A DNA stretch of 64,000 bases from Flavipsychrobacter stenotrophus (GCF_002954265.1 NZ_PPSL01000006.1:310001-374000); one strand, 5' to 3'. Shown: positions 1 to 64,000, counted from the stretch's first letter. Numbers and translations are program-made. The notes: generated by a model from the letters alone, not told the origin.

Positions 1-91
1 ATTTCTAAAAAAGACTAAGTCTTACACAGTCACAGTTTTATAACATTAAGGGGGCATAGTTTTTATATATCTTTATGTAAAATCATATCCT

Positions 92-916
92 ATGCCTTTC
101 ATCATTGCAGCAACAGACTTTTCAAGTGTGGCAGATAATGCGGTAAAATATGCTTGCGATCTTGCCTTGGCGCAAAATGCTGACGTTACTATTCTTCACA
201 CATACTCCGTTCCCCTCACTCTTGGAGATATGACTGTTCCGCTTCCGGCAAGCGAATTCTGGGAAGAAGCAGAAGTAACCATTGATAAATTAATAGCAGA
301 TCTCAGACATCAATATCCTCAGATAGCTTTCAGAAAAGCTGTGATCTACGGTAATGTTATTGATGCCATTTATGAGTTCGTTGGCGATAATGAGCCGCCG
401 ATGTCCGTGGTGGTAGGCAATAGTTACTCACAGGAAAATCCATCATGGATGGATAGCACACTGCTTGAGGCATTCAGAAGCCTGAAATACCCCATTCTGG
501 CAATTCCCCCCGATACGAAGTATGAGCAGGTGCGCAAAATTGGTTTTGTTTACGACAATGAACTGGGAGGTAGCGAACATGCCCTGCAACAACTGGCACA
601 ATTGACGTTGACACTTGGCGCAGAACTACATATTCATAACAATCAACCGGAACCTGAAGAAGGCGATATGAGTGTCGAAATAAATAATGGAGCAAGAGGG
701 TTATTAATGCCAGCAAACCCGCTCTATCATTATACTTATGGAGAAGATGTCGACTCATCAATACTTGACTTTGTGGCAAAGTACCACCTCGACTGGCTAA
801 TTGTCATGCCCCGCAGACATTCATTTTTCGAAAACCTCTTTCACAAGAGCCACACCAAGGCGATAGTAAACACCAGCTATATACCAATAATGGCACTCCA
901 TGAAACCGATGTCTAG
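92..916 (+). CDS. Universal stress protein, two UspA-like domains
   Basis: Cytoplasmic stress protein of 274 aa. The N-terminal half is a clear UspA fold: it opens with an I-A-A-T-D-F-S-S strand/loop and ends with the VVVGNS and PILAIPP strands typical of this family. The second half (about residues 150-270) is a degenerate repeat of the fold, ending in YIPIMAL, so the protein is a tandem Usp as is common in Bacteroidota. The nucleotide-binding glycine motif is incomplete, so ATP binding is uncertain. Its stop codon overlaps the stop of the convergent mqnA by a few bases. Confidence 0.85.
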   Translation: MPFIIAATDFSSVADNAVKYACDLALAQNADVTILHTYSVPLTLGDMTVPLPASEFWEEAEVTIDKLIADLRHQYPQIAFRKAVIYGNVIDAIYEFVGDNEPPMSVVVGNSYSQENPSWMDSTLLEAFRSLKYPILAIPPDTKYEQVRKIGFVYDNELGGSEHALQQLAQLTLTLGAELHIHNNQPEPEEGDMSVEINNGARGLLMPANPLYHYTYGEDVDSSILDFVAKYHLDWLIVMPRRHSFFENLFHKSHTKAIVNTSYIPIMALHETDV

Positions 917-1650
917 ATAAGTTCTAAGAACCGCTTTAAGCCTGCTCTTTTCCTCTCATCCAGCACATACTTGATATTGTCAGTATAGTAGGTATACAAA
1001 CTATATTCAGGGAAAGGATTAGCTGCAATGATTTCATCAAGGTGATCAAACCCGATCGCATTAGCTTTATTAAATTTCTCTATGAAATCGACTGGGAGGT
1101 CCTTATTAGCTATCCAGGCTGCAAAAATAAAATCCAAACCGGTATAGTCTTTCCATGCGGCTGAAAGATCATAAACATATTTGAAATTGCCGAGCTGCTG
1201 AAGCGCTCTGTCTCCTATGATCACGCCGGCATTATCTCCCTTAATATCATTATCAATGTAGTCAACAGCTGCCTGCTTGTAAACAACATCTTTCTTCCAG
1301 TGATGTTCCAATAAAACCTGCGCAAGCCTCACAGATGTCCGGGATTGATAGTCGAGATATACCACCTCGACCTCCTCGATCGGCACGTGACTAAATAGTG
1401 CTACAGAAACTACATTGCCATCGGTTGCAATGCCATAATCACTGATAATGCGCGCTCCTTCTATCTGCGGCATAGCAGCCACAGGCAGCAAGGCCAGGTC
1501 TATCGATCCTTCCTGTAGTCTACGAGCCAGATTAGCAGGATAATCTACCACCAGTTCTATATCATTCATCACATCGCTACGCTCAATACCATATAACAAT
1601 GGCTTTGTGTTGAGGTAACTTACCGCGGCTACTTTTATCTTATTGCTCAA
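913..1650 (-). CDS. mqnA: Chorismate dehydratase MqnA (futalosine menaquinone pathway)
   Basis: Converts chorismate to 3-enolpyruvylbenzoate, the first committed step of the futalosine route to menaquinone. The protein begins IKVAAVSYLNTKPLLYG and carries GSIDLALLPVAA, both typical of the MqnA/MqnD periplasmic-binding-protein-like fold. An in-frame ATG lies upstream at 1698, but a TAnnTTTG promoter element sits inside that extension at 1673-1680. I therefore prefer the TTG at 1650, which immediately precedes the conserved fold. MqnD is the alternative; the SYLNTKPL start favours MqnA. Confidence 0.8.
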   Translation of the reverse strand: MSNKIKVAAVSYLNTKPLLYGIERSDVMNDIELVVDYPANLARRLQEGSIDLALLPVAAMPQIEGARIISDYGIATDGNVVSVALFSHVPIEEVEVVYLDYQSRTSVRLAQVLLEHHWKKDVVYKQAAVDYIDNDIKGDNAGVIIGDRALQQLGNFKYVYDLSAAWKDYTGLDFIFAAWIANKDLPVDFIEKFNKANAIGFDHLDEIIAANPFPEYSLYTYYTDNIKYVLDERKRAGLKRFLELI

Positions 1651-1672
1651 GTTGGTATCGAAAATTTGCCCG

Positions 1673-1680
1673 CAAAGATA
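1673..1680 (-). promoter_or_regulatory. Bacteroidota -7 promoter element of mqnA
   Basis: On the minus strand the sequence reads TATCTTTG, matching TAnnTTTG. The expected transcription start would be near 1666, giving a leader of about 15 nt to the TTG at 1650. A matching -33 element was not confirmed. Confidence 0.45.
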
Positions 1681-1711
1681 AGCGCAGCACAATTGCAATA
1701 GGTCACTACAC

Positions 1712-2974
1712 TTACTTTTTAATAAAACTAATTATAGTGCTTGCCAGCCCTGGTGTAAGCGGCAAGGCCGCGTTTTTGTATGTCGCCATATTCTTTTCAT
1801 GGTCATGTGCTGCATCTTTCAGCACATGTGTCATATCTTTAAATATCACCAGTTTTGCTACAGGCAGCGCTTTCTTCAATTGCTGCGCATTACTGGTAGC
1901 TACCTGCACATCGTTATCGCCCTGCACCAGCATTACAGGTATTTTCAATTTCTTTATCTCCGCCTGCGGATCGTATTTTAACCATGACCTCATGTAGGGT
2001 TGTATAGACGGGCGGAACAACATCATCAGATCTGCATGTACATTCGCTACGCTATACCCTTTCTTCAGACTGTCCATAACAACATCTGCATTTTCCCTCA
2101 CATTCTGCGGAAATGAGGCAAGCTGCACTTTCAGCACCTTATCTGCCGGGTCTGCAATACCAGATATTGATATATATTTCTTCACTCCGCCCTTTCCTGC
2201 TGCTACCATACCCACCAGCGACCCTTCGCTATGACCGGCTACAATTACACCCGAAAAACGCTCATCCTTATTCAGCATACCAACAAACCCTGCAGCATCA
2301 TTTACTATGTCATCAAAGCTCATATCCGCTTCACTTTTACTTGCTGCGGCACTCTCCCCTATCCCACGCTTATCATATCGCACACAGGCGATACCGGCAT
2401 TTCTCAGCGAATCGGCCAACAATCTGTACGATGCCGCGGTCACACCCATTGTATTATTGCCATCCCTGTCAGTAGGTCCAGACCCTGCTATCAACAATAC
2501 AACGGGCACCTTACCTTTCACATCAGGCATGGTGAGCGTTCCATGTATTACAGCCCCGTCTCTTGTCATTGTGATATCACTCGCACCGGCAGCGTTCCTG
2601 TTCTCTTCAGTTTTATCGGGTGTGAACCTGAAGACGTCCATCTTGTTATGTTCGTCAAGAGACGCTATCAATATCGCATTTACATTTTTAAAGGCCACTT
2701 TGTAATAGGTCATCTTCCCTTCCGTACTTGAATACTGATACGAATTGAAATCACCCATCTGCCCATGCAATTGTTGCATCATTGCCTTTGTCTTCTCCAG
2801 GGGCATCAGTTGCTGTATTCTCGTCGACAGCATAGCATACAGGCTATCCGTATGGTCTGAGTTAAAATACTGTTGAAACTTACCCACAACAGCATCAACA
2901 TCTTTGTGTTCTTGCGCGCATACAGTGCCTGCAACGCTGCAAGCCACAAAAAAGGAAACAATGATCTTTTTCAT
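1712..2974 (-). CDS. Exported alpha/beta hydrolase with N-terminal DUF3887-like domain
   Basis: 420 aa. A Sec signal peptide (residues 1-20, ending VCAQ) precedes a small helical/cone domain of about 100 residues (DUF3887-like). An alpha/beta hydrolase domain follows from about residue 140. The nucleophile elbow is GHSEGS with Ser249. YDKRGIGES (200-208) is the typical strand before it. An Asp in QGDNDV and a His in DMTHVL complete the likely triad. It probably acts on an ester or peptide substrate in the periplasm; the substrate cannot be told. It is separated from the mqnA stretch by a short gap on the same strand. Confidence 0.8.
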   Translation of the reverse strand: MKKIIVSFFVACSVAGTVCAQEHKDVDAVVGKFQQYFNSDHTDSLYAMLSTRIQQLMPLEKTKAMMQQLHGQMGDFNSYQYSSTEGKMTYYKVAFKNVNAILIASLDEHNKMDVFRFTPDKTEENRNAAGASDITMTRDGAVIHGTLTMPDVKGKVPVVLLIAGSGPTDRDGNNTMGVTAASYRLLADSLRNAGIACVRYDKRGIGESAAASKSEADMSFDDIVNDAAGFVGMLNKDERFSGVIVAGHSEGSLVGMVAAGKGGVKKYISISGIADPADKVLKVQLASFPQNVRENADVVMDSLKKGYSVANVHADLMMLFRPSIQPYMRSWLKYDPQAEIKKLKIPVMLVQGDNDVQVATSNAQQLKKALPVAKLVIFKDMTHVLKDAAHDHEKNMATYKNAALPLTPGLASTIISFIKK

Positions 2975-2996
2975 AAAATATTTTAATATATTACAA

Positions 2997-3548
2997 TTAT
3001 GAATGAGGATATAAAAGACTACAGCAATAAAATGCTGATATTTCTGCGATCAGTAAACAAACAATAAATATAGAAACTGAATTGCTCCCCTTAATATTAC
3101 AGGATACAGAAAATGCATTGTACGAAAGTGCCACCATCCATATCACGAAAACAAACCCAACAAGCGCAAGGGCAATTACACCCGCAGTAATATCAGCAAG
3201 ACCGCGTATGTCTGCCGGCAACCCAAACCCTGTCACAGCAGTGAGTATCATTGGCCCACGGGCAAGTGCCAGCGTACCGGTAACATCCACAAGGCGGATC
3301 TGCGACGTAGAGAAAACACGGCCAGCAACATAAAATGGCACAACTGTGCACAAAAATATAATTGCCTGCTCCGCAAGGGATATATACAAGGGAAGCCCAT
3401 CTCTGAATTTATGAAAATCGAGCACCCCATTAAAATGAGAATGACCAAAGAAACCAAGGAGGGCCGCCATAATCATACCAGCTATACCTAAAGCTAAAGC
3501 CTTGCCACCTGCTAAATAAATGAAAGGATTAAATAATTTCGTTCTCAT
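2997..3548 (-). CDS. Multi-pass membrane protein, YIP1-like
   Basis: 183 aa with about five hydrophobic segments (for example around residues 18-35, 60-80, 95-112, 120-145 and 160-178). The layout resembles the small YIP1-family inner membrane proteins, but similarity is judged by eye only. Its start overlaps the stop of the upstream Zn-ribbon/HTH gene by 4 bp, so the two are very probably translationally coupled and functionally linked. Confidence 0.65.
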   Translation of the reverse strand: MRTKLFNPFIYLAGGKALALGIAGMIMAALLGFFGHSHFNGVLDFHKFRDGLPLYISLAEQAIIFLCTVVPFYVAGRVFSTSQIRLVDVTGTLALARGPMILTAVTGFGLPADIRGLADITAGVIALALVGFVFVIWMVALSYNAFSVSCNIKGSNSVSIFIVCLLIAEISAFYCCSLLYPHS

Positions 3549-3835
3549 ATTTCCCCTGTTGATTTCCTCTGAACCACACCTAATTTTAGAATAACATCAT
3601 CGAGCATATTACGCACTGTTGGATAACTCAGTCCCAGATCCTGAGCCATTATTTTAAGACTTCCGCTGCACTTTACAAAGCTGATAATGAATTGCTGGTC
3701 TTCTTCTGTAAGGCTGGCAAGTACCGGCAAATTGTAGTTCCCGGACACTTCAGTATCGCAATGACTACATATAAGGCTCTTTACGTTAAGCAAAGAGGAG
3801 CAACTGGGACAAATATGTGGTAGCTTTTTAGACAT
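3545..3835 (-). CDS. DUF2089-like Zn-ribbon/HTH regulator
   Basis: 96 aa. The N-terminus carries two CxxC pairs (CPSC and CSHC) forming a zinc ribbon. The C-terminal half (about residues 40-90) is a helix-turn-helix of the sigma-70 region 4 type, with LSYPTVRNMLDD as recognition helix. This two-part plan is that of DUF2089 proteins. It is the first gene of a two-gene unit with the membrane protein downstream. A TACTTTTG element at 3844-3851 on the same strand would start transcription almost at the ATG. Confidence 0.75.
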   Translation of the reverse strand: MSKKLPHICPSCSSLLNVKSLICSHCDTEVSGNYNLPVLASLTEEDQQFIISFVKCSGSLKIMAQDLGLSYPTVRNMLDDVILKLGVVQRKSTGEI

Positions 3836-3995
3836 ATACTACACAAAAGTAAAAAACAATTAAATAAAATTTACTTTTTTATAAATAATATTCAAAATAA
3901 AATGTAAAATCACTCATTTTATCGAAGTCTATTGAATTTTATTAAAAAGACAGATTTATTCACACCGGTAAGTCCTGCTATTACAGGGGAGCAAT

Positions 3996-4003
3996 TAACT
4001 TTG
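3996..4003 (+). promoter_or_regulatory. -7 promoter element for the lipoprotein/yfhO pair
   Basis: Reads TAACTTTG, matching TAnnTTTG. It lies 28 bp before the ATG at 4032, which fits a short leader. No clear -33 element was identified. Confidence 0.4.
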
Positions 4004-4031
4004 CAGATGCGACCAAACAATTTCCTTTATC

Positions 4032-4613
4032 ATGACTGTTACAAGACTCTTATATATCTTTTGCCTGGTATTGATAATACCGGGTTGTATTGGTAAAAAA
4101 GGCGATGATACTAAGAGGATCAACCTGATCGAAAACTCCAACATTAAGCTCCGGGACACTTCATTTCAGAAATATTACAGCGATCTCTACTACTCCCCCT
4201 ATATCATAAGGCTGGACAAGAATACCAAAAGTGCATTTATTCAAATTGACTCTGCGTATAACAACGTCAACCATCTGGATAAGGACACCCGCGAAGAGTA
4301 TTACAAAAAAGCACTCTCATTACTAATGAAAGATGAGGTTGACGCTCATAAAGCGATATGGGCGCTACCCGAAATGCGGCAGCTACAGGAAGCGGATGGC
4401 GGCAACGGTACTGTAGTAACCTGGATAAAGGAACACCTCGACCACAAAACCGGATATTACCTTATTGATGTAAAACGAAATGATGTAGAGCAGCTTAGCC
4501 AGATGAAAGGGATCTCTTCATTCAGAATAAGATTGAGACCACGAAATATTGATATTGCCGACGAGAGCGGCTATTTCGTGTCACTGGCAGTATGGAGACG
4601 CGCCCACTCTTAA
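4032..4613 (+). CDS. Lipoprotein of unknown function
   Basis: 193 aa. A short N-terminal hydrophobic segment ends in the lipobox IPGC (Cys19), so the mature protein should be lipid-anchored. The rest is mixed alpha/beta with no family I recognise. It is followed within 63 bp by yfhO, suggesting co-transcription. Confidence 0.7.
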   Translation: MTVTRLLYIFCLVLIIPGCIGKKGDDTKRINLIENSNIKLRDTSFQKYYSDLYYSPYIIRLDKNTKSAFIQIDSAYNNVNHLDKDTREEYYKKALSLLMKDEVDAHKAIWALPEMRQLQEADGGNGTVVTWIKEHLDHKTGYYLIDVKRNDVEQLSQMKGISSFRIRLRPRNIDIADESGYFVSLAVWRRAHS

Positions 4614-4676
4614 TTGGAATCGATTATATGCCAGTCTCTTATTTGCTACTTTTATAAATCATTTATACTTTGCGGC

Positions 4677-7151
4677 ATGGCCAAACAAAATAAGACACCT
4701 AATAAAAAAATACGGGAAGAAATACCCGTCCAAAATCAGGTTAACCCATCAACACCACAACCCGGCACAATATCTGCCAGCACCATCACCAACTTTATAA
4801 AAGGCAAGGAGATCTATTTCCTGATGGCCGTAATAGCCCTATGCTGCCTCATTGTTTTCTATGATTTTATCTCAGGAGAAAAGGTATACCTGTATAAAGA
4901 TATTGGTAGCGACTCTGTAAATATCTATGTCCCATGGATGGCACAGATGAGCGACTACATAAAGAATTATGGCGTCCCTTCATGGTCATTTTCCCAGGGA
5001 TTAGGGCAGAACGCATTCCCTCTATGGCTGGGCGATTTCTTTTCAAACATCCTCATGCTGTTCAGCAAAGAGAACATTCCCTACTACATTGCATTTGCTG
5101 AAATATTGAAGATATTCCTTTGTGGTTTTGTATTCTTTAAATACCTCAACGAACTAAAATTAAGTCGTTTTGCCTCGTATATAGGAGGATTCCTTTTTGC
5201 GTTCTGTGGGTATATAATACTAGGCAGTTGTTGGATCATCTTCTCGGTAGAAGCTTTGTATGTGGCCCTTATATTATATGGCTTTGAGCGTTGGTTAAAC
5301 AAAGGCAAACTGCTTTGGTTTGTAGTCGGCATAGGTGCTTTGAGTTTCCTGCAGCCCTTCCTCTTATTTCCCCATGCGCTTTTTCTTGCAGTCTACATCC
5401 CTGTTCGCTTCAATGATGTATACGGACATGAATGGAAAAAATTTCCGCTGTTTATTGCAAAAACAATCGGTCTTGCCATATTAGCTGTAGCCATAAGTGC
5501 ATACCAGCTATTCCCCGATCTGCTGCAGTATATAGAGAGCCCGCGCGTAGGTGGAGATGCCAGGCTGATAGACACACTAAAGGCACAACCAATATTCAGC
5601 CTTGCTGATCCTGTACTACGATTTACTACTACTTTCAGAACATTTGGCAGTGACATGCTGGGAACAGGCATGGAATTCAAAGGCTGGCAAAATTACCTGG
5701 AAGCGCCGCTGTTTTACTGCGGCATATTCTGCCTCGTCGCCTTCCCACAGGCGTTTGTAGCCTTCAGCAAAAAGCAAAGGATAGCTTATGGCATTCTTAC
5801 AGCACTGTTTGTTTTACCCATTCTCTTCCCGTATTTCCGCTATTCATTCTGGGCATATACCGGCGACTATTATAGAGCGCTGTCGCTTGTCATCACTATA
5901 ATCTTACTGATGTTCTCGGCACGTGCGCTGGACTATATCCTGACCACAAGAAAGATCAACCTAATTGTATTAGGTGGCACTGTTGCTTTCTTGTTGATCC
6001 TGTTGTTCAGCCCTTCAAAGGAATTGGAAGCAAACATAAATCAGGGGATGAGGTCTACAGCTACGCTGCTGGTTGTAATATACGCTGCTGTATTATGGGG
6101 CTTAACAAGACCAGGCTACGTTAGAAATCTGGCCATAGCTGTACTTATACTTTTCTGCTTCTTCGAGGCGGTGTTTTACTCCACAACTACCGTAAATGAA
6201 CGCGACATTGTAACCACCAAAGAACTTACAGAAAAAGTTAGCTACAACGACTACACGGTAGATGCCGTCAATTACCTGAAGAATCATGACAAGGGCTTCT
6301 ACCGCATTAACAAAGACTACCAGTCAGGCCCTGCTATTCACGCCAGTTTCAATGATGCAAAAGCTCAGGGCTATTTCGGCACTACCTCTTATCACTCTTT
6401 TAACCAGAAAAATTATATCAGATTCCTGGGAGACCTTGGCGTAGTAGACCCCAAAAACGAATTAGAAACCCGTTGGGTAAAAGGACTGGCGGAAAGACCA
6501 TTGCTTATGTCGCTCACATCCGGTAAATATTGGATGAGCAAAAAGCCGGCTAACCAATTAAAAGTTTTTGGCTATGATTCCCTTGCAAAATTCGGAGATG
6601 TCTATTTGTACCGGAACAACTACTCTATACCATTTGGTATTGCATCCGACATTACGCTAGATGAAGCGACATTCAAAAAACTAAGCCAGGGACAAAAAGA
6701 CCTCTTTCTATTCAAAGGTTGTGTAGTTAGCAATGATGATAATGAACTGGCGTCATTTAAGAAATTCAACCTGGCCGATACTGCACTGCCCACAACACTC
6801 GAACTATATTTTCAGACTGCAAAAGCGATGGCTAATGATAGTTTGGCGATTACAGAATTTAAAGAAAGCAATATAAAAGGTAATATCACCACTACTAGCC
6901 CCAAAATACTATTCTTTACCATCCCGTACGATGAAGGATGGAAAGCAACGATAAATGGAGTTGACACGAAATTGTATAGAGTGGACCTGGGACTAACAGG
7001 CCTTAAACTACCGGCCGGAAAAAGTACAATAGAGCTGCATTTCGAACCTCGATATAGAGGTAAGGGTGCACTTGTATCGTTGTGCTCAGCGCTGGCATTT
7101 ATCGCTCTCATTGGAGTTAGTAGCAGAAAATCAAGAAATGAAGCTGTATAA
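4677..7151 (+). CDS. YfhO family integral membrane protein
   Basis: An in-frame ATG at 4614 exists but gives a poor N-terminus; the ATG at 4677 (MAKQNKTPNKK) is preferred, giving 824 aa. After a short cytoplasmic tail there are roughly a dozen membrane segments, with an extracytoplasmic motif around YKDIGSDSVNIYVPW typical of YfhO/GT-C-like proteins. The C-terminal soluble region ends FTIPYDEGW and LPAGKSTIELHFEP, which is the YfhO signature, followed by a last membrane helix. Family members are linked to lipoteichoic acid or surface glycan glycosylation; the role here is inferred from family and from the sugar genes that follow. Confidence 0.85.
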   Translation: MAKQNKTPNKKIREEIPVQNQVNPSTPQPGTISASTITNFIKGKEIYFLMAVIALCCLIVFYDFISGEKVYLYKDIGSDSVNIYVPWMAQMSDYIKNYGVPSWSFSQGLGQNAFPLWLGDFFSNILMLFSKENIPYYIAFAEILKIFLCGFVFFKYLNELKLSRFASYIGGFLFAFCGYIILGSCWIIFSVEALYVALILYGFERWLNKGKLLWFVVGIGALSFLQPFLLFPHALFLAVYIPVRFNDVYGHEWKKFPLFIAKTIGLAILAVAISAYQLFPDLLQYIESPRVGGDARLIDTLKAQPIFSLADPVLRFTTTFRTFGSDMLGTGMEFKGWQNYLEAPLFYCGIFCLVAFPQAFVAFSKKQRIAYGILTALFVLPILFPYFRYSFWAYTGDYYRALSLVITIILLMFSARALDYILTTRKINLIVLGGTVAFLLILLFSPSKELEANINQGMRSTATLLVVIYAAVLWGLTRPGYVRNLAIAVLILFCFFEAVFYSTTTVNERDIVTTKELTEKVSYNDYTVDAVNYLKNHDKGFYRINKDYQSGPAIHASFNDAKAQGYFGTTSYHSFNQKNYIRFLGDLGVVDPKNELETRWVKGLAERPLLMSLTSGKYWMSKKPANQLKVFGYDSLAKFGDVYLYRNNYSIPFGIASDITLDEATFKKLSQGQKDLFLFKGCVVSNDDNELASFKKFNLADTALPTTLELYFQTAKAMANDSLAITEFKESNIKGNITTTSPKILFFTIPYDEGWKATINGVDTKLYRVDLGLTGLKLPAGKSTIELHFEPRYRGKGALVSLCSALAFIALIGVSSRKSRNEAV

Positions 7152-7254
7152 CATTGTTGTCGGCCAATATATAACATATGCTCATATTACAAATTGAGCA
7201 ACAAATGTTACCTTTAAATCGTGCAAAGAACATGCTATACCTAAATTAATACCC

Positions 7255-8130
7255 GTGCAAAGAAAATTACGAACAGCAATAATCGGAACCGGAAATATTG
7301 GCACCGACCTTCTTGTGAAAATTACCCGTTCCGAATATCTTGAATGCGTTTTGTGTGCAGGACGTAATCTCAATTCACCCGGCATGAAAAAGGCCAGTGG
7401 AATGAATATACCCGTTTCACCCAACAGCATCGACGCAATAATTCAAAGCGCAGGTGATATTGATCTTGTATTTGATGCCACAAGTGCACAGGACCATTAT
7501 ACTAATTCTAAAATCTTTAGAGAACTTGGACTTATAGCAATAGACCTTACCCCTTCAAGAGTAGGGAAAATGTGTATCCCTGCGGTAAATATGCAGGATT
7601 GTCTTGAAGAAGATAACCTTAACATGGTTACCTGTGGTGGTCAGGCTTCAATTCCCCTGGCCTATGCTATTGCAAGCGTCAATAAAGAGATAGAATATAT
7701 AGAAACTATTTCCAGTATCGCTTCTCGTAGCGCTGGGCCGGCAACAAGGATCAACTTAGATGAGTATCTGCAAACGACTGAAATGGGGATAAAGTCATTT
7801 TCAAACGCAGAAAGATCAAAAGCAATTCTCAACCTAAATCCTGCAGTACCGTGTGTTGATATGCAAACAACTGTTCTGGCAAAGATCGCCAATCCAGATC
7901 TTGTCGGTACCAAAGAAGCCATACTGAAAATGGTTGCTAAGTTGCAGACCTACATTCCGGGATACGAATTGATAGTAGAACCGATGATAGAGAATGGAAG
8001 ATTGGCGGTTATGGTAAGAGTAAGAGGTCTGGGAGATTATCTGCCTTCTTTTGCAGGAAATCTGGATATTATTAATTGCGCGGCTATTGCAGCTGCCGAG
8101 GCATTTGCAAAGAAAAGGGCGCAGGCATAA
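7255..8130 (+). CDS. Acetaldehyde dehydrogenase (acetylating), MhpF/DmpF-like
   Basis: 291 aa from a GTG start. The N-terminal Rossmann motif is GTGNIG (11-16) and the catalytic cysteine is in MVTCGGQA (Cys127), as in DmpF/MhpF enzymes that interconvert acetaldehyde and acetyl-CoA. It lies just upstream of the partner aldolase, as in meta-cleavage operons. However, no aromatic-ring genes are nearby; the neighbours are sugar-nucleotide enzymes and a glycosyltransferase. I infer a biosynthetic role in a surface sugar. Confidence 0.85.
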   Translation: MQRKLRTAIIGTGNIGTDLLVKITRSEYLECVLCAGRNLNSPGMKKASGMNIPVSPNSIDAIIQSAGDIDLVFDATSAQDHYTNSKIFRELGLIAIDLTPSRVGKMCIPAVNMQDCLEEDNLNMVTCGGQASIPLAYAIASVNKEIEYIETISSIASRSAGPATRINLDEYLQTTEMGIKSFSNAERSKAILNLNPAVPCVDMQTTVLAKIANPDLVGTKEAILKMVAKLQTYIPGYELIVEPMIENGRLAVMVRVRGLGDYLPSFAGNLDIINCAAIAAAEAFAKKRAQA

Positions 8131-8140
8131 ACATCGAATA

Positions 8141-9154
8141 ATGAGTACAAAGAAAATAATCATTACCGACCCCTCACTCCGCGATGGCTCACATGCGTGC
8201 AGTCATCAGATAACCGAGGAGCAGTTATTGGCGTATGCAAAAAGCGCTGATGAAACGGGGATTGACTATATAGAAGTAGGACACGGCAACGGTCTTGGAG
8301 CATCTTCATTGCAATTAGGTGAAAACCTGATCGAAGAAAAACGAATGCTTCAATTGGCGCGTTCCGTTATACATAAAAGTAAATTGAGCGTGCACGTAAT
8401 GCCGGGCTTTGCTACAATTGAGCGAGAGATCCGGCAGGCCATGGACATCGGTGTTGACCTCTTCAGGGTTGCCTCTCATTGCACCGAAGCCGATATTACA
8501 ATGCGGCACATCAACTACATAAGGGCTCAGGGTAAAGAAGTATGGGGCATATTGATGATGACCCATCTGGCAACAAAGGAAGTTTTGCTTGAAGAGGCAC
8601 AGAAAATGCAGTCATACGGAGCCAAAGCTATTGTGCTTATGGACTCTGCAGGCGCTTTCTTACCTGCAGATGTAGAGTCAAAAATAGGCCACTTAAGCCA
8701 GCATCTTGTCGTACCTGTAGGCTTTCACGCTCATAACAACATGGGGCTTAGCGTGGCCAATTCACTCACCGCCATTAATGCAGGCGCATCTATTGTTGAT
8801 GCTACAGCTTGTGGTTTCGGCGCAGGGGCTGGAAATACGCCGATCGAGCTTCTGGCTGCAGCAATGTTCCAGTTAAAACTAGATAGTAACCTCGATCTGT
8901 ATAAGGTATTGGAAACATCTGATCTGGCAAGAATACTTTTTGCCAAAAATCTTCCGTTTAGCAACTCTACAACAGTGGTAAGTGGCATCACCGGTATTTT
9001 CTCCGGCTTCGCGAAAATTGTAGAGCGCGTTTCTAAAGAACTCAAGGTCGATCCGAAAGATGTGTTTTTCGAACTGGGACGACGCAAGGTAATTGGAGGA
9101 CAGGAAGACCTTATACTTGAAGTTGCAAGTGAACTATCAAAAAAAAATAATTAA
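8141..9154 (+). CDS. 4-hydroxy-2-oxovalerate aldolase-like enzyme (DmpG/MhpE family)
   Basis: 337 aa from ATG 8141; a longer in-frame start at 8051 overlaps the dehydrogenase and is not favoured. The TIM-barrel signature LRDGSH (13-18) supplies the catalytic Arg, Asp and His. HAHNNMG supplies the metal-binding His pair. The C-terminal region used for docking with the dehydrogenase is present. The pair would normally form a channelling aldolase-dehydrogenase complex. Spacing of 10 bp to the upstream gene and 11 bp to the downstream one marks an operon. Confidence 0.85.
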   Translation: MSTKKIIITDPSLRDGSHACSHQITEEQLLAYAKSADETGIDYIEVGHGNGLGASSLQLGENLIEEKRMLQLARSVIHKSKLSVHVMPGFATIEREIRQAMDIGVDLFRVASHCTEADITMRHINYIRAQGKEVWGILMMTHLATKEVLLEEAQKMQSYGAKAIVLMDSAGAFLPADVESKIGHLSQHLVVPVGFHAHNNMGLSVANSLTAINAGASIVDATACGFGAGAGNTPIELLAAAMFQLKLDSNLDLYKVLETSDLARILFAKNLPFSNSTTVVSGITGIFSGFAKIVERVSKELKVDPKDVFFELGRRKVIGGQEDLILEVASELSKKNN

Positions 9155-9165
9155 AGCCTACAAAC

Positions 9166-10236
9166 ATGCCATCTATAAAAAAGCCAATAGACATCGTCAA
9201 ACAAGACGTGTTGAACATTTTCGAGATGCATAGCCAATTGCCCGAACCACTTCGTAATGCACATATTTTTATTACCGGCGGCACGGGCTTTTTAGGCTCA
9301 TGGCTCCTGGAGCTAATTTGCGGATTGAATGACCAGTTTGACTTTAAGATCAAGGCCACGATAGCCAGTAGATCAATGAGTAAGTTCATAAAGAGCCACC
9401 CTCATTTGGTAGCGCGCAAAGAGTTTACTTTTCAACCCAACGATGTAAGGAATCTCATTGAGCTACCTCACGATACCACGCATATTATTCATGCAGCGGC
9501 AACCTCAAGCAGAGACTTTTTTGCTAGTTTCCCAACTACTGCTTTTGAAAATAATGTAGACGCCACTCTGCAGATATTCAGACGAGCGGTTCAATTGGGC
9601 TCTATTCAGAATATACTGCTTGTTTCCTCATCTTTGGTTTACGGCAAACAGCCGGATGATGCATTAAGTATTGCTGAGGATTCGTTCGGTGGTGTGATCA
9701 ATCCCTTCGACACAAACTCGGTTTATGCAGAGTCGAAGAGAGCTTGCGAAGCAGCAGCAGCGGCATTCTTAACGGAAATGAAACTGCCTATTTCTATTGC
9801 ACGCCCATTTTCCTTTATTGGGCCTTACCAGTCTTTAGATCTGCCATGGGCTATAACCAATTTCATGCAGGAGGCCTTTAAAGGAGGACCGATAAACATT
9901 ATGACAGATGGATCGGTAGTCAGAAGTGCCATGTATGCTTCAGACTTTGCCAACTGGATATTGCACATAACAGCATATGCCCAACCTCGCGCTGTGTACA
10001 ATGTTGGCAGTCCTGAGCCGGTGAACCTTTTGTCTCTGGCAAAAATGATAAGTTCCTATTTCAAAGATGAGCCTAAGATCATAACATCATCGGGCAACAA
10101 TACTTTGGGTGGACGTAGAAATGTTGTCCCCAATGTATCTAAGGCCCAAAAAGAACTACAGCTAAAGATCACAGTGAATATGGAAGAAGCTGTAAGAAGA
10201 TCTATGGAATGGCATAGCACTAATCAATACCACTAA
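9166..10236 (+). CDS. NAD-dependent epimerase/dehydratase (SDR family)
   Basis: 356 aa extended short-chain dehydrogenase. NAD-binding GGTGFLG lies at about residues 39-45 and the catalytic YxxxK is YAESK. It is preceded by a Ser-rich LLVSSSLVYG strand. The substrate is probably an NDP-hexose. It lies in the same operon as the aldolase and ThDP enzyme. Confidence 0.85.
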   Translation: MPSIKKPIDIVKQDVLNIFEMHSQLPEPLRNAHIFITGGTGFLGSWLLELICGLNDQFDFKIKATIASRSMSKFIKSHPHLVARKEFTFQPNDVRNLIELPHDTTHIIHAAATSSRDFFASFPTTAFENNVDATLQIFRRAVQLGSIQNILLVSSSLVYGKQPDDALSIAEDSFGGVINPFDTNSVYAESKRACEAAAAAFLTEMKLPISIARPFSFIGPYQSLDLPWAITNFMQEAFKGGPINIMTDGSVVRSAMYASDFANWILHITAYAQPRAVYNVGSPEPVNLLSLAKMISSYFKDEPKIITSSGNNTLGGRRNVVPNVSKAQKELQLKITVNMEEAVRRSMEWHSTNQYH

Positions 10237-10283
10237 CTATTCTCCTTATCCCGGGCAATAGTATTAATACAACGACGAAACAA

Positions 10284-12110
10284 ATGATGATAAAAGTAAG
10301 TGATGCGATAGCGACTTTCCTCGAGAAAAACGGCATGACCCACCTGTTCGGTATAATAGGAGCAGGCAACGTCCACATTTTTGACTCGGTCTATCAAAAC
10401 GAAGCGCTGCAAATGGTTTGTGTACATCATGAACAGGCCGCGTGTATGGCAATGCAGACTTATTATCGTGCTTGCAATAAAGTAACTGCGTCTATCCTCA
10501 CTACAGGGGCAGGCTCAAGCAATGGCATTACAGGCGTACTGAGCGCATGGGCAGACTCCATTCCCTGCCTGGTGATTTCGGGAAATGAAAACTCCAAGTA
10601 CATTCCTGATAACAAACTTAGGATGTATGGTGTGCAGGGATACGACAGTTCCTTAATGGTAGAAAGTATTACTAAATATGCGGTTAGGGTCATGGACCCA
10701 AAGATGGCCGTTTATGAGTTAGAGAAGGCGCTGTGGATCGCATTAGATCAACGCCCCGGCCCTTGCTGGATAGACGTCCCAATGAATATCCAGTCTTCTT
10801 TTATCGAAGAGAGTGAGCTGTTGCATTTCATTCCGGAATCGCTTACAAATAATGAAGTAAAAAGTGAATTGCCCAAAGTAGTTTCATCAGTTCTTGACGA
10901 ACTGGTGACAGCAGAGCGCCCTGTTATCTGGTTAGGACATGGTATAAAATTAGCCGGGGGCGAGTCTCTGATAAAAGAACTGATGGATAAACTACCTGCT
11001 GCCTATCTGGTATCCTGGGCAGGTATTGACATGGTCGACTCCGACCACCCATTACTATATGGCCGGGCAGGTGTTTATGGCCAGAGAGCAGCCAATTTCA
11101 TTTTGCAGAATTGCGACTACTTATTGGCAATAGGAACCAGATTGGCCATACCCCAAGTGGGCTATGACATTACCGAACTTACCCGTGACGCTAAAATTAC
11201 CGTTGTAGATATTGACAAGACCGAACTAGAAAAATACAGCGCACGCTACAATACAACTATATGTGCTGATGCAAAAGACTTTATATCTGAGCTCTTACAA
11301 GCAATAAATACTACACCTATACAGTCCGGTATCTACACAAACTGGATCAACAGATGCAATAAATACAAGGCCGATTTCCCTTGGGTAGATAAAGAGCATG
11401 CAGACACAAACGGCTTTATCAATTCCTACCGATTTATGCAACGGCTCAATGATCATTTCAAGCCGGACCAGATCGTTGTAACCGACATGGGCACTGCACT
11501 ACTAAGTGGTCATCAGGTATTGAAAATAAAGCCAGGGCAACGGCTCATGACCTCAACAGGTCTTGGCGAAATGGGTTATGGATTACCGGCGGCTATTGGC
11601 GCATCGTTCGCAACAAACATGGGCGAAGTATTGTGCCTTAATTGCGATGGCGGGATGATGCTGAACCTGCAAGAACTACAGACAATTGCTCACTATAACT
11701 TACCCATCAAGATCATAGTGTTTAACAATGATGGGTACCTGATGATCAAGCACACGCAGAAAAACGTGGCACAGGGCAGGTATGCAGGAGTAGATAAGAA
11801 TTCCGGAGTATCATGTCCCGACTTCAGCCGGGTGGCATATGCGTTCAATTTCCCATCATGGCAAATAAGAATTTGGGAAGACTGCGACACTATGATAGAC
11901 GAATTTATGAATTGCAAAACGGCAGCTATTTGTGAAGTATTTATGGATCCCGAACAATTCTTTGTGCCTAAACTAGGGTTGTCGGTTCAAAAAGACGGCT
12001 CCCTTATTTCACCGCCACTCGAAGACCTATCTCCATTCCTCGATCGTGAAACGATGGAAAAAAATATGCTGTCGGGAATGCACCCGAAGTCAAAAAAAAT
12101 ACAACCATAA
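10284..12110 (+). CDS. Thiamine diphosphate-dependent enzyme (acetolactate synthase-like)
   Basis: 608 aa with the three-domain layout of acetohydroxyacid synthase/pyruvate oxidase relatives. The PYR-domain catalytic Glu is in VHHEQAA (Glu50). The ThDP/Mg motif is CDGG followed about 27 residues later by NN. Related flavoenzymes such as YerE attach a two-carbon unit from pyruvate to a keto-sugar in branched-chain sugar synthesis. That role is attractive here given the neighbouring epimerases, but it is an inference. It could equally make or use another alpha-keto acid. Confidence 0.8.
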   Translation: MMIKVSDAIATFLEKNGMTHLFGIIGAGNVHIFDSVYQNEALQMVCVHHEQAACMAMQTYYRACNKVTASILTTGAGSSNGITGVLSAWADSIPCLVISGNENSKYIPDNKLRMYGVQGYDSSLMVESITKYAVRVMDPKMAVYELEKALWIALDQRPGPCWIDVPMNIQSSFIEESELLHFIPESLTNNEVKSELPKVVSSVLDELVTAERPVIWLGHGIKLAGGESLIKELMDKLPAAYLVSWAGIDMVDSDHPLLYGRAGVYGQRAANFILQNCDYLLAIGTRLAIPQVGYDITELTRDAKITVVDIDKTELEKYSARYNTTICADAKDFISELLQAINTTPIQSGIYTNWINRCNKYKADFPWVDKEHADTNGFINSYRFMQRLNDHFKPDQIVVTDMGTALLSGHQVLKIKPGQRLMTSTGLGEMGYGLPAAIGASFATNMGEVLCLNCDGGMMLNLQELQTIAHYNLPIKIIVFNNDGYLMIKHTQKNVAQGRYAGVDKNSGVSCPDFSRVAYAFNFPSWQIRIWEDCDTMIDEFMNCKTAAICEVFMDPEQFFVPKLGLSVQKDGSLISPPLEDLSPFLDRETMEKNMLSGMHPKSKKIQP

Positions 12111-12119
12111 CTAATAGCT

Positions 12120-12165
12120 AAAAGAACAATTGCCGGACTTATAAAAAGCTGGCAATTGTTCTTTT
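12120..12165. terminator. Bidirectional terminator between convergent genes
   Basis: A perfect stem of about 15 bp (AAAAGAACAATTGCC against GGCAATTGTTCTTTT) with a 16-nt loop. It separates the ThDP gene from the convergent epimerase and overlaps the end of the latter. A/T runs flank both sides. Confidence 0.75.
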
Positions 12166-13179
12166 AAATCCTTCTTCCACCGTCACTTCAGGCAACCAAC
12201 CAAGCTGACTTACCTTTTCAATATCGGGAGAGTTTCGGTGAATAGGACTCTTTATGTAACCGGCATTATTGCTGGCGGGTATGTCAACGACAACCTTCAA
12301 CCCTAATTCCGGGTATAACGACACAAGGATATTTGATAATTCTAAAATACTGTGCTCCTCACCCGGGTTACCTACATTATATGCCTGCCCATCTACACCA
12401 TCAACCAGAACAGTAAGAAAGCCCAGTGTGGCATCTCTCAGGTAGCAAAACGGCCGTATGGCGCTGCCATCGCTATGGAGCACAATATCTTGCCTGTTGA
12501 CAATGTTAGATACCAGATCAGCAAAAACACGACCATCATTAAGCGCCATGCCCGGACCATAAGTATGAAATGGTCTGATGATCTTTGCCTTTACACCATA
12601 CTGATGGTGATAACTCACACATATGTTTTCTCCCATTCGCTTGCTCTCACCATAACAAGCTCTCACATTCGCACAATTCAGGTAGCCAAACGTGTCTTCC
12701 TTTATGGGTATCTGATCTTCCCTCACTTCTCCATATACCTCTCCCGAACTGAAATATAGAAAAGAGTCCACATTATTCTTTACTGCTATCTTCATCAGAT
12801 TGATCGTCCCTAGCACATTAGCACTCAGCGTTCCTACAGGGTCAATGCCATAATATTTAGGGCTGGCCTGGCTGGCAGCATGAATGATGAAATCTACCTT
12901 ATCCTCTATCTCAAACGACTCACTCACATCCTGCACAACGATCTTCAAATTGGGGCTCGATAATAAATGAGCAAAGCGGGTTTCTGCTTTTTGTTTGTTC
13001 CTAACTATCGCGATCACTTTGGTATTAAAAGAGTCAGCCAACGCCATAAACGTCTCCACAAGATAAGCAGGTAAAAAACCGTTAGCGCCCGATATGAGAA
13101 CAGTCTTACCTGCGAATTTATCCCACTTTTGAAACTGGGAAATGATGAGATCAATGTCTTCTTTTATTATTGCATTCAA
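12139..13179 (-). CDS. NAD-dependent sugar epimerase/dehydratase
   Basis: 346 aa extended SDR. The NAD-binding loop is SGANGFLPAYL, catalytic YxxxK is YGESK, and RPFHTYGPGM is typical of dTDP-glucose 4,6-dehydratase/UDP-glucuronate decarboxylase relatives. It is on the opposite strand from the preceding cluster but shares its theme. The exact substrate is not visible. Confidence 0.85.
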   Translation of the reverse strand: MNAIIKEDIDLIISQFQKWDKFAGKTVLISGANGFLPAYLVETFMALADSFNTKVIAIVRNKQKAETRFAHLLSSPNLKIVVQDVSESFEIEDKVDFIIHAASQASPKYYGIDPVGTLSANVLGTINLMKIAVKNNVDSFLYFSSGEVYGEVREDQIPIKEDTFGYLNCANVRACYGESKRMGENICVSYHHQYGVKAKIIRPFHTYGPGMALNDGRVFADLVSNIVNRQDIVLHSDGSAIRPFCYLRDATLGFLTVLVDGVDGQAYNVGNPGEEHSILELSNILVSLYPELGLKVVVDIPASNNAGYIKSPIHRNSPDIEKVSQLGWLPEVTVEEGFKRTIASFL

Positions 13180-13328
13180 GGCACCGTAAATTTAAATTCA
13201 AGTATAAATGTAGCGCTTATTAAGGGTTTATTATATCACCTCTCGTAACGCATCTTATTAGCAAATGACTATAAAATATACTATTTTCGGGCATTATTGT
13301 TTGGGATAGAACTGATAATAAAATACTT

Positions 13329-14270
13329 ATGAAAAAACACATTTCAGTTATTACACCATGCTATAACGAGGAAGGCAATGTTGCTTTACTGGTTGAAGCT
13401 ATCGGTAAGATATTTGACCATCTACCCCAATACACATACGAACACGTTTTAATAGACAATTGTTCAGTTGACAAAACACCCGAGATATTACGTGAAATTG
13501 CTGCAGTAAATAAACACGTAAAAGTTATACTTAATGAGCGCAATTTCGGCTGGATACGTTCCCCTTTTCACGGATTGATCCAATGCTATGGCGACGCCGT
13601 CATATACATGGTATCAGACTTTCAGGAACCGCCTGAAATGATCCCGAAATTTCTTGAAAAGTGGGAAGAAGGTTATAAGATAGTCATAGGTATCAAAGAG
13701 CAAAGCAAGGAAAACCCGGTAATGTTCGCAATAAGATCCTTCTTCTATAAGATACTGGCCAGCGCTTCCGACGGAGAGCCAACCATAAAGAACTTCACAG
13801 GATTCGGATTATACGATCAGAAATTCATCAAAATAGTTCGTGGGCTTGATGATCAGTATCCCTACCTGAGAGGCCTGGTATCTGAACTGGGTTTCAGAAG
13901 ATATGAAATACCTTATGTGCAGCCCGATCGTTTTGCAGGAAAGACCAGTTCTAATTTTTTCAGGCTGTATGATGTGGCCATGCTGGGCTTCACCAATCAC
14001 TCAAAATTACCACTACGCATCTCAGCCTTTATAGGCTTTTTCTCGGCCATCATCAGCCTGTTGATGGGGGTTGGTTATCTTATCTACAAACTCATTTTCT
14101 GGAACTGGTTCGAGGTAGGCCTGGCACCATTGGTTATAGGCGTATTCTTCTTTTCCTCAGTGCAGCTGTTCTTCATTGGCATTATTGGCGAGTACATAGG
14201 CGCCATTAATACACAGGTGAGAAAGCGCCCATTGGTAATAGAACGGGAACGACTAAATTTCGACGAATGA
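13329..14270 (+). CDS. Family 2 glycosyltransferase, DPM1/GtrB type
   Basis: 313 aa. The GT2 domain starts ISVITPCYNEEGN, with an acidic MVSDFQEPPE standing in for the usual D-D-D-x-Q-x-P-P-E pattern of GtrB/polyprenyl-phosphate transferases. Two membrane helices follow at about residues 230-255 and 265-290. Such enzymes load a sugar onto undecaprenyl phosphate at the inner membrane. The gene is divergent from the epimerase at 12139 across a 149-bp gap. Confidence 0.85.
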   Translation: MKKHISVITPCYNEEGNVALLVEAIGKIFDHLPQYTYEHVLIDNCSVDKTPEILREIAAVNKHVKVILNERNFGWIRSPFHGLIQCYGDAVIYMVSDFQEPPEMIPKFLEKWEEGYKIVIGIKEQSKENPVMFAIRSFFYKILASASDGEPTIKNFTGFGLYDQKFIKIVRGLDDQYPYLRGLVSELGFRRYEIPYVQPDRFAGKTSSNFFRLYDVAMLGFTNHSKLPLRISAFIGFFSAIISLLMGVGYLIYKLIFWNWFEVGLAPLVIGVFFFSSVQLFFIGIIGEYIGAINTQVRKRPLVIERERLNFDE

Positions 14271-14283
14271 CCCTGCAAGTAGT

Positions 14284-14316
14284 TCAAAAGATCATGTCAA
14301 TGACAAGATCTTTTGA
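14284..14316. terminator. Bidirectional terminator
   Basis: A 10-bp inverted repeat TCAAAAGATC/GATCTTTTGA between the convergent glycosyltransferase and FkbM genes. It overlaps the last codons of the latter. Confidence 0.6.
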
Positions 14317-15230
14317 GCATGTTTTTCAGGGTGGAGAAAGAAATAGTTTGTCTCCGTTGTTGCTTCAGTCACTTCCTTTACAGGGCGCAACCTGCCGTTA
14401 TGCGCAGTGTAACAGTTATAGCCAAACTGGCCGAAAAACGATATGATGTCATTGGGGTGGTAATTGAATTTTGCCGCCCACTTCCTCAGCATTTCGGTAA
14501 AAATTATAGGCTTGTGCTTTTCAAAAGTATCCTTGCCGCCTTTGTAAACCATTAGTTCAGCACCCTCCACATCACACTTAATAAAGTCCAGTTGCGCGAT
14601 ACCGTTCTCTGCTATGTAATTGTCAATGGTGTTCGCCTGGCACTCCAGTTTCACCATGCCGCTGTTTTCAGTTATATTAACTGACGATGAAGCTCCGGTA
14701 ATAGTAGGAGAATAATAAAAAGTGAGTTTACTTATCGTATCAGAGAATGCAAAATTATTCAATGTAATATTGGAGGCATTGTTATTTTCGGTATTCCGCT
14801 TCAGTTGGGCATACGTCTCAGGTATAGGCTCAAATGAGTAAATAGAGGAAGAAGGCAATTTCTTAGATAGATGATTAGAATACCAGCCAATGTTAGCCCC
14901 TATATCAAATATCACGTCTTTATCACTTACCAGCTTATACAGCATCTCAGAATCTTCCAACTCATATTGATCAAAATTGAAGGTATCAACAGGTGTGATA
15001 CGCTTATCGAGTACATCAACATAGAACTTTACACCACCGGGATGAAGGTCTGTTTTACGTGAAGTGAAAATAACATTACCGTCCTCGATCTCTATCTTGG
15101 CGATCTCGGTACTGCCTAAAATTTCTGAAAAGTCAAATAATACCTTATGGTATTCATGCATTTTATTGATAAAATCGGCCTTGGTTAACTCGCTGTTTTT
15201 ATATGCAGTTTTGGTTTCCTTAATACTCAT
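14292..15230 (-). CDS. FkbM family SAM-dependent methyltransferase
   Basis: 312 aa. The SAM-binding motif FDIGANIGWYS and the downstream LDFIKCDVEGAE motif are those of FkbM-type methyltransferases. These O-methylate sugars or other small molecules and often sit in polysaccharide clusters. About 85 N-terminal residues of unknown role precede the Rossmann domain. Confidence 0.85.
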   Translation of the reverse strand: MSIKETKTAYKNSELTKADFINKMHEYHKVLFDFSEILGSTEIAKIEIEDGNVIFTSRKTDLHPGGVKFYVDVLDKRITPVDTFNFDQYELEDSEMLYKLVSDKDVIFDIGANIGWYSNHLSKKLPSSSIYSFEPIPETYAQLKRNTENNNASNITLNNFAFSDTISKLTFYYSPTITGASSSVNITENSGMVKLECQANTIDNYIAENGIAQLDFIKCDVEGAELMVYKGGKDTFEKHKPIIFTEMLRKWAAKFNYHPNDIISFFGQFGYNCYTAHNGRLRPVKEVTEATTETNYFFLHPEKHAQKILSLT

Positions 15231-15350
15231 TTTTTAGTTTTTACTTACCCTTTACCAATTCAGCCACCTTCCATTCAAATCCCGACAAAGATATAGATTG
15301 CAGCCATTTTATCATATGCTACCCTCACTATTTCATATATCTATCTTACG

Positions 15351-16970
15351 CTACACCACCCTATTCAACTGCACCGTCAACCTCGACTCTTCAATATCTA
15401 ATTCATCCTGTAGTTTTTTGAGGATGGTACTGCTGGCGGCGTCTTCTTTATGCATATCTACCAAAAGCGCTCGCTCAAAGTCTAGTAGCGCTTTCTGGAC
15501 GTTGGCGTATTGCACGTAGAGATCAGTAACTGATGTCTGATTTTCCTGTGCACCCTCTACAGCTGCATGTACACCACCTGCCAGCTTTACACGGGCAGTG
15601 TACTTATTGCGTAACCTTCTTATCACCCGGTCGTCATTGTCTTTAGTGTTGAGCTGTCCATCTATGAATGCCACTACCTGTAGTGCCAGCATTCTTCTTA
15701 CTTTCTTTTCCTCATCTACCTGCCGAGAATCATCGTTAGAGATGTTGAGCAGTTTTATAAGGAAGGGAAGGGACAAACCCTGAACTACCAGCGTAAAGAA
15801 TATCACACAGAAGGTGATGAACAGTATCATATTGCGCTGCGGAAAATCATCGCCATTATTCAACGCCAATGGAATGGCCAAAGCTGCCGCCAGCGATACC
15901 ACCCCTCTCATCCCCGTCCAGGAAATAACAGTTACATAGCGCCAATCTATTTTTCGGGTGTCGCGCAGTCCCTTCTTACTGAGCCACACCGGTATATAAG
16001 CTCCGGGAAACACCCACAATATTCTTACTACTATGGCTACTGCCGTTATCAACAAACCGTATCCCAGCGCATCTAACAGCGACTTTTTCTCGATATTCGA
16101 TATAATGCCCGGCAACTGCATACCTATCAAAATGAATACAAAACCATTGAGTAAGAACTCTATAGTATTCCAGAAAGAGCTGGTTTGTATACGGGTTTGG
16201 AAAGAGAAGGCCTCAGGTGAACGGAACGAGACAAACAGCCCAGCGGCTACTACCGACAACACCCCCGACATATGAAAATGCTCTGCAAGCAGATACGCCG
16301 AATACGGAGTAAGTAAAGTAAGGGCTACTTCAAGTGTAACATTGTCTTTGATACGACGCAATGCCCATAACAACAACCACCCTATCAACACCCCAATTGC
16401 TAACCCTCCGCTGGCTATCCATATAAATTGCAGGCTGGCTTTCCAGAAGATAAAACCGCCGGTTACCATGCTGAGAATAGCGTATCTGTACGCCACCAGT
16501 GCCGATGCATCATTGAGCAAGCTCTCACCCTCTAATATAGTTACCACCCTCTTGTTTAGGTTGAGTCCCTTAGTAATGGAAGTAGCTGCCATAGCATCGG
16601 GAGGGGAAATAACGGCACCCAATATAAACCCTAACTGCCACGAGAAACCCGGTATAAAATAATGGGCAACAGCGGCAATAGCAATTGTGGTGAAGAACAC
16701 CAACCCGGTAGACAGCGATATCACCGCTCCCTTTTCCGCCTTTACATCATGCCAGGAAAGTTTCCATGAAGCTGTAAAAAGCAGCGGTGGAAGAAATATA
16801 AGAAATACAGTATCCGGTTTTAAGTCTACATCAGGTAGCTGGGGAGTAAACCCGATGACCAGACCCGCTACCACCAGCATAATGGACTGTGGGATCTTTA
16901 ACCGCTCTACAATAGCAGAAAAGACCACCAGAACCACCAACAGAAATATTATGATCTCAATAGTAGGCAT
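15351..16970 (-). CDS. CPA1 family Na+/H+ antiporter
   Basis: 539 aa with about 12 membrane helices followed by a cytoplasmic C-terminal tail of some 130 residues. The ion-binding motifs ISPPDA (121-126) and ESLLNDAS (149-156) are those of NhaP/NHE-type sodium/proton exchangers. It is a monocistronic-looking gene; the tail is charged and probably regulatory. Confidence 0.85.
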   Translation of the reverse strand: MPTIEIIIFLLVVLVVFSAIVERLKIPQSIMLVVAGLVIGFTPQLPDVDLKPDTVFLIFLPPLLFTASWKLSWHDVKAEKGAVISLSTGLVFFTTIAIAAVAHYFIPGFSWQLGFILGAVISPPDAMAATSITKGLNLNKRVVTILEGESLLNDASALVAYRYAILSMVTGGFIFWKASLQFIWIASGGLAIGVLIGWLLLWALRRIKDNVTLEVALTLLTPYSAYLLAEHFHMSGVLSVVAAGLFVSFRSPEAFSFQTRIQTSSFWNTIEFLLNGFVFILIGMQLPGIISNIEKKSLLDALGYGLLITAVAIVVRILWVFPGAYIPVWLSKKGLRDTRKIDWRYVTVISWTGMRGVVSLAAALAIPLALNNGDDFPQRNMILFITFCVIFFTLVVQGLSLPFLIKLLNISNDDSRQVDEEKKVRRMLALQVVAFIDGQLNTKDNDDRVIRRLRNKYTARVKLAGGVHAAVEGAQENQTSVTDLYVQYANVQKALLDFERALLVDMHKEDAASSTILKKLQDELDIEESRLTVQLNRVV

Positions 16971-17074
16971 ATGGTCAAAGTTAGGCTAACCCAATAAGAT
17001 AAATATCAGGCCCGTTGTAAGTTAAAAGTCAAAAGACATGGGCTTGGTGCACTTTAACCTTTTGGCAGACAGTC

Positions 17075-17365
17075 TTAACTACCCACTATCAACAGGCTAC
17101 TTCTTACCGATTCATCTTTGAGGTGCAGAAATGCCTTCCGGTCAGCATCATGCTTAAATGCTTCAAAATCTGTGTCTGATTCAAAACTTATCAGGTGGAT
17201 CTCGTAGGGCACTTCAACATGCGCCTCTATTACCTGCCCGGGACGGGTGCGCAGCATCAGCTGGCCATTGTATTTTGCTATGATGGGAATAGCAATGCGT
17301 TCAAATTCATCAAAGACCGATTCTTTACCGGCCACTATGTAAATGAGCTGTGTAATGAAAATCAT
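17075..17365 (-). CDS. DUF1330-like small protein
   Basis: 96 aa single alpha/beta (ferredoxin-like dimeric) domain. The pattern of a hydrophobic first strand, a helix with FDEFE, then YEIHLISFESDTDFEAF resembles DUF1330/dimeric alpha-beta barrel proteins. The function is unknown. Confidence 0.65.
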   Translation of the reverse strand: MIFITQLIYIVAGKESVFDEFERIAIPIIAKYNGQLMLRTRPGQVIEAHVEVPYEIHLISFESDTDFEAFKHDADRKAFLHLKDESVRSSLLIVGS

Positions 17366-17424
17366 GGTGCAATTTTAGAAAGATAAATTTACTTAATTTA
17401 TCTAAATAAAATGCCCCAGACAAT

Positions 17425-18510
17425 TCAAAACAAAGACAATTGCTGATTTTTCACTCTTCTGAAATCACTCACATTATATTCCATCTTTGCCTGATTGAGA
17501 CCATATTTTTTGGTGTATAACTTGAACTGGGTCTTTATCAGTTCAGCAAATTTACCATCACCTACTATCCTATTTCCCCAGCGGCTATCGTTTACATTGC
17601 CATCGTGACATTCCTCAATCTGGTGCCACACTTTGGCAGCACGATCTGGGAAGGCTTTTTCAAGCCAATCTTTAAAGATGGGCCCAACCGCACCATTGAG
17701 TCGGACGACTGTATATCCCGCCCACCTGGCACCACTCTCACTGGCGGCCTTCAGCACATCGTGCATATGCATATCGTTCAGGCCTGGTATCAGCGGAGCA
17801 TTCATTATACCCGTAGGAATACCTGCTTTGGCCATAGTCTCTACAACCTTTAGCCTGCTGCGGTACGATGCAGTTCTTGGCTCCAGTACCCTGCGCAGGT
17901 CTTCATCGAGCGAGGTTATAGAAGAGAAGACTCTCACGAGGTTGAGCCTTGCCAGGTCTTGAATGATGTCAATATCGCGCAACACCAATGCATTTTTACT
18001 GAGTATACCCACAGGGTTACGGTATTCCAGGCACACCTCCAGCAGCTGCCGGGTAATCCGCATCTTGCGCTCTATGGGCTGATAACAATCTGTATTACCA
18101 GACAATGATATAGGCGCCGGCACCCAGTTTTTATTATCAAAGAACTTACGCAGCAATGCAGGTGCATTTTTCTTTACCACGATACGACTTTCAAAATCGA
18201 GCCCGGCACTATAGCCCCAGTATTCATGAGAATTGCGGGCATAGCAATAGATACAGCCATGCTCGCACCCCTGGTAAGGATTGGCAGAGTATAGCATACC
18301 TACATCGGGACTGGTTACCTTATTGACAAGCGTTTTGCTATCGTCATATATATATTGTGTCTTGCGCTCATCGTGCTCCCAGTCGTCTATACCCTCTACA
18401 TGCTCCTGCACATACTGCCCTTTCAAAAACCTGTTCTTAGGATTGAACTGTGCTCCCCTGCCTTTTTCGAATCTATCGTTAGCTTCCTGGTTGATCATCG
18501 TGCGCTGCAT
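17425..18510 (-). CDS. Radical SAM protein (PA0069/Rv2578c, SplB-like)
   Basis: 361 aa. The [4Fe-4S]-binding motif CEHGCIYC places cysteines at 82, 86 and 89, and NPYQGCEHGC is typical of the PA0069 family related to spore photoproduct lyase. The substrate is unknown. Its start codon directly abuts the stop of the upstream Y-family polymerase, suggesting one transcript and perhaps a shared DNA-damage context. A second Met at residue 5 is an alternative start. Confidence 0.8.
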   Translation of the reverse strand: MQRTMINQEANDRFEKGRGAQFNPKNRFLKGQYVQEHVEGIDDWEHDERKTQYIYDDSKTLVNKVTSPDVGMLYSANPYQGCEHGCIYCYARNSHEYWGYSAGLDFESRIVVKKNAPALLRKFFDNKNWVPAPISLSGNTDCYQPIERKMRITRQLLEVCLEYRNPVGILSKNALVLRDIDIIQDLARLNLVRVFSSITSLDEDLRRVLEPRTASYRSRLKVVETMAKAGIPTGIMNAPLIPGLNDMHMHDVLKAASESGARWAGYTVVRLNGAVGPIFKDWLEKAFPDRAAKVWHQIEECHDGNVNDSRWGNRIVGDGKFAELIKTQFKLYTKKYGLNQAKMEYNVSDFRRVKNQQLSLF

Positions 18511-19839
18511 TTACATTTCGTAATCATCATCTTCTTCTAGCATAAATTTATTGACCACCGCGCCGTCGCTATCGGGGCTCATGTCTTTTACCGAGCCAAA
18601 GCCAATAGCATCTTTGAGTATGCCGGGAACCAATATTTCACTACCCTTCCTTACTATGTTTTTCCGATACTTATCTTTCATCTCATACATTACTTTACGT
18701 ACTACGTCCTGCTTCATCTGGTTGTCGAACAGACCATATTGCAATAGCTTTTCGTCGACGAAACTCAGTACAGTAACGCCCAGGTTCTGCACCTTGTCTG
18801 TAAGCAATGTGGTGATCTGGTGCGATCGTTCATGGTCGGTCATCTTTTCAAGAATATAGCGCCGCATGTGCATACCATCCTGAACAGGGTCGGCGAGTTT
18901 TATTTTAGCCTCCCATCTGTTGCCATCGAAATATCTGATGGTGCAGTGTATCTCTTTGCAAAACACTTTGTTCTTCACCATTCGCTGCTCCAACCTCATG
19001 CACAGTGCTATAAGCATTGAGTCCATCGCCTGTTTGCTTTCCCTGATAGGCTTGCTTAGCGTGCGGGCTGCACTCATGGTCTTAAAGGGATTACTATAAA
19101 TATCGACCTCCATAAAGTGAAGCCGCTTGTGCCAGTAGTTTCCTACAATACCACCAAAGGCTTTCCGCAACAAAGCCTCAGATGAATGCCGCATCTCCAA
19201 TGGCGATTTGATACCGATCATCTGCAGCCTGCGTTCATTGGCGCTGGCAATGCCCGGCAGGTCTGTAAGCTTTAACTTTGCCAGGTGTCCATCAATATTG
19301 TCAGGGGTGATCTCTATTAACCCATCCGGCTTCTGCAATTCGGTGGCCAATTTGGCCAGGAAGGCGTTGGGCGCTATACCAATGGAACATTTCAAGTAGT
19401 CGTACTTTGCTGTGATGTCTGCCTTTATCTTGCGGGCTATCTCTGTAAAGTCGTTGTATACCAGCCGGTAAGAGGTAAAATTCATCAGTGCTTCATCTAT
19501 ACTCTTGGCTATAACATCATCGCAGTAAGTACGCAAGATGGCCATGATCTCAACATGTATCTGCCTGTACCTGGCAGGGTGGGTAGTAACGGGTATAATG
19601 TCGGGGCATACCAGTTTGCAATCGTACAATCGCATACCTGTTTTTACGCCCATTCGTTTGGCCTCGATTGATGCGGCTATGACACTGGCGTTTGGACTAT
19701 CATAGGTAAGTACTCCTACAGGCTTATTCCTGAGGTGGGGATGGCGCTGCTGCTCGCAGCTGGCAAAATAGCTGTTCATGTCAACATACATGACAATTGA
19801 ATTGTGTTTTACCGATATGGAGTTACTATTTACTGCCAT
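18511..19839 (-). CDS. Y-family translesion DNA polymerase (DinB/UmuC type)
   Basis: 443 aa from ATG 19839. A longer open frame up to 20016 has no family character and is rejected. Catalytic carboxylates lie in YVDMNSYFASCE and in KSIDEALM. Helix-hairpin-helix and little-finger domains follow. It copies damaged DNA at low fidelity. No umuD-like partner is adjacent; the radical SAM gene follows without a gap. Confidence 0.85.
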   Translation of the reverse strand: MAVNSNSISVKHNSIVMYVDMNSYFASCEQQRHPHLRNKPVGVLTYDSPNASVIAASIEAKRMGVKTGMRLYDCKLVCPDIIPVTTHPARYRQIHVEIMAILRTYCDDVIAKSIDEALMNFTSYRLVYNDFTEIARKIKADITAKYDYLKCSIGIAPNAFLAKLATELQKPDGLIEITPDNIDGHLAKLKLTDLPGIASANERRLQMIGIKSPLEMRHSSEALLRKAFGGIVGNYWHKRLHFMEVDIYSNPFKTMSAARTLSKPIRESKQAMDSMLIALCMRLEQRMVKNKVFCKEIHCTIRYFDGNRWEAKIKLADPVQDGMHMRRYILEKMTDHERSHQITTLLTDKVQNLGVTVLSFVDEKLLQYGLFDNQMKQDVVRKVMYEMKDKYRKNIVRKGSEILVPGILKDAIGFGSVKDMSPDSDGAVVNKFMLEEDDDYEM

Positions 19840-20162
19840 CTTATTGCTAAGGTAGTATAAAATGTCAACTAAATTGGAATTTATTTTGTCAGGAAATGAG
19901 GAAAATCTAGCTATGAAACAAATATGTAAAAAAGTACCACAAATCTCATACACTTTATCAACGGTTGCTTTATATTTATAACATATACCTAATACAAAAA
20001 AAACTAAAAAATTCACTATTTAAAACCTATTCACGGCACAGCAACCCCTAACCATTGTGCGGCTCAGGATACAACTGCCGCAGTTACCCTGTTCTACTTA
20101 ACGAATACGGATGTGGACATTACGTAAATCAAAAAAGGATCACAATCAAATGGAAGAAATCT
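19840..20162. other. 323-bp divergent intergenic region
   Basis: It separates the leftward polymerase from the rightward NHL protein and must hold both promoters. It is AT-rich. I see no gene and no full consensus promoter. Confidence 0.4.
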
Positions 20163-22835
20163 ATGAAAAAAATCATTTTAGCAAGTATGCTGTGCCTTAT
20201 AAGCCTGCTTACCTATGCGCAGGCAGGTTATATTACAACGATTGCTGGAACAGGGACAGCCGGCTATACGGGAAATGGAGTACCTGCAACGACAGCTACA
20301 ATTGATGTGACAACAGGAATGGCTATTGACGGCACTGGAAACATATTTATTTCCGACCTCAACAACCACGTAGTAAGAAAAATAAATACAAGTGGTATTA
20401 TCACTACAATAGCAGGGAATGGGACTCAAGGGTTTTCAGGAGACATGGGACCTGCAACAGATGCACAACTAGATAAACCTAGAGGATTGGCGTGCGATGC
20501 TACCGGAAATTTGTACATAAGCGATTATAAAAATCGTCGTATTAGGAAAGTAAGCACGTCGGGGGTGATAACAACATTTGCGGGAATTGGCACTGAAGGT
20601 AGTACAGGAGATTTAGGTCCTGCTACTGCTGCGGAATTTAATAGCGTTTCTGATCTTGCCTTTGACGGTACTGGCAATTTATATGTATGTGACCAGGCAG
20701 AGAATGTAATCAGAGTAATAAATACTTCTGGATATATAAATGCCTTTGCAGGGGATGGGACGGCCACAACAGCCGGAGATTTGGGACCAGCAACAGCAGC
20801 GGGAATCAATAGTCCCACGTGTATTACGATAGATGGGGCTGGGAATCTGTTAATTACCCAGTTTAATGACAATAGAATAAGAAAAGTAAATACTTCAGGC
20901 GTAATCAGTACGTTAACTGGTACAGGCAGTGCCGGATATACGGGGGATGGTAACCCTGCTACGGGAGCACAAATAGACGGTCCAATTGGAATAACCTGTG
21001 ATGCGACGGGCAACATTTACTTTAGTGATGCGTTCAACTACGTTATTCGTCAAATAAATACTTCCGGAATAATTTCCACTTATGCAGGTAGTGGAACAGC
21101 GGGATTTTCAGGAGACGGAGGTTTGGCAACTGCAGCGCAATTAGGAGGAACATCCCTTATTCGCGCAAATTCCTCGGGTAGCCTAGCTTTATTTGATGGG
21201 GGCAACCATAGAATCAGGCTTATTACCGCCGACAACCCTCCATCCTTCATAGGCGGCTCATCACAAACATTAACCGTTTGTCAGGATGCATCAGCTACAT
21301 CTATAAATACACTGCTGGCTATTACCGAGCCAGATGCAGGGCAAACAGAAACATGGAGCGTTACCTCGGGGCCGGCGCATGGTTCTTTGTCGGCTGCATA
21401 TAGCACCGTATCAACAGGCAGCCCAATTACCATTACACCAACAGGGCTTACCTATACACCTACTACAGGTTATAGTGGCACCGACGCATTTACCGTAGAG
21501 GTGACCGATGGTATTGCTGTCACTTCAACAACTATAACGGTAACTATAAACCCTCCGCCCACAGTAGCTGCCATAAGTGGCAGCAGCACTACGCTATGCG
21601 CGGGCAGCAATCTTACCCTCACTGACGCAACCCCAGGCGGTACATGGAGCAGCGGCACTACAGCTGTGGCAACAGTAAACAGCAGTGGCATGGTACATGG
21701 CTTAGCAGGAGGTACCACCAACATTTCATATAGTGTTGCTAACAGCTGTGGTACAACCTATGTAGCTTATGTGATTACCGTTATTGCATCTCCAAATGCC
21801 GGCACATTGTCAGGCACTACATCTGTCTGCAGGCTTGAGTCTACCACCCTTACACCATCAGGCGATGCCGGTGGCACATGGTCGGCAAGCAATACTACAG
21901 CCACGGTAGTAGGTGGAGTAGTAACCGGAGGTGCTGGTGTGGGCAATCTATACCAGACAGATACTATTACTTATGCCGTTACAAATAGCTGTGGTACTTC
22001 TGTCGCTACGAAAGCAGTTATTATAAGGGGAATTCCTTATCGTTCAGCCGGAACAAGTTCAATATGTGTAGGACGTCCACAGCTCGAGGTATTTAGTCCG
22101 TCAGGAGTTTCGCTTACTGCTGTTACAGCCACAGGATGCAGTGCAGTTATTTCAGGTACTTCAATGACAATAACCGCTACAGTAGTGGCAGCACCATGTA
22201 TAACAATCACTTTTTCGTTAGCAAACAGTACGGCTACGGTTTGTCATGATACAATAGTACACTCGTACAACTCTAGTTCATATCCAATAACTTTATCTGG
22301 CTCACAATATGTTCGACTAGGTAATACAATCTCACTTGGCGGATTTTTCGGAATAGGTTATAATTGGACAGTATCGCCGTCAACTTCTATTGGTTTCCTT
22401 GTGTCAGGCAGTGTTGTTAGTGGTGTGTCATCGACCGGTACAGTTACTATTTCACCTTCGGCAAGTGGTAATGTCGGTGATCAAGCCATTATTACCGTTA
22501 CCCGTACCAATGGATGTCTTGAAAGTGATACACAAAAGGTAGAAATAATTTGCCCCACATGCAAGCCTGCCAATGAAACAGAGCTACTAGTAGCCGATGT
22601 TGGTTATCTTGAGGTATATCCCAATCCGGGGTCGGGGAAATTTACAATTTCTTTACCTTCCGACAATTCATTGTCAGCGATAACAATTACCGATTTAGCT
22701 GGCAAAATAATAGCCACGAGAATAATAGCAAAAGATAAAGTGGATTTCGATCTCAGCAATTACCCCCGAGGTATGTATATCATCAATGTAACAGCTGGCG
22801 AGAAAAAATATCGCGAAAAAGTGCTTATAGAATGA
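20163..22835 (+). CDS. Secreted NHL-repeat/Ig-like protein with T9SS sorting tail
   Basis: 891 aa from ATG 20163; the in-frame ATG at 20055 is not preferred because the signal peptide MKKIILASMLCLISLLTYAQ starts at 20163. About six NHL-type repeats of some 55 residues (pattern ITTIAGTGTAGYTGD..ATxAQ) form a probable beta-propeller (residues about 20-375). Cadherin-like and BIG_2-like Ig domains follow. The last 80 residues (YPNPGSGKFTIS to the end) are a type A type IX secretion sorting domain, so the protein is exported and surface-attached or released. It is probably an adhesin or structural surface protein. Confidence 0.85.
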   Translation: MKKIILASMLCLISLLTYAQAGYITTIAGTGTAGYTGNGVPATTATIDVTTGMAIDGTGNIFISDLNNHVVRKINTSGIITTIAGNGTQGFSGDMGPATDAQLDKPRGLACDATGNLYISDYKNRRIRKVSTSGVITTFAGIGTEGSTGDLGPATAAEFNSVSDLAFDGTGNLYVCDQAENVIRVINTSGYINAFAGDGTATTAGDLGPATAAGINSPTCITIDGAGNLLITQFNDNRIRKVNTSGVISTLTGTGSAGYTGDGNPATGAQIDGPIGITCDATGNIYFSDAFNYVIRQINTSGIISTYAGSGTAGFSGDGGLATAAQLGGTSLIRANSSGSLALFDGGNHRIRLITADNPPSFIGGSSQTLTVCQDASATSINTLLAITEPDAGQTETWSVTSGPAHGSLSAAYSTVSTGSPITITPTGLTYTPTTGYSGTDAFTVEVTDGIAVTSTTITVTINPPPTVAAISGSSTTLCAGSNLTLTDATPGGTWSSGTTAVATVNSSGMVHGLAGGTTNISYSVANSCGTTYVAYVITVIASPNAGTLSGTTSVCRLESTTLTPSGDAGGTWSASNTTATVVGGVVTGGAGVGNLYQTDTITYAVTNSCGTSVATKAVIIRGIPYRSAGTSSICVGRPQLEVFSPSGVSLTAVTATGCSAVISGTSMTITATVVAAPCITITFSLANSTATVCHDTIVHSYNSSSYPITLSGSQYVRLGNTISLGGFFGIGYNWTVSPSTSIGFLVSGSVVSGVSSTGTVTISPSASGNVGDQAIITVTRTNGCLESDTQKVEIICPTCKPANETELLVADVGYLEVYPNPGSGKFTISLPSDNSLSAITITDLAGKIIATRIIAKDKVDFDLSNYPRGMYIINVTAGEKKYREKVLIE

Positions 22836-22858
22836 TCGCATCACTTGCAGTTAACTTT

Positions 22859-22889
22859 AAAATCCTGTCTCTATTTTGGGCAGGATTTT
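22859..22889 (+). terminator. Rho-independent terminator after the NHL gene
   Basis: AAATCCTGTC pairs with GGCAGGATTT across a 9-nt loop and is followed by a run of T, 24 bp after the stop at 22835. Confidence 0.8.
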
Positions 22890-23183
22890 TTTTCATTATA
22901 TCCTGAAAAAACATATCCACACAAAAAAAACCACCTCAAACCCTCACCCACAGAGCATTACAGCTGATTTTTTCGCAAATTTTGTGGATATGTTTATTTT
23001 ATAATGTCATTTTCTCGAATTAATTTGCACCCGATTTTTAACCTGTCACCCTGAGCTTAAGTTTACTCTGAGTTTACCGAAGTGAAGGGCGACGAAGTTC
23101 TTTGACTTTATGAACCCTATGAAAACACAATTACCCCTACACGTAGGGGCTGAATATCTTCCGCTTGGCGTCAGCCCTGAAAT

Positions 23184-23386
23184 AAACAAATACAGGGATT
23201 ATCTAACTAACATGTAAACCTATTTAGGGACGAGGAATGGCAAATAAAAGTGGCAACATGTGGCAGAAAGTGGCAGAAAGTGGCAGAAAGTGGCAGTTTG
23301 TTAAAATGAGCCGTAAACCACACCAGGCATACAATTAAGCCAAAACACCCAACGAAAAACTGCCACTTTTACGAAAAACTGCCACT
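23184..23386. repeat. Hairpin repeat unit A (GTGGCAG/CTGCCAC arms)
   Basis: Starts with a 52-bp block (23184-23235) that recurs in unit B with two mismatches. GTGGCAG follows four times in tandem at 23260-23297, spaced 10 bp. CTGCCAC then appears twice at 23360-23366 and 23380-23386, so left and right arms are complementary. Confidence 0.7.
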
Positions 23387-23619
23387 TTTTGAAAATGCCC
23401 TGGTGTGTCATTGGCAGGCACGAAGCAATCTTGCATCGGGATGCTTGCGCAGATTGAAGACACCTGAAATGAATACAAAACGAATACGTCCTGCTACTAG
23501 ATTGCTTCGCGAAGGGCTCGCAATGACCACCTAACGATACAAAAGAACATTCCCAACTGGTCCTCGTTTGTAACGGGGATCCAACGGCAGGTCGTTTGTA
23601 ACGCCCGTTATTGGGCAGT

Positions 23620-23820
23620 AAACAAATACAGGGATTATCTAACCAACAAGTAAACCTATTTAGGGACGAGGCACCCGGATAAAGTGGAAACAACCAGAAA
23701 AAAGTGGAAGAAAGTGGAAGTTTTTGGAAATTTGTTAAAATCCGCTAAAAATCTTACCCATAAAGGTATCCAGCTAAAACGAATCAAACAAAACTTCCGC
23801 AATTAAAAAAAAACTTCCAC
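23620..23820. repeat. Hairpin repeat unit B (GTGGAAG/CTTCCAC arms)
   Basis: Paralogue of unit A. The leading 52-bp block (23620-23671) is followed by GTGGAAG twice (23704-23720), and CTTCCGC and CTTCCAC close the unit (23794-23820). The arms differ from unit A by a matched change (C to A on the left, G to T on the right). Confidence 0.7.
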
Positions 23821-23872
23821 TTTTCTGTGCTAATTGAGCGCATGTCAAAAAAACGGTCGGATGCCAAATGTC

Positions 23873-23892
23873 GGGGGGGGGGGGGGGGGGGG
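23873..23892. repeat. 20-nt poly-G tract
   Basis: An uninterrupted run of 20 G in an otherwise AT-rich gap. It could be a hypermutable tract or a sequencing/assembly artefact. No gene reads through it convincingly. Confidence 0.8.
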
Positions 23893-24297
23893 CCCGATCT
23901 CAAAGGGAAACCAGCCCAACGCGAACGCCTCAGTCGGAGAGCCCCACATAGCATTCTCAAGCGTGGTTCAAAAAACGGGCATCTGTGAAATCTGTGCAAT
24001 CCTTTTCAATCTGTGATTTAGATAATTACGACCACAATTTCCTCATGAAAACCAACCATTTCCCTACAAAAATCTGTCCCTTTTAGAACTACAGTGCTGA
24101 TGGAAAAGCCATTATTAACCAAAAGTTATTAATAATATTATTTACCAATTAGTGAATAAAAAACATGTTTAAAATATTGTATCAGTAAAGACTTTGTATT
24201 AAATTTAAGGCGTTTAAATATCCAAATAATTATAATCGCCCAAACCAAAAATCCGAAAATTAAAAACCAATCGTCTTATTATTTTCCCCGATGAAAG

Positions 24298-24501
24298 CTA
24301 TCCCGCTGGGTTAAAAATCAATGCAGGCTTAGCAACTCGCTGCATGAATAGCATCTGAATAGAAGTATTATACATCAGAACGTCATCAATGTATATGTAA
24401 TAGCAGTGCTTACCGGCTACAAACCTTCTTTTTAATACCATTCCATCATGTTCGGCCTTGTCTTCAGTAGGCCCGTTCCGTTGCCATTTTATATCTAACA
24501 T
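24298..24501 (-). CDS. Small hypothetical protein
   Basis: 67 aa, charged N-terminus (MLDIKWQRNGP) and a GKHCYYIYIDDVLMYNT segment. No family recognised. It stands alone between the repeat region and the prophage end, so it may be a remnant or spurious. Confidence 0.35.
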   Translation of the reverse strand: MLDIKWQRNGPTEDKAEHDGMVLKRRFVAGKHCYYIYIDDVLMYNTSIQMLFMQRVAKPALIFNPAG

Positions 24502-24611
24502 GCTACAAAATTAGACCGCGATAAGATCACCAACATCATTTTGTGGATATCTTCCTAAGATCGCATACAGGCAAGGATTTCAAAAGAAAAATTATCAACA
24601 TTTCAATTAAT

Positions 24612-24643
24612 AAAGGGCTTTAAACAACGTTTAAAGCCCTTTT
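24612..24643. terminator. Terminator at the methylase end of the prophage
   Basis: GGGCTTTAAAC pairs perfectly with GTTTAAAGCCC across a 3-nt loop, flanked by AAA and TTTT. It works in both directions and could end the leftward late transcript. Confidence 0.75.
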
Positions 24644-24650
24644 CAATTCC

Positions 24651-24658
24651 TATATTTG
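24651..24658 (+). promoter_or_regulatory. -7 promoter element upstream of the structured RNA
   Basis: TATATTTG matches TAnnTTTG. A start about 7 nt downstream falls at the first base pair of the long stem at 24663. No TTTG is seen 19 nt upstream, so strength is uncertain. Confidence 0.45.
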
Positions 24659-24662
24659 CACC

Positions 24663-24792
24663 GCGACCTACCAATACCAGCCGAGACTATCTCGGCCTGA
24701 TTTCCCCTTTATAGAGGAAACCGCCCGGACAAGAGCATTCAGTTGCTCAGGCTGGTATTGGTGGGTCGCACCTCAATTAAGGCTGTCCGGGC
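24663..24792 (+). ncRNA. Candidate structured RNA with closing stem and pseudoknot
   Basis: A 20-bp closing stem (24663-24682 with 24750-24769) encloses three local hairpins: CCGAG/CTCGG at 24681-24695, TTTCC/GGAAA at 24701-24720 and GAGCA/TGCTC at 24733-24748. GCCCGGAC (24723-24730) inside the loop is exactly complementary to GTCCGGGC (24785-24792) outside it, which would form a pseudoknot. The only imperfect pair of the closing stem is U-G if the plus strand is transcribed but A-C on the minus strand, favouring plus. I cannot assign it to a known RNA class. It ends 5 bp from the stop of the converging methylase gene. Confidence 0.6.
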
Positions 24793-24796
24793 GACA

Positions 24797-25579
24797 TTAC
24801 TCAATCGGATAATTCGCAGTCATAACCTCAACCTTCATCTTACCCGCTCCCTTATTCACACTTACTCGCTGCTCCACCCGTTTCTGATACCATCCGAATC
24901 TCTTTACAAACTGATCCAGTATATCAGATGGATAGCTACTAAGCAGGAATTTCCCCTTTATTTCGCTCAGCGCAGTTAACAGCCGTTCAAAATCTTGCAG
25001 GGAATAACCCCCATAATGCCCACAATCGCTATTGAAATATGGAGGATCACAATAAAAGAATGCCTTATCATAATCCCTGCTCTTGATGATATACAGAGCA
25101 TCTGCGCACTCTATTTGCACATTTTGCAGCCTTATGGCATAATCTTCATTGAACTGAACACCCTTGTTATGAATCTTCTTACTGGTGGTGTTTTTCGCCT
25201 TATCGTAGCCCCATGTTCCATCGAGCATAGAAGCAAACGACTGAGTGGCCAATACCCAAACAGCCCAGGCACGTTTCAAAGGAGTAAACAAATGCGGATT
25301 ATTGTAGACCACCGATGCATCACTATGCAGCTTTCGACTGTGCAGTGTTATCTTGATCTCCTGAGACAGGCTAACATAATCCTGTTGAATTACCCTGTAG
25401 AAGTTGATCAACTCCGTATTCAGATCATTGATTACCTCCACTTCGCTAGGCTCTTTGGCGAAAAGCAGAGCCGCGCCACCGGCAAACGGCTCTGAGTAAA
25501 GGATGTGCTCAGGAAAGAGCGGAAGGATTGTACTTACTAATTTCTGTTTCCCACCGTAGTAGGTGATTGCACTTTTCAT
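24797..25579 (-). CDS. D12-class DNA adenine methylase (Dam-like)
   Basis: 260 aa N6-adenine methyltransferase of the D12 family. The SAM-binding motif YYGGKQKL opens the protein, PFAGGAAL follows (31-38), and the catalytic DPPY is at 178-181. It is the last gene of the leftward late operon, the place occupied by the DNA-modification gene mom in Mu. It probably modifies phage DNA against host restriction. The recognition site cannot be read from sequence alone. Confidence 0.9.
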   Translation of the reverse strand: MKSAITYYGGKQKLVSTILPLFPEHILYSEPFAGGAALLFAKEPSEVEVINDLNTELINFYRVIQQDYVSLSQEIKITLHSRKLHSDASVVYNNPHLFTPLKRAWAVWVLATQSFASMLDGTWGYDKAKNTTSKKIHNKGVQFNEDYAIRLQNVQIECADALYIIKSRDYDKAFFYCDPPYFNSDCGHYGGYSLQDFERLLTALSEIKGKFLLSSYPSDILDQFVKRFGWYQKRVEQRVSVNKGAGKMKVEVMTANYPIE

Positions 25580-25647
25580 ATTTGTATTTATTAATTGGTT
25601 CTAATATCACTTTGCCCGAATCTCCCCAATTAATAAAGGTTCACCCC

Positions 25648-26475
25648 CTAATCCAAACTAATCACAGCCGTACCATAAACACTATATGCCGCTATGCCTG
25701 AAGCTGGCTTAATAAACTCTATGGCTATTACGCCATAGCTATCTACTTTCGCTGTAAACTGCTTTAGCAAGCCATATCCATCAAAGTCACGCATCATACC
25801 CGCACTATTTCTATGAACAGAAAAAATCTGAGGCCAGGTAGGACGACATCCCGCAGGTAGTGTTGTCATATCGTAAAACGATGCTGTTAAGGCGGGATCA
25901 AGAGCCTGTGCATCATTTACATTCAGTGCAACGCGCAGGCTCAGCGTATTAGCTAGTACGTCCTTTGTATAAACAATTGAGCCTTCAACATCACCGACAC
26001 TTACAGATACCAGTGTTATTTCATCAGTTATTAGTCTATGCCTTTCGCCCATCGCAGCCCCGTATAATACAAACGTACTTACCAGAAAGTCGATATCAGG
26101 GTCAATATCCGCATTGGCCATTATGTGGAACGTCCCAACAGTGGTCGTTCTCACATCCAACAGATTACCATTCCTGTAAGGTCGTTGCACAGAGGTTGGC
26201 GATAAGCTCACTACAAATGAATTACCTAAGGCCGGGTACATCCCCGTATCACCACCGGCACAGTAATACAAAACACCTGCAACGGCAAACCACCCGGGCG
26301 ACATATATGTGCCTGACTGTTCCATCCCTGAAATTATTATAGGGTTGAAATAGCTCCCGCCACCTCCCATCTTGGTAAATGCAGTCGCTATATCTCCATA
26401 TGCTTGCTGCATAAAATCAAGATCACCCTGCGTAAAGCCCAACCTGCCTGTATTGCTAAAATTTATACGTTTCAT
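25648..26475 (-). CDS. Probable tail tip/fibre protein
   Basis: 275 aa, rich in Gly, Ser and beta-strand segments, starting MKRINFSNTGRLGFTQGDLDFMQ. No family is recognised. Its position directly after the baseplate genes is where Mu encodes its tail fibre, so a fibre or receptor-binding role is inferred. The coding strand has no DGR variable repeat. Confidence 0.5.
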   Translation of the reverse strand: MKRINFSNTGRLGFTQGDLDFMQQAYGDIATAFTKMGGGGSYFNPIIISGMEQSGTYMSPGWFAVAGVLYYCAGGDTGMYPALGNSFVVSLSPTSVQRPYRNGNLLDVRTTTVGTFHIMANADIDPDIDFLVSTFVLYGAAMGERHRLITDEITLVSVSVGDVEGSIVYTKDVLANTLSLRVALNVNDAQALDPALTASFYDMTTLPAGCRPTWPQIFSVHRNSAGMMRDFDGYGLLKQFTAKVDSYGVIAIEFIKPASGIAAYSVYGTAVISLD

Positions 26476-26484
26476 ATCAAATAA

Positions 26485-26988
26485 TTAAAAAGTTACAACA
26501 ACATATATCGACTTCCCCGCAAGCCTGTAAGTATCAACCAACCCACGAAGCCTGTACTCACTATAAATCGGCAACAAACTCACCGCCACTGGCACCCTTA
26601 CCTTAAATGCTGGCCCGCTACCTGCATTGGCTACCTCATCATCAGTGGCAAGCCATACCGGTTCACCTTCACCATCTAAGGGCAACCATACCGGGTCAAG
26701 TTCCGCATCAAGGGCCAACCATATATTTTCTGGAAAGTCCGTATCATCAATGTATATCTGCCTGTCTATGGGGTCGAATGCATCATTAAGAACTGCCTGA
26801 AGGCTTACAACCTGTCCGTTATGGCTCAGCAGGTACAGTGTATAGTTCCTATAGGCCGTAAAGGCATCATACTGCCACTTTATTGGCGACACCAGTACAT
26901 TCAACCATGCAAGCCACTTCCGCTTGCGCAGTAGTGTAGGTGTGGTGTCCTTAACCAGGTCTTCATATACTATTTGCCAAAAACTCAT
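26485..26988 (-). CDS. Tail protein in Mu gp48 position
   Basis: 167 aa. Its start overlaps the upstream baseplate gene by 4 bp. The aromatic-rich N-terminus and the internal repeat of about 10 residues (LALDAELDPVWLPLDGEGEPVW) are visible. Mu has the baseplate-finishing gp48 here, and equivalence is inferred only from gene order. Confidence 0.5.
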   Translation of the reverse strand: MSFWQIVYEDLVKDTTPTLLRKRKWLAWLNVLVSPIKWQYDAFTAYRNYTLYLLSHNGQVVSLQAVLNDAFDPIDRQIYIDDTDFPENIWLALDAELDPVWLPLDGEGEPVWLATDDEVANAGSGPAFKVRVPVAVSLLPIYSEYRLRGLVDTYRLAGKSIYVVVTF

Positions 26989-27806
26989 AAGTGCGGTGTG
27001 TAAGTAATGTTATCGGCGAAGAAGCCCGTATCAAATAATAAGTAACCAGAGTCGGTTGCGTACTCCGCCGTAAAAGGTGCAAACGGCAGTATACCATACC
27101 GCGCCTGCGCCAGTGGGCATATTGCATTAACTACCCCCTCTACCCCGCGAATGGTATCTATCAGCCTGTTAAGTACAAATACCCCATTAAACGGGATAGT
27201 GTTCAGGTAGGCAGCAATAGCATGCTTAACAGGGGCATCATTTGCACCATCTATCCGCGATCCATTGGCATCTAGCACAAGCGGGTTATAGAATATCGTA
27301 AGCTGCAATTGCAGGTCGTCTGGTGGTCTGCTCGTCATATGCACCCTTACCCCTCCATCCTTCACAATGTCCATGTAGGCTTGTATGATCGCTAACCTGG
27401 TATCATCTATAGCCCCCAATACGCCACCACCGGTATCCGTTGCAGTCTTCAGCCATATTTGACCGTCTACTTCCACAGCTGCCGCCTCAGTTACAATTTG
27501 TGCAGCTTCATCAATGGTTTCGTAGGTATCAGTGTCTTCTATAAGAATGTGGCCATACTGAAAATACTTAGCCTTCTGTACATACCAGCTCAGCTTATGT
27601 ACCTCTTTTGCCGCTATTAGCGTATCTGTTTCAGCCTTATGCATATCAAACATAAACTCCAACACATTCTGGCAGAATGCAACGACGTAACACCACAATT
27701 TCCATATGGCAACCTTACTGTTTGATGTCAGCTCTACGCTCAGCACCGGGTCGGCATTCTTCGCCGTTTCCAACGCATCCTGTATTTGTCTTATGCTACG
27801 TCCCAT
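26985..27806 (-). CDS. Baseplate J-like protein (Mu gp47 position)
   Basis: 273 aa. Helical N-terminal half (KAETDTLIAAKEVHKLSWYVQKAK), then alpha/beta modules ending in LNTIPFNGVFVLNRLIDTIRGVEGV, a pattern resembling gpJ/gp47 C-terminal regions. It would form the wedge of the contractile-tail baseplate. Confidence 0.6.
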   Translation of the reverse strand: MGRSIRQIQDALETAKNADPVLSVELTSNSKVAIWKLWCYVVAFCQNVLEFMFDMHKAETDTLIAAKEVHKLSWYVQKAKYFQYGHILIEDTDTYETIDEAAQIVTEAAAVEVDGQIWLKTATDTGGGVLGAIDDTRLAIIQAYMDIVKDGGVRVHMTSRPPDDLQLQLTIFYNPLVLDANGSRIDGANDAPVKHAIAAYLNTIPFNGVFVLNRLIDTIRGVEGVVNAICPLAQARYGILPFAPFTAEYATDSGYLLFDTGFFADNITYTPHL

Positions 27807-27807
27807 A

Positions 27808-28548
27808 TTACCGAGGTATTGTAATGTTGAATAATACTATGTACTCACTAACCGTGTTCGCTGGCTTCACCATATACGCATTGATGGTAGTTATTATGGT
27901 TATGGGATTGTCATCCGCTACAAGATCTATAGTCGAAAAGTAGCCGCCGCCATACATCGGTAGCATTGCCGGATCAGCGGAGAACAAGCCTGCCACTACC
28001 GTTGCCTGTGAGCCAAATAAACCTACTGGCGATGGATTACTTGTATGATTCCAACTGATCAATGGTATGGCCATACGTGCAGGCGGGTCAGGAAAATCAG
28101 CTGGAGAATTCACGTATAAATAACCCTTCATGTGGAATGATCTATCTAGCGAATCAACCCACCATGTAAAATCAACGTCTATATTACCATGACCTGGCCC
28201 CAGAGTATAGTATGTATTGTAAGAAATATACGGCCTGTAGACGTTAAACCACCTATCATATACAAGACTATCAAAGGTCCTGGTACTCACCTTACCACTA
28301 TCGCCTATCTGCACCATACCCGCACTCAGTGTTGGTATCTTTATCCTATTGTCGCTGTTCCTGTAAGTAAACGGCACCTTAAACTTTGCATTCTTGGGCG
28401 CACCAGGCACACTATCATACGTCCCAACCATATAAGTATTGGGCGTAACATCCTTAGCCGGAAACTGGCTGAATTTAACCGGCTGTGCCATTGCTTTCAC
28501 GGTGAGCAACGCAACAAAAACAAGTAATAAACTGATCTGCTTTTTCAT
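27808..28548 (-). CDS. Exported phage protein of unknown function
   Basis: 246 aa with a clear Sec signal peptide (MKKQISLLLVFVALLTVKAM, cleavage near AMA-QP). The rest is beta-rich. It lies inside the baseplate cluster between the LysM-like gene and the gp47-like gene. It may be a lysogenic-conversion protein or a virion component with an unusual leader. Confidence 0.65.
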   Translation of the reverse strand: MKKQISLLLVFVALLTVKAMAQPVKFSQFPAKDVTPNTYMVGTYDSVPGAPKNAKFKVPFTYRNSDNRIKIPTLSAGMVQIGDSGKVSTRTFDSLVYDRWFNVYRPYISYNTYYTLGPGHGNIDVDFTWWVDSLDRSFHMKGYLYVNSPADFPDPPARMAIPLISWNHTSNPSPVGLFGSQATVVAGLFSADPAMLPMYGGGYFSTIDLVADDNPITIITTINAYMVKPANTVSEYIVLFNITIPR

Positions 28549-28564
28549 ATTTTGATATTAAATT

Positions 28565-28873
28565 TTAGTCTTCTGAAATAATTACCTCTCCATCTTCATT
28601 TACAATGCCGTCGCCATCTTCGCTTTCCATTGCAGTTCCGGCAGGTAATCCCATTGTCCCCAATACATAGCCGTTGGCATTCAGGTAACTGGTTATGGCA
28701 GTATTAGTGGGTGCATCATCAGGGATAACAAGTACACGACCCGAAGGCACATATGCAGAGGGAGAAATCCCATTTGCAAAAGCCACATGCACCAATGCTT
28801 CCTGAGTACCGGTAGCGTTGATCACTGCATCACTTAATGTCTGCCTTGGCTGTACTATGTATGTTCTTGGCAT
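28565..28873 (-). CDS. LysM-like tail protein
   Basis: About 102 aa from the ATG at 28873 (MPRTYIVQPRQTLSDAV); a longer start at 28894 would overlap the upstream gene. The first 50 residues have a LysM-type pattern (YIVQPRQTL ... SGRVLVIP). Small LysM proteins in Mu-like tails sit near the tube and tape-measure genes and may help the tail cross peptidoglycan. The C-terminus is acidic. Confidence 0.6.
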   Translation of the reverse strand: MPRTYIVQPRQTLSDAVINATGTQEALVHVAFANGISPSAYVPSGRVLVIPDDAPTNTAITSYLNANGYVLGTMGLPAGTAMESEDGDGIVNEDGEVIISED

Positions 28874-28877
28874 ATGA

Positions 28878-29171
28878 TTACTTATAAATTGCATTGGTCA
28901 CTATCTTGCCATTCTCCACGGCCACCTTATTCACCTTCATGCCATCACCGACAAACTTTTCACTTATCTTCTGCAATAGTGCCGATGGCCCTTCATCATC
29001 CTTGTAGCGGCCAGCACCTACAGTTGCGTCCGGGTACTGCTTTATTTCGCCTTCATTCAGTAACAGCAGTAACTTTTCATTCTGTACAGTGCTATCACCA
29101 ATTACAAAATCACCATCCACTATCAGTAGATCAAAATCATCATCGAGCAGTATATCTTTCGGATTAGCCAT
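28878..29171 (-). CDS. Baseplate wedge protein, gpW/gp25-like (Mu gp46 position)
   Basis: 97 aa. D-L-x-I-V-x-G-D-F-V-I-G-D-S near the start followed by LLLLNEGEIKQYPDATVG is the pattern seen in small gp25-like/gp46 baseplate proteins. Overlaps the upstream spike gene by 8 bp. Confidence 0.65.
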   Translation of the reverse strand: MANPKDILLDDDFDLLIVDGDFVIGDSTVQNEKLLLLLNEGEIKQYPDATVGAGRYKDDEGPSALLQKISEKFVGDGMKVNKVAVENGKIVTNAIYK

Positions 29172-29793
29172 GTGTTGTATTCTCGCTTTTAAGTTCAGTA
29201 TCAGTTGAAGAAGTCAGAAAATCACTTGCCCAGCTTGCCGCCAATGTCTTCAGTGCAGCACCACCATCACCCGGGGCAACAATCCACGCTACAAATATTT
29301 GCTTGAGGGTATTAAGATCATATTCCAGGTTGTTCAACTTCGTTACCAGCTCCATCACCTTCACCAGTCCGCCGAATGCATCCCCATTAATCTTTACCTT
29401 ACTTTCCGTATCAACGGTTATCTTATAGTCACCGGCCTTTATTGACACCCCGCCGTCTCTTATTATTATCCATGCATTACCTATCCTCACCTCGAACCCA
29501 TCCAGCACACTGCATTTTACAATCCCCATATTCCCGCCACCGTCCAGCTCAGCCACCCATACCACACTATCTACAGCAGGTATCAATATCATCCCGCTTG
29601 TTACCTCCAGTGCTGCATTCACAAATACACCCTCTGTTACATTGTCTTCATCATTCTCGTTCAGAACCACTTTGCAGGTATAGTCACCGGTATTCACCTC
29701 CTTCACTATGCCCGTATAGATCACAGCGCCACCAGATAGCATTTCAACTATCTCTCTCATATCTTCAGCGGCCTTCTTTATCGTTTGGCTCAT
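29164..29793 (-). CDS. Baseplate spike protein (gpV/Mu gp45-like)
   Basis: 209 aa. An OB-fold-like domain (YTGIVKEVNTGDYTCKVVLN) is followed by a beta-helical stretch (VRIGNAWIIIRDGGVSIKAGDYKITVD), the plan of membrane-piercing tail spikes, then a helical C-terminus. It lies just downstream of the hub gene. Confidence 0.65.
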   Translation of the reverse strand: MSQTIKKAAEDMREIVEMLSGGAVIYTGIVKEVNTGDYTCKVVLNENDEDNVTEGVFVNAALEVTSGMILIPAVDSVVWVAELDGGGNMGIVKCSVLDGFEVRIGNAWIIIRDGGVSIKAGDYKITVDTESKVKINGDAFGGLVKVMELVTKLNNLEYDLNTLKQIFVAWIVAPGDGGAALKTLAASWASDFLTSSTDTELKSENTTHG

Positions 29794-29803
29794 GGTGTGT
29801 TTA

Positions 29804-30820
29804 TTAACTCTTAAAACTCATTTTAGGTCCTACCTCTACATTTCGCCACGCTCCACTCGTACCAAATGTTACTTCCGTACTCTCAGCCATGTAAAAACCT
29901 GCGCTTTCCGGGTATCTGCTGTCCTGTATATACATCTTATATCCCGGTTGGCAGTAAGGCTGTAGATACCCGCTTATTCGGCCTTCAAAGCCGGTGTAGT
30001 TCTTTTGGTACTGCATTTCATTGGCAATGCGTTTCATGTTGGCCACGTCAGGTATATTGTTATTTATGGCCTTCACTTTATTGCCCAGCACCTTCTTTTC
30101 ACTTTCAGTCGCTATCCTTCTACCGGTTGCCAGAGTGCCCCCAAACAATACCTGCACTGGTTCACTGGGCGTTTTTATCTTCAGCCGGTTATCGCGCATA
30201 CAGTTATAACCAATCCTGTATTTTACACCACCAATAGCAAACGGATCTACTCCTTCATGGTAGGCGGTGTAAGTCAATCCGCACCACAGTTTTTTAGGAG
30301 TGATAAAGAAGATCGTGATCACGTTCTGACAAATCTTCCTTATCTCGCTTATTATATCAGTACCACCGGCATTATCAAGAGTTATATTCTTCAGCGCAAT
30401 GTCATCCTGTACATACAACTCTATCTCTGTGCCCTTTACAGCCTTATCCAGTAGTTCTTTTACACTGGTCGATGCATAGAAGCCTTTTAGGTTTTTATTC
30501 AATCGCAATAGCCTGTTATAGCCCTCACATTCAATCGTCAGCTGATCACCGGGCATCAGCCCCTTTACAAACCCTTCAAATTCTGTTTTCAACTGGCCGT
30601 TGTATCCTAGCTCCACTTTTATCTTATCACCCTCTGCAAATACATTGCTCAAAGTCTCCACTGCGCTTGTACCACCATTCTTCCTTTTCACCCTTGCTAG
30701 GCTCGGCAGCATCAGGTTACAAGCATCAGCCGCACTATGCACGCTCCTGTTTATCCTGGCATTCATTACACCCGAGAAACTAAATCCGCCGATCGTTATT
30801 TTACTGCTCAGTACAAACAT
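29804..30820 (-). CDS. Baseplate hub protein (gpD/Mu gp44-like)
   Basis: 338 aa. Late-control-D/VgrG-hub-like pattern with an N-terminal beta barrel (KIKVELGYNGQLKTEFEGFVKG) and the QLTIECEGYNRLLRL strand region. It forms the hub to which the spike attaches. Overlaps the next gene upstream by one base. Confidence 0.65.
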   Translation of the reverse strand: MFVLSSKITIGGFSFSGVMNARINRSVHSAADACNLMLPSLARVKRKNGGTSAVETLSNVFAEGDKIKVELGYNGQLKTEFEGFVKGLMPGDQLTIECEGYNRLLRLNKNLKGFYASTSVKELLDKAVKGTEIELYVQDDIALKNITLDNAGGTDIISEIRKICQNVITIFFITPKKLWCGLTYTAYHEGVDPFAIGGVKYRIGYNCMRDNRLKIKTPSEPVQVLFGGTLATGRRIATESEKKVLGNKVKAINNNIPDVANMKRIANEMQYQKNYTGFEGRISGYLQPYCQPGYKMYIQDSRYPESAGFYMAESTEVTFGTSGAWRNVEVGPKMSFKS

Positions 30821-31428
30821 TATCCTATTTCCTCCAGATCAAATATTGAATTACTTGTTAATCGTAGATCATAGCCTACCACATGCTGCACACCCGGATG
30901 CGCCGGTATGTTGATGCTCTCAACAATAACATTATAGCCCATGCCATTTAGATAGATGTCGGTTTTTACGTTTCTGAGTGCCATGGCGCTGCCACTTACA
31001 AACACATCCCTAAGCATTTTCTCCAGGTCTTCAGGATACTCATTACCCTTGCCGATCAATAAGCCCTTAATATTGATATTGTAGCTGTTGATATTCACAA
31101 CCTGGTTCACAGCTCCCTCACGCTCAGTCATTCCGGTTTTAATGATCGTTTTTGTATTGTCGATCGCCACCACTGCAAAAGGCAAATCCCAGATCACATT
31201 TAGTCCGGAGGTTACCGCTCCATCAGGAAGAACGATGCCGCCACCGGCGAAGGTTACTGTAGCTGGCAGATAATAATCCCTGCCAAACTGATCCTTTTTA
31301 TAATAAGGGCTACCATAGTCACCATACTGTTTACGGCTGAAAACGTCCGCAACTGGTGCAAATTCAAAGCCTGCGTCCACACCGTGCACATCACTAAACA
31401 ACTGCGCTATTGATAATTGAATCGACAT
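30820..31428 (-). CDS. Tail/baseplate protein, DUF6046-like
   Basis: 202 aa. Conserved-looking core KKDQFGRDYYLPATVTF followed by a beta-rich domain. This type is common between tape measure and hub in Bacteroidota Mu-like phages. The DUF assignment is from memory and tentative. Confidence 0.55.
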   Translation of the reverse strand: MSIQLSIAQLFSDVHGVDAGFEFAPVADVFSRKQYGDYGSPYYKKDQFGRDYYLPATVTFAGGGIVLPDGAVTSGLNVIWDLPFAVVAIDNTKTIIKTGMTEREGAVNQVVNINSYNINIKGLLIGKGNEYPEDLEKMLRDVFVSGSAMALRNVKTDIYLNGMGYNVIVESINIPAHPGVQHVVGYDLRLTSNSIFDLEEIG

Positions 31429-31492
31429 TTAAACGCCCTTTAAATTCTATTTAAAATTGCCCGTAAGTGGGCCATCTATTAACTACGCTATA

Positions 31493-33319
31493 CTACAATG
31501 CGTCCTTTATGGAATGGATGACGCTCGCAAATATTTCTTCCTGGTCACGTCTGCTATACTGCTTTGCCTCTTCCATACTAGCCACATGAAACGTCTGATC
31601 CTTGATCATTGGCGCATTCAGGTTAATAACTATCTGCCTGCTACCACCACCACTAATTCTTTTACTTGAATCAGATACAGCAGTACTTAGATCGGCGTTT
31701 CCTTTGCCCGATGCGGCCATATCAGCTACCATCTTATAGCCACCGGCCATTATATCGTTTTGCTTTATACCCATCGGGCTAATAGACCAATCAGAGCTTT
31801 TTATAGGCACACCCTTGGTAAACTGCCCCGTTTTCATAAATGAGATCATCTCACTGTCTTCATTCATCCAGGGCTGCAACCCGCCATACTGCATTATCTT
31901 TTTATATAGTGCAGCCTCATCACCTGGTTGTACGTTCCATCCACCTCCGCCCCCTCTTTTGCTCCAGGCAGGAAGGTTATCGTAGTAATTATTTGCACCG
32001 GCTGCAGCACCGGTAAAGTCGATGTCTGTTTTTGCAATGTCAAGAACTCCACCAACGGCACTCGCCACTGGCTTTGCAATACCGGCAACCAGTTTTATGG
32101 CCGGTGTAAGATCATTCAGTATTACGGTCGACAGGTCTAGCATGCTTTTGCCAAGGCTCTTCACCTCTTCGCTCAGTAGCAATGCTGCCACAGGCTTCAG
32201 CAATCCCGCCATGCTGCTGCCAAAATCCAATATTGAAGGCAGCATATCCTGGAAGGCACCAAACAGCTGTTCTGTAATTGGTATTAGCTTCTCCAGTACA
32301 GATGGCAGCTTATCAACAAGAGGCTGCATGCTATCTATAAACTTACCCCATACCGGCATTAGCTTTTCACCAAATTCCTGTATAGCCATACTGGCATTAC
32401 CCTTCATTGCATCCCACTTGCCAAACGGGGTTTTGCCCATGTCATTAAGCATTCCGGCATGGCGGCCTTTACCCGTTGTATCCCATATCATCGCCTGCCT
32501 TACCATTGTAGACGATATAAGACCATTGCTCATATCATCACGCAACTTGTCCATGCTCTTGCCGGTATGCTTGCTGATCACCTCTAGCGGATTGAATCCC
32601 GAAGAGGTATATTGGCGCAGATCATCACCTTGCAACCTTCCTACCGAGTTTGTTTGTGCAAAAGCATAAGTGAGCAGCTTCATTTTCTCAGCATCGCCAC
32701 CGGCTATATCGCCCAGCATCTTTAGGTCGGGCATTATTTCCTTTACAGCTGTGCCATAGCTCAGCAGCATTTTAGCATCGTCATACAACTCAGTGCCAAA
32801 TATGCTATCCTTTATGTAGTTGGTCAGTTCACTGTACAGCTGCGCACCTTCCTTCTGGCCACCCAGTACACCAAATTGAGTTTTGTTCCTGCTGGCATCC
32901 ATGCCCGCAGCTATTACATTCTGTCCACCACCAATCGCAAATGCACCTCCGGCAGTTACTGCTTGTGCGGCAATATTGCCATAAAAACTACCCTGTGCCA
33001 GTCTGCCTAGTGATGTTCCACCATGTCCTGTACTACTCGGCCCGGATAATTTGTTTATCCTGGTCTCCAGTGCAGCTATGTCCCTGTTGGCTGCTGTTAT
33101 CTGGCGGGTATCAATACTTATGTCACGCTTTTTCCTCAGGGCATCCAGCTGCTGGTTCATGCCCGCAATGCTCTGCGTGGCATATTTGCTTTGGCGCTGA
33201 GTATTGGCTATAGTATTGTTCACAGCATTCATTACCTTATTAGCATTACTGCTAACAGAGGCAAGACCCTGTTCATGAAACCTTACTACAAAATCAATAA
33301 AATCGCTGCCAAATGCCAT
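31493..33319 (-). CDS. Tail tape measure protein
   Basis: 608 aa. A long helical N-terminus (heptad-like, residues 1-90) precedes a glycine/alanine-rich hydrophobic centre. TMP-type sequence LLTYAFAQTNSVGRLQGDDLRQY and MVRQAM fits the family. Its length sets tail length, and about 600 residues predicts a fairly short contractile tail. Confidence 0.85.
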   Translation of the reverse strand: MAFGSDFIDFVVRFHEQGLASVSSNANKVMNAVNNTIANTQRQSKYATQSIAGMNQQLDALRKKRDISIDTRQITAANRDIAALETRINKLSGPSSTGHGGTSLGRLAQGSFYGNIAAQAVTAGGAFAIGGGQNVIAAGMDASRNKTQFGVLGGQKEGAQLYSELTNYIKDSIFGTELYDDAKMLLSYGTAVKEIMPDLKMLGDIAGGDAEKMKLLTYAFAQTNSVGRLQGDDLRQYTSSGFNPLEVISKHTGKSMDKLRDDMSNGLISSTMVRQAMIWDTTGKGRHAGMLNDMGKTPFGKWDAMKGNASMAIQEFGEKLMPVWGKFIDSMQPLVDKLPSVLEKLIPITEQLFGAFQDMLPSILDFGSSMAGLLKPVAALLLSEEVKSLGKSMLDLSTVILNDLTPAIKLVAGIAKPVASAVGGVLDIAKTDIDFTGAAAGANNYYDNLPAWSKRGGGGGWNVQPGDEAALYKKIMQYGGLQPWMNEDSEMISFMKTGQFTKGVPIKSSDWSISPMGIKQNDIMAGGYKMVADMAASGKGNADLSTAVSDSSKRISGGGSRQIVINLNAPMIKDQTFHVASMEEAKQYSRRDQEEIFASVIHSIKDAL

Positions 33320-33334
33320 ATCTATTAAAACTTA

Positions 33335-33360
33335 AATGCCCGCCCATTCAGGCGGGCATT
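33335..33360. terminator. GC-rich hairpin
   Basis: AATGCCCGCC pairs perfectly with GGCGGGCATT across a 6-nt loop, between the small gene at 33362 and the tape measure gene. It may attenuate transcription into the tape measure gene. Confidence 0.55.
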
Positions 33361-33361
33361 G

Positions 33362-33547
33362 TTACTTTTTCCTTTTCGTTACTAACCCAAGCTTTGCCAG
33401 TTCTATCGACTCCAGTATCTCCTGCGTTCTCAGATATTCCAGGTTCGCATATTTCTGAGCAAACTCTTCGTCAGTTAATGATTGATGATCTACTCCCGGC
33501 AGATAATATTCAAAAACCGTTTCAGCATAACCTAAGGGATCGGCCAC
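33362..33547 (-). CDS. Small tail protein in tail-chaperone 2 position
   Basis: 61 aa from a GTG at 33547. It follows the putative chaperone in the -1 frame, 20 bp after its stop. In Mu-like phages this slot is filled by a frameshift product of the tail assembly chaperone. I see no convincing slippery heptamer here. Confidence 0.55.
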   Translation of the reverse strand: MADPLGYAETVFEYYLPGVDHQSLTDEEFAQKYANLEYLRTQEILESIELAKLGLVTKRKK

Positions 33548-33567
33548 CGGGCCTCCTGCCGCATCCC

Positions 33568-33933
33568 TTATAAGTTTACCAGGGTAGCCTTCTTACCTTC
33601 CAGCTTCACTTTTAGTTCCTGGCTGATGCCTATAAACATCTGGTCGTCTGTCAGTATCTCATTGCTACCACCTATAAACGTCAGTGTGGCCAGTTCTTCA
33701 AACACATGGAGTGCTTTGTCGCGGTCTGCCTTGCTCATTGCGCAGTTCAGTTCATTGCGCCCTGGGTTTTTAAAGTAGGCTATATGCCCGTCTACCGATA
33801 GAGCGTAAATGCCATACTTGTATTTTGCCTTCCACTCTTTGATCTGGTCTTCAGTTGCCACGCCGATCAACGTTGCTTCCTGCTTTCCACCGGTGCTATC
33901 GCCCGTTGGGCTAAATAAAAAATATCTCTTCAT
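33568..33933 (-). CDS. Tail assembly chaperone (Mu gp41 position)
   Basis: 121 aa between the tube gene and the tape measure gene, where tail assembly chaperones are coded. No recognisable domain motif; the role is inferred from order and size. Confidence 0.55.
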   Translation of the reverse strand: MKRYFLFSPTGDSTGGKQEATLIGVATEDQIKEWKAKYKYGIYALSVDGHIAYFKNPGRNELNCAMSKADRDKALHVFEELATLTFIGGSNEILTDDQMFIGISQELKVKLEGKKATLVNL

Positions 33934-33978
33934 AAAAATTATTGATTAAATAAATAATGAATTGGTTACTTGCCGGAC

Positions 33979-34404
33979 CTAAACGATATCCAGGCAAAGG
34001 AATGGCATGGTGATTGGCATCTGTGTGGCTCCCTGATCCCAGCCCTTCTCGAATTCCGATATTTCCACACCTACTAGCGTATCTGTCTCCAGTGGCCTTC
34101 CTTTCGCCTCCTGGTAAACAACTACAATGGTCATGCTTACATCAAGAATATCCTTGCCGCCGGCCGCCACCGCAGCTTTATTCATTGAATCAACAGCTCC
34201 CTTCAACGCAGTTATCTCACCACCACAGGTCTCATTGCCACTCTGTATGCCTATTGCTTTATTGCCAGAGCCGTGCAGATGCGTTTTTACTTTAGATTTC
34301 TTATACTTGATTCCCTCGATCTTGGTTGAAGTACCACCTTCTATGTAAATGGTCATATCCGCCCATTCACATTCCTTGCTATCAAAAAAAGTTACACCTG
34401 CCAT
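33979..34404 (-). CDS. Tail tube protein
   Basis: 141 aa, beta-rich, following the sheath gene as in all contractile-tail phages. KYKKSKVKTHLHGSGNKAIG and KGRPLETDTLVGVEI are the sort of strands seen in tube proteins. Mu equivalent: gpM. Confidence 0.7.
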   Translation of the reverse strand: MAGVTFFDSKECEWADMTIYIEGGTSTKIEGIKYKKSKVKTHLHGSGNKAIGIQSGNETCGGEITALKGAVDSMNKAAVAAGGKDILDVSMTIVVVYQEAKGRPLETDTLVGVEISEFEKGWDQGATQMPITMPFLCLDIV

Positions 34405-34468
34405 ATAAAAAATATTGTTGTTTGAATTAATTAAGAAAAACTACCTACTATCTACTATCTACCATCTA

Positions 34469-35620
34469 CTACAGCGCAGGATTATCAAACCCCAGTTTAA
34501 TATCTATCGTTGTCGCATAACCTACTGGCACTATGCTCAATTCCACATTCAGGACGTTGGTAGATAATATATTCTGATTAGGATTAATTTTACAAGTCAC
34601 GCTGCTGATCTCTCTATTTATAGTCATTGTATTATTGATCTGGTTTTCCACCTTTTGACTGATCGTCTTGCAATAACCAACATCGAGCTTTCCTTCTACA
34701 ACAAAAACTTCATCATCCACCTCCTGCACAAAAGTTGCATAGGTCAGTTTCTGCACCTTGTCAATTACACGGCCACGAGACAAGAAATGGTAATCGTCAG
34801 TAGTGGCACTGGCCGTATCATCACCGCTGAAGAAGTAGCCACCAACATTAGGGTAAGTGGTTAAAGTGATATAGCCTTTAGCTGCTATTAATGCTGGGTC
34901 ATTGGGTAGCGTCTCCAGTGCATCTGCTCCCAGATATGCTTCCGCTGCTGTCAGCGCACCGGTCCTTACCCTGCTCACTTTACGCATAACAGGTACGCTT
35001 GCCAGTCTTCCAAGCAGCATGCCGAGAGCAGCACTCGCACTAGCCACAGTATCACCTATCAATATAGCTACCCTGTTATGAGCCAATTGCGTAAGATCAG
35101 CAAGGTCGGCTACCGTCCCGTTATAACTTGTACCACCAAGTATGAACCTCAATGGCTTCTGTCCGGTTGCGTACTCTGAGCATATAGATTGTAGACCTAT
35201 TAATGCACCTGAGTAGTCGTCATTGATAGCATCATTGGTAGTTTGTTCTCCGTCATACACTGCATTATCATCACACATCAATCCGCCAAAGCATATTTTA
35301 CCTTGCGCATAGTCCAGAAGTGTTGGTACAAAAGGCAGCATTGAATCATAGGTAGCAGTATTAGCAGTCAGCAGAAAATACAACTGCGCACCCTTACCCG
35401 CTTCATCATAAAACTCTTTTATCTGCTTAAAAGCAAACGGGTTACCATCCTTAGTAATGCCCAGACCTAGAAGGTCATCCATAGAAGTGATCAGCTTTGG
35501 TGTTCCCACTGCATAATCGCCTTCCGGTACACCGGTGATGATCATACCGCATACACCATCCGCAGTTTGCAATGTGCTACCTAATTGGCCATTCGCTAAC
35601 GTTATATTAACTCCGCTCAT
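34469..35620 (-). CDS. Tail sheath protein, DUF2586-like
   Basis: 383 aa. Starts MSGVNITLANGQLG and includes the SMDDLLGLGI and KEFYDEAGKGAQLYFLL pattern of DUF2586 sheath proteins. It contracts to drive the tube through the cell envelope. Mu equivalent: gpL. Confidence 0.85.
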   Translation of the reverse strand: MSGVNITLANGQLGSTLQTADGVCGMIITGVPEGDYAVGTPKLITSMDDLLGLGITKDGNPFAFKQIKEFYDEAGKGAQLYFLLTANTATYDSMLPFVPTLLDYAQGKICFGGLMCDDNAVYDGEQTTNDAINDDYSGALIGLQSICSEYATGQKPLRFILGGTSYNGTVADLADLTQLAHNRVAILIGDTVASASAALGMLLGRLASVPVMRKVSRVRTGALTAAEAYLGADALETLPNDPALIAAKGYITLTTYPNVGGYFFSGDDTASATTDDYHFLSRGRVIDKVQKLTYATFVQEVDDEVFVVEGKLDVGYCKTISQKVENQINNTMTINREISSVTCKINPNQNILSTNVLNVELSIVPVGYATTIDIKLGFDNPAL

Positions 35621-35658
35621 ATAAAAAAGTTGTTTTTATGACAATTCATTATACACTC

Positions 35659-35755
35659 TCCTCTTTTTGAAAGAGGAGTACCCGCCTTTTCGGCGGGGGA
35701 GGTGATTACTCCCCGTCTTGCACTGCCAAGGCCCGCCCCATTTACGGGAGCGGGC
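35659..35755. terminator. Cluster of three hairpins between sheath and upstream gene
   Basis: Three inverted repeats follow each other in the 258-bp gap: CTCCTCTT/AAGAGGAG (35659-35679), CCCGCC/GGCGGG (35681-35697) and GCCCGC/GCGGGC (35731-35755). They probably act as terminator or RNA-processing sites that set sheath/tube expression apart. Confidence 0.55.
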
Positions 35756-35878
35756 CATTAGCGTTATTATCAGAGCTTAGACGCTCAGTGCTGGGGCTAC
35801 TTCACAACTTCACCCCTCGTTGGTTCTCATTATCAGAGCATCATGCCCATCCTTTTATCCTTTCAATCATGGTTCAGA

Positions 35879-36364
35879 CTATACTGCCGCCAGCGCTTCC
35901 TCCGCTGCCTTCACCTCACCTTCGGCCACCGGCACTGCCGCAATAGCCGTTTCAAGGGCTGTTGTTGCCTTCTTTACTGCATTGGTCGCTGCTGTCTTCT
36001 GTGGGCCGGTAGCATCAGGCAGCAATCCTGCCTTGTTAGCTGTAGCCTGTTCCAGGTTCGCAGTTGCAGTACCTACCGCTGCCTTTGCACTTTCCAGAGC
36101 CAGTCTCTTTTCGCCCAGGTTCTTTTCTGCCTGTTCGCGTGGGGTCAAAACAACTTCCTTTGATTCGCTCCCGCTCTTCGCTTCCGCCGCTGCAATTGCC
36201 TGTGCCCTGGTCACAGTTTCCACCTTGCCGGTGCCTTTCCCTGCTTTCTTCAGTGCGCTGGCCTGCGTTTTTGCATCCTGCTCTTTCTTAAAGCCTGTTC
36301 CACATTCTGTGAAATACAGTACCTCCGCTTTCGGATTACTGTTGAATACTTCAATTTTCTTCAT
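35879..36364 (-). CDS. Ala/Lys-rich coiled-coil phage protein
   Basis: 161 aa. A short N-terminal head (MKKIEVFNSNPKAEVLYFTECG) is followed by about 110 residues of alanine-rich helix, likely a coiled coil. It lies between lysis genes and sheath. Unknown function; a head-tail joining or connector role is possible. Confidence 0.5.
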   Translation of the reverse strand: MKKIEVFNSNPKAEVLYFTECGTGFKKEQDAKTQASALKKAGKGTGKVETVTRAQAIAAAEAKSGSESKEVVLTPREQAEKNLGEKRLALESAKAAVGTATANLEQATANKAGLLPDATGPQKTAATNAVKKATTALETAIAAVPVAEGEVKAAEEALAAV

Positions 36365-36394
36365 TGCTTATAAATTGAAAAGTTTAAAATTTGA

Positions 36395-36934
36395 TTAGTA
36401 TTTGATAAAGGCAAACATTCCTGCAGAGTTCACCATCCTGTTCCTTCTGGCTACCATGTAACCCTCTCTACTACCGTCATCATTGGTATTGCCTTCTATG
36501 GTCTTTAGCATAATACCTGCCTTAGTGATCGCCACCGCTTCAATTAATCCGGTATGGCCCGTTCCGTTGGCAAACCTCATTATGAACTGCATACCTGGTA
36601 CTAATAACTCCGGCTGTGCAATAGCCTGTGCAACGGTAACAATCTGCAAAGGGTTTGTTTTATTGTAGCAGACCAACACACCGCCCGTTTTTACCACTGG
36701 AGAGCTAACACCCAGTTGCTTTGCAGCTTGCAGATACAACCAGTAAACTAAAGCTGCACACCATGCATAACCACCACCCAGTCCTACTGATCGCAGGTAT
36801 TCTTCTACACGCGGCCCTTTGTTGCTATTCTTTGGCACTTCCTGTACGCCTATTTCCTTCCTGGCTAATTCCAGTACAGCCATCATCAGGCTCTTACCAT
36901 TAACCACAATGGGCGTATAAATTGGCTTGGTCAT
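36395..36934 (-). CDS. Endolysin with CHAP/NlpC-P60-like domain
   Basis: 179 aa. Catalytic Cys59 lies in YAWCAALVYW and His127 in GTGHTGLIE, the Cys-His arrangement of CHAP amidases/endopeptidases. No signal peptide, so holin would release it. It is the last gene of the four-gene lysis cassette. Confidence 0.85.
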   Translation of the reverse strand: MTKPIYTPIVVNGKSLMMAVLELARKEIGVQEVPKNSNKGPRVEEYLRSVGLGGGYAWCAALVYWLYLQAAKQLGVSSPVVKTGGVLVCYNKTNPLQIVTVAQAIAQPELLVPGMQFIMRFANGTGHTGLIEAVAITKAGIMLKTIEGNTNDDGSREGYMVARRNRMVNSAGMFAFIKY

Positions 36935-36936
36935 AG

Positions 36937-37551
36937 CTACAGCAGTTTATTATTTAAAATATGGCCCTTGCACATATACCCGATACAGAAGAAGAGCACT
37001 GCAACTATCAGTACCAGGAATACCAACGGCTTAGTCGCAGTCAGCCAACCTTTGGTCTCTTTTTCCACCACTTCTTTCAGCGTCCCTACACTATCACTAC
37101 GCTTGTCTACAAGGCTTTTAATGGCGTATAAGCTATCATACCGGCGGTGAAGCAAAACACTATCCTTTGTCTTCCTGGTTATCACCTGCTGCATGCTGTC
37201 CGCCTTGCACTCAAAGTGTCGGTTACCTTGTTTGTCTGTGGTAGTAGTAAGCGTGGTATTGCCATTTCTCACAGTTGTGTTTACCGGCTGATCCTTTGCT
37301 TCAGTCAGAGATACGCTGCTACCGGCCACTGGCTCACTGGTCGTTTCTTCACTGCTCCAGCTGCGTATAAAATCTTCCATCATTGCGGCACGGCGCATAC
37401 TATCAGCTTTCCGCACACTATCCTGCTTCACTTCCCAGTTCACACTAGTAGTTTTACTGCCCTTTGTTGCCCGGCACGATCCCATACAGAACAAGAAGAT
37501 AAAGGCTATAATGCCGGTTAAGATCACACTAAGAATTCCCTTTACTATCAT
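36937..37551 (-). CDS. Candidate unimolecular spanin
   Basis: 204 aa. The N-terminus is a signal segment ending in a lipobox-like MGSC (Cys26). A long polar, partly helical region follows, and the C-terminus carries a single hydrophobic helix (about 175-194, PLVFLVLIVAVLFFCIGYM). A lipoprotein with a C-terminal inner-membrane anchor is the plan of u-spanins, which fuse inner and outer membranes at lysis. It lies between holin and endolysin and overlaps the holin gene by 4 bp. Confidence 0.6.
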   Translation of the reverse strand: MIVKGILSVILTGIIAFIFLFCMGSCRATKGSKTTSVNWEVKQDSVRKADSMRRAAMMEDFIRSWSSEETTSEPVAGSSVSLTEAKDQPVNTTVRNGNTTLTTTTDKQGNRHFECKADSMQQVITRKTKDSVLLHRRYDSLYAIKSLVDKRSDSVGTLKEVVEKETKGWLTATKPLVFLVLIVAVLFFCIGYMCKGHILNNKLL

Positions 37552-37802
37552 GGTTGTGGTGTGTTGTTGTTATTAATATTTTTGTCTTTATCCTTACTCC
37601 CTTTGCTACTTCCCCATCTGAAATTCACAAGGGTGTTATAGTTCGTAACCAGTGCGCCAACTATCAGGGCTATACCATCTAGTGGCCGCTTTGTTACTAT
37701 AGAATACCATCCGAAACCGATAATGGCACTAATAAGGATGATCATCTGTGATGCGAGTAAAACATCCTTACCCTTTACTGCATCTAATAGCTTTTGTATC
37801 AT
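37548..37802 (-). CDS. Holin
   Basis: 84 aa with two membrane helices (about 17-35 and 42-58) and a charged Lys/Asp/Asn-rich C-terminus. Position beside spanin and endolysin supports a holin. Overlaps both neighbours by 4 bp. Confidence 0.7.
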   Translation of the reverse strand: MIQKLLDAVKGKDVLLASQMIILISAIIGFGWYSIVTKRPLDGIALIVGALVTNYNTLVNFRWGSSKGSKDKDKNINNNNTPQP

Positions 37803-38083
37803 GTCCAGTGTTCTTTAAGAGCCTTCACATTGCAGCATTCGTCCAGACTCCCACACTTCATTTTGCTGCGTTTCCTTTGCTGTAGCTTCCAGCTTATCTT
37901 CATGGAATAGTCCACTATAGCCAGTATCGTCAATATGCAGCTCAGGCCAAACATACCCGCCTTAAAATATGGACTGGCCTTAGCCAAAAACTGAGAAAGA
38001 GCCGATGTTGATGTCCAGCTGCTCGCCACCAGGAGAAGACCGGTAACGTCTGATGTTATGCTATGATAGTTGTTATGCGCCAT
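37799..38083 (-). CDS. Small membrane protein of the lysis cassette
   Basis: 94 aa with one strong hydrophobic segment (FKAGMFGLSCILTILAIVDYS) and a weaker one near residues 12-35, then a basic, Cys-containing tail. It could be a second holin or antiholin. First gene of the cassette. Confidence 0.55.
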   Translation of the reverse strand: MAHNNYHSITSDVTGLLLVASSWTSTSALSQFLAKASPYFKAGMFGLSCILTILAIVDYSMKISWKLQQRKRSKMKCGSLDECCNVKALKEHWT

Positions 38084-38102
38084 TTAATAGAACCGTTTTG
38101 CA

Positions 38103-38139
38103 CCCACTAATCCCGCCTTGTTCGGGCGGGTTAGCGGGT
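38103..38139. terminator. Extended GC-rich hairpin before the lysis cassette
   Basis: TCCCGCC/GGGCGGG with flanking ACCC-CTAA/TTAGCGGGT pairing forms a long stem just after the stop at 38140. Likely terminator or insulating hairpin. Confidence 0.5.
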
Positions 38140-38715
38140 CTAATCGTATTGAGGTGGCGAGGTGTCACCCGATGGCCAGTCAGGTAAGAGTACCTCCCAA
38201 TCCTCCTGCTGTTTATATCTGATCAACAGTTTCCCTTTCCATCGTGCCTGGCTCAGCGCGTGTCGGTTAGCCAACGAGAACAGAACACGGTAATTTGTGT
38301 ATGGATTGCCATTGCCGGAATTCACTGCATAGGTGAACACATTCTTCGCGGTATTGGCACAGGTAAACGTCGTCAGTGTACAGAAGTCAGTTCCGGTCGA
38401 TGTATCTACCGACCCCTGCACAACCACCGTCACACTATCAACCCTGCCTGCAAGGCTATCCACCGTAAACCCGAAAGTCACGCTGTTGTAACGACCTCTT
38501 ACACGTGCGCTCAGCGTATCCTTAGTTGTCAGCAATATGCTGTCCGCAGTAGTGCGCAGAGGCATATCAGTTGGCTTCCAGGTATCCTTAAGCGTCCTGC
38601 TACCGCCATTGTTGAAGTCGCCACCTACAGCATAATTCTGTATATCCGACAGCTGAGCCATTGAAGTGGTGGCCAGTCCAAGCATTGCCACCGCTATTAA
38701 AATCATTTTCTTCAT
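38140..38715 (-). CDS. Exported phage protein of unknown function
   Basis: About 191 aa from ATG 38715 (an ATG three codons upstream at 38724 is also in frame). Signal peptide MKKMILIAVAMLGLATTSMA, cleavage near SMA-QL. The mature part is beta-rich with a likely disulfide pair (CTLTTFTC). It lies between the capsid gene and the lysis genes. Confidence 0.65.
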   Translation of the reverse strand: MKKMILIAVAMLGLATTSMAQLSDIQNYAVGGDFNNGGSRTLKDTWKPTDMPLRTTADSILLTTKDTLSARVRGRYNSVTFGFTVDSLAGRVDSVTVVVQGSVDTSTGTDFCTLTTFTCANTAKNVFTYAVNSGNGNPYTNYRVLFSLANRHALSQARWKGKLLIRYKQQEDWEVLLPDWPSGDTSPPQYD

Positions 38716-38750
38716 ACGTATCATAATTTTTTGATCAAGTCTTTTGCCAC

Positions 38751-38783
38751 CTTAAGCCGTTCCAGTGACGGTAACGGCTTAAG
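38751..38783. terminator. Hairpin downstream of the capsid gene
   Basis: CTTAAGCCGTT pairs perfectly with AACGGCTTAAG over an 11-nt loop, 32 bp after the capsid stop. There is no U-tract on the minus strand, so it may protect the capsid mRNA 3' end rather than terminate. Confidence 0.5.
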
Positions 38784-38814
38784 ATCATCTATTGTAATTT
38801 GACTTTATCTGAGA

Positions 38815-39975
38815 CTATACTCCAACTGCTGGAGCCTTCTGTACGATCGCACCGATACCAAGCTCAGTGTCCCTGCGTGGAGCGCCACCGGCTCTTGTCA
38901 AGGCAGAGGCTACATCACCGTAGTTCTTAGGATCATTGTCCTGAGAGTACACTTCTGTTTGTCCTACCGCGCGGCTTACAGCGCCCTTCCACCAGAATAT
39001 CGCCGCTGCGTTATCCGTAGATGCCCCGGCTGCTCCTATGGCCTTTACTACCGGCAAGTCAGCATTTGTATAAGAAAGCACCTTACTGCGCATGAAGATC
39101 TTAAAGCCATACAGCATACCAACCTGTCCCGTCTTAGGGTCCATTGATGCACTGAAGTCTGTGAACTGAGTAGCACTCATATCTTTCACAAGTTGTGAAT
39201 ACATGGTTGCATCAAGCAGCATACTACGATCAGCCATTGGCACATCAAGTGAATTCAGCAAAGTGCTGGCCTGTAGTACATCATACATACCAAATGCAAG
39301 CCTGTAGCCTGATGCTCCGGCTAAGTGAGCATTTACCTTTAATGGCGCAGCGTCCTGGTCGTTCTTTGGCACACCCGATGTTCTGAGGATATTGTTGTTA
39401 ACAGTTTCACCATCAGACAATAAGGCTGTACCGGTAGGTGCCCATTTGTAAAGTATCTGGCTGGCAATCCTTTCACTCAGTTTACTTTGGTTTTCATAAA
39501 GTAATGAATCCATCTGGTTGTAAGAAAGCTCTACCTTTTCCGCATTACGAACAATGAATGGAGGCACCCTGAATTCGCTGATATCATAGGTCTTTTCTCT
39601 GTCAGCGGCAGCGTTTACATCTGCGCCACCCGCAGGATACACACCATCAACAATGATATCTCCGGTCTCATTCGCATTGGGTACATGCACCGTTTTTACC
39701 GTTACATACTGGCTATCATCAATTGACTCCTTCAAAAACTCATTGTTCATGAACATATTATGCTCAATTCGCTCTACCCACATCTCCGTTTGCAGGGCCA
39801 TCATGGCCAGTCCCTTAGTGTTACCAGGAATAGCGCTCAGCAGGAAGCTAACTCCACCGCCAATCCCGAAGGCTGCTAATGATCCGCCAAACGCAGCCAT
39901 TGCAATAAAGCCTACTACAGCCGCTATCACCATAGCCCAGCCGAGTCGCGTAATACTTAATTTCTTGTTCTTCAT
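38815..39975 (-). CDS. Major capsid protein with hydrophobic N-terminal extension
   Basis: 386 aa. From about residue 58 (MALQTEMWVERIEHNMF) it reads as an HK97-type coat protein, with FRVPPFIVRNAEKVELSYNQMDSLL in the middle. The first 50 residues are hydrophobic (two membrane-like segments), which is odd for a capsid subunit. The extension may be removed by the prohead protease coded just upstream. Assignment rests on position after the protease and on overall character. Confidence 0.7.
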   Translation of the reverse strand: MKNKKLSITRLGWAMVIAAVVGFIAMAAFGGSLAAFGIGGGVSFLLSAIPGNTKGLAMMALQTEMWVERIEHNMFMNNEFLKESIDDSQYVTVKTVHVPNANETGDIIVDGVYPAGGADVNAAADREKTYDISEFRVPPFIVRNAEKVELSYNQMDSLLYENQSKLSERIASQILYKWAPTGTALLSDGETVNNNILRTSGVPKNDQDAAPLKVNAHLAGASGYRLAFGMYDVLQASTLLNSLDVPMADRSMLLDATMYSQLVKDMSATQFTDFSASMDPKTGQVGMLYGFKIFMRSKVLSYTNADLPVVKAIGAAGASTDNAAAIFWWKGAVSRAVGQTEVYSQDNDPKNYGDVASALTRAGGAPRRDTELGIGAIVQKAPAVGV

Positions 39976-40045
39976 GTTATGTATAAAAATTATTAGTTGA
40001 AAATGTTTACCTATTTGTCACTATTAGCCTATCGAAGGGCGACTA

Positions 40046-41173
40046 CTACTTAACTCCGTACCTCGCCTCCTTCATCTGCGCATATGCTTCAGGAGAGAGT
40101 TTTTTCAGATCAGCCATTTCGCCGGTCTGCATTAGAGCATCCCATCCTTTGCCCACCATATTTGTTACTTCCTGAGAGAAAACGCCTTCCTTATCCGCCT
40201 GTCTGATCTGGGAAGTGACGGAAGTAAATACACCCCTTGCCTTTAATAACTTCTCCAGGGCATCCGGGTTTTCTTCATACTGCTCAGCTAGCACATCATA
40301 CTCAGCTACGGATATTTTCTTATCCTTTTTCGCCTCTGTCAGCATGGCAATCACCTGGTTAGTCACGTTCTCCTTTCTCAGGGTCTTCAGTTCCGCACTC
40401 ACAGTGTCGTATTTCGTAGCCCTGGCATGCAGGGCTTTAATTGCACCCTTTATTGAGGCGCTGTCTGAGCTTGCTGAAACTCCCGTTCCAAGCATCTTAC
40501 CGAGTTCGGCATCGAACTCTAATTGGATCATATCCATATTGACTTCAGTTTTAATTTTTGATTGTTTATCCTGGAATAACATATAAATGCCGTCAGCATC
40601 AAGATCAGAGTCGGCAGGCATCTCCATTTCTTCCCCATCATACACACCATCTATCAGCTTTGCATCCATTGCTTGCGTTGCTGTGTAGAAATTATCTTTC
40701 CCGTTCAGAAACTCTGCCATTACCTCTTCTGTGGGTTTGCCGGTTCGCCTGCTGTACACTTCGCACATATCCTTTTCAATACCATCCACATAGTCTGCTT
40801 TAGCCCTCAGATCGGCAGCAGTACCAAATGCTCCACCAATAGGCTTGTGCATCATCAGGCGGGCATATTTGCTCATGTACAACTTAGCACCCGCAAATGC
40901 AAGAACACTGGCCATGCTAGCCGCCACGCCGTCTATATACACATTGCAGATCATTCCGCAAGAGCGCTGCACTGTATACATCGCTACACCATCACTTGTT
41001 TCGCCACCTTTACTGTTAATGCGCAGGTTATACTCAGTAAAGCCTTGCTTTTTCAGCCAGGCAATTTCCACAGCAAATGCAAGGCTCATTTCACTGTCGA
41101 TCACTCCGTACAGCAGTATCTCCGGAAGTTCCGTAGGTACCATTCTCCTAATTGATCTCGTTGCTCCTGGCAT
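40046..41173 (-). CDS. ClpP-type prohead protease fused to scaffold-like tail
   Basis: 375 aa. Residues about 18-190 are a ClpP fold with catalytic Ser86 in GVAASMASV and His109 in MMHKP. The remaining 180 residues are charged and helical (KAIKALHARATKYDTVSAELKTLRKE), resembling an internal scaffold. Mu codes a comparable protease/scaffold overlap in gene I/Z. First gene of the leftward late operon. Confidence 0.85.
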   Translation of the reverse strand: MPGATRSIRRMVPTELPEILLYGVIDSEMSLAFAVEIAWLKKQGFTEYNLRINSKGGETSDGVAMYTVQRSCGMICNVYIDGVAASMASVLAFAGAKLYMSKYARLMMHKPIGGAFGTAADLRAKADYVDGIEKDMCEVYSRRTGKPTEEVMAEFLNGKDNFYTATQAMDAKLIDGVYDGEEMEMPADSDLDADGIYMLFQDKQSKIKTEVNMDMIQLEFDAELGKMLGTGVSASSDSASIKGAIKALHARATKYDTVSAELKTLRKENVTNQVIAMLTEAKKDKKISVAEYDVLAEQYEENPDALEKLLKARGVFTSVTSQIRQADKEGVFSQEVTNMVGKGWDALMQTGEMADLKKLSPEAYAQMKEARYGVK

Positions 41174-41456
41174 GTCTTTGTTGGTTTTTAAAAATGCCTG
41201 CGGTTACTTTAATTTTCGACCGCAGGGCTTATCTATCAGTGTCATGGCGAAGCGTAAAAACTCCCTTTCCTTTCGCTGATGATGTAAAATTGCATTCCCC
41301 CTCGCGCGTAGCCAAATCCTTTATCGGCGGCACTCTTCAAGGAATTGCATTATACCGCACACCCCTCCGCATTATACTTTTTGCACCCCAAAAAGTGCAG
41401 ATTTAAAAGTCAATTTTGCCCAGTAGCGGCAAAGCCGCTACCAAAACAACAGGCTT
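41174..41456. promoter_or_regulatory. Divergent late-gene control region
   Basis: 283 bp between the leftward protease and rightward small terminase genes. It must hold both late promoters. Visible are a CCTGCGGT/ACCGCAGG hairpin (41197-41226) in the protease leader and a GTAGCGGC-AAA-GCCGCTAC hairpin (41423-41441) ending 15 bp before the terminase ATG. A TATACTTTTTG stretch at about 41376 resembles a -7 element. Confidence 0.5.
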
Positions 41457-41909
41457 ATGACGCAAAAAGACAAGCAGGAAATGCAGCAAAAACGGGAGTA
41501 TGCCCGCATCATGTATGTGCATGGTAACCTTAACCAGATAGCCATTGCTGTAGAGCTCAATGTGTCCGAACAAACTATTTCCGAATGGAAAAAAGATGGG
41601 AAGTGGGAACGGTTGAAAACAGGCAAAACCATATCAGATCAGGAGATCGTTGCGCAGCTTGAAGAATTGCTCCAGCTGCTCATTGATCAAGGCAAGAAGT
41701 ACCTCGAGGATGACGACCCGAAAACAAATCCCGATGCCGACCGTATCATCAAGACCACTAAGGCTATTGCTTATCTCAAAAAGAAAGCAGGCCCTGCACA
41801 GATGTACCAGACCGGCATTGCCTTCATTACCTGGTTGGGAAAAGAAAATTCGGAAATAGCAAGACAAGTCGCACCGCTCTTCCAGGCATTCATTAGATCA
41901 CTCGTTTAA
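41457..41909 (+). CDS. Terminase small subunit-like (HTH)
   Basis: 150 aa. A helix-turn-helix (YVHGNLNQIAIAVELNVSEQ followed by TISEWKKDGKWERL) at residues about 15-45 resembles DUF1804/small terminase proteins that bind pac DNA. Helical C-terminus. First gene of the rightward head operon, 14 bp before the large subunit. Confidence 0.7.
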   Translation: MTQKDKQEMQQKREYARIMYVHGNLNQIAIAVELNVSEQTISEWKKDGKWERLKTGKTISDQEIVAQLEELLQLLIDQGKKYLEDDDPKTNPDADRIIKTTKAIAYLKKKAGPAQMYQTGIAFITWLGKENSEIARQVAPLFQAFIRSLV

Positions 41910-41923
41910 ACAGCATTTAAATC

Positions 41924-43540
41924 ATGCACGACAACATTGAACAATCACCTGTCGAATGGCTGGTATATAAAGAAAAAGACCCTGCCGAATGGGAAAAGGA
42001 GTTTAATGCACTGGTAGTAAACGTTGCGAATGCTACAGCTGCCGACAGCAGCGAAACAGAAGAAGAAAAGCAGGCACGTATTAAGAGGCTTGAAGCCCCC
42101 GGCAATCAGGAAGAGTGGATAAAATACTACTTCCCAAAGTACTCCTTTGCCGCTCCTGCCGCGTTTCAAAAGAATGCAACCTTGCGCCTTATTAATGCCT
42201 GTAAAGAGATGCAAGCAAAAGGCTGGGGTAAGTACTCTATGTCCCGTAAATGGGGTCGTGGTTTGGCAAAAAGTACCCGCCGCATGATGGAAGTATTTTA
42301 CCTCCACTTCGTTTTAAAACTGCCTATTAATGGCCTGTTCTGCTCCAAGTCTGAGAGCAATGCCATTGACCTGATGGCTCCATACATGGCTAACTTAGAA
42401 GGCAATCAGAAGCTGATTAAGGACTACGGTGTACAGAAGAACCTGGGCAACTGGGATATGAAGAAATTCATATCCAAAAGTGGCATGGGCTATAAGGCCG
42501 TAGGTACTACCCAGAACCCGAGAGGTTCAAAGAACGAAGAGATGCGTATAAACGTCATCCAGTGCGATGATGCTGATGATGATGCAGTTTGTCGCAATGC
42601 CGACCTACTCAATCAGGCATGGAGGTGGTACGAAAAGCAGGTCTTACCCTGCGTTGAGATCTCGCGACCTTACTTCATATTTTTTGATAATAATGTCATT
42701 GCTGAAGATTCACTGGCCGTTCGTTTCTCAAAGACAGCCAAAGACAATGAAACCATCAATATCAGGGACGAAAACGAGAAATCGACGTGGCCTGAAAAGA
42801 ACACAGAAGAGATCATTGAGGAGATGCTCGACGGTATGAGTTATGAATCGATCCAGGGGGAGTATTACAACAACCCTATGGCGCAGGAAATAACCTTCCC
42901 CGATATTACATGGGGCGAATGCCCCGCACTGGAGGACTTGGACGATGCTACATGCTATTCCGATCCTGCGCCATCTAATAAAGAATTGCCCACTGCAAAG
43001 TCTGGGGGTGGCAATAGTAATAAGGCCACTTTTATAATTGGCAGAAAAGGAGCCCGTTTCTATATCTATTACGGTTTCCTTGGTGGCATGAATACAGCCA
43101 AATTTGTCGATGGGCTTTTTAGCTGCCGAGACTATGTTGGCAATAGACGCACTATTGATTTCTATATAGAAAACAACTCACTGCAAGATCCATTCTTTGA
43201 ACAGGTTCTACAAGAAAAGATATATGAAGCAGGTGAGACAAAAGGTTACCTATATCCAAGCCAGGACACGCGTAAAAAGCCCGACAAATGGGTGCGAATA
43301 GAATCTACCCTTGAACCCATTAACAGGAAGGGTAATCTAATTTTCAACATTGCAGAGAAAGGCAACGCTAACATGATAAGACTGGAAGCTCAATTTAGAG
43401 GGGCTAAACCGACTAGTAAGAAACTAGACGGCCCGGATTGTATCGAGGGTGGAGTTCACGTTCTAAAAGTCCGCAATGTAGCCCATGCCGCCGAAGTCCT
43501 GTTCCAGGAAAGGTTCCAATCAGACGCATACCATTATTAA
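41924..43540 (+). CDS. Terminase large subunit
   Basis: 538 aa packaging motor. The ATPase domain has a deviant Walker A GRGLAKS (111-117) and a Walker B VIQCDDAD. An RNase H-like nuclease domain should occupy the C-terminal half (FIIGRKGARFYIYYGFLGG). Mu equivalent: gp28. Confidence 0.85.
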   Translation: MHDNIEQSPVEWLVYKEKDPAEWEKEFNALVVNVANATAADSSETEEEKQARIKRLEAPGNQEEWIKYYFPKYSFAAPAAFQKNATLRLINACKEMQAKGWGKYSMSRKWGRGLAKSTRRMMEVFYLHFVLKLPINGLFCSKSESNAIDLMAPYMANLEGNQKLIKDYGVQKNLGNWDMKKFISKSGMGYKAVGTTQNPRGSKNEEMRINVIQCDDADDDAVCRNADLLNQAWRWYEKQVLPCVEISRPYFIFFDNNVIAEDSLAVRFSKTAKDNETINIRDENEKSTWPEKNTEEIIEEMLDGMSYESIQGEYYNNPMAQEITFPDITWGECPALEDLDDATCYSDPAPSNKELPTAKSGGGNSNKATFIIGRKGARFYIYYGFLGGMNTAKFVDGLFSCRDYVGNRRTIDFYIENNSLQDPFFEQVLQEKIYEAGETKGYLYPSQDTRKKPDKWVRIESTLEPINRKGNLIFNIAEKGNANMIRLEAQFRGAKPTSKKLDGPDCIEGGVHVLKVRNVAHAAEVLFQERFQSDAYHY

Positions 43541-43558
43541 CACACAAATTTTTCAAAA

Positions 43559-44008
43559 ATGCCTTACACTCCAATAATAGTGCCCGCCGATCTCTCTACT
43601 CACGTTTACGCGCCCATCATTAATGAGATCGCCGAAAACAACAACGACACAATAGTAAGTGCCATCAGCATGGCCATTGATGAAGCAAAGATGTACCTCA
43701 CCCGGTACGATCTCATTGCAATCTTTGGTGATCCTGGTACCAACGTAGCGGCCACATTTACTCCCGATGCCATGTTGCTAAACATCATCAAGACCATTGC
43801 CGTCTGGAATCTTATGAATCTGGCAAATCCTAACCTTGACTATGAACAGTGGCAAAACCGTTACAAGCAAATGATCAGCAGCCTGAAGGACATACAAAAG
43901 GGCTTAGCCGATCCCCGCTGGCCATACCAGGACTATACCGATACCACCACCCCCGACAGCATAGAGGTATATGCTGTGTCTAACGAAAAAGCAAATAATT
44001 CATATTAA
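43559..44008 (+). CDS. gp36-like (DUF1320-type) head-tail adaptor
   Basis: 149 aa, mostly helical, with ISMAIDEAKMYLTRYD near the start as in DUF1320 proteins and a C-terminal DPRWPYQDY patch. It lies between terminase and portal genes. Its stop is adjacent to the portal start. Confidence 0.6.
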   Translation: MPYTPIIVPADLSTHVYAPIINEIAENNNDTIVSAISMAIDEAKMYLTRYDLIAIFGDPGTNVAATFTPDAMLLNIIKTIAVWNLMNLANPNLDYEQWQNRYKQMISSLKDIQKGLADPRWPYQDYTDTTTPDSIEVYAVSNEKANNSY

Positions 44009-44009
44009 T

Positions 44010-45350
44010 ATGAGCAAGAAACCAGTTAATAGCACACAAACGTCCAACGAGCCACAGACAGGAAAAGGGCAGGTACAGGTTACCCAGGAGATGGTATTAC
44101 GTTCTGTCAATCGAAGCAAAAAAGATGTAAGAACATGGCGCACAGCAATTGTCGCAGCTGAATCAGTATATGTACCTAATACGGTTCCGTTATATGATCT
44201 GTACACCGATATATTACTGGATGCCCATCTCTCCGGACTGATCAAAAAACGCATCTCCAGTGTGCGCAATAAGAAAATGGTCTTTAAGGTAGGTGAAGAC
44301 AAGGTGGATGAAATGGACTCGCTCATCCAGTCCAAGGCGTTTAGTGATGTGATCAAACAGATCATGCTTGCCAAAATGTGGGGAATATCAGGCATGGAGT
44401 TCATTCCTGGAGAGAGACTTACATTCAACGAAATACCACGTAAGCACATAAAGACAAAAACACAAAAGATTGTCTATGAGCAATGGGATAATGATAACGG
44501 TGTTTTCTACCCCGACTATCAGAATATCTGGGTTGTCGGTGAGCCGGGCGATCTTGGCCTGCTCTCAATTTGCGGTTTCTACGCATTGTTAAAGAAAGGT
44601 GCTATAAGTCACTGGGCCGAATATGTAGAACTATACGGCTCACCGGTCATGGTGCTGAAATACGGTGGCAATGATCTGCAAAGTAGAAAAGTAGGTCAGG
44701 GTATTGTTGACAAAGCAGGGAACAGCCTTAAGATCGTTATCCCAAAAGAAATGGACTTCCAGCTTGTGGATGGTAAAACGTCCAATGGCAATGGTGATCT
44801 CCAGGAGAAAATTGTCGAAAGGTTGAATCAGGAAATGTCCCTGATCATCACCGGCAATACCGAAACCTCCACCAATGGCAAAGGCGGCACTGGAGGGAAA
44901 TCTGTCGTGCATTCCAATGAGCAAAAGCAGCTCATTAAAGACGACATGGACGATGTGCTTGATCTGCTGAACTCCGATAAGTTCCTTGCAATACTGGCAA
45001 CATACGGTTACCCTGTTACCGGTGGCAACTTTGAATACGTTGGCGAAATTGACATTGAATTCCTTCAGCAGAAGATCAGAGTAGATCTGCCCCTCTTACA
45101 GGCAGGCTTGCCGGTATCAGCAAAATACCTCTACGAAACTTACAATATCCCGATGCCCGAAAAGGGAGATCAGATCGTTATACTTAGTGGCGCTCCCTCC
45201 ACCGATCCTGAAGAGACTGGCGAAGAACCAACAGAGCCAACCACACCAAAGCCCGCAACCAGGGAGAAAACACCTCCGGCAGAAAAGCCACTTACCGCCA
45301 GTGACGTAAAAGCCATGCTGACCGATTTTTTCGCGAACGCCCTCACCTGA
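44010..45350 (+). CDS. Portal protein, DUF935 (Mu gp29-like)
   Basis: 446 aa from ATG 44010 (MSKKPVNSTQ); an upstream in-frame ATG at 43971 overlaps the previous gene. YGSPVMVLKYGG and the segment DILLDAHLSGLIKKRISSVRN are DUF935 features. Forms the dodecameric portal. The last 60 residues are a Pro/Thr/Glu-rich tail. Confidence 0.85.
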   Translation: MSKKPVNSTQTSNEPQTGKGQVQVTQEMVLRSVNRSKKDVRTWRTAIVAAESVYVPNTVPLYDLYTDILLDAHLSGLIKKRISSVRNKKMVFKVGEDKVDEMDSLIQSKAFSDVIKQIMLAKMWGISGMEFIPGERLTFNEIPRKHIKTKTQKIVYEQWDNDNGVFYPDYQNIWVVGEPGDLGLLSICGFYALLKKGAISHWAEYVELYGSPVMVLKYGGNDLQSRKVGQGIVDKAGNSLKIVIPKEMDFQLVDGKTSNGNGDLQEKIVERLNQEMSLIITGNTETSTNGKGGTGGKSVVHSNEQKQLIKDDMDDVLDLLNSDKFLAILATYGYPVTGGNFEYVGEIDIEFLQQKIRVDLPLLQAGLPVSAKYLYETYNIPMPEKGDQIVILSGAPSTDPEETGEEPTEPTTPKPATREKTPPAEKPLTASDVKAMLTDFFANALT

Positions 45351-45370
45351 GAGGGCACTACACTATAAAA

Positions 45371-46618
45371 ATGCTCGACCGGCATTACACGGGACATAAC
45401 CATAGCCTTGGCGTAACCATGTCCGGAAGTGAAACAGACTTCTCAGCCATGTGCAACCGCATTGCAGAGCAGCTCTATAGCGCGAAGATCAATCAAGGTA
45501 CAATCCCAAAAGATATGTACGAGGCTACAGCCGGTGAGTTGATGGATGCCGTATTTAATGGCTTAGGCAAGCAGAAGACATTCACTTACGAAGACCCGCG
45601 CAATCTCCTGGTTGCACACCTCCGGCAGAATATCTATGCCTACAGCGCCGCTAAGTCTTTAACCGAAATGAAAGTCTTTAACGACCTCATGATTGACAAG
45701 GACGGCAAGCTAAAGCCATTCAAACAATACCGGGATGACGTAGCGAAGGCAGGATATACATTCAATGTAAACCACCTGCAAATCGACTACAACACCGCAC
45801 TTGCATCGGCCCAGGTGGCACAGTCATTCAATGAATTTGGTCCTGACGATTATATTGAAGTCCGCACCACCGGTGCAGAGAATGTGTGTCCTATTTGCGG
45901 CCAGCTCAACGGCTTTACCCGCCTGAAGAGCGCTACCATATGGGCCACGTTCTGCCCACCGTTCCATCAGCAGTGCAATTGCAAGCTCATACCCGGACAG
46001 CACCGTAATGTCAGGAAACACGATGCGCCTTTAAAAATGCTCAGGGAAGCCGGTGTAAAACCCTACTTCCAGTCCAATCCCGCCATCAATAAAGTAGTCT
46101 TTACCGATGACTACCCACACATGCAAAACCTTAAAAAAGGCACACCATTACATTGGGATAAGGCGTATAACCTACCATCATTAGACCGCATTTACATGGA
46201 TAAGTTACCTACCCCCGTTACCCTCAATACAAAGGCGGCAGCAAACGAGTGGTGGACCCAAAGGACAGGCACAAAAAAAGGAGAGTTCCTTGTAAAAGAC
46301 AAATTGGGTACAGTAATCAAAGTGGATAACAAATTTCGTAACCACGTATTTGAGCAAAACAAGGAAGCTCGGTTTACACACCTGGCCAACTTAGATGAGA
46401 TACTACAAGACCCTGACGAAATTTGGAGTACTAAAACTAAAAAAGGTAATCTCATCACAACATACATACGCTACTATGATAACTTCCCTTATTGTGTCCA
46501 GGTCGATGATGATCGCGCCTTTACCATGATGCGCTATGATATTATGGGGACCGGTAAACCAAATGAAAAGTCTTTAGAGCAAGACAGGTCCGGAGTACTT
46601 CTTCATAGAAATAATTAA
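45371..46618 (+). CDS. Mu gpF-like head morphogenesis protein with C-terminal nuclease-like domain
   Basis: 415 aa. Residues about 100-220 are the Mu gpF/SPP1 gp7 minor head domain, with its metal-binding pattern CPICG ... HQQCNCKLIPG. Beyond residue about 310 a separate domain begins (FLVKDKLGTVIKVDNKF ... NLDEILQDPDEIWST ... YDNFPYCVQVDD). It resembles the phage-associated Barnase/EndoU/ColicinE5/RelE-like nuclease (PBECR) domains often fused to gpF. The nuclease call is from pattern memory. An alternative start is ATG 45419. Confidence 0.75.
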   Translation: MLDRHYTGHNHSLGVTMSGSETDFSAMCNRIAEQLYSAKINQGTIPKDMYEATAGELMDAVFNGLGKQKTFTYEDPRNLLVAHLRQNIYAYSAAKSLTEMKVFNDLMIDKDGKLKPFKQYRDDVAKAGYTFNVNHLQIDYNTALASAQVAQSFNEFGPDDYIEVRTTGAENVCPICGQLNGFTRLKSATIWATFCPPFHQQCNCKLIPGQHRNVRKHDAPLKMLREAGVKPYFQSNPAINKVVFTDDYPHMQNLKKGTPLHWDKAYNLPSLDRIYMDKLPTPVTLNTKAAANEWWTQRTGTKKGEFLVKDKLGTVIKVDNKFRNHVFEQNKEARFTHLANLDEILQDPDEIWSTKTKKGNLITTYIRYYDNFPYCVQVDDDRAFTMMRYDIMGTGKPNEKSLEQDRSGVLLHRNN

Positions 46619-46744
46619 GCCATTGCGTTCCCGGTGAAATGCGTAAGACGGCATCATCGGCACAATGGCTTAATAACACCACAAATATATAAAATAACCG
46701 GCAAATTGAGCCATTGAGCTATTGAGCCATTCAGCCATTAAAAT
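46617..46744. other. Spacer with hairpin and GAGCCATT tandem repeats
   Basis: AAGCCATTG (46618 onward) pairs with CAATGGCTT (about 46663-46671). A short tandem array of (T)GAGC(C/T)ATT units follows at about 46706-46738, just before the gpG-like gene. No gene is seen. Confidence 0.5.
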
Positions 46745-47311
46745 ATGACACCCGAACAATTCAAACAGGAAACCGAAAGAAGAGCAAGGCAGCTGGAGAA
46801 CTATGTCCTGCACGTTTTCCCTGTCAGGGCGGGTAAAATGGCGCTCCGGTTTATAGATGGCAACTTTCATGCTCAGGGATGGCAGGGGGCCACATTTCAG
46901 CCGTGGGCGCCCAACAAAACAAGAACGCGCATACTTGTCAAGCGCGCCTTTCTCCTGCGCAGCTTCCATTATACACCCAGGCAGGGAGAGGTAAGGATAT
47001 TTAGCAATTCGCCTTATGCCTACGTTCACAATTTCGGTTTTCATGGCAAGGTTACCGTTAAGGCATATACCAGGCACAAATACGCAGCTAAGAAAATTGG
47101 CACTGGCCGGTTCAATAAAAACGGCACTGAGCGACAGAAGACAATACACATGATCACCGATTCTACTGAAGTAAGATCTCACACCAGGACAATGAACATA
47201 AAGCAACGTCAGTTCATGCCAAAAGATCAAAACGACAGTCCGATATTCAACAATGCCCTGAAGCGGGAGATCACCCGGGAACTAAAAAACATCTTTGATC
47301 CAAAAACTTAA
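46745..47311 (+). CDS. Virion morphogenesis protein, Mu gpG-like
   Basis: 188 aa. FQPWAPNKTRTRILVKRAFLLRSF and YAYVHNFGFHG are close to the pattern of the phage virion morphogenesis family (gpG/P2 gpS), which joins head to tail. Basic protein. Confidence 0.75.
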   Translation: MTPEQFKQETERRARQLENYVLHVFPVRAGKMALRFIDGNFHAQGWQGATFQPWAPNKTRTRILVKRAFLLRSFHYTPRQGEVRIFSNSPYAYVHNFGFHGKVTVKAYTRHKYAAKKIGTGRFNKNGTERQKTIHMITDSTEVRSHTRTMNIKQRQFMPKDQNDSPIFNNALKREITRELKNIFDPKT

Positions 47312-47316
47312 AAAAC

Positions 47317-47901
47317 ATGAACAGCCAAAACGCAAACATCTTTCTTGCCATACAGCAGCGCATCGAATCACTGGTCGATAGCAGTAACAGCAACAAACGT
47401 TACTTCGCTACTATCGACATGGACCTCCAGCAGCTCAATTTCGATCAGCCACCAATTAAATTTCCTGCAAGCCTTATCGGCGGGTTCAATTTCGACTATA
47501 AGCACGGCGGCCAGCTTGCCCGTTTTGGCTCAGGCCAGATCACAGTAAAAACATGCTTCACCCCCTACAGCTCCAGCAGCAACCTCACTCCTCAGCAATA
47601 CCGCGAAAAGGCGCTCAACTATTTCAACCTCGACCAGATCATTTACCTATCCCTACACGGTTGGAAACCCGAATACATTGTTGATGGTGTTGATCAGCTT
47701 GCCAATGTTACCGGACACCTTATGTGCGTCAGTGAACGTAGACTGCCCCGTAACGATGATATTATCGTTACGGAGCAAACATTCATGTTGGGTAAAGACG
47801 ACTACAGCGCAAAACCTGTAAAGGGCTTAGTCCCACGCCCAGAGGTTAAGGTCATCACCGATGGAGAACATGCAGAAGAATTCGGTAACGAGTACAACTA
47901 G
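47317..47901 (+). CDS. Phage neck/tail-completion-type protein
   Basis: 194 aa, 5 bp after the gpG-like gene. Alpha/beta with a well-defined core but no family recognised. Tail terminator (Mu gp37) is the expected function at this place, by position only. Confidence 0.45.
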   Translation: MNSQNANIFLAIQQRIESLVDSSNSNKRYFATIDMDLQQLNFDQPPIKFPASLIGGFNFDYKHGGQLARFGSGQITVKTCFTPYSSSSNLTPQQYREKALNYFNLDQIIYLSLHGWKPEYIVDGVDQLANVTGHLMCVSERRLPRNDDIIVTEQTFMLGKDDYSAKPVKGLVPRPEVKVITDGEHAEEFGNEYN

Positions 47902-47930
47902 TTTATATTTTAAAAACACAAAGCAACAAC

Positions 47931-48617
47931 ATGAAGAAGATCTTGATTGCCATTTTAATAGTGGCCACACACGCACCGGCATTCGCCCAGTCCCAAACTA
48001 TTAGCCAGGAAAACACCACCCTGAAGAATACCGTTGATACCGGTATAACAAACAAAAATGCGGTTAACAAGGTTCGGGCGGCTACAGAGGGCGCAATTAT
48101 GAAAAAGGTAGTAGACTATGCTCTAAAGGTCTACGATTCCACCAAGGCATCACTTGAAACGAAACTGGATAAAACGGACAGAACCATTTTTGCAACTACC
48201 TACAGTCGCGATACCCTGAGCACTAATATCAGGAACTGGGTAAGGGAATTCATTGCGTCTGACGGCACCGATATTCAAACTATCGCTTTCGGATCGCCAT
48301 ACTCCAGTACTGTGCAGGTACCCATCAGTGCCAAAGTAACTATCGTTAAGGTTACAAACATTATGTTCGGCCCATCAACCATTGCCTCCGCTCCTGGTAA
48401 TAATGTGGGCGATCTGCTGTATTATATTATTGAGGGAAGTGGCAGCCAGAATTATAGTGTAATATATGGCGCACCCTTTGCCCCGTTCGAGGGCCGCTAC
48501 AAAGGGCCGGTGAGCTTCCAGCCACAAGCGGTTAGTTTGGTCGCCAATTCTACTAGCTTATGGGTTTGGGATGGGGCTTACTGGAATCTTGTCTCACACT
48601 CCGAAAATTACAATTAG
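47931..48617 (+). CDS. Exported phage protein of unknown function
   Basis: 228 aa. Signal peptide MKKILIAILIVATHAPAFA, cleavage near AFA-QS. A helical part (residues 25-90) is followed by a beta domain. Last gene of the rightward operon, ahead of a strong terminator. Third phage protein of this kind in the element. Confidence 0.65.
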   Translation: MKKILIAILIVATHAPAFAQSQTISQENTTLKNTVDTGITNKNAVNKVRAATEGAIMKKVVDYALKVYDSTKASLETKLDKTDRTIFATTYSRDTLSTNIRNWVREFIASDGTDIQTIAFGSPYSSTVQVPISAKVTIVKVTNIMFGPSTIASAPGNNVGDLLYYIIEGSGSQNYSVIYGAPFAPFEGRYKGPVSFQPQAVSLVANSTSLWVWDGAYWNLVSHSENYN

Positions 48618-48628
48618 CGCATGCCAAT

Positions 48629-48657
48629 AAAAAAGCCCCTATCACAGGGGCTTTTTT
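48629..48657. terminator. Strong bidirectional terminator
   Basis: AAAAAAGCCCCT pairs perfectly with AGGGGCTTTTTT over a 5-nt loop. It separates the rightward head operon from the converging Zn-ribbon gene. Confidence 0.9.
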
Positions 48658-48676
48658 ATTATATCAGCTATTTTAA

Positions 48677-49024
48677 CTACCACGTATAATTACATTGCAA
48701 ACACTTTCTCTTGATCTTATTCGCTCCTACTGCACCAAACAACAACCCAAATACCCACATAATAACGGAGAACGGCAACATGAGCAAAGCCATCAGGCAA
48801 CCCTTACCGGCACTATAGCCCTTTTTATAAGCATGAATACTCTCGCTTCCACACTTCGGGCAGGTCACTACCTTTCCAACCACTGGCTGATCCTCATTTT
48901 TATAATCAGCCCATTTCTTCAGCCGTGCAGCCTCTTTATCATCTACCGTTAGTCCAGCACCACAGCTATTGCAGAACTTTGCACTATCAGCATTATCTTT
49001 CATACAACCAGGACACATTTTCAT
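48677..49024 (-). CDS. Zinc-ribbon membrane protein
   Basis: 115 aa. Double zinc ribbon at the N-terminus (CPGC, CNSC), another CPKC motif at mid-protein and CLQC at the end, with one hydrophobic segment (LMALLMLPFSVIMWVFGLLFG). Likely an accessory (moron) gene at the end of the leftward early/middle region. Confidence 0.65.
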   Translation of the reverse strand: MKMCPGCMKDNADSAKFCNSCGAGLTVDDKEAARLKKWADYKNEDQPVVGKVVTCPKCGSESIHAYKKGYSAGKGCLMALLMLPFSVIMWVFGLLFGAVGANKIKRKCLQCNYTW

Positions 49025-49098
49025 GACGTGAGTTATTTTTTACAATTATACAATAAATACGCAGTCTATCTACTATCTACTAACGACTATCTACTGGT

Positions 49099-49665
49099 TT
49101 AAACAGCATTTAAATAGGCTTTATACACCTTTTCAATTTGAGTGATCAGCACGCTCAGCTCTTCACTGCAATGATCATTAAGCGGCTTCTTATACTTACC
49201 ATACGTCACACACCACCCATTCACCTGCTCCATATCTAGCTTTCTCCTGGGCGGTTGTTCCGAAGACATGGTAAGTGTCGCCTTCTTGTTCACACTGCTG
49301 GTATTCACCCCCTCATACCAACCCAGCAAATGGGCAAAGTGCAATATCTTCCTTCGTTTTTTATCCTCTTCAGGATTCACCTTAAGTTTCTGTTCTTTCT
49401 TCGGCGTTGATCCTAGCTGCACAGTATTTGTATTTCCCGTCCGGGTCAATCGCTCCAGCGCTGCAATCATATCCTTTGCTTCCTTCCAGCTTAGCGCAGT
49501 GGTGCTGGTAGCTCTGCCGTCAGTATAATCGCGTACTAGGTTCTCTTTATACCGCTTCATTTCGCCCTTATCTTCCAGTCCGGGTATCTGTGACAGTAGC
49601 ACATGTATCTTGGCTATTTGCCCCTTATTTACCAGATATTCACCAGTATAGTTTGCTTTGCTCAT
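49099..49665 (-). CDS. GemA-like regulatory protein (Mu gp16, DUF1018)
   Basis: 188 aa. N-terminal helical region with KGQIAKIHVLLSQ and a C-terminal helical region that includes KILHFAHLLGWY fits the gp16/GemA family. In Mu this protein modulates host gene expression. The first T of the 19-bp motif copy at 49097 lies beyond its stop. Confidence 0.65.
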   Translation of the reverse strand: MSKANYTGEYLVNKGQIAKIHVLLSQIPGLEDKGEMKRYKENLVRDYTDGRATSTTALSWKEAKDMIAALERLTRTGNTNTVQLGSTPKKEQKLKVNPEEDKKRRKILHFAHLLGWYEGVNTSSVNKKATLTMSSEQPPRRKLDMEQVNGWCVTYGKYKKPLNDHCSEELSVLITQIEKVYKAYLNAV

Positions 49666-49774
49666 CCAATTAATTTTTGTGTTATTAACTAAGTAGAAGC
49701 CCGGCTATGGCGAAAAACGGCAGCTAGTATAGCCCTGTGCGGTAGCGCGATTTTTTAGCCCGGCGCTTTCTTTG

Positions 49775-49806
49775 TTACTTTCTTTACGCTGTAGTAAAGA
49801 AAGTAA
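49775..49806. terminator. Hairpin with perfect 12-bp stem
   Basis: TTACTTTCTTTA pairs with TAAAGAAAGTAA across 8 nt, just downstream of the stop at 49811 on the minus strand. No U-tract follows, so it may be a repeat-derived hairpin. Confidence 0.5.
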
Positions 49807-49810
49807 AAGC

Positions 49811-50182
49811 CTATTTATCAAAGTCAGGAAACGTTTCACTCCATACCATTCGTGGCCACCGCTCTCTGAACCATTCCAGATCCGGCCTTTGCGCCTTCAG
49901 CTTACCCAACTCTACATCTAGCGTATCCACTACCTCTTTAATGCGTGTCGGCGACAAGTCAAAATCTTGGATCATAAGTTTCATTACCACCTCATTTTTC
50001 ACAAGGGGAAAGAAATGCCGATAGTAGAACAACCTCGCAGCCAGCTTTCTATTACGAGCTTCCGCCAGCTCCATTATTCTGCCGGGCTTCCTTGGCGCAT
50101 CAGGCACCACACCAAACAGGTCCACACTGGATACCACCTCCGGTTCAGGCAACAGACTATCAAACGCTTTATCCCCTTTCAT
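49811..50182 (-). CDS. Hypothetical early/middle phage protein
   Basis: 123 aa with a helical C-terminal half (LMIQDFDLSPTRIKEVVDTL ... WFRERWPRMVW). Overlaps the upstream gene by 4 bp. Mu has its middle regulator Mor near here, but no homology is visible. Confidence 0.5.
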   Translation of the reverse strand: MKGDKAFDSLLPEPEVVSSVDLFGVVPDAPRKPGRIMELAEARNRKLAARLFYYRHFFPLVKNEVVMKLMIQDFDLSPTRIKEVVDTLDVELGKLKAQRPDLEWFRERWPRMVWSETFPDFDK

Positions 50183-50655
50183 TTGCTGAATTTTTCTTCT
50201 TTGTCTTTTTTCTCTTTCAGATACACTTTAAACCATTCGTCCCTAAAATGCCCGCGCAGGTATGTGTCAGGGTATTGTTGATTGTACCAGGGCGATTGCT
50301 TGCAGTACCATTGGTAGGAGAACATGTTTGCATGCACATACCGCTTATCGTAGGCTGCTTTGGCCTTCCATAGCTTATCCGCAATCAGCTTATTCCGGGC
50401 GTGGTCAAATATTAACCAGAAACGATCGAACGACAGATCATCGTCTATTTTGATGGTCGTTCTGCCTTCCGCCTTCACCCATGCATTGAACGATTCGTGA
50501 GTAAGTGCATTTCTGAGAGACTTAAGAACCGATTCCCGCTGATCCTGTGGCATCTTGTATGCGCAGTTTTTAAACTCTATCAGGAAACCATCCTGATCAT
50601 ACTCATACATCAGGTACCCCTCAAACTTTTTAGATATAAGTACATATTTATGCAT
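50179..50655 (-). CDS. Hypothetical phage protein
   Basis: 158 aa, rich in Lys, Trp and Tyr (MFSYQWYCKQSPWYNQQY). Nucleic-acid binding is possible from the composition. Followed by the 123-aa gene with 4-bp overlap. Confidence 0.5.
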   Translation of the reverse strand: MHKYVLISKKFEGYLMYEYDQDGFLIEFKNCAYKMPQDQRESVLKSLRNALTHESFNAWVKAEGRTTIKIDDDLSFDRFWLIFDHARNKLIADKLWKAKAAYDKRYVHANMFSYQWYCKQSPWYNQQYPDTYLRGHFRDEWFKVYLKEKKDKEEKFSK

Positions 50656-50656
50656 A

Positions 50657-51391
50657 TCAATTCTTCTTTTGCATTTCCAATTCCCTTTGTTGCTCTATCG
50701 CCTCATCGTGCCAGTTATGCACCACCTCCATTTCTTGTTCAGCCTTCTTAAAAAACAGCGGATCTACTCGTCTGGCCTCTTTGAAGTACACTACATAGTT
50801 ACCGCTACCGCCAACCCTGTTTTTCATCTTACGGGCTATATACTTAAATACCCTCACCGAAAACTTACCATCATATTCAATTTTCTGACCGACTTTGCTT
50901 TCAGGTGCGCCATTTTTCTCATGGCTCAGGAAGATGATCCCTTTCTTACCTCCGTACTTTTCCTTCAGGTAGTAATATTCCTCTGGTGTTATGTCTAAGT
51001 AATCCAGGCTATCAATGAACACAAATTCAGGGGTACTGCGCTTGCTTAGGTAATCGTCCAGCTCCTGAAACTTGGTCTTCCCCTTTTGCCTTTTTTGTAG
51101 TGGATCAATCGGTAGGAACTTGCCAGCCTCTTCTTGCATATTGTTTCTGATAGAGGCCATCTGAAAATCAAAATCATGTCCCTGCTCGTAACTCAGCCAG
51201 GCCACCCGCCCAAATTTGCAGAGGTATTTTGCTAACCGGATGCAGAACTCTGTTTTCCCCTGTCCGCTCTTCCCGTAAATGATCCCGATAAAATTGAGAG
51301 CCAGGTTACCAATGAAAAACAGCCATTCATCTTTAAACCCCAAAAACTTAAATTTCTTCTTATGAAACTGATCTATACCTAATACCTTCAT
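50657..51391 (-). CDS. RecA/DnaB-like P-loop ATPase
   Basis: 244 aa. Walker A GKSGQGKT (40-47) follows IIY, and Walker B is FVFIDSLDYLD. Fold resembles RecA-like ATPases of phage replication or recombination. It is coded downstream of the DGR in the same direction; a role in DNA transactions of the phage is likely, a link to the DGR is open. Confidence 0.75.
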   Translation of the reverse strand: MKVLGIDQFHKKKFKFLGFKDEWLFFIGNLALNFIGIIYGKSGQGKTEFCIRLAKYLCKFGRVAWLSYEQGHDFDFQMASIRNNMQEEAGKFLPIDPLQKRQKGKTKFQELDDYLSKRSTPEFVFIDSLDYLDITPEEYYYLKEKYGGKKGIIFLSHEKNGAPESKVGQKIEYDGKFSVRVFKYIARKMKNRVGGSGNYVVYFKEARRVDPLFFKKAEQEMEVVHNWHDEAIEQQRELEMQKKN

Positions 51392-51407
51392 TTTTCGATA
51401 GTGTTAT

Positions 51408-51788
51408 TTAGTACTTAAAATCTGTCCAGTGGATTATCTTACCCTCAAAGTCCTCATCGAACCACTCCATAAACTCACCCATGGTCTTAAATCCATCATT
51501 TCTCGCCAGTTCCAGCACCGAAGCATCATCCAGCCGCTTGCTATCAACAATGATCACAGGAGCCAGTACCTCACCCGGCACCTTTCCGTAATACCGTATC
51601 TCTACATGCTGTAGCCTGGTAACTACCAGATCATCACGAAAGCACTCATACGCCTTAGTCCTTACACCCGTGGCCATCTGTATTTTCATACCTACCTTCC
51701 ACCTGCCGGGCTTATCCTCGCGCATGCTGTGCAGCTTACTGCCATCCATCAGCTTCGGCTTAAACGGCTTTTTAAATCCTAGTATCAT
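51408..51788 (-). CDS. ASCH-like small protein
   Basis: 126 aa from ATG 51788 (MILGFKKPFKPKLMDGSK); an in-frame ATG at 51830 is less likely. SKLHSMREDKPGRWKVGMKIQMATGVRTK resembles ASCH-type beta-barrel proteins that bind RNA or modified nucleotides. Tentative. Confidence 0.6.
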   Translation of the reverse strand: MILGFKKPFKPKLMDGSKLHSMREDKPGRWKVGMKIQMATGVRTKAYECFRDDLVVTRLQHVEIRYYGKVPGEVLAPVIIVDSKRLDDASVLELARNDGFKTMGEFMEWFDEDFEGKIIHWTDFKY

Positions 51789-51801
51789 AATTATTGGTTG
51801 T

Positions 51802-52095
51802 TTAAGTGAATTGAAAAGACCCATCATCATTTTCCACTATAGTAGTACTGATCGGGAAATTGTCCTTTGATACTTTCTGTATAACATCTATCAGGTGTTT
51901 CGACCCGGTAAATACTACATGCTTGCTATTGTTAACTTCTATTTGCAAATGCAGGCACTTATCAGTGTATTTGCTATTTTGTATTTTGTAGTCGTGTACT
52001 ACTATCTGCTTATTGAGCACCTTACCAATCTTCACCTTATCTCCTGTAAAATGCTCACGTTCGCTTTTTATATTTAATTCTGAGAATGTTTTCAT
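51802..52095 (-). CDS. DGR-associated conserved small protein
   Basis: 97 aa. MKTFSELNIK ... GKVLNKQIVVHDYKIQNSKY ... CLHLQIEVNNSKHVVFTGSK suggests a small beta-barrel. Its 5' end overlaps the RT gene by 41 bp, implying coupled translation. From memory, similar proteins adjoin RT genes in Bacteroidota phages. It does not look like the four-helix Avd protein; it could be an alternative accessory factor or a single-strand-binding protein. Confidence 0.6.
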   Translation of the reverse strand: MKTFSELNIKSEREHFTGDKVKIGKVLNKQIVVHDYKIQNSKYTDKCLHLQIEVNNSKHVVFTGSKHLIDVIQKVSKDNFPISTTIVENDDGSFQFT

Positions 52096-53041
52096 TGGTT
52101 AATTTTTTCTCCAGATGCTTTCCATCCGCATGTGTCAACCAGCCTTTATAGGCTGCAATAGACTGCATATCAGGATTAGAGGCCATCATGCGCGCAAAGC
52201 TCTTTTTTATGGATTTTCGGATTAGTGTATGTGAATGATAAATTTTATACCCTACAAAGTCAAGACCTCTGGTATCTATCGGGAAAACTTGGTAATTGTC
52301 TTTTACTTCAAGGTTCAGATTACATTCCATGTATTCCCTGATCAGCGCGAGCACTCTGTGTAGTTCATTTTTATTGCTACTTAGTATTACCAGATCATCA
52401 GCATACCTGAAGTAGTATTTTACTTTCACTACTTCTTTCAGCCAGTGATCAAAATAGCTTAGGTAGAAATTAGCAAGAAACTGGCTCAGGTAGTTGCCGA
52501 TAGGTAAACCCTCTGCGCTGTCAATGATCTCGTCAAGCAGCCAAAGTAGATCAGCATCCTTTATTTTACGCCTTAATAGCGCTTTCAATATGTCGTGATC
52601 TATACTAGGGTAAAACTTCCGTATATCCAGCTTCAGACAATACTGTGTGTTTTGCTTGTCTTTAAATGCTTTTTTAACCGCCTTTAAAGCTCCGTGGATA
52701 CCTCTACCTGTTATGCAGCTATATGTGTCCGCTGTAAACAGTTTCATTAGCACTGGTTCCAGCACTACCATTATTGCATGGTGTACAATCCTGTCAGGGT
52801 AGTAAGGCAGCTTGCTCACTATTCTTTCCTTCGGATCAGTTATTTTAAAGGTCACATACTTTGATGTATGATAGCTGCGTGTCACCAGTGATCTATGAAT
52901 AGCCAGTATATTGTCTTCCCTGTTGGCATCATGCGCTATGATCTCCTTTTTGTTGCGTTTCCTTTTACGAGCCAGCATATCTGCCACTTCTAGGTTATGC
53001 ACGCTGCATATCTCTTCGTATATGTTATTTATTCTTTTCAT
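52055..53041 (-). CDS. DGR reverse transcriptase
   Basis: 328 aa from ATG 53041 (an in-frame TTG at 53080 is less likely). RT motifs in order: LDIRKFYPSID (139-149), the DGR-typical IGNYLSQ (181-187) and the catalytic YADD (213-216). LDFVGYKIY follows. Group II introns and retrons carry different residues at the IGNxxSQ site, which supports a DGR enzyme. It would copy the TR RNA just upstream with adenine errors and send the cDNA to the VRs. Confidence 0.93.
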   Translation of the reverse strand: MKRINNIYEEICSVHNLEVADMLARKRKRNKKEIIAHDANREDNILAIHRSLVTRSYHTSKYVTFKITDPKERIVSKLPYYPDRIVHHAIMVVLEPVLMKLFTADTYSCITGRGIHGALKAVKKAFKDKQNTQYCLKLDIRKFYPSIDHDILKALLRRKIKDADLLWLLDEIIDSAEGLPIGNYLSQFLANFYLSYFDHWLKEVVKVKYYFRYADDLVILSSNKNELHRVLALIREYMECNLNLEVKDNYQVFPIDTRGLDFVGYKIYHSHTLIRKSIKKSFARMMASNPDMQSIAAYKGWLTHADGKHLEKKLTNENILRIKYKKRT

Positions 53042-53147
53042 AGCCTTTGCTTTGTTGGTCTTTTTCCCTTTCGGTACCAAAGCCCGTTGTTAAGCGTAAT
53101 TTTTTGCCATGTTGGCAAGGCTTGCACTGTTTATTTATAAGCAATGT

Positions 53148-53213
53148 GGGCACCGACATTCGTGTTCGTGTTCTCGTTGTCGTAGTCGTTCAGAACCCAA
53201 CCGGAACCGGGAA
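53148..53213 (-). ncRNA. DGR template repeat (TR)
   Basis: 66-bp core in the non-coding gap between RT and target gene 1. Read in the target frame it gives GSGWVL followed by N-D-Y-D-N-E-N-T-N-T-N and VGA. All 16 coding-strand adenines of the core fall in this stretch. The 10 nt after it (GTCGGTGCCC) match the VRs; beyond that TR diverges, as expected for the TR/VR difference at the initiation-of-homing side. Confidence 0.92.
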
Positions 53214-53255
53214 ACGGAACACCCTCGTCAGGCATACAGCGCGCCACCTTTAATA

Positions 53256-53624
53256 TTATTCACCTTCACCCAGTAGGTCTCGGTACAGGTCTATGAAGGT
53301 TCCACCCATCTCCATTGCCAGGGCGCTCGTTTTGAGGGCGAGGCGGGCACCGACATACGTGCACGCGTACCCGCCGACGTAGCCGTCCAGAACCCAACCG
53401 GAACCGGGAACATACTCAAACCATGGGAAGTACTTATACTGGCTCCTTTCGGCATAATTGGCTTTCCACCCATCATTGTTCGCTTTTACCAGTATTTGCA
53501 GCTTATACTGTGCTATCACTCCTTTTTGCTCCTCAGTGGGCAGCATCGATACGTCTGGCAGCTCTGTGCCAATTTTAAGGTGAGCACATGCAGCCTCAAA
53601 ACTTGTGAATTTTACTTCTTTCAT
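53256..53624 (-). CDS. DGR target protein 1
   Basis: 122 aa, no signal peptide. The variable residues are 80-90 (D-G-Y-V-G-G-Y-A-C-T-Y), flanked by YFPWFEYVPGSGWVL before and VGARLALK after. The conserved C-terminal helix (FIDLYRDLL) follows, so VR is internal rather than terminal. VGARLAL resembles the VGFRLA of C-type-lectin-fold DGR targets. The closest relative is target protein 2 next to it. Confidence 0.9.
   Translation of the reverse strand: MKEVKFTSFEAACAHLKIGTELPDVSMLPTEEQKGVIAQYKLQILVKANNDGWKANYAERSQYKYFPWFEYVPGSGWVLDGYVGGYACTYVGARLALKTSALAMEMGGTFIDLYRDLLGEGE
53345..53410 (-). repeat. DGR variable repeat VR1
   Basis: 66-bp core with 11 differences from TR. All 11 correspond to adenines of the TR on the coding strand. 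Confidence 0.92.
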
Positions 53625-53654
53625 TTTTTATTTGTTGATTGATTAAATGAATAA

Positions 53655-54023
53655 TTACTTCTGACCGCTCAGCAAGTCGCTGTATAGCCCTATGAACTCA
53701 CGGCCCATTTCTTTGGCTAATTCTGCCGATTTGAGGGCGAGGCGGGCACCGACATACGCGCCCGTGTACTCGAGGCCGCAGTCGTCCAGAACCCAACCGG
53801 AACCGGGAACATACTCAAACCATGGGAAGTACTTCCTCTGGTTGTCATCCTTATAATCAACCACCCAGTCACCGTTATTGGCCTCTACCAGCACCATTAG
53901 CTTATGATGGGCCACTAGTGCCTTGCCATACTTCTCGGCAAGCATTGATACATCAGGCAGCGCCGTACTGATATTGAGCTGCGCACATGCAGCCTCAAAA
54001 CTTGTAAATTTTACCTCTTTCAT
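53655..54023 (-). CDS. DGR target protein 2 (paralogue)
   Basis: 122 aa, same length as target 1. Variable residues 80-90 read D-D-C-G-L-E-Y-T-G-A-Y. The N-terminus (MKEVKFTSFEAACA) and YFPWFEYVPGSGWVL are nearly identical to target 1 while the middle differs, indicating an older duplication rather than an assembly copy. Likely first gene of the DGR operon. Confidence 0.9.
   Translation of the reverse strand: MKEVKFTSFEAACAQLNISTALPDVSMLAEKYGKALVAHHKLMVLVEANNGDWVVDYKDDNQRKYFPWFEYVPGSGWVLDDCGLEYTGAYVGARLALKSAELAKEMGREFIGLYSDLLSGQK
53744..53809 (-). repeat. DGR variable repeat VR2
   Basis: 66-bp core with 10 differences from TR, all at coding-strand adenines of TR. Seven of the ten sites are also changed in VR1, three to a different base. 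Confidence 0.92.
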
Positions 54024-54058
54024 TTTTGTTTATGGTTTTATGTAACTAAAAAAATATA

Positions 54059-54247
54059 CTAGTCTTCTATCCACCCGCACCTGTTACACCAGGCTACGGT
54101 ACACCCAATCGCCGCCACACACTTCCCTATACCAAGACATTCCATCAAATTACCTTCCGGTATAAACACTCTGTCGGCTGCGGTCGGTTGCAATACCTTT
54201 AGATGATCTGGTAATTGATCAGCCTGCATTTCATTTGGCTTGTTCAT
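54059..54247 (-). CDS. Small Cys-containing phage protein
   Basis: 62 aa. The C-terminal CLGIGKC ... GCTVAWCNRCGW contains five cysteines, probably metal-binding. Start directly follows the stop of the upstream gene. Confidence 0.5.
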   Translation of the reverse strand: MNKPNEMQADQLPDHLKVLQPTAADRVFIPEGNLMECLGIGKCVAAIGCTVAWCNRCGWIED

Positions 54248-54481
54248 TTATTCCTTATTTAAATACCGTTTAAATTGCTCTTCAAGAATGATCGGCCTGC
54301 TTTTCCCTGGATGGCCTTCAGAGTGGGTGAGGTGGAAACCCCTGCACTTATCGCAGGGGTAAAATCGCACCGGTATCACCTCCCTTGGTCTTTTCCGTAT
54401 TTTCTTCAGGGCTTCCTGTGCGTCCACATCATTTCTAAACCGCTTCTTACCACTTATACACCTGGTCATATGCCCTCCCAT
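54248..54481 (-). CDS. Small zinc-finger-like phage protein
   Basis: 77 aa, very basic, with CDKCRGFHLTH giving a C-x2-C-x3-H-x2-H finger. Met5 (MTRCISGKK) is an alternative start. Common type in early regions of Bacteroidota phages. Confidence 0.6.
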   Translation of the reverse strand: MGGHMTRCISGKKRFRNDVDAQEALKKIRKRPREVIPVRFYPCDKCRGFHLTHSEGHPGKSRPIILEEQFKRYLNKE

Positions 54482-54687
54482 TCATCACGGTCATCAATCT
54501 TTTTTATAGACTCTTCATCTATACACTTCATCACTATAGGTATAGCCAGTATAAAATATAGTGGAGTTACATCCCTATTTTGAACCGCTACCAGGCACAG
54601 AAATAAAGTCCCGAATACGCCTATAATAGCCCTTAATGCGTTTACCGATAGATTGTCCTTTGCAGGCTCGTTTTGATTGTTCGGCAT
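54466..54687 (-). CDS. Small membrane protein
   Basis: 73 aa with one or two hydrophobic segments (IIGVFGTLFLCLVAVQN and LYFILAIPIVM) and an acidic C-terminus. Overlaps the next gene by 16 bp. Function unknown. Confidence 0.5.
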   Translation of the reverse strand: MPNNQNEPAKDNLSVNALRAIIGVFGTLFLCLVAVQNRDVTPLYFILAIPIVMKCIDEESIKKIDDRDEWEGI

Positions 54688-54757
54688 GTTGTAGATTACT
54701 TAAGAAGGTGAGATAATGATCGTGTTTGGTTTCGCGGGTGGTCATTGCAGAGATCGT

Positions 54758-55291
54758 TTAAGCGGTTACCTCCAGTTTCTTCAGCTCCACGTAGAACTTT
54801 TCTTCCTGGGCAACCTTTATTCCCAGAGCAGAGAACTTTTTAGATAACTCTTCCTTATCCCGATCAGCCAGCAGCAATTCCTTGTTAGGCTCTTCTACAG
54901 TTCTCACATACGCGTCCAGTTTCTGTTCCTTCAGGCGGGCGGTCAGTATATCCAGTGTTACACCCGATAACGTTTTGATGCTTGGAGGGTCTTTACGGAA
55001 GCCTATTTTTGCATAAAGCGTATCGAAGCTCTTCATCTTGTCAGTCATAAGCTCATGACGCTTTTCAACGCTGTAGGCTTTTATGGTTGCGAATAGTAGC
55101 GCCTGTTCAGCCTTCACAAGATCAATGTCAGACGAGAAGTCTTCCTTAATAGCCTGTATTTCTTCCTCCAGTTCAGCATTCAGCTGGCTCAGCTTGATGT
55201 CATTTTGGCTGTAAGTGATCAGCGCCTTATCAAACTGCTCTTTAGTGATCTCTTTGCTCAGAGACTCGCTCTTTCTTTTGTTTCTGCTCAT
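54758..55291 (-). CDS. Host-nuclease inhibitor Gam-like
   Basis: 177 aa from ATG 55291 (MSRNKRKSES). A long coiled coil (residues about 25-100) followed by KIGFRKDPPSIKTL and the C-terminal VAQEEKFYVELKK is the Mu Gam pattern. Gam binds double-strand ends and blocks host exonucleases. Confidence 0.8.
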   Translation of the reverse strand: MSRNKRKSESLSKEITKEQFDKALITYSQNDIKLSQLNAELEEEIQAIKEDFSSDIDLVKAEQALLFATIKAYSVEKRHELMTDKMKSFDTLYAKIGFRKDPPSIKTLSGVTLDILTARLKEQKLDAYVRTVEEPNKELLLADRDKEELSKKFSALGIKVAQEEKFYVELKKLEVTA

Positions 55292-55292
55292 A

Positions 55293-55508
55293 TTAGTTGT
55301 TATTAATTGTTTTAATGATTTCTTTACCGCCATTGATGACGTTATTCACATGCGCCACCAGTTCCCATATTTCCTGTTGCAGCTCTTCTTGCTGTTCCGG
55401 TGCAGCATCCTTTTTAAGGCGTCGCAGTACAGCTATTTCACGCAGCAGCGCACTTGCCTTTTCCTTATCGCTGCCACTCAGGGCATTGATGTCTATTTTC
55501 TGTCTCAT
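55293..55508 (-). CDS. Hypothetical early phage protein
   Basis: 71 aa, helical (LLREIAVLRRLKKDAAPEQQ), probably a coiled-coil hairpin. One base before the Gam gene start. No family recognised. Confidence 0.5.
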   Translation of the reverse strand: MRQKIDINALSGSDKEKASALLREIAVLRRLKKDAAPEQQEELQQEIWELVAHVNNVINGGKEIIKTINNN

Positions 55509-55840
55509 ATGAATAGGGGTTCTTTACTTTTTTTGTCAATCGATTGAATGATCCCGTTTAGGATCGTCGCTGGGTAGGGCTGCATCGGGAAAGGCTTGCT
55601 GTTCCAGAACTGTATGAACGCACGTGCTGTGCTGGCGTTGAGCGTTAGCGTATAATTCACCTGCTCTTTATTACACATAGTGCTTATCTGTTCATAAAAA
55701 TCACACACGTGGTCATGCCATAGCTGTTCTTGCTCATTTTCTGGTTTATATCCACTAATTACTGCTTCGTACAACGCAACCAGCATTTCAAGCTTTCTGT
55801 GGTCAATTTTTAGCCTTACTTTTCTATCCTGTTTAGCCAT
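55505..55840 (-). CDS. Hypothetical early phage protein
   Basis: 111 aa. Basic N-terminus (KQDRKVRLKIDHRK), helical core. Overlaps both neighbours by a few bases. No family recognised. Confidence 0.5.
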   Translation of the reverse strand: MAKQDRKVRLKIDHRKLEMLVALYEAVISGYKPENEQEQLWHDHVCDFYEQISTMCNKEQVNYTLTLNASTARAFIQFWNSKPFPMQPYPATILNGIIQSIDKKSKEPLFI

Positions 55841-56085
55841 TATTTCTTAATTATTACTTCGTTATAGGTTATTTCTTTACTCAGCGTCAGTCCGGCCACA
55901 AAGGCGGTGATCTTGAAGTGATATTCAAAGGAGGTGACAAAGCCTACCAGTTCTTCTTTTTCAGCGTCTGTTTTAAATAGGCTATACTCCGCAGGCCCTG
56001 TTTGTCTTATGCTGTAAACACCATCCACATCCCTTAGAGTGAAGCGTTTTATTTCGCTCAGCTGTGCTATTCCATTAGGCTGCAT
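55840..56085 (-). CDS. Hypothetical early phage protein
   Basis: 81 aa beta-rich protein. Overlaps the upstream 166-aa gene by 11 bp. Function unknown. Confidence 0.5.
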   Translation of the reverse strand: MQPNGIAQLSEIKRFTLRDVDGVYSIRQTGPAEYSLFKTDAEKEELVGFVTSFEYHFKITAFVAGLTLSKEITYNEVIIKK

Positions 56086-56575
56086 GGCTCACCTCCTTTC
56101 CTTTATTCCCACCCGTTGTCATGGTGAGCCTCGCCGAACCATTCTTGTCATCCTGAGCCCCGCCGAAGGACGAACCATCGGTGATCAGGTCTAGCACACC
56201 ACACAATTGCTCCAGCAGCGTCAGGTAGGTAGGATGATCTTCTCGGAAAACATTCAGGTGCATATCGTGGTACACGTTGTAGCGTTCGTTGATGGTTACC
56301 TTATGCAGGAAGGGGAGAATTGTCCAGTGATCATACTGCCGCCAGTTCAGGTTCCACCATCGCAGTACTTTGGGTTCCATCCACAGGCTTTCGCTTTCCC
56401 TCTGGCTTATGCCTGCCTTGTGTAGGTTTTTCACAAGCCACTCTCTGCCCATATCCAGTTTCAGGTTCAGCAGCTGCTCAGGCATCAATCCTGTAAACTG
56501 CATTACCGCCGCTTCATCAGCCTTAAACTGAGCCCTCCAGTACCCCGTCTTACTTACCTTTTTTGCGTTTCTCAT
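56075..56575 (-). CDS. Hypothetical early phage protein
   Basis: 166 aa, Trp-rich (KVLRWWNLNWRQYDHWTILP). The segment coding residues about 122-150 contains stretches resembling host dispersed repeats (CCTGAGCCCCGCCGAAGGACGAACC on the plus strand, split here as CCTGAGCC and CGAAGGACGAACC), so the C-terminus may derive from repeat DNA. Overlaps MuB-like gene by one base. Confidence 0.5.
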   Translation of the reverse strand: MRNAKKVSKTGYWRAQFKADEAAVMQFTGLMPEQLLNLKLDMGREWLVKNLHKAGISQRESESLWMEPKVLRWWNLNWRQYDHWTILPFLHKVTINERYNVYHDMHLNVFREDHPTYLTLLEQLCGVLDLITDGSSFGGAQDDKNGSARLTMTTGGNKGKEVSHAA

Positions 56576-57498
56576 TAGGCAGCCTTTTTAGTTGCATTCA
56601 TACGCTTGTGCTTTGCCACTTCCTTCCTAAGCACCCTCAGAGACAACCCCGAACGGGTCAATATATCCTTGCGCAATTGCGTATCAGCTTCCGGCAGGTT
56701 CAGTTGCAGTATCTGCAAGGCCGTTTCCTTGCGCATTACCGATACAGAAGCCTCACTATCATACTGCTCGGTAATAGCCTGAAATTTGCGGTTAAAACGG
56801 TCAAACAATGCCTCCCAACCCAGCTTACGTTTAGCCAGCATCTTATTGATCTTCACGCCCAGTGTATCATCACCTATTATGTACCAACCTGTGCCGCCCT
56901 CAGTCACATCATACAGCCCCTTTATTTCCATCCAGCAGTTATCATTCATGTAACCGGCATCATCCAGTACCACCAGTGGGTTTTGAAGGCGCAGCAATTC
57001 CAGTTCCACACGCTCCCTTATCTTCCGCACCTGGTCACCATGTTCAAGGCCAAGATTTTGAGCCATTTCACGCAGCAGATCAGCGCGGGTTATACCTTGT
57101 CTGCATTTCACATAGATCACGTTCTGATGAGTAGCCGCATACACCTCCGCGCTATGCGTTTTGCCTATCCCTACCAGGTCGCAATTGATTGCGCTAAGGC
57201 TATCCTGTTGGCACATGCTCAGCTGAGCAGTCACAAAGCCAAAAACGGCAGTTCTCGCAGTCTTCCACCCATTCTCACTCAGATCACAAAACAGCTTCTT
57301 GCCAATGCGCACCCATTCCACCTCACTCAGCACCTTATCAATGTCCCCTTTGCTTATCCGGCTGTAAGAACCCGGATTGATCTGCAAATACTGAGCATGA
57401 TTAGCTTGCTTATAACCACTGTCAGAATGTTGGCGCATTTTTAAGTCCTCAGCTATCGCCTTAGCTACCATTTGCTTGTGTGTCTGTGTGATCTGCAT
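56575..57498 (-). CDS. MuB-like transposition ATPase
   Basis: 307 aa. An N-terminal HTH (SYSRISKGDIDKVLSEVEW) precedes an AAA ATPase with Walker A GIGKTH (110-115) and Walker B LVVLDDAG. MuB selects target DNA, stimulates the transposase and gives target immunity. Coded downstream of the transposase as in Mu. Confidence 0.85.
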   Translation of the reverse strand: MQITQTHKQMVAKAIAEDLKMRQHSDSGYKQANHAQYLQINPGSYSRISKGDIDKVLSEVEWVRIGKKLFCDLSENGWKTARTAVFGFVTAQLSMCQQDSLSAINCDLVGIGKTHSAEVYAATHQNVIYVKCRQGITRADLLREMAQNLGLEHGDQVRKIRERVELELLRLQNPLVVLDDAGYMNDNCWMEIKGLYDVTEGGTGWYIIGDDTLGVKINKMLAKRKLGWEALFDRFNRKFQAITEQYDSEASVSVMRKETALQILQLNLPEADTQLRKDILTRSGLSLRVLRKEVAKHKRMNATKKAA

Positions 57499-57533
57499 AA
57501 CGTATGATATTTTATGTTAATTAAATAGTGCTT

Positions 57534-57812
57534 TTATTTTCCTGCGGTAGCTACTTCCTGAAGAACTTTTAACAGGGTTTGCTCTACTACGCTACCCTCA
57601 ATCGGCCCTTGGAAATCAGTCGGCCCTTGAAAATTTTGAATGTTGATTACCGTCACTTTACGGCCTAACAGCATGTCCATTTCATACATGAACTTGAAAA
57701 AATCTTCCTGCGTCATGCGCTCAATTAGATCAGTTGCTGTTCCTTGCAGGTAGCATACATCTGTAGCCATCCCCGATACTTTTACCCTCTGAACAAACCC
57801 TAATAGTGTCAT
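57534..57812 (-). CDS. Small phage protein between transposase and MuB
   Basis: 92 aa (possibly starting at Met15). Contains EDFFKFMYEMDMLLGRKVTVI, helical then beta. No family recognised. Confidence 0.5.
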   Translation of the reverse strand: MTLLGFVQRVKVSGMATDVCYLQGTATDLIERMTQEDFFKFMYEMDMLLGRKVTVINIQNFQGPTDFQGPIEGSVVEQTLLKVLQEVATAGK

Positions 57813-57850
57813 TTTTAAGCTTTTAAGTGATTATTTGAATAGATTTTCGG

Positions 57851-59935
57851 CTATAATGCCCACTGGGCGGCACTTTCAATAGAATTGCCATTCGGTACAC
57901 TTACCACGCTAACCCCCTCTTTTTGCTTATACCCCCCCCTTTTACTCGTCTTTTTTGGCACAAAACCCACATTATCAGGCTCCTCAAACTCGTCAGAAGT
58001 GCTGTTTACTACCACCTCTTCCACCACTTTTAGCGTCTCGCCCGCTTCAAAACCATCAAATCTGGCAGTCCCAAGTACCGAATAGCTGCCTTGCGTCTCA
58101 CGTACCATCTTATCAAATGCTGCCTGATACGCCCACTGCTTGTCAGCATTCGCCCTGTCAGCATCGGTCATTTCTGCCTGTGCCTCCTGGAATGGGATCA
58201 CCTTTGTTGCCTCAGCAATGAATTTGCCATATTGATACAGGTAAACCTTTTCTATACCCTCTGGTCCGGGGATGTAGTATGCGTCAAACTTCCATGTCTT
58301 CAGTTCGCGCAGTATGTTGATGTTCGGTAGGCGGTAGCTATTTTTCATTACCTGCACGTACCCGCGTTTGATGCTCGTTTCTCGGGCCTTGTAGCCTACG
58401 TAAGGCATTATTGCCGATGTGGCATGGTGCACAAGGTTCGGGTTCTGGCAGTTTTCCAGTACGTCCCATCTGCTCATGCCGGGGTATAGTTCCTGGTTCG
58501 GGTGCAGCGAATTGTTCCAGCTGTTGATGTCGTCCAGATCGTTCTGTATGATCTGCTCGTAAGCATACCTCACCTTGTCCTTATCTGTATTCAGGCGGTT
58601 GGCTATGTTACGGGCGTAAAACCTGCCTTGGAACCCCGGGCGCTTATTGTCGAAGGTGTATTTCTTCTGGCGGAAGATGTGCTCCATTCTTTTCTCAGGC
58701 GCATTACCACCCAGGCACACACGTACATGCTTAAACAGGTTACCGGCGGTAAGAATATCGTCTTCAAACTGGCCGTCCACTTCCTTACCCATCATTTGGG
58801 CAGTCAGGTGGCGTTCCATTTCTATTTCAAATGGCATACCCCAACCGTTGCATAGTATTGTTTGGAACATATCGCGGAAGGCTTCCCTCAGCAATTCCAC
58901 GTTCTTATCTGTGCTGAAAGCCTTGCCTATAATCGCACCGCTGGCCACATCAGCTATCTGGTAAGTTTTAGCAGGGCGGTTACCGGTCATATCCTTAAAT
59001 GGTAGGTCGCGGTCATCCATTGTTAGCTTGCTAAAAGCATATACCGGTGCCATACGTTGCACATATGGGCGGTGAAGCGCACGCCACTGTAGGTTATTGA
59101 GCCTCTTTTTATTGATAGCTATCTGCGCTGCCGGTCTCTTCAGGTAGAAGTCAACTGTACTTTCACCCAGTGGAAATGGCTCACCTTTTACATAGAATTC
59201 CTGCGGGTTAAACACCTCACCGGTATTAATATCCACCACCTGTAGTTTGTTGTAGATGAAGTCGCGGTACATGCGGCATACTTCCACCAGTGTCGTTTCC
59301 TGTTTCATAAAGTACAGGCTCACTATCAGGTTTTCAATTTTTGGCGTCACCTTGCGGGTGTTCTGGTTACCAAACTTCTTACTGATCAGCGCCACCGGCC
59401 CTTCCGAATTGTACTTAGCCAGCAGCTTGCGCAGTGGATCATATGCCTTCGGTAGTTTAGGGTTTACCGGTCTGTCTCCCTGATGCAGATCAATTACATA
59501 TTCCCAAAAGGTCTTAATACTGATGCCCAAAGTATCTTTCAGCATCTTGCGGTCCGTTAGTACCAGGTTGATCATGTTAAGCCATTCAGCCTGTCGGGTA
59601 TACACCTGCTGTGCATCCAGTGGTAAGTGTCCACCACCGGCTTTTATGTGACCGGCGAATATATTAGCTGCCTTATAGTCCACACTGATCAGCTTAGTTA
59701 TCGGCTGCTTTGAGATATACTTATGTAGATCATTGCCGTATTTGGCTGTTATTTTCTCCTGGCATTTAGCCGGTATAGTATCGAATTCTATAAGTACTCC
59801 GTTACCATTACCACCCCTGCCATGCACCCGCATAAGTTGGGTCTTATGGTACTTGTAGTTACTTTCCGTCATGAAGTCCGGAACTAACTCACTATACTCT
59901 AAACAGATTATGGTTGTGTGTGCTAAATATCTCAT
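57851..59935 (-). CDS. MuA-like transposase
   Basis: 694 aa. A central integrase/RNase H catalytic domain begins near residue 285, with the first acidic residue in KLTMDDRD and a following YQIADVASGAIIG strand. The next acidic segment is FEIEMERHL, then EKRMEHIF for the final Glu. A beta-barrel (Mu-transposase C-terminal-like) domain follows, with VPNGNSI near the C-terminus. It catalyses cut and strand transfer for lysogenisation and replicative transposition. First large early gene. Confidence 0.9.
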   Translation of the reverse strand: MRYLAHTTIICLEYSELVPDFMTESNYKYHKTQLMRVHGRGGNGNGVLIEFDTIPAKCQEKITAKYGNDLHKYISKQPITKLISVDYKAANIFAGHIKAGGGHLPLDAQQVYTRQAEWLNMINLVLTDRKMLKDTLGISIKTFWEYVIDLHQGDRPVNPKLPKAYDPLRKLLAKYNSEGPVALISKKFGNQNTRKVTPKIENLIVSLYFMKQETTLVEVCRMYRDFIYNKLQVVDINTGEVFNPQEFYVKGEPFPLGESTVDFYLKRPAAQIAINKKRLNNLQWRALHRPYVQRMAPVYAFSKLTMDDRDLPFKDMTGNRPAKTYQIADVASGAIIGKAFSTDKNVELLREAFRDMFQTILCNGWGMPFEIEMERHLTAQMMGKEVDGQFEDDILTAGNLFKHVRVCLGGNAPEKRMEHIFRQKKYTFDNKRPGFQGRFYARNIANRLNTDKDKVRYAYEQIIQNDLDDINSWNNSLHPNQELYPGMSRWDVLENCQNPNLVHHATSAIMPYVGYKARETSIKRGYVQVMKNSYRLPNINILRELKTWKFDAYYIPGPEGIEKVYLYQYGKFIAEATKVIPFQEAQAEMTDADRANADKQWAYQAAFDKMVRETQGSYSVLGTARFDGFEAGETLKVVEEVVVNSTSDEFEEPDNVGFVPKKTSKRGGYKQKEGVSVVSVPNGNSIESAAQWAL

Positions 59936-59946
59936 CGGAATCAGGT

Positions 59947-60192
59947 TTACTTGTTCACTTTCGCTTTTACATCATTCATCAACTTGCTCATACCCTCCTG
60001 TAGAAGATCATCAGCAAGTGTTACTCGCTTAGCTTTTTCACCTGTACCCCGTTTCCCTGCACGTACCTTATTCACAAGGTCAACGCTCGTATTGGTAACT
60101 AGTGCGGTCATTCTGGGCGGTACTGTTACTTCAATGCTGGTCGCAAATGATCCCTTACTTGTTTGCTTGACGTTTGAATTCATAATACTCAT
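59947..60192 (-). CDS. Small early protein in Ner position
   Basis: About 81 aa from ATG 60192 (or ATG 60183). Middle and C-terminus are basic and helical (KVRAGKRGTGEKAKRVTLAD). It is the first gene after the early promoter, where Mu codes the Ner regulator. No HTH motif is clear. Confidence 0.55.
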   Translation of the reverse strand: MSIMNSNVKQTSKGSFATSIEVTVPPRMTALVTNTSVDLVNKVRAGKRGTGEKAKRVTLADDLLQEGMSKLMNDVKAKVNK

Positions 60193-60210
60193 ATCTTTGT
60201 CTTCAAAATC

Positions 60211-60218
60211 TATATTTG
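60211..60218 (+). promoter_or_regulatory. -7 element of the repressor promoter
   Basis: TATATTTG on the plus strand. No TTTG 19 nt upstream, so a weaker promoter is expected. The predicted start (about 60225) lies just before operator O1. Confidence 0.45.
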
Positions 60219-60223
60219 TAGGA

Positions 60224-60254
60224 CAAAAATACAAACAAGTTTGAATTAAACAAA
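60224..60254 (-). promoter_or_regulatory. Early (transposase) promoter
   Basis: Minus strand: TTTG (60254-60251), 19-nt spacer, TATTTTTG (60231-60224). This fits TTTG-N19-TAnnTTTG, the main Bacteroidota promoter, exactly. Start near 60217, about 25 nt before the first early gene. Operator O1 lies in the spacer and O2 covers the -33 box. Confidence 0.8.
60232..60243. promoter_or_regulatory. Repressor operator O1
   Basis: Perfect 12-bp palindrome CAAACAAGTTTG (CAAAC-N2-GTTTG), followed by AATT as in O2. Lies in the early promoter spacer. Confidence 0.7.
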
Positions 60255-60262
60255 CAAGTTTG
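60251..60262. promoter_or_regulatory. Repressor operator O2
   Basis: Same palindrome as O1, 19 bp further right, covering the -33 box of the early promoter. Confidence 0.7.
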
Positions 60263-60289
60263 AATTTATTTTTTCAAATACTCATTTAC

Positions 60290-61267
60290 ATGGAAACATT
60301 TAAGTCAAGATTACAAGAGCTTTTATCGGCTGAAAACCTTACCGTTCCTGCGTTTGCAATAGAATTAGGTTACGATAATCCGGAGAAGATTTACCGGTTA
60401 ATGAGAGATGAGAACAATAAGCCTTCATTCGATATTTTGCAGGCAATTTCAAACAAGTTTGTCAATTGGAACCTCAATTGGGTCGTAACAGGCAAGGGAA
60501 ATAAGCATCTTACCCCCGTCACAAATGGCAGTTCTGAGACAATAATCGGCTCTAATCAGCCAGAACCTACCCCTGCAAATAGCCTAAAACTATCCCCAAA
60601 ACTATCCGCAACACCGTCCCCAACTCCTAAAAACAGAGAGTATACGCCATCAAATAATAATTCTTTCGTAAATGAAAGTAGCCTGATATATGGCGCTAAA
60701 GCACCCCAGATAATCACTATAAACGAGCATGGAATAGACAACATCGTGTATGTACCGGTGAAGGCTCGTGCAGGCTATCTACTAGGCAATGGTGATCAGG
60801 AATACATCTCTGATTTACCTACTTTCCGCATGCCAGGCTTGAACCATTCTACATACCGCATGTTTGAGACAGAAGGGGTATCAATGGCACCCACTTTATC
60901 CGATCGCGATCGTGTTATTGGTCAGTGGGTGGAGAACTTCGACAATATCCGTGAAAACCGCATCCACGTAGTGGTTACGCGCAGTGGGGTATTGGTAAAG
61001 AGGGTACTAAACCGCCTTAAAGAGAGGGGGAAAATCTACCTGAAATCAGATACTATATCGCACCGTCATGACCACCCCATTATAGAGATTGATCCGGAGG
61101 ACATACAGGAACTATGGTACGTAAACATGAAGGTCTCTTCAGACCTCTCAGAACCCGCCGAAATCTACGAGCGAGTATCAGAATTAGAGCTTAACCAGCA
61201 ACTAATGATGAAGAAACTAGGCATTGAGACACCCCGGTTAAAGCAAAAGCCTTCAAACGACGTTTAA
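60290..61267 (+). CDS. LexA/CI-like phage repressor (self-cleaving)
   Basis: 325 aa from ATG 60290. N-terminal HTH (about 1-70, NLTVPAFAIELGYDNPEKIYRLM), Pro/Ser/Thr-rich linker (75-120), C-terminal S24 peptidase. The likely self-cleavage bond is Ala161-Gly162 in VKARAGYLLG; the catalytic dyad is Ser198 (EGVSMAPT) and Lys237 (GVLVKRVL). Cleavage upon RecA activation would induce the prophage. A third operator palindrome lies in its own coding sequence at 60450. It is divergent from the transposase operon. Confidence 0.88.
   Translation: METFKSRLQELLSAENLTVPAFAIELGYDNPEKIYRLMRDENNKPSFDILQAISNKFVNWNLNWVVTGKGNKHLTPVTNGSSETIIGSNQPEPTPANSLKLSPKLSATPSPTPKNREYTPSNNNSFVNESSLIYGAKAPQIITINEHGIDNIVYVPVKARAGYLLGNGDQEYISDLPTFRMPGLNHSTYRMFETEGVSMAPTLSDRDRVIGQWVENFDNIRENRIHVVVTRSGVLVKRVLNRLKERGKIYLKSDTISHRHDHPIIEIDPEDIQELWYVNMKVSSDLSEPAEIYERVSELELNQQLMMKKLGIETPRLKQKPSNDV
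60450..60461. promoter_or_regulatory. Internal operator-like palindrome O3
   Basis: Third exact CAAACAAGTTTG, inside the repressor gene (codons coding NKFVN). Could serve as an auxiliary operator for autoregulation or looping with O1/O2. Confidence 0.5.
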
Positions 61268-61298
61268 AGGCTCTCCCGGTTAAAGCAGAATTAAAGCA
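61236..61298 (+). repeat. TTAAAGCA repeats at the repressor-side prophage end
   Basis: GGTTAAAGCA occurs at 61236-61245 and 61278-61287, and ATTAAAGCA at 61290-61298. Clustered short repeats at a Mu-type terminus are candidates for transposase binding sites. No exact inverted copies are seen at the other end. Confidence 0.45.
61248..61272 (+). terminator. Hairpin at the end of the repressor gene
   Basis: AGCCTTCAAACG and CGTTTAAAGGCT pair with one mismatch around a single base; includes the stop codon. No T-run follows, so termination would be weak. Confidence 0.4.
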
Positions 61299-61445
61299 GA
61301 ATTCAATTTCGTTTTTAAATCGCATTCCTGCCAAATCCTCTGAAACCCGCAACTAGCGCAGATTTTGCGCTATATATACAATTCTTTAATTAAGACTTTT
61401 GGTTTGGTGCCCCCTATAATTCTACAATAAATAAAAATAATACCC

Positions 61446-64000
61446 ATGAAAAAGCTTCTCGCTCTGGTATTTACCCTTATCTTGTTCTGTTCGGTTACAC
61501 AAGGACAAACGGCTGCATCGTATGCTTTTTTTGCCACTTCAGGTTCGTTTGCATCAATATCGGGTACCGGAACTGCAGCTACTGGAACTTATAATGATGA
61601 TATAACCCAAACAACAATTCCCATTGGTTTCAGTTTTACGTTTTGTGGTACGTCTTACAATCAGTTGTCAGTATGTTCTAATGGGTTTCTATCATTAGCC
61701 AATTCAACTTCAACAGCTAACACAAATTCCGCAGCTAATGTAGCGGGTGCCGGATTTCTAATGCCATATTGGGATGATTTATACGGCAACAACTCAACAG
61801 CTTATTATCAGACGACGGGGGCATTTCCAAACAGAGTATTCACTTTCGAATATAAGAACTGGACACTTTACAATCTCCTACTAGCGCTTTTTTTTGGCGT
61901 TGGTTCGGGCAATGAAAACATGCAGGTAAAATTGTATGAATCCACAAACGTCATAGAATTTTGGTATGGATCTTCAACCTTTGGAACAGCAAATACTCCT
62001 TCGGCAACCATTGGAATTGCAAATAGTACAACTGATTTTCAGACATTGCCTAATGTAAGTGCATCACCTGTTCCTTCCTCCGCAACATTTACAACAAGTT
62101 TGAATTCATCGCCCGCAACTAATCAAATTTATCGTTGGTCGCCGGGCTGTACTATTACCGCATCCGCAGCTAATAACGGACCTATATGCAGCGGTAACAC
62201 GCTCAGCCTTACCGGCACCATATTTACAGGCACTGCTACCACTTTTAGCTGGGCGGGTCCTGCGGGCTATAGCTCTAACCTGCAAAGCCCGTCTATAACA
62301 AATGCGCCTACTACACGTGGTGGCACCTATACTTTTACCGCAACTTCATCGGGCGGCTGTAGCTATAGCGTCACTACTACTGCAGTTGTAGACAGTACCC
62401 CTACAGCTACTATCAGCGGCACTACCAGCTTTTGCAGCGGTGGCAGCAGTACAATTACTTTTACGGGTACAGCAGCTGCTACGGTCTACTATACAATTAA
62501 CGGCGGCCCTATACAAAATATACTGCTGAATGCGGCAGGCACAGCAACAGTGTCTACCGGCACATTGACTACCGGAGCCTCTGCAACCTCCTACACTTAT
62601 GCGCTTACCAGTGCTACAAAGGGTAGCTGCAGCCGCACGATAACAGGTAGTGCTGTTGTTACAGTGAACCCACTACCGGCTGCAATTACAGGTCCGCTAG
62701 CCGTATGTGAAGGTGGATTTATTACCACGCTTACCAGCTCACCCACAACAGGTAGCTGGTCATCAACGCCTACAACCATTGCTTCTGTAAACCCTACTAC
62801 GGGTATTGTTACTTCGGGCCTTGCAGGCAATGCCGTGGTTACTTATGCGCTGCCGGTTACAGGTTGCTCAGTTACCGCTACGGTTACGGTAAACCCCACC
62901 CCACCACCCATTACCGGTTCATTGCAGGTTTGCCAGAGCGGCGGTACCACAACGCTCAGCGACCCTATACCCGCCGGCACATGGATGATCAGTCCGGCTT
63001 CACTGGCCAGCATTTCATCATCGGGTGTGGTAACCGGTATATTGCCCGGCACCGCTACTGTTACCTACACTGTAGGTACTACCTGCTATACCACGGCAAG
63101 TGTGGTGGTAAACCCGTCGCTATCGCCTATTACAGGGCCGGGGGCAGTATGTGTCAACAGTTCTATAACATTGGGCAATCCCGTTGCCAGCGGCACATGG
63201 AGCGCAAGTCCTGCCACGGTAGCTACAATAGATCCTGTAACGGGTCAACTGTTTGGCGTGGGCCCGGGCATTGTTAACGTAACTTATGTAGCGCTCACCA
63301 GTTGCCAGGTAAGCAGAAACATAACTGTTAACCCCCCACCTGCGGCCATTACGGGCACACCAGATGTGTGCCTGGGATATACTACCAGTCTTGCCAACAC
63401 AAGCGCTCCGGGCAGCTGGAGCAGCGCCAACCCTGCTATTGCATCAGTTAATTCATCTACCGGATTGGTAACTGGCGCAGGCGCAGGCACTACGCAAATA
63501 TTATATACCCTCAGCACTACCGGTTGCTCAACAAGCATAACATCAACGGTAAATCCAATACCGGCACCTATCACTGGAATTACGCCTGTGTGCGGCGGCG
63601 GTGCAACGATAACACTTGCTAATACTACACCACTTGGCGACTGGACCAGCGGCAACACCACTATTGCAACGGCTGATGCTGCTACAGGTATGATCACCGG
63701 TGTAAGCGCCGGCACAGCGCCTGTTACCTATACCATTACATCAACAGGATGTTATGTAACAGCTAATGTACCTGTATTGCCGATTCCCACACCTATATCT
63801 GGCCTGGCGGGAGTTTGTGAGGCAGGTAGTACTATTACCCTTACAGATGCCACACCCGGCACCTGGAGCATATCGCCGGCAGGTACTGCCAGCATCAGCA
63901 CATCGGGCATGGTAACAGGTATCAGCGCGGGTGCAGCTGTAGTTACTTATACCGGTGGCAACAACTGTTTTGTTACTCATAATGTTACAGTAAATCCTTT
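61446..64000 (+). CDS. Large secreted Ig-repeat protein, cut by the window end
   Basis: Open from ATG 61446 to the window edge (at least 851 aa). Signal peptide MKKLLALVFTLILFCSVTQG with cleavage near GQ. An N-terminal domain of about 220 residues with paired cysteines is followed by Ser/Thr-rich Ig-like repeats. From about 62680 at least five BIG_2-type repeats of 75-80 residues recur, each with pattern P-I-T-G-x-x-x-V-C, then G-T-W-S and A-x-V-x-Y. Likely an adhesin or matrix protein. It matches the Ig part of the gene at 20163, placed on the other side of the prophage. Confidence 0.85.
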   Translation, partial: MKKLLALVFTLILFCSVTQGQTAASYAFFATSGSFASISGTGTAATGTYNDDITQTTIPIGFSFTFCGTSYNQLSVCSNGFLSLANSTSTANTNSAANVAGAGFLMPYWDDLYGNNSTAYYQTTGAFPNRVFTFEYKNWTLYNLLLALFFGVGSGNENMQVKLYESTNVIEFWYGSSTFGTANTPSATIGIANSTTDFQTLPNVSASPVPSSATFTTSLNSSPATNQIYRWSPGCTITASAANNGPICSGNTLSLTGTIFTGTATTFSWAGPAGYSSNLQSPSITNAPTTRGGTYTFTATSSGGCSYSVTTTAVVDSTPTATISGTTSFCSGGSSTITFTGTAAATVYYTINGGPIQNILLNAAGTATVSTGTLTTGASATSYTYALTSATKGSCSRTITGSAVVTVNPLPAAITGPLAVCEGGFITTLTSSPTTGSWSSTPTTIASVNPTTGIVTSGLAGNAVVTYALPVTGCSVTATVTVNPTPPPITGSLQVCQSGGTTTLSDPIPAGTWMISPASLASISSSGVVTGILPGTATVTYTVGTTCYTTASVVVNPSLSPITGPGAVCVNSSITLGNPVASGTWSASPATVATIDPVTGQLFGVGPGIVNVTYVALTSCQVSRNITVNPPPAAITGTPDVCLGYTTSLANTSAPGSWSSANPAIASVNSSTGLVTGAGAGTTQILYTLSTTGCSTSITSTVNPIPAPITGITPVCGGGATITLANTTPLGDWTSGNTTIATADAATGMITGVSAGTAPVTYTITSTGCYVTANVPVLPIPTPISGLAGVCEAGSTITLTDATPGTWSISPAGTASISTSGMVTGISAGAAVVTYTGGNNCFVTHNVTVNP

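Follow-up and report, generated by a model that had tools for sequence, protein, structure and literature searches.

A Diversity-Generating Retroelement with Two Small Early-Operon Targets in a Mu-Like Prophage

Introduction

What does a diversity-generating retroelement (DGR) diversify when its targets are small proteins encoded among the early genes of a prophage, and which accessory protein serves it when the prophage has no Avd? Three components, a reverse transcriptase (RT), a template repeat (TR) and a variable repeat (VR), are taken as required for a DGR (PMC8144416). All coordinates below are those of the window, a single stretch of 64,000 nucleotides, in which an original prediction, made from this DNA alone, had placed a complete and formerly active DGR in a Mu-like prophage. 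The overlapping accessory gene, the structured RNA of the spacer and the setting of the targets in the early operon, apart from the tail genes, go beyond that prediction.

The Retroelement and Its Prophage

The DGR reverse transcriptase gene (52055..53041, minus strand) encodes a protein with YADD and IGNYLSQ motifs that matches Pfam RVT_1 and the PHROG reverse transcriptase family (3.9e-123). The reverse TRANSCRIPTASE comprises 328 aa from an ATG at 53041, while a 341-aa frame starts at an upstream TTG. Its best PDB match is the RT of the BPP-1 DGR (8ub7), to which residues 3-289 align with an E value of 1.8e-39 and 139 bits; the next match, a group II RT, reaches 65 bits. The YADD and SQ motifs are intact and aligned with those of the BPP-1 enzyme. 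NCBIfam models of defence RTs (DRT), retrons and group II introns all score far under their cut-offs, and the PADLOC matches of the RT reflect generic RT similarity, not a defence system. With a DGR-type RT whose YxDD is intact, a nearby non-coding TR and coding VRs that differ from it at adenines, the element is a genuine DGR, and its description as complete holds.

The Mu-like setting is equally clear from the MuA-, MuB- and Gam-like genes and from genes for terminase, portal, sheath and tape measure. The prophage is about 35 kb long and carries Mu-type head genes and contractile-tail genes; its extent in IMG/VR (IMGVR_UViG_2831999959_000001, a record probably of the same genome as the window) corresponds to 24797..60183, with no strand assigned. 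The early operon runs leftward on the minus strand, from the MuA-like transposase (57851..59935, phrog_310) through the MuB-like transposition ATPase (56575..57498, phrog_296, AAA_22) and the Mu Gam-like end-protection protein (54758..55333, PF07352, 6.8e-24) to the targets, TR, RT and accessory gene. The head genes (terminase, portal) come next, on the opposite strand, and the major head protein, sheath, tape measure and baseplate hub are encoded at 29-40 kb. The head block (terminase, portal, minor head) lies on the plus strand at 41457-48617 with minus-strand blocks on either side; the order of early genes, plus-strand head block, and capsid and tail genes is odd for a Mu-like phage. The host appears to be a Chitinophagaceae bacterium and not a Bacteroides.

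Adenine-Specific Differences Between the Repeats

The TR (53148-53213, minus strand) is a non-coding repeat of 66 bp between target gene 1 and the RT, 106 nt before the RT start codon. VR1 (66-bp core 53345-53410, 70-bp block 53341-53410) lies within target gene 1 and VR2 (66-bp core 53744-53809, 70-bp block 53740-53809) within target gene 2, both on the minus strand. Program alignment of the TR with the VRs reproduced all repeat coordinates and counts of the original prediction. On the coding strand of the 66-bp core, VR1 differs from the TR by 11 substitutions and VR2 by 10, every one of them opposite a TR adenine; 13 of the 16 TR adenines are altered in at least one VR, and both VRs equal the TR at all 50 non-adenine positions. 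Chance alone would place all differing sites at adenines with a hypergeometric probability of 4e-9 (VR1) or 4e-8 (VR2). The boundary of the 66-bp block was set where non-adenine mismatches start, so that the adenine-only pattern comes partly from the cutting. Extension at the 3' end to the 70-bp block raises the adenine changes to 13 in VR1 and 12 in VR2, and the first mismatch past this block, which falls in the IMH region, is T to C. The paralogous DNA around VR1 and VR2 is only about 69% identical, in contrast to the perfect agreement at the 50 core sites.

A scan for repeats that differ at one type of letter (A, C, G or T, on both strands of the whole 64 kb) returned only the TR-VR1 and TR-VR2 pairs, and no further copies were found in the 5.43-Mb genome beyond TR, VR1 and VR2. 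Sites and bases of substitution common to the two VRs show no excess over independent events (P = 0.37 and 0.24). As judged from the repeats, adenine-specific homing has taken place at two sites in the past, and it is for such past mutagenic homing only that the adenine-only differences bear out the prediction of an active element. VR1 and VR2 are also identical to each other for about 25 nt upstream and about 15 nt downstream of the TR-matched core (53411-53435, 53330-53344 and their VR2 counterparts), which may be a sign that gene conversion, and not retrohoming alone, has acted between the two targets.

The 16 TR adenines all fall in 11 consecutive variable codons (80-90) and occupy codon positions 1 or 2. 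The variable TR codons are AAC, GAC, TAC, GAG, ACG and AAT, from which adenine changes can reach about 3.1e9 protein variants and no stop codon. In every altered codon of VR1 and VR2, the amino acid differs from that of the TR. The 5' end of the TR consists of 23 nt without adenine.

Two Small Target Proteins

Target gene 1 (53256..53624, minus strand), which holds VR1, and its paralog target gene 2 (53655..54023, minus strand), which holds VR2, are open frames of 122 aa each, whose products are 61-63% identical; target 2 belongs to phrog_11581, annotated as of unknown function. Both belong to the early (transposition) operon, and the tail-sheath gene is about 18 kb away. With 29 codons between its end and the stop codon, the VR is not C-terminal, the C-terminus being the usual VR location in DGR targets (PMC8144416). 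Searches of Pfam and NCBIfam gave no assignment for either target, and no signal or membrane segment was found in them; a hydrophobic stretch above the cut-off is present in only 2 of 91 targets. The AlphaFold model, built from 91 sequences (pLDDT 88.5), predicts the elements H9-16, H30-50, E65-72, E76-84, H100-109 and H111-121, with most variable codons mapping to a low-confidence loop between the beta-hairpin and the two C-terminal helices. A fold search with this model yielded no convincing PDB chain and no C-lectin fold among the listed neighbours, an empty result that does not show a new fold.

Such mini-targets recur in relatives. A tblastn search against annotated phages gave zero matches; target homologs were found in about 60 RT-linked loci, and in most of 80 IMG/VR relatives of the RT, homologs of 110-200 aa stand in one to three tandem copies before the TR and RT. 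The arrangement of targets, TR and RT is kept in most relatives. Mini-targets also occur in 24 named genome loci, from Chitinophagaceae, Dyadobacter, Emticicia, Allomuricauda, Apibacter, Sphingobacteriaceae, Dysgonomonas and others, and in roughly a dozen viral loci the flanking genes are homologous to Mu-like genes of the window prophage. The element is part of a large Bacteroidota lineage with one to three tandem mini-targets. Target types cluster in the RT tree, yet mini-targets require at least three changes on it, and its details are unsafe given the long branches. Three elements have extra mini-targets with valid VRs at 3.5-10 kb from their TR and RT (L132:2114-2563, L149:1867-2283, L143:1635-2054), and Dysgonomonas sp. 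PH5-45 (L183:4571 and 5188) apparently has two template repeats alternating with targets.

The function of these proteins can be read in two ways. It is conceivable, if on balance unlikely, that the locus is a phage DGR of the ordinary sort, its small targets being virion adhesins (tail-tip or decoration lectins) whose genes simply stand apart from those of the tail, so that host attachment would be diversified as in BPP-1 or hankyphage. Predicted tail proteins do make up the majority of viral DGR targets (Roux 2021, PMC8144416), and over its final 23 columns the VR segment is similar to the VR end of large tail-type targets (hhalign probability 83%), both of which favour adhesins. Because the profile aligns these 23 columns at the VR end, the target VR may still descend from a C-lectin VR cassette. 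However, in the profile comparison the likeness to large targets stops at the VR end, and the targets stand in the early operon, separated by the head block from the sheath, tape measure and baseplate genes. The surroundings of the targets in relatives also argue against adhesins, since their neighbours are DNA-metabolism and packaging genes: the PHROG families most often found beside them are DNA methyltransferases, an ATPase, terminases, RecT, helicase and integrase, and the 25 commonest include no tail family. Target homologs are, moreover, present in phage DNA without a nearby RT (L007:4812-5366 and L133:5336-6076), the first of which adjoins RecT-like and other early phage genes. Given their gene position, their size and the lack of export signals, it is only slightly more probable than not that the targets are non-virion proteins whose action is in or on the lysogenic or infected cell.

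Target Choice and Present Activity

No inverted repeat of at least 6 bp follows VR1 or VR2; that is, there is no hairpin or cruciform of the BPP-1 type, 4-34 bp downstream. In relatives, stems of at least 7 bp after the VR were found in 1 of 46 and 0 of 23 cases, the same as in shuffles. Since the BPP-1-type hairpin is absent both here and in relatives, target choice must use the shared adenine-free ends or another signal.

The missing hairpin, the lack of Avd in the prophage, and the identity of the sole other public copy (in IMG/VR, over the stretches fetched) might be taken to mean that the DGR is a relic that homed in the past and no longer functions. This is improbable, as the RT motifs, the TR, both target frames, the accessory gene and the spacer RNA are all intact, and as relatives without a hairpin have VRs that are equally adenine-specific and diverse (122 TR-VR pairs). 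The perfect match of VR1 and VR2 at the non-adenine sites amid diverged paralogous DNA also argues against decay.

A Structured RNA Between TR and RT

The spacer between TR and RT (53042..53147, minus strand) is a conserved, structured RNA of 106 nt, of which the part at 53046-53122 is related to the Rfam family RT-17 (RF03020). It shares with RT-17 its position between TR and RT and a conserved CCUUGCC/UGGCAAAA hairpin; unlike members of that family, however, it scores 29.5 bits (E 9e-4 in 401 nt), under the gathering score of 40.4. Minimum free energy folding of the TR and spacer alone is not unusual (z -0.88), and the structure is evident only by comparative analysis. Across 44 aligned sequences, 91% of cells are paired in a three-helix structure, and pairing drops to 31-46% in slid controls; two-sided compensatory cells number 99, against 27 +/- 5 in shuffles. 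A covariance model, R1, whose training set included the window and a few of the loci (or duplicates of them), locates the motif at the 3' end of the TR in practically every named locus, and all of its hits except two adjoin the RT.

Similar RNAs are found at the same place in other DGRs. RT-17 is detected in 3 of 390 phylum genomes, precisely those that combine a DGR with the OB-fold accessory gene described below and large targets, and each time at the TR-RT spacer. In a relative with this gene and a DGR (L130:4089-4171), RT-17 passes the gathering score exactly in the TR-RT spacer, and in hankyphage (L092:5809-5958) the family RT-3 falls exactly there. These positions suggest that the Rfam RNAs RT-3 and RT-17 are DGR template RNAs. 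The BPP-1 spacer is reported to fold, to recruit RT-Avd and to prime cDNA synthesis (PMC12875486); by analogy, the spacer of the present element may do the same job.

A Predicted OB-Fold Gene Linked to the Reverse Transcriptase

The last gene of the element (51802..52095, minus strand; phrog_19665) shares 41 nt with the 3' end of the RT gene and encodes a 97-aa protein with a pI of 8.7 and a predicted OB-fold (SSB-like). In the predicted structure (pLDDT 89.8), strands and helix follow one another as in an OB fold (beta-beta-beta-alpha-beta-beta). The structural neighbours are nearly all SSB, mtSSB, PriB, LEF-3 and RuvBL-OB, at Z scores of 5-6.7 that are below the secure level; no Foldseek match of the model was found at E 0.001, and no Pfam family beyond chance for its homologs. 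Together, the model and its neighbours are suggestive of an SSB-like OB-fold protein.

Most relatives have a clearly homologous ORF that overlaps or abuts the RT 3' end, and at three loci the two are fused (L162:6004-7290, L167:6001-7266, L079:2542-3777). A dedicated search found the gene in 6 of 197 genomes of the family, which are exactly those with mini-targets, and always adjoining the RT. It was also found in 6 of 395 phylum genomes, with a DGR RT adjacent in five; the sixth is a weak, stop-interrupted match (G407, E 3e-4) with no RT nearby, judged to be due to chance. Three of the five phylum genomes with both accessory gene and DGR RT carry large targets, and therefore the accessory gene goes with the RT and not with the target type. 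Among the named genome loci, it is matched in 22 of 24 with mini-targets and 15 of 24 with large targets; those without it are mainly from Firmicutes, and the two mini-target genomes in which it was undetected are L149 and L174. Going by these comparisons, the gene is conserved and RT-linked. The idea that it is merely a neighbouring phage gene outside the DGR, prompted by its downstream, overlapping position and the frequency of such packing among phage genes, is very hard to reconcile with its retention at the RT 3' end over many families and contexts, its three natural fusions to the RT, its presence with both mini- and large targets, and its absence from family genomes without a DGR.

Other small genes occupy comparable positions. 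Large-target Bacteroidales DGRs (L157-L169) share, at about 7000-7400, a conserved ORF of some 128 aa, which overlaps the 3' end of the RT gene and precedes an OB-like gene. Firmicutes relatives (L185-L196) have no OB gene and mostly carry an ORF of 81-89 aa that either overlaps the 3' end of the RT gene or directly adjoins it and may encode a further accessory. As for Avd (PF05635), none is present in the prophage; PF05635 matches occur only on other contigs of the genome (C4, C15), and these Avd-family genes could in principle act in trans. Two new DGR accessory genes were reportedly described in a 2018 NAR survey, and the OB gene may be identical to one of them.

Relation to Known Retroelements

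Like the BPP-1 DGR (mtd-avd-TR-brt), the element has a DGR RT, adenine-specific TR to VR transfer, an IMH-like 3' end and a structured spacer between TR and RT (PMC12875486). In contrast to BPP-1, it lies in a prophage without Avd and has instead, at the opposite end of the RT, a predicted OB-fold gene, its targets are two early-operon proteins of 122 aa and not one tail-tip protein, its VRs are not C-terminal, and no hairpin follows them. Thus, it lies outside the BPP-1 subtype, as defined by Avd, hairpin and tail target.

The original prediction had cited DGRs in Mu-like phages of Bacteroides as known. Hankyphage (Bacteroides phage p00) is indeed a Mu-like temperate phage of Bacteroidota, with an RT 35% identical to that of the window and a structured RNA between TR and RT, albeit of a different family (RT-3). 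The comparison breaks down at the target, which in hankyphage is a large, C-lectin-bearing tail fibre, as against 122-aa early-operon proteins in the window element; an Avd-like ORF is also reported in hankyphage (PMC6199706, PMC12135933). Closer by RT are the DGRs of crAss-like phages (for example cr52_1 and cr60_1), which are 54-56% identical over 96% and whose spacer RNA is weakly recognised by model R1. Unlike the window element, they have one large tail-type target beside lysis and structural genes. Large targets that adjoin structural or lysis genes are found in crAss-like phages, Bacteroides phage Versailles and hankyphage.

Proposed Mechanism

Taken jointly, the evidence makes it very probable that the locus is a complete DGR from a lineage of Bacteroidota phages. 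In the proposed working, the early-operon transcript would carry the TR and the structured spacer, which would recruit the RT, with the OB-fold protein assisting instead of Avd, and prime the synthesis of cDNA that enters the TR at its 3' end. The RT would misincorporate opposite adenines, and the cDNA, possibly bound by the OB-fold protein, would home into VR1 or VR2 via the shared adenine-free ends. Through homing, 11 loop codons of each of the two small acidic proteins would then be rewritten. Both the target fold and the OB fold in this scheme are structure predictions, and the OB-fold protein would assist cDNA synthesis or protect the cDNA.

Significance

The combination of tandem early-operon mini-targets, a predicted OB-fold accessory gene and an RT-17-like RNA is, as far as checked, new. 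More tentatively, it is possible, if doubtful, that the element represents a widespread Bacteroidota branch of DGRs in which an OB-fold cofactor and an RT-17-type RNA replace the Avd arrangement, and in which small non-lectin, non-virion phage proteins are diversified. Roux 2021 (PMC8144416) left open whether some targets without recognised domains are genuinely non-membrane and non-structural.

The locus bears on the identity of the accessory protein in DGRs that lack Avd, and the RT-linked, sometimes RT-fused OB-fold gene and the covarying spacer RNA are directly testable cofactors. As a scaffold, the tandem mini-targets of the early operons are compact and allow about 3e9 variants, none of them with a stop codon. 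The locus also bears on whether DGR diversification serves anything besides surface attachment: if the proposed branch is real, targeted mutation would there serve recognition inside the cell, for example of host defence or rival phages, and not attachment.
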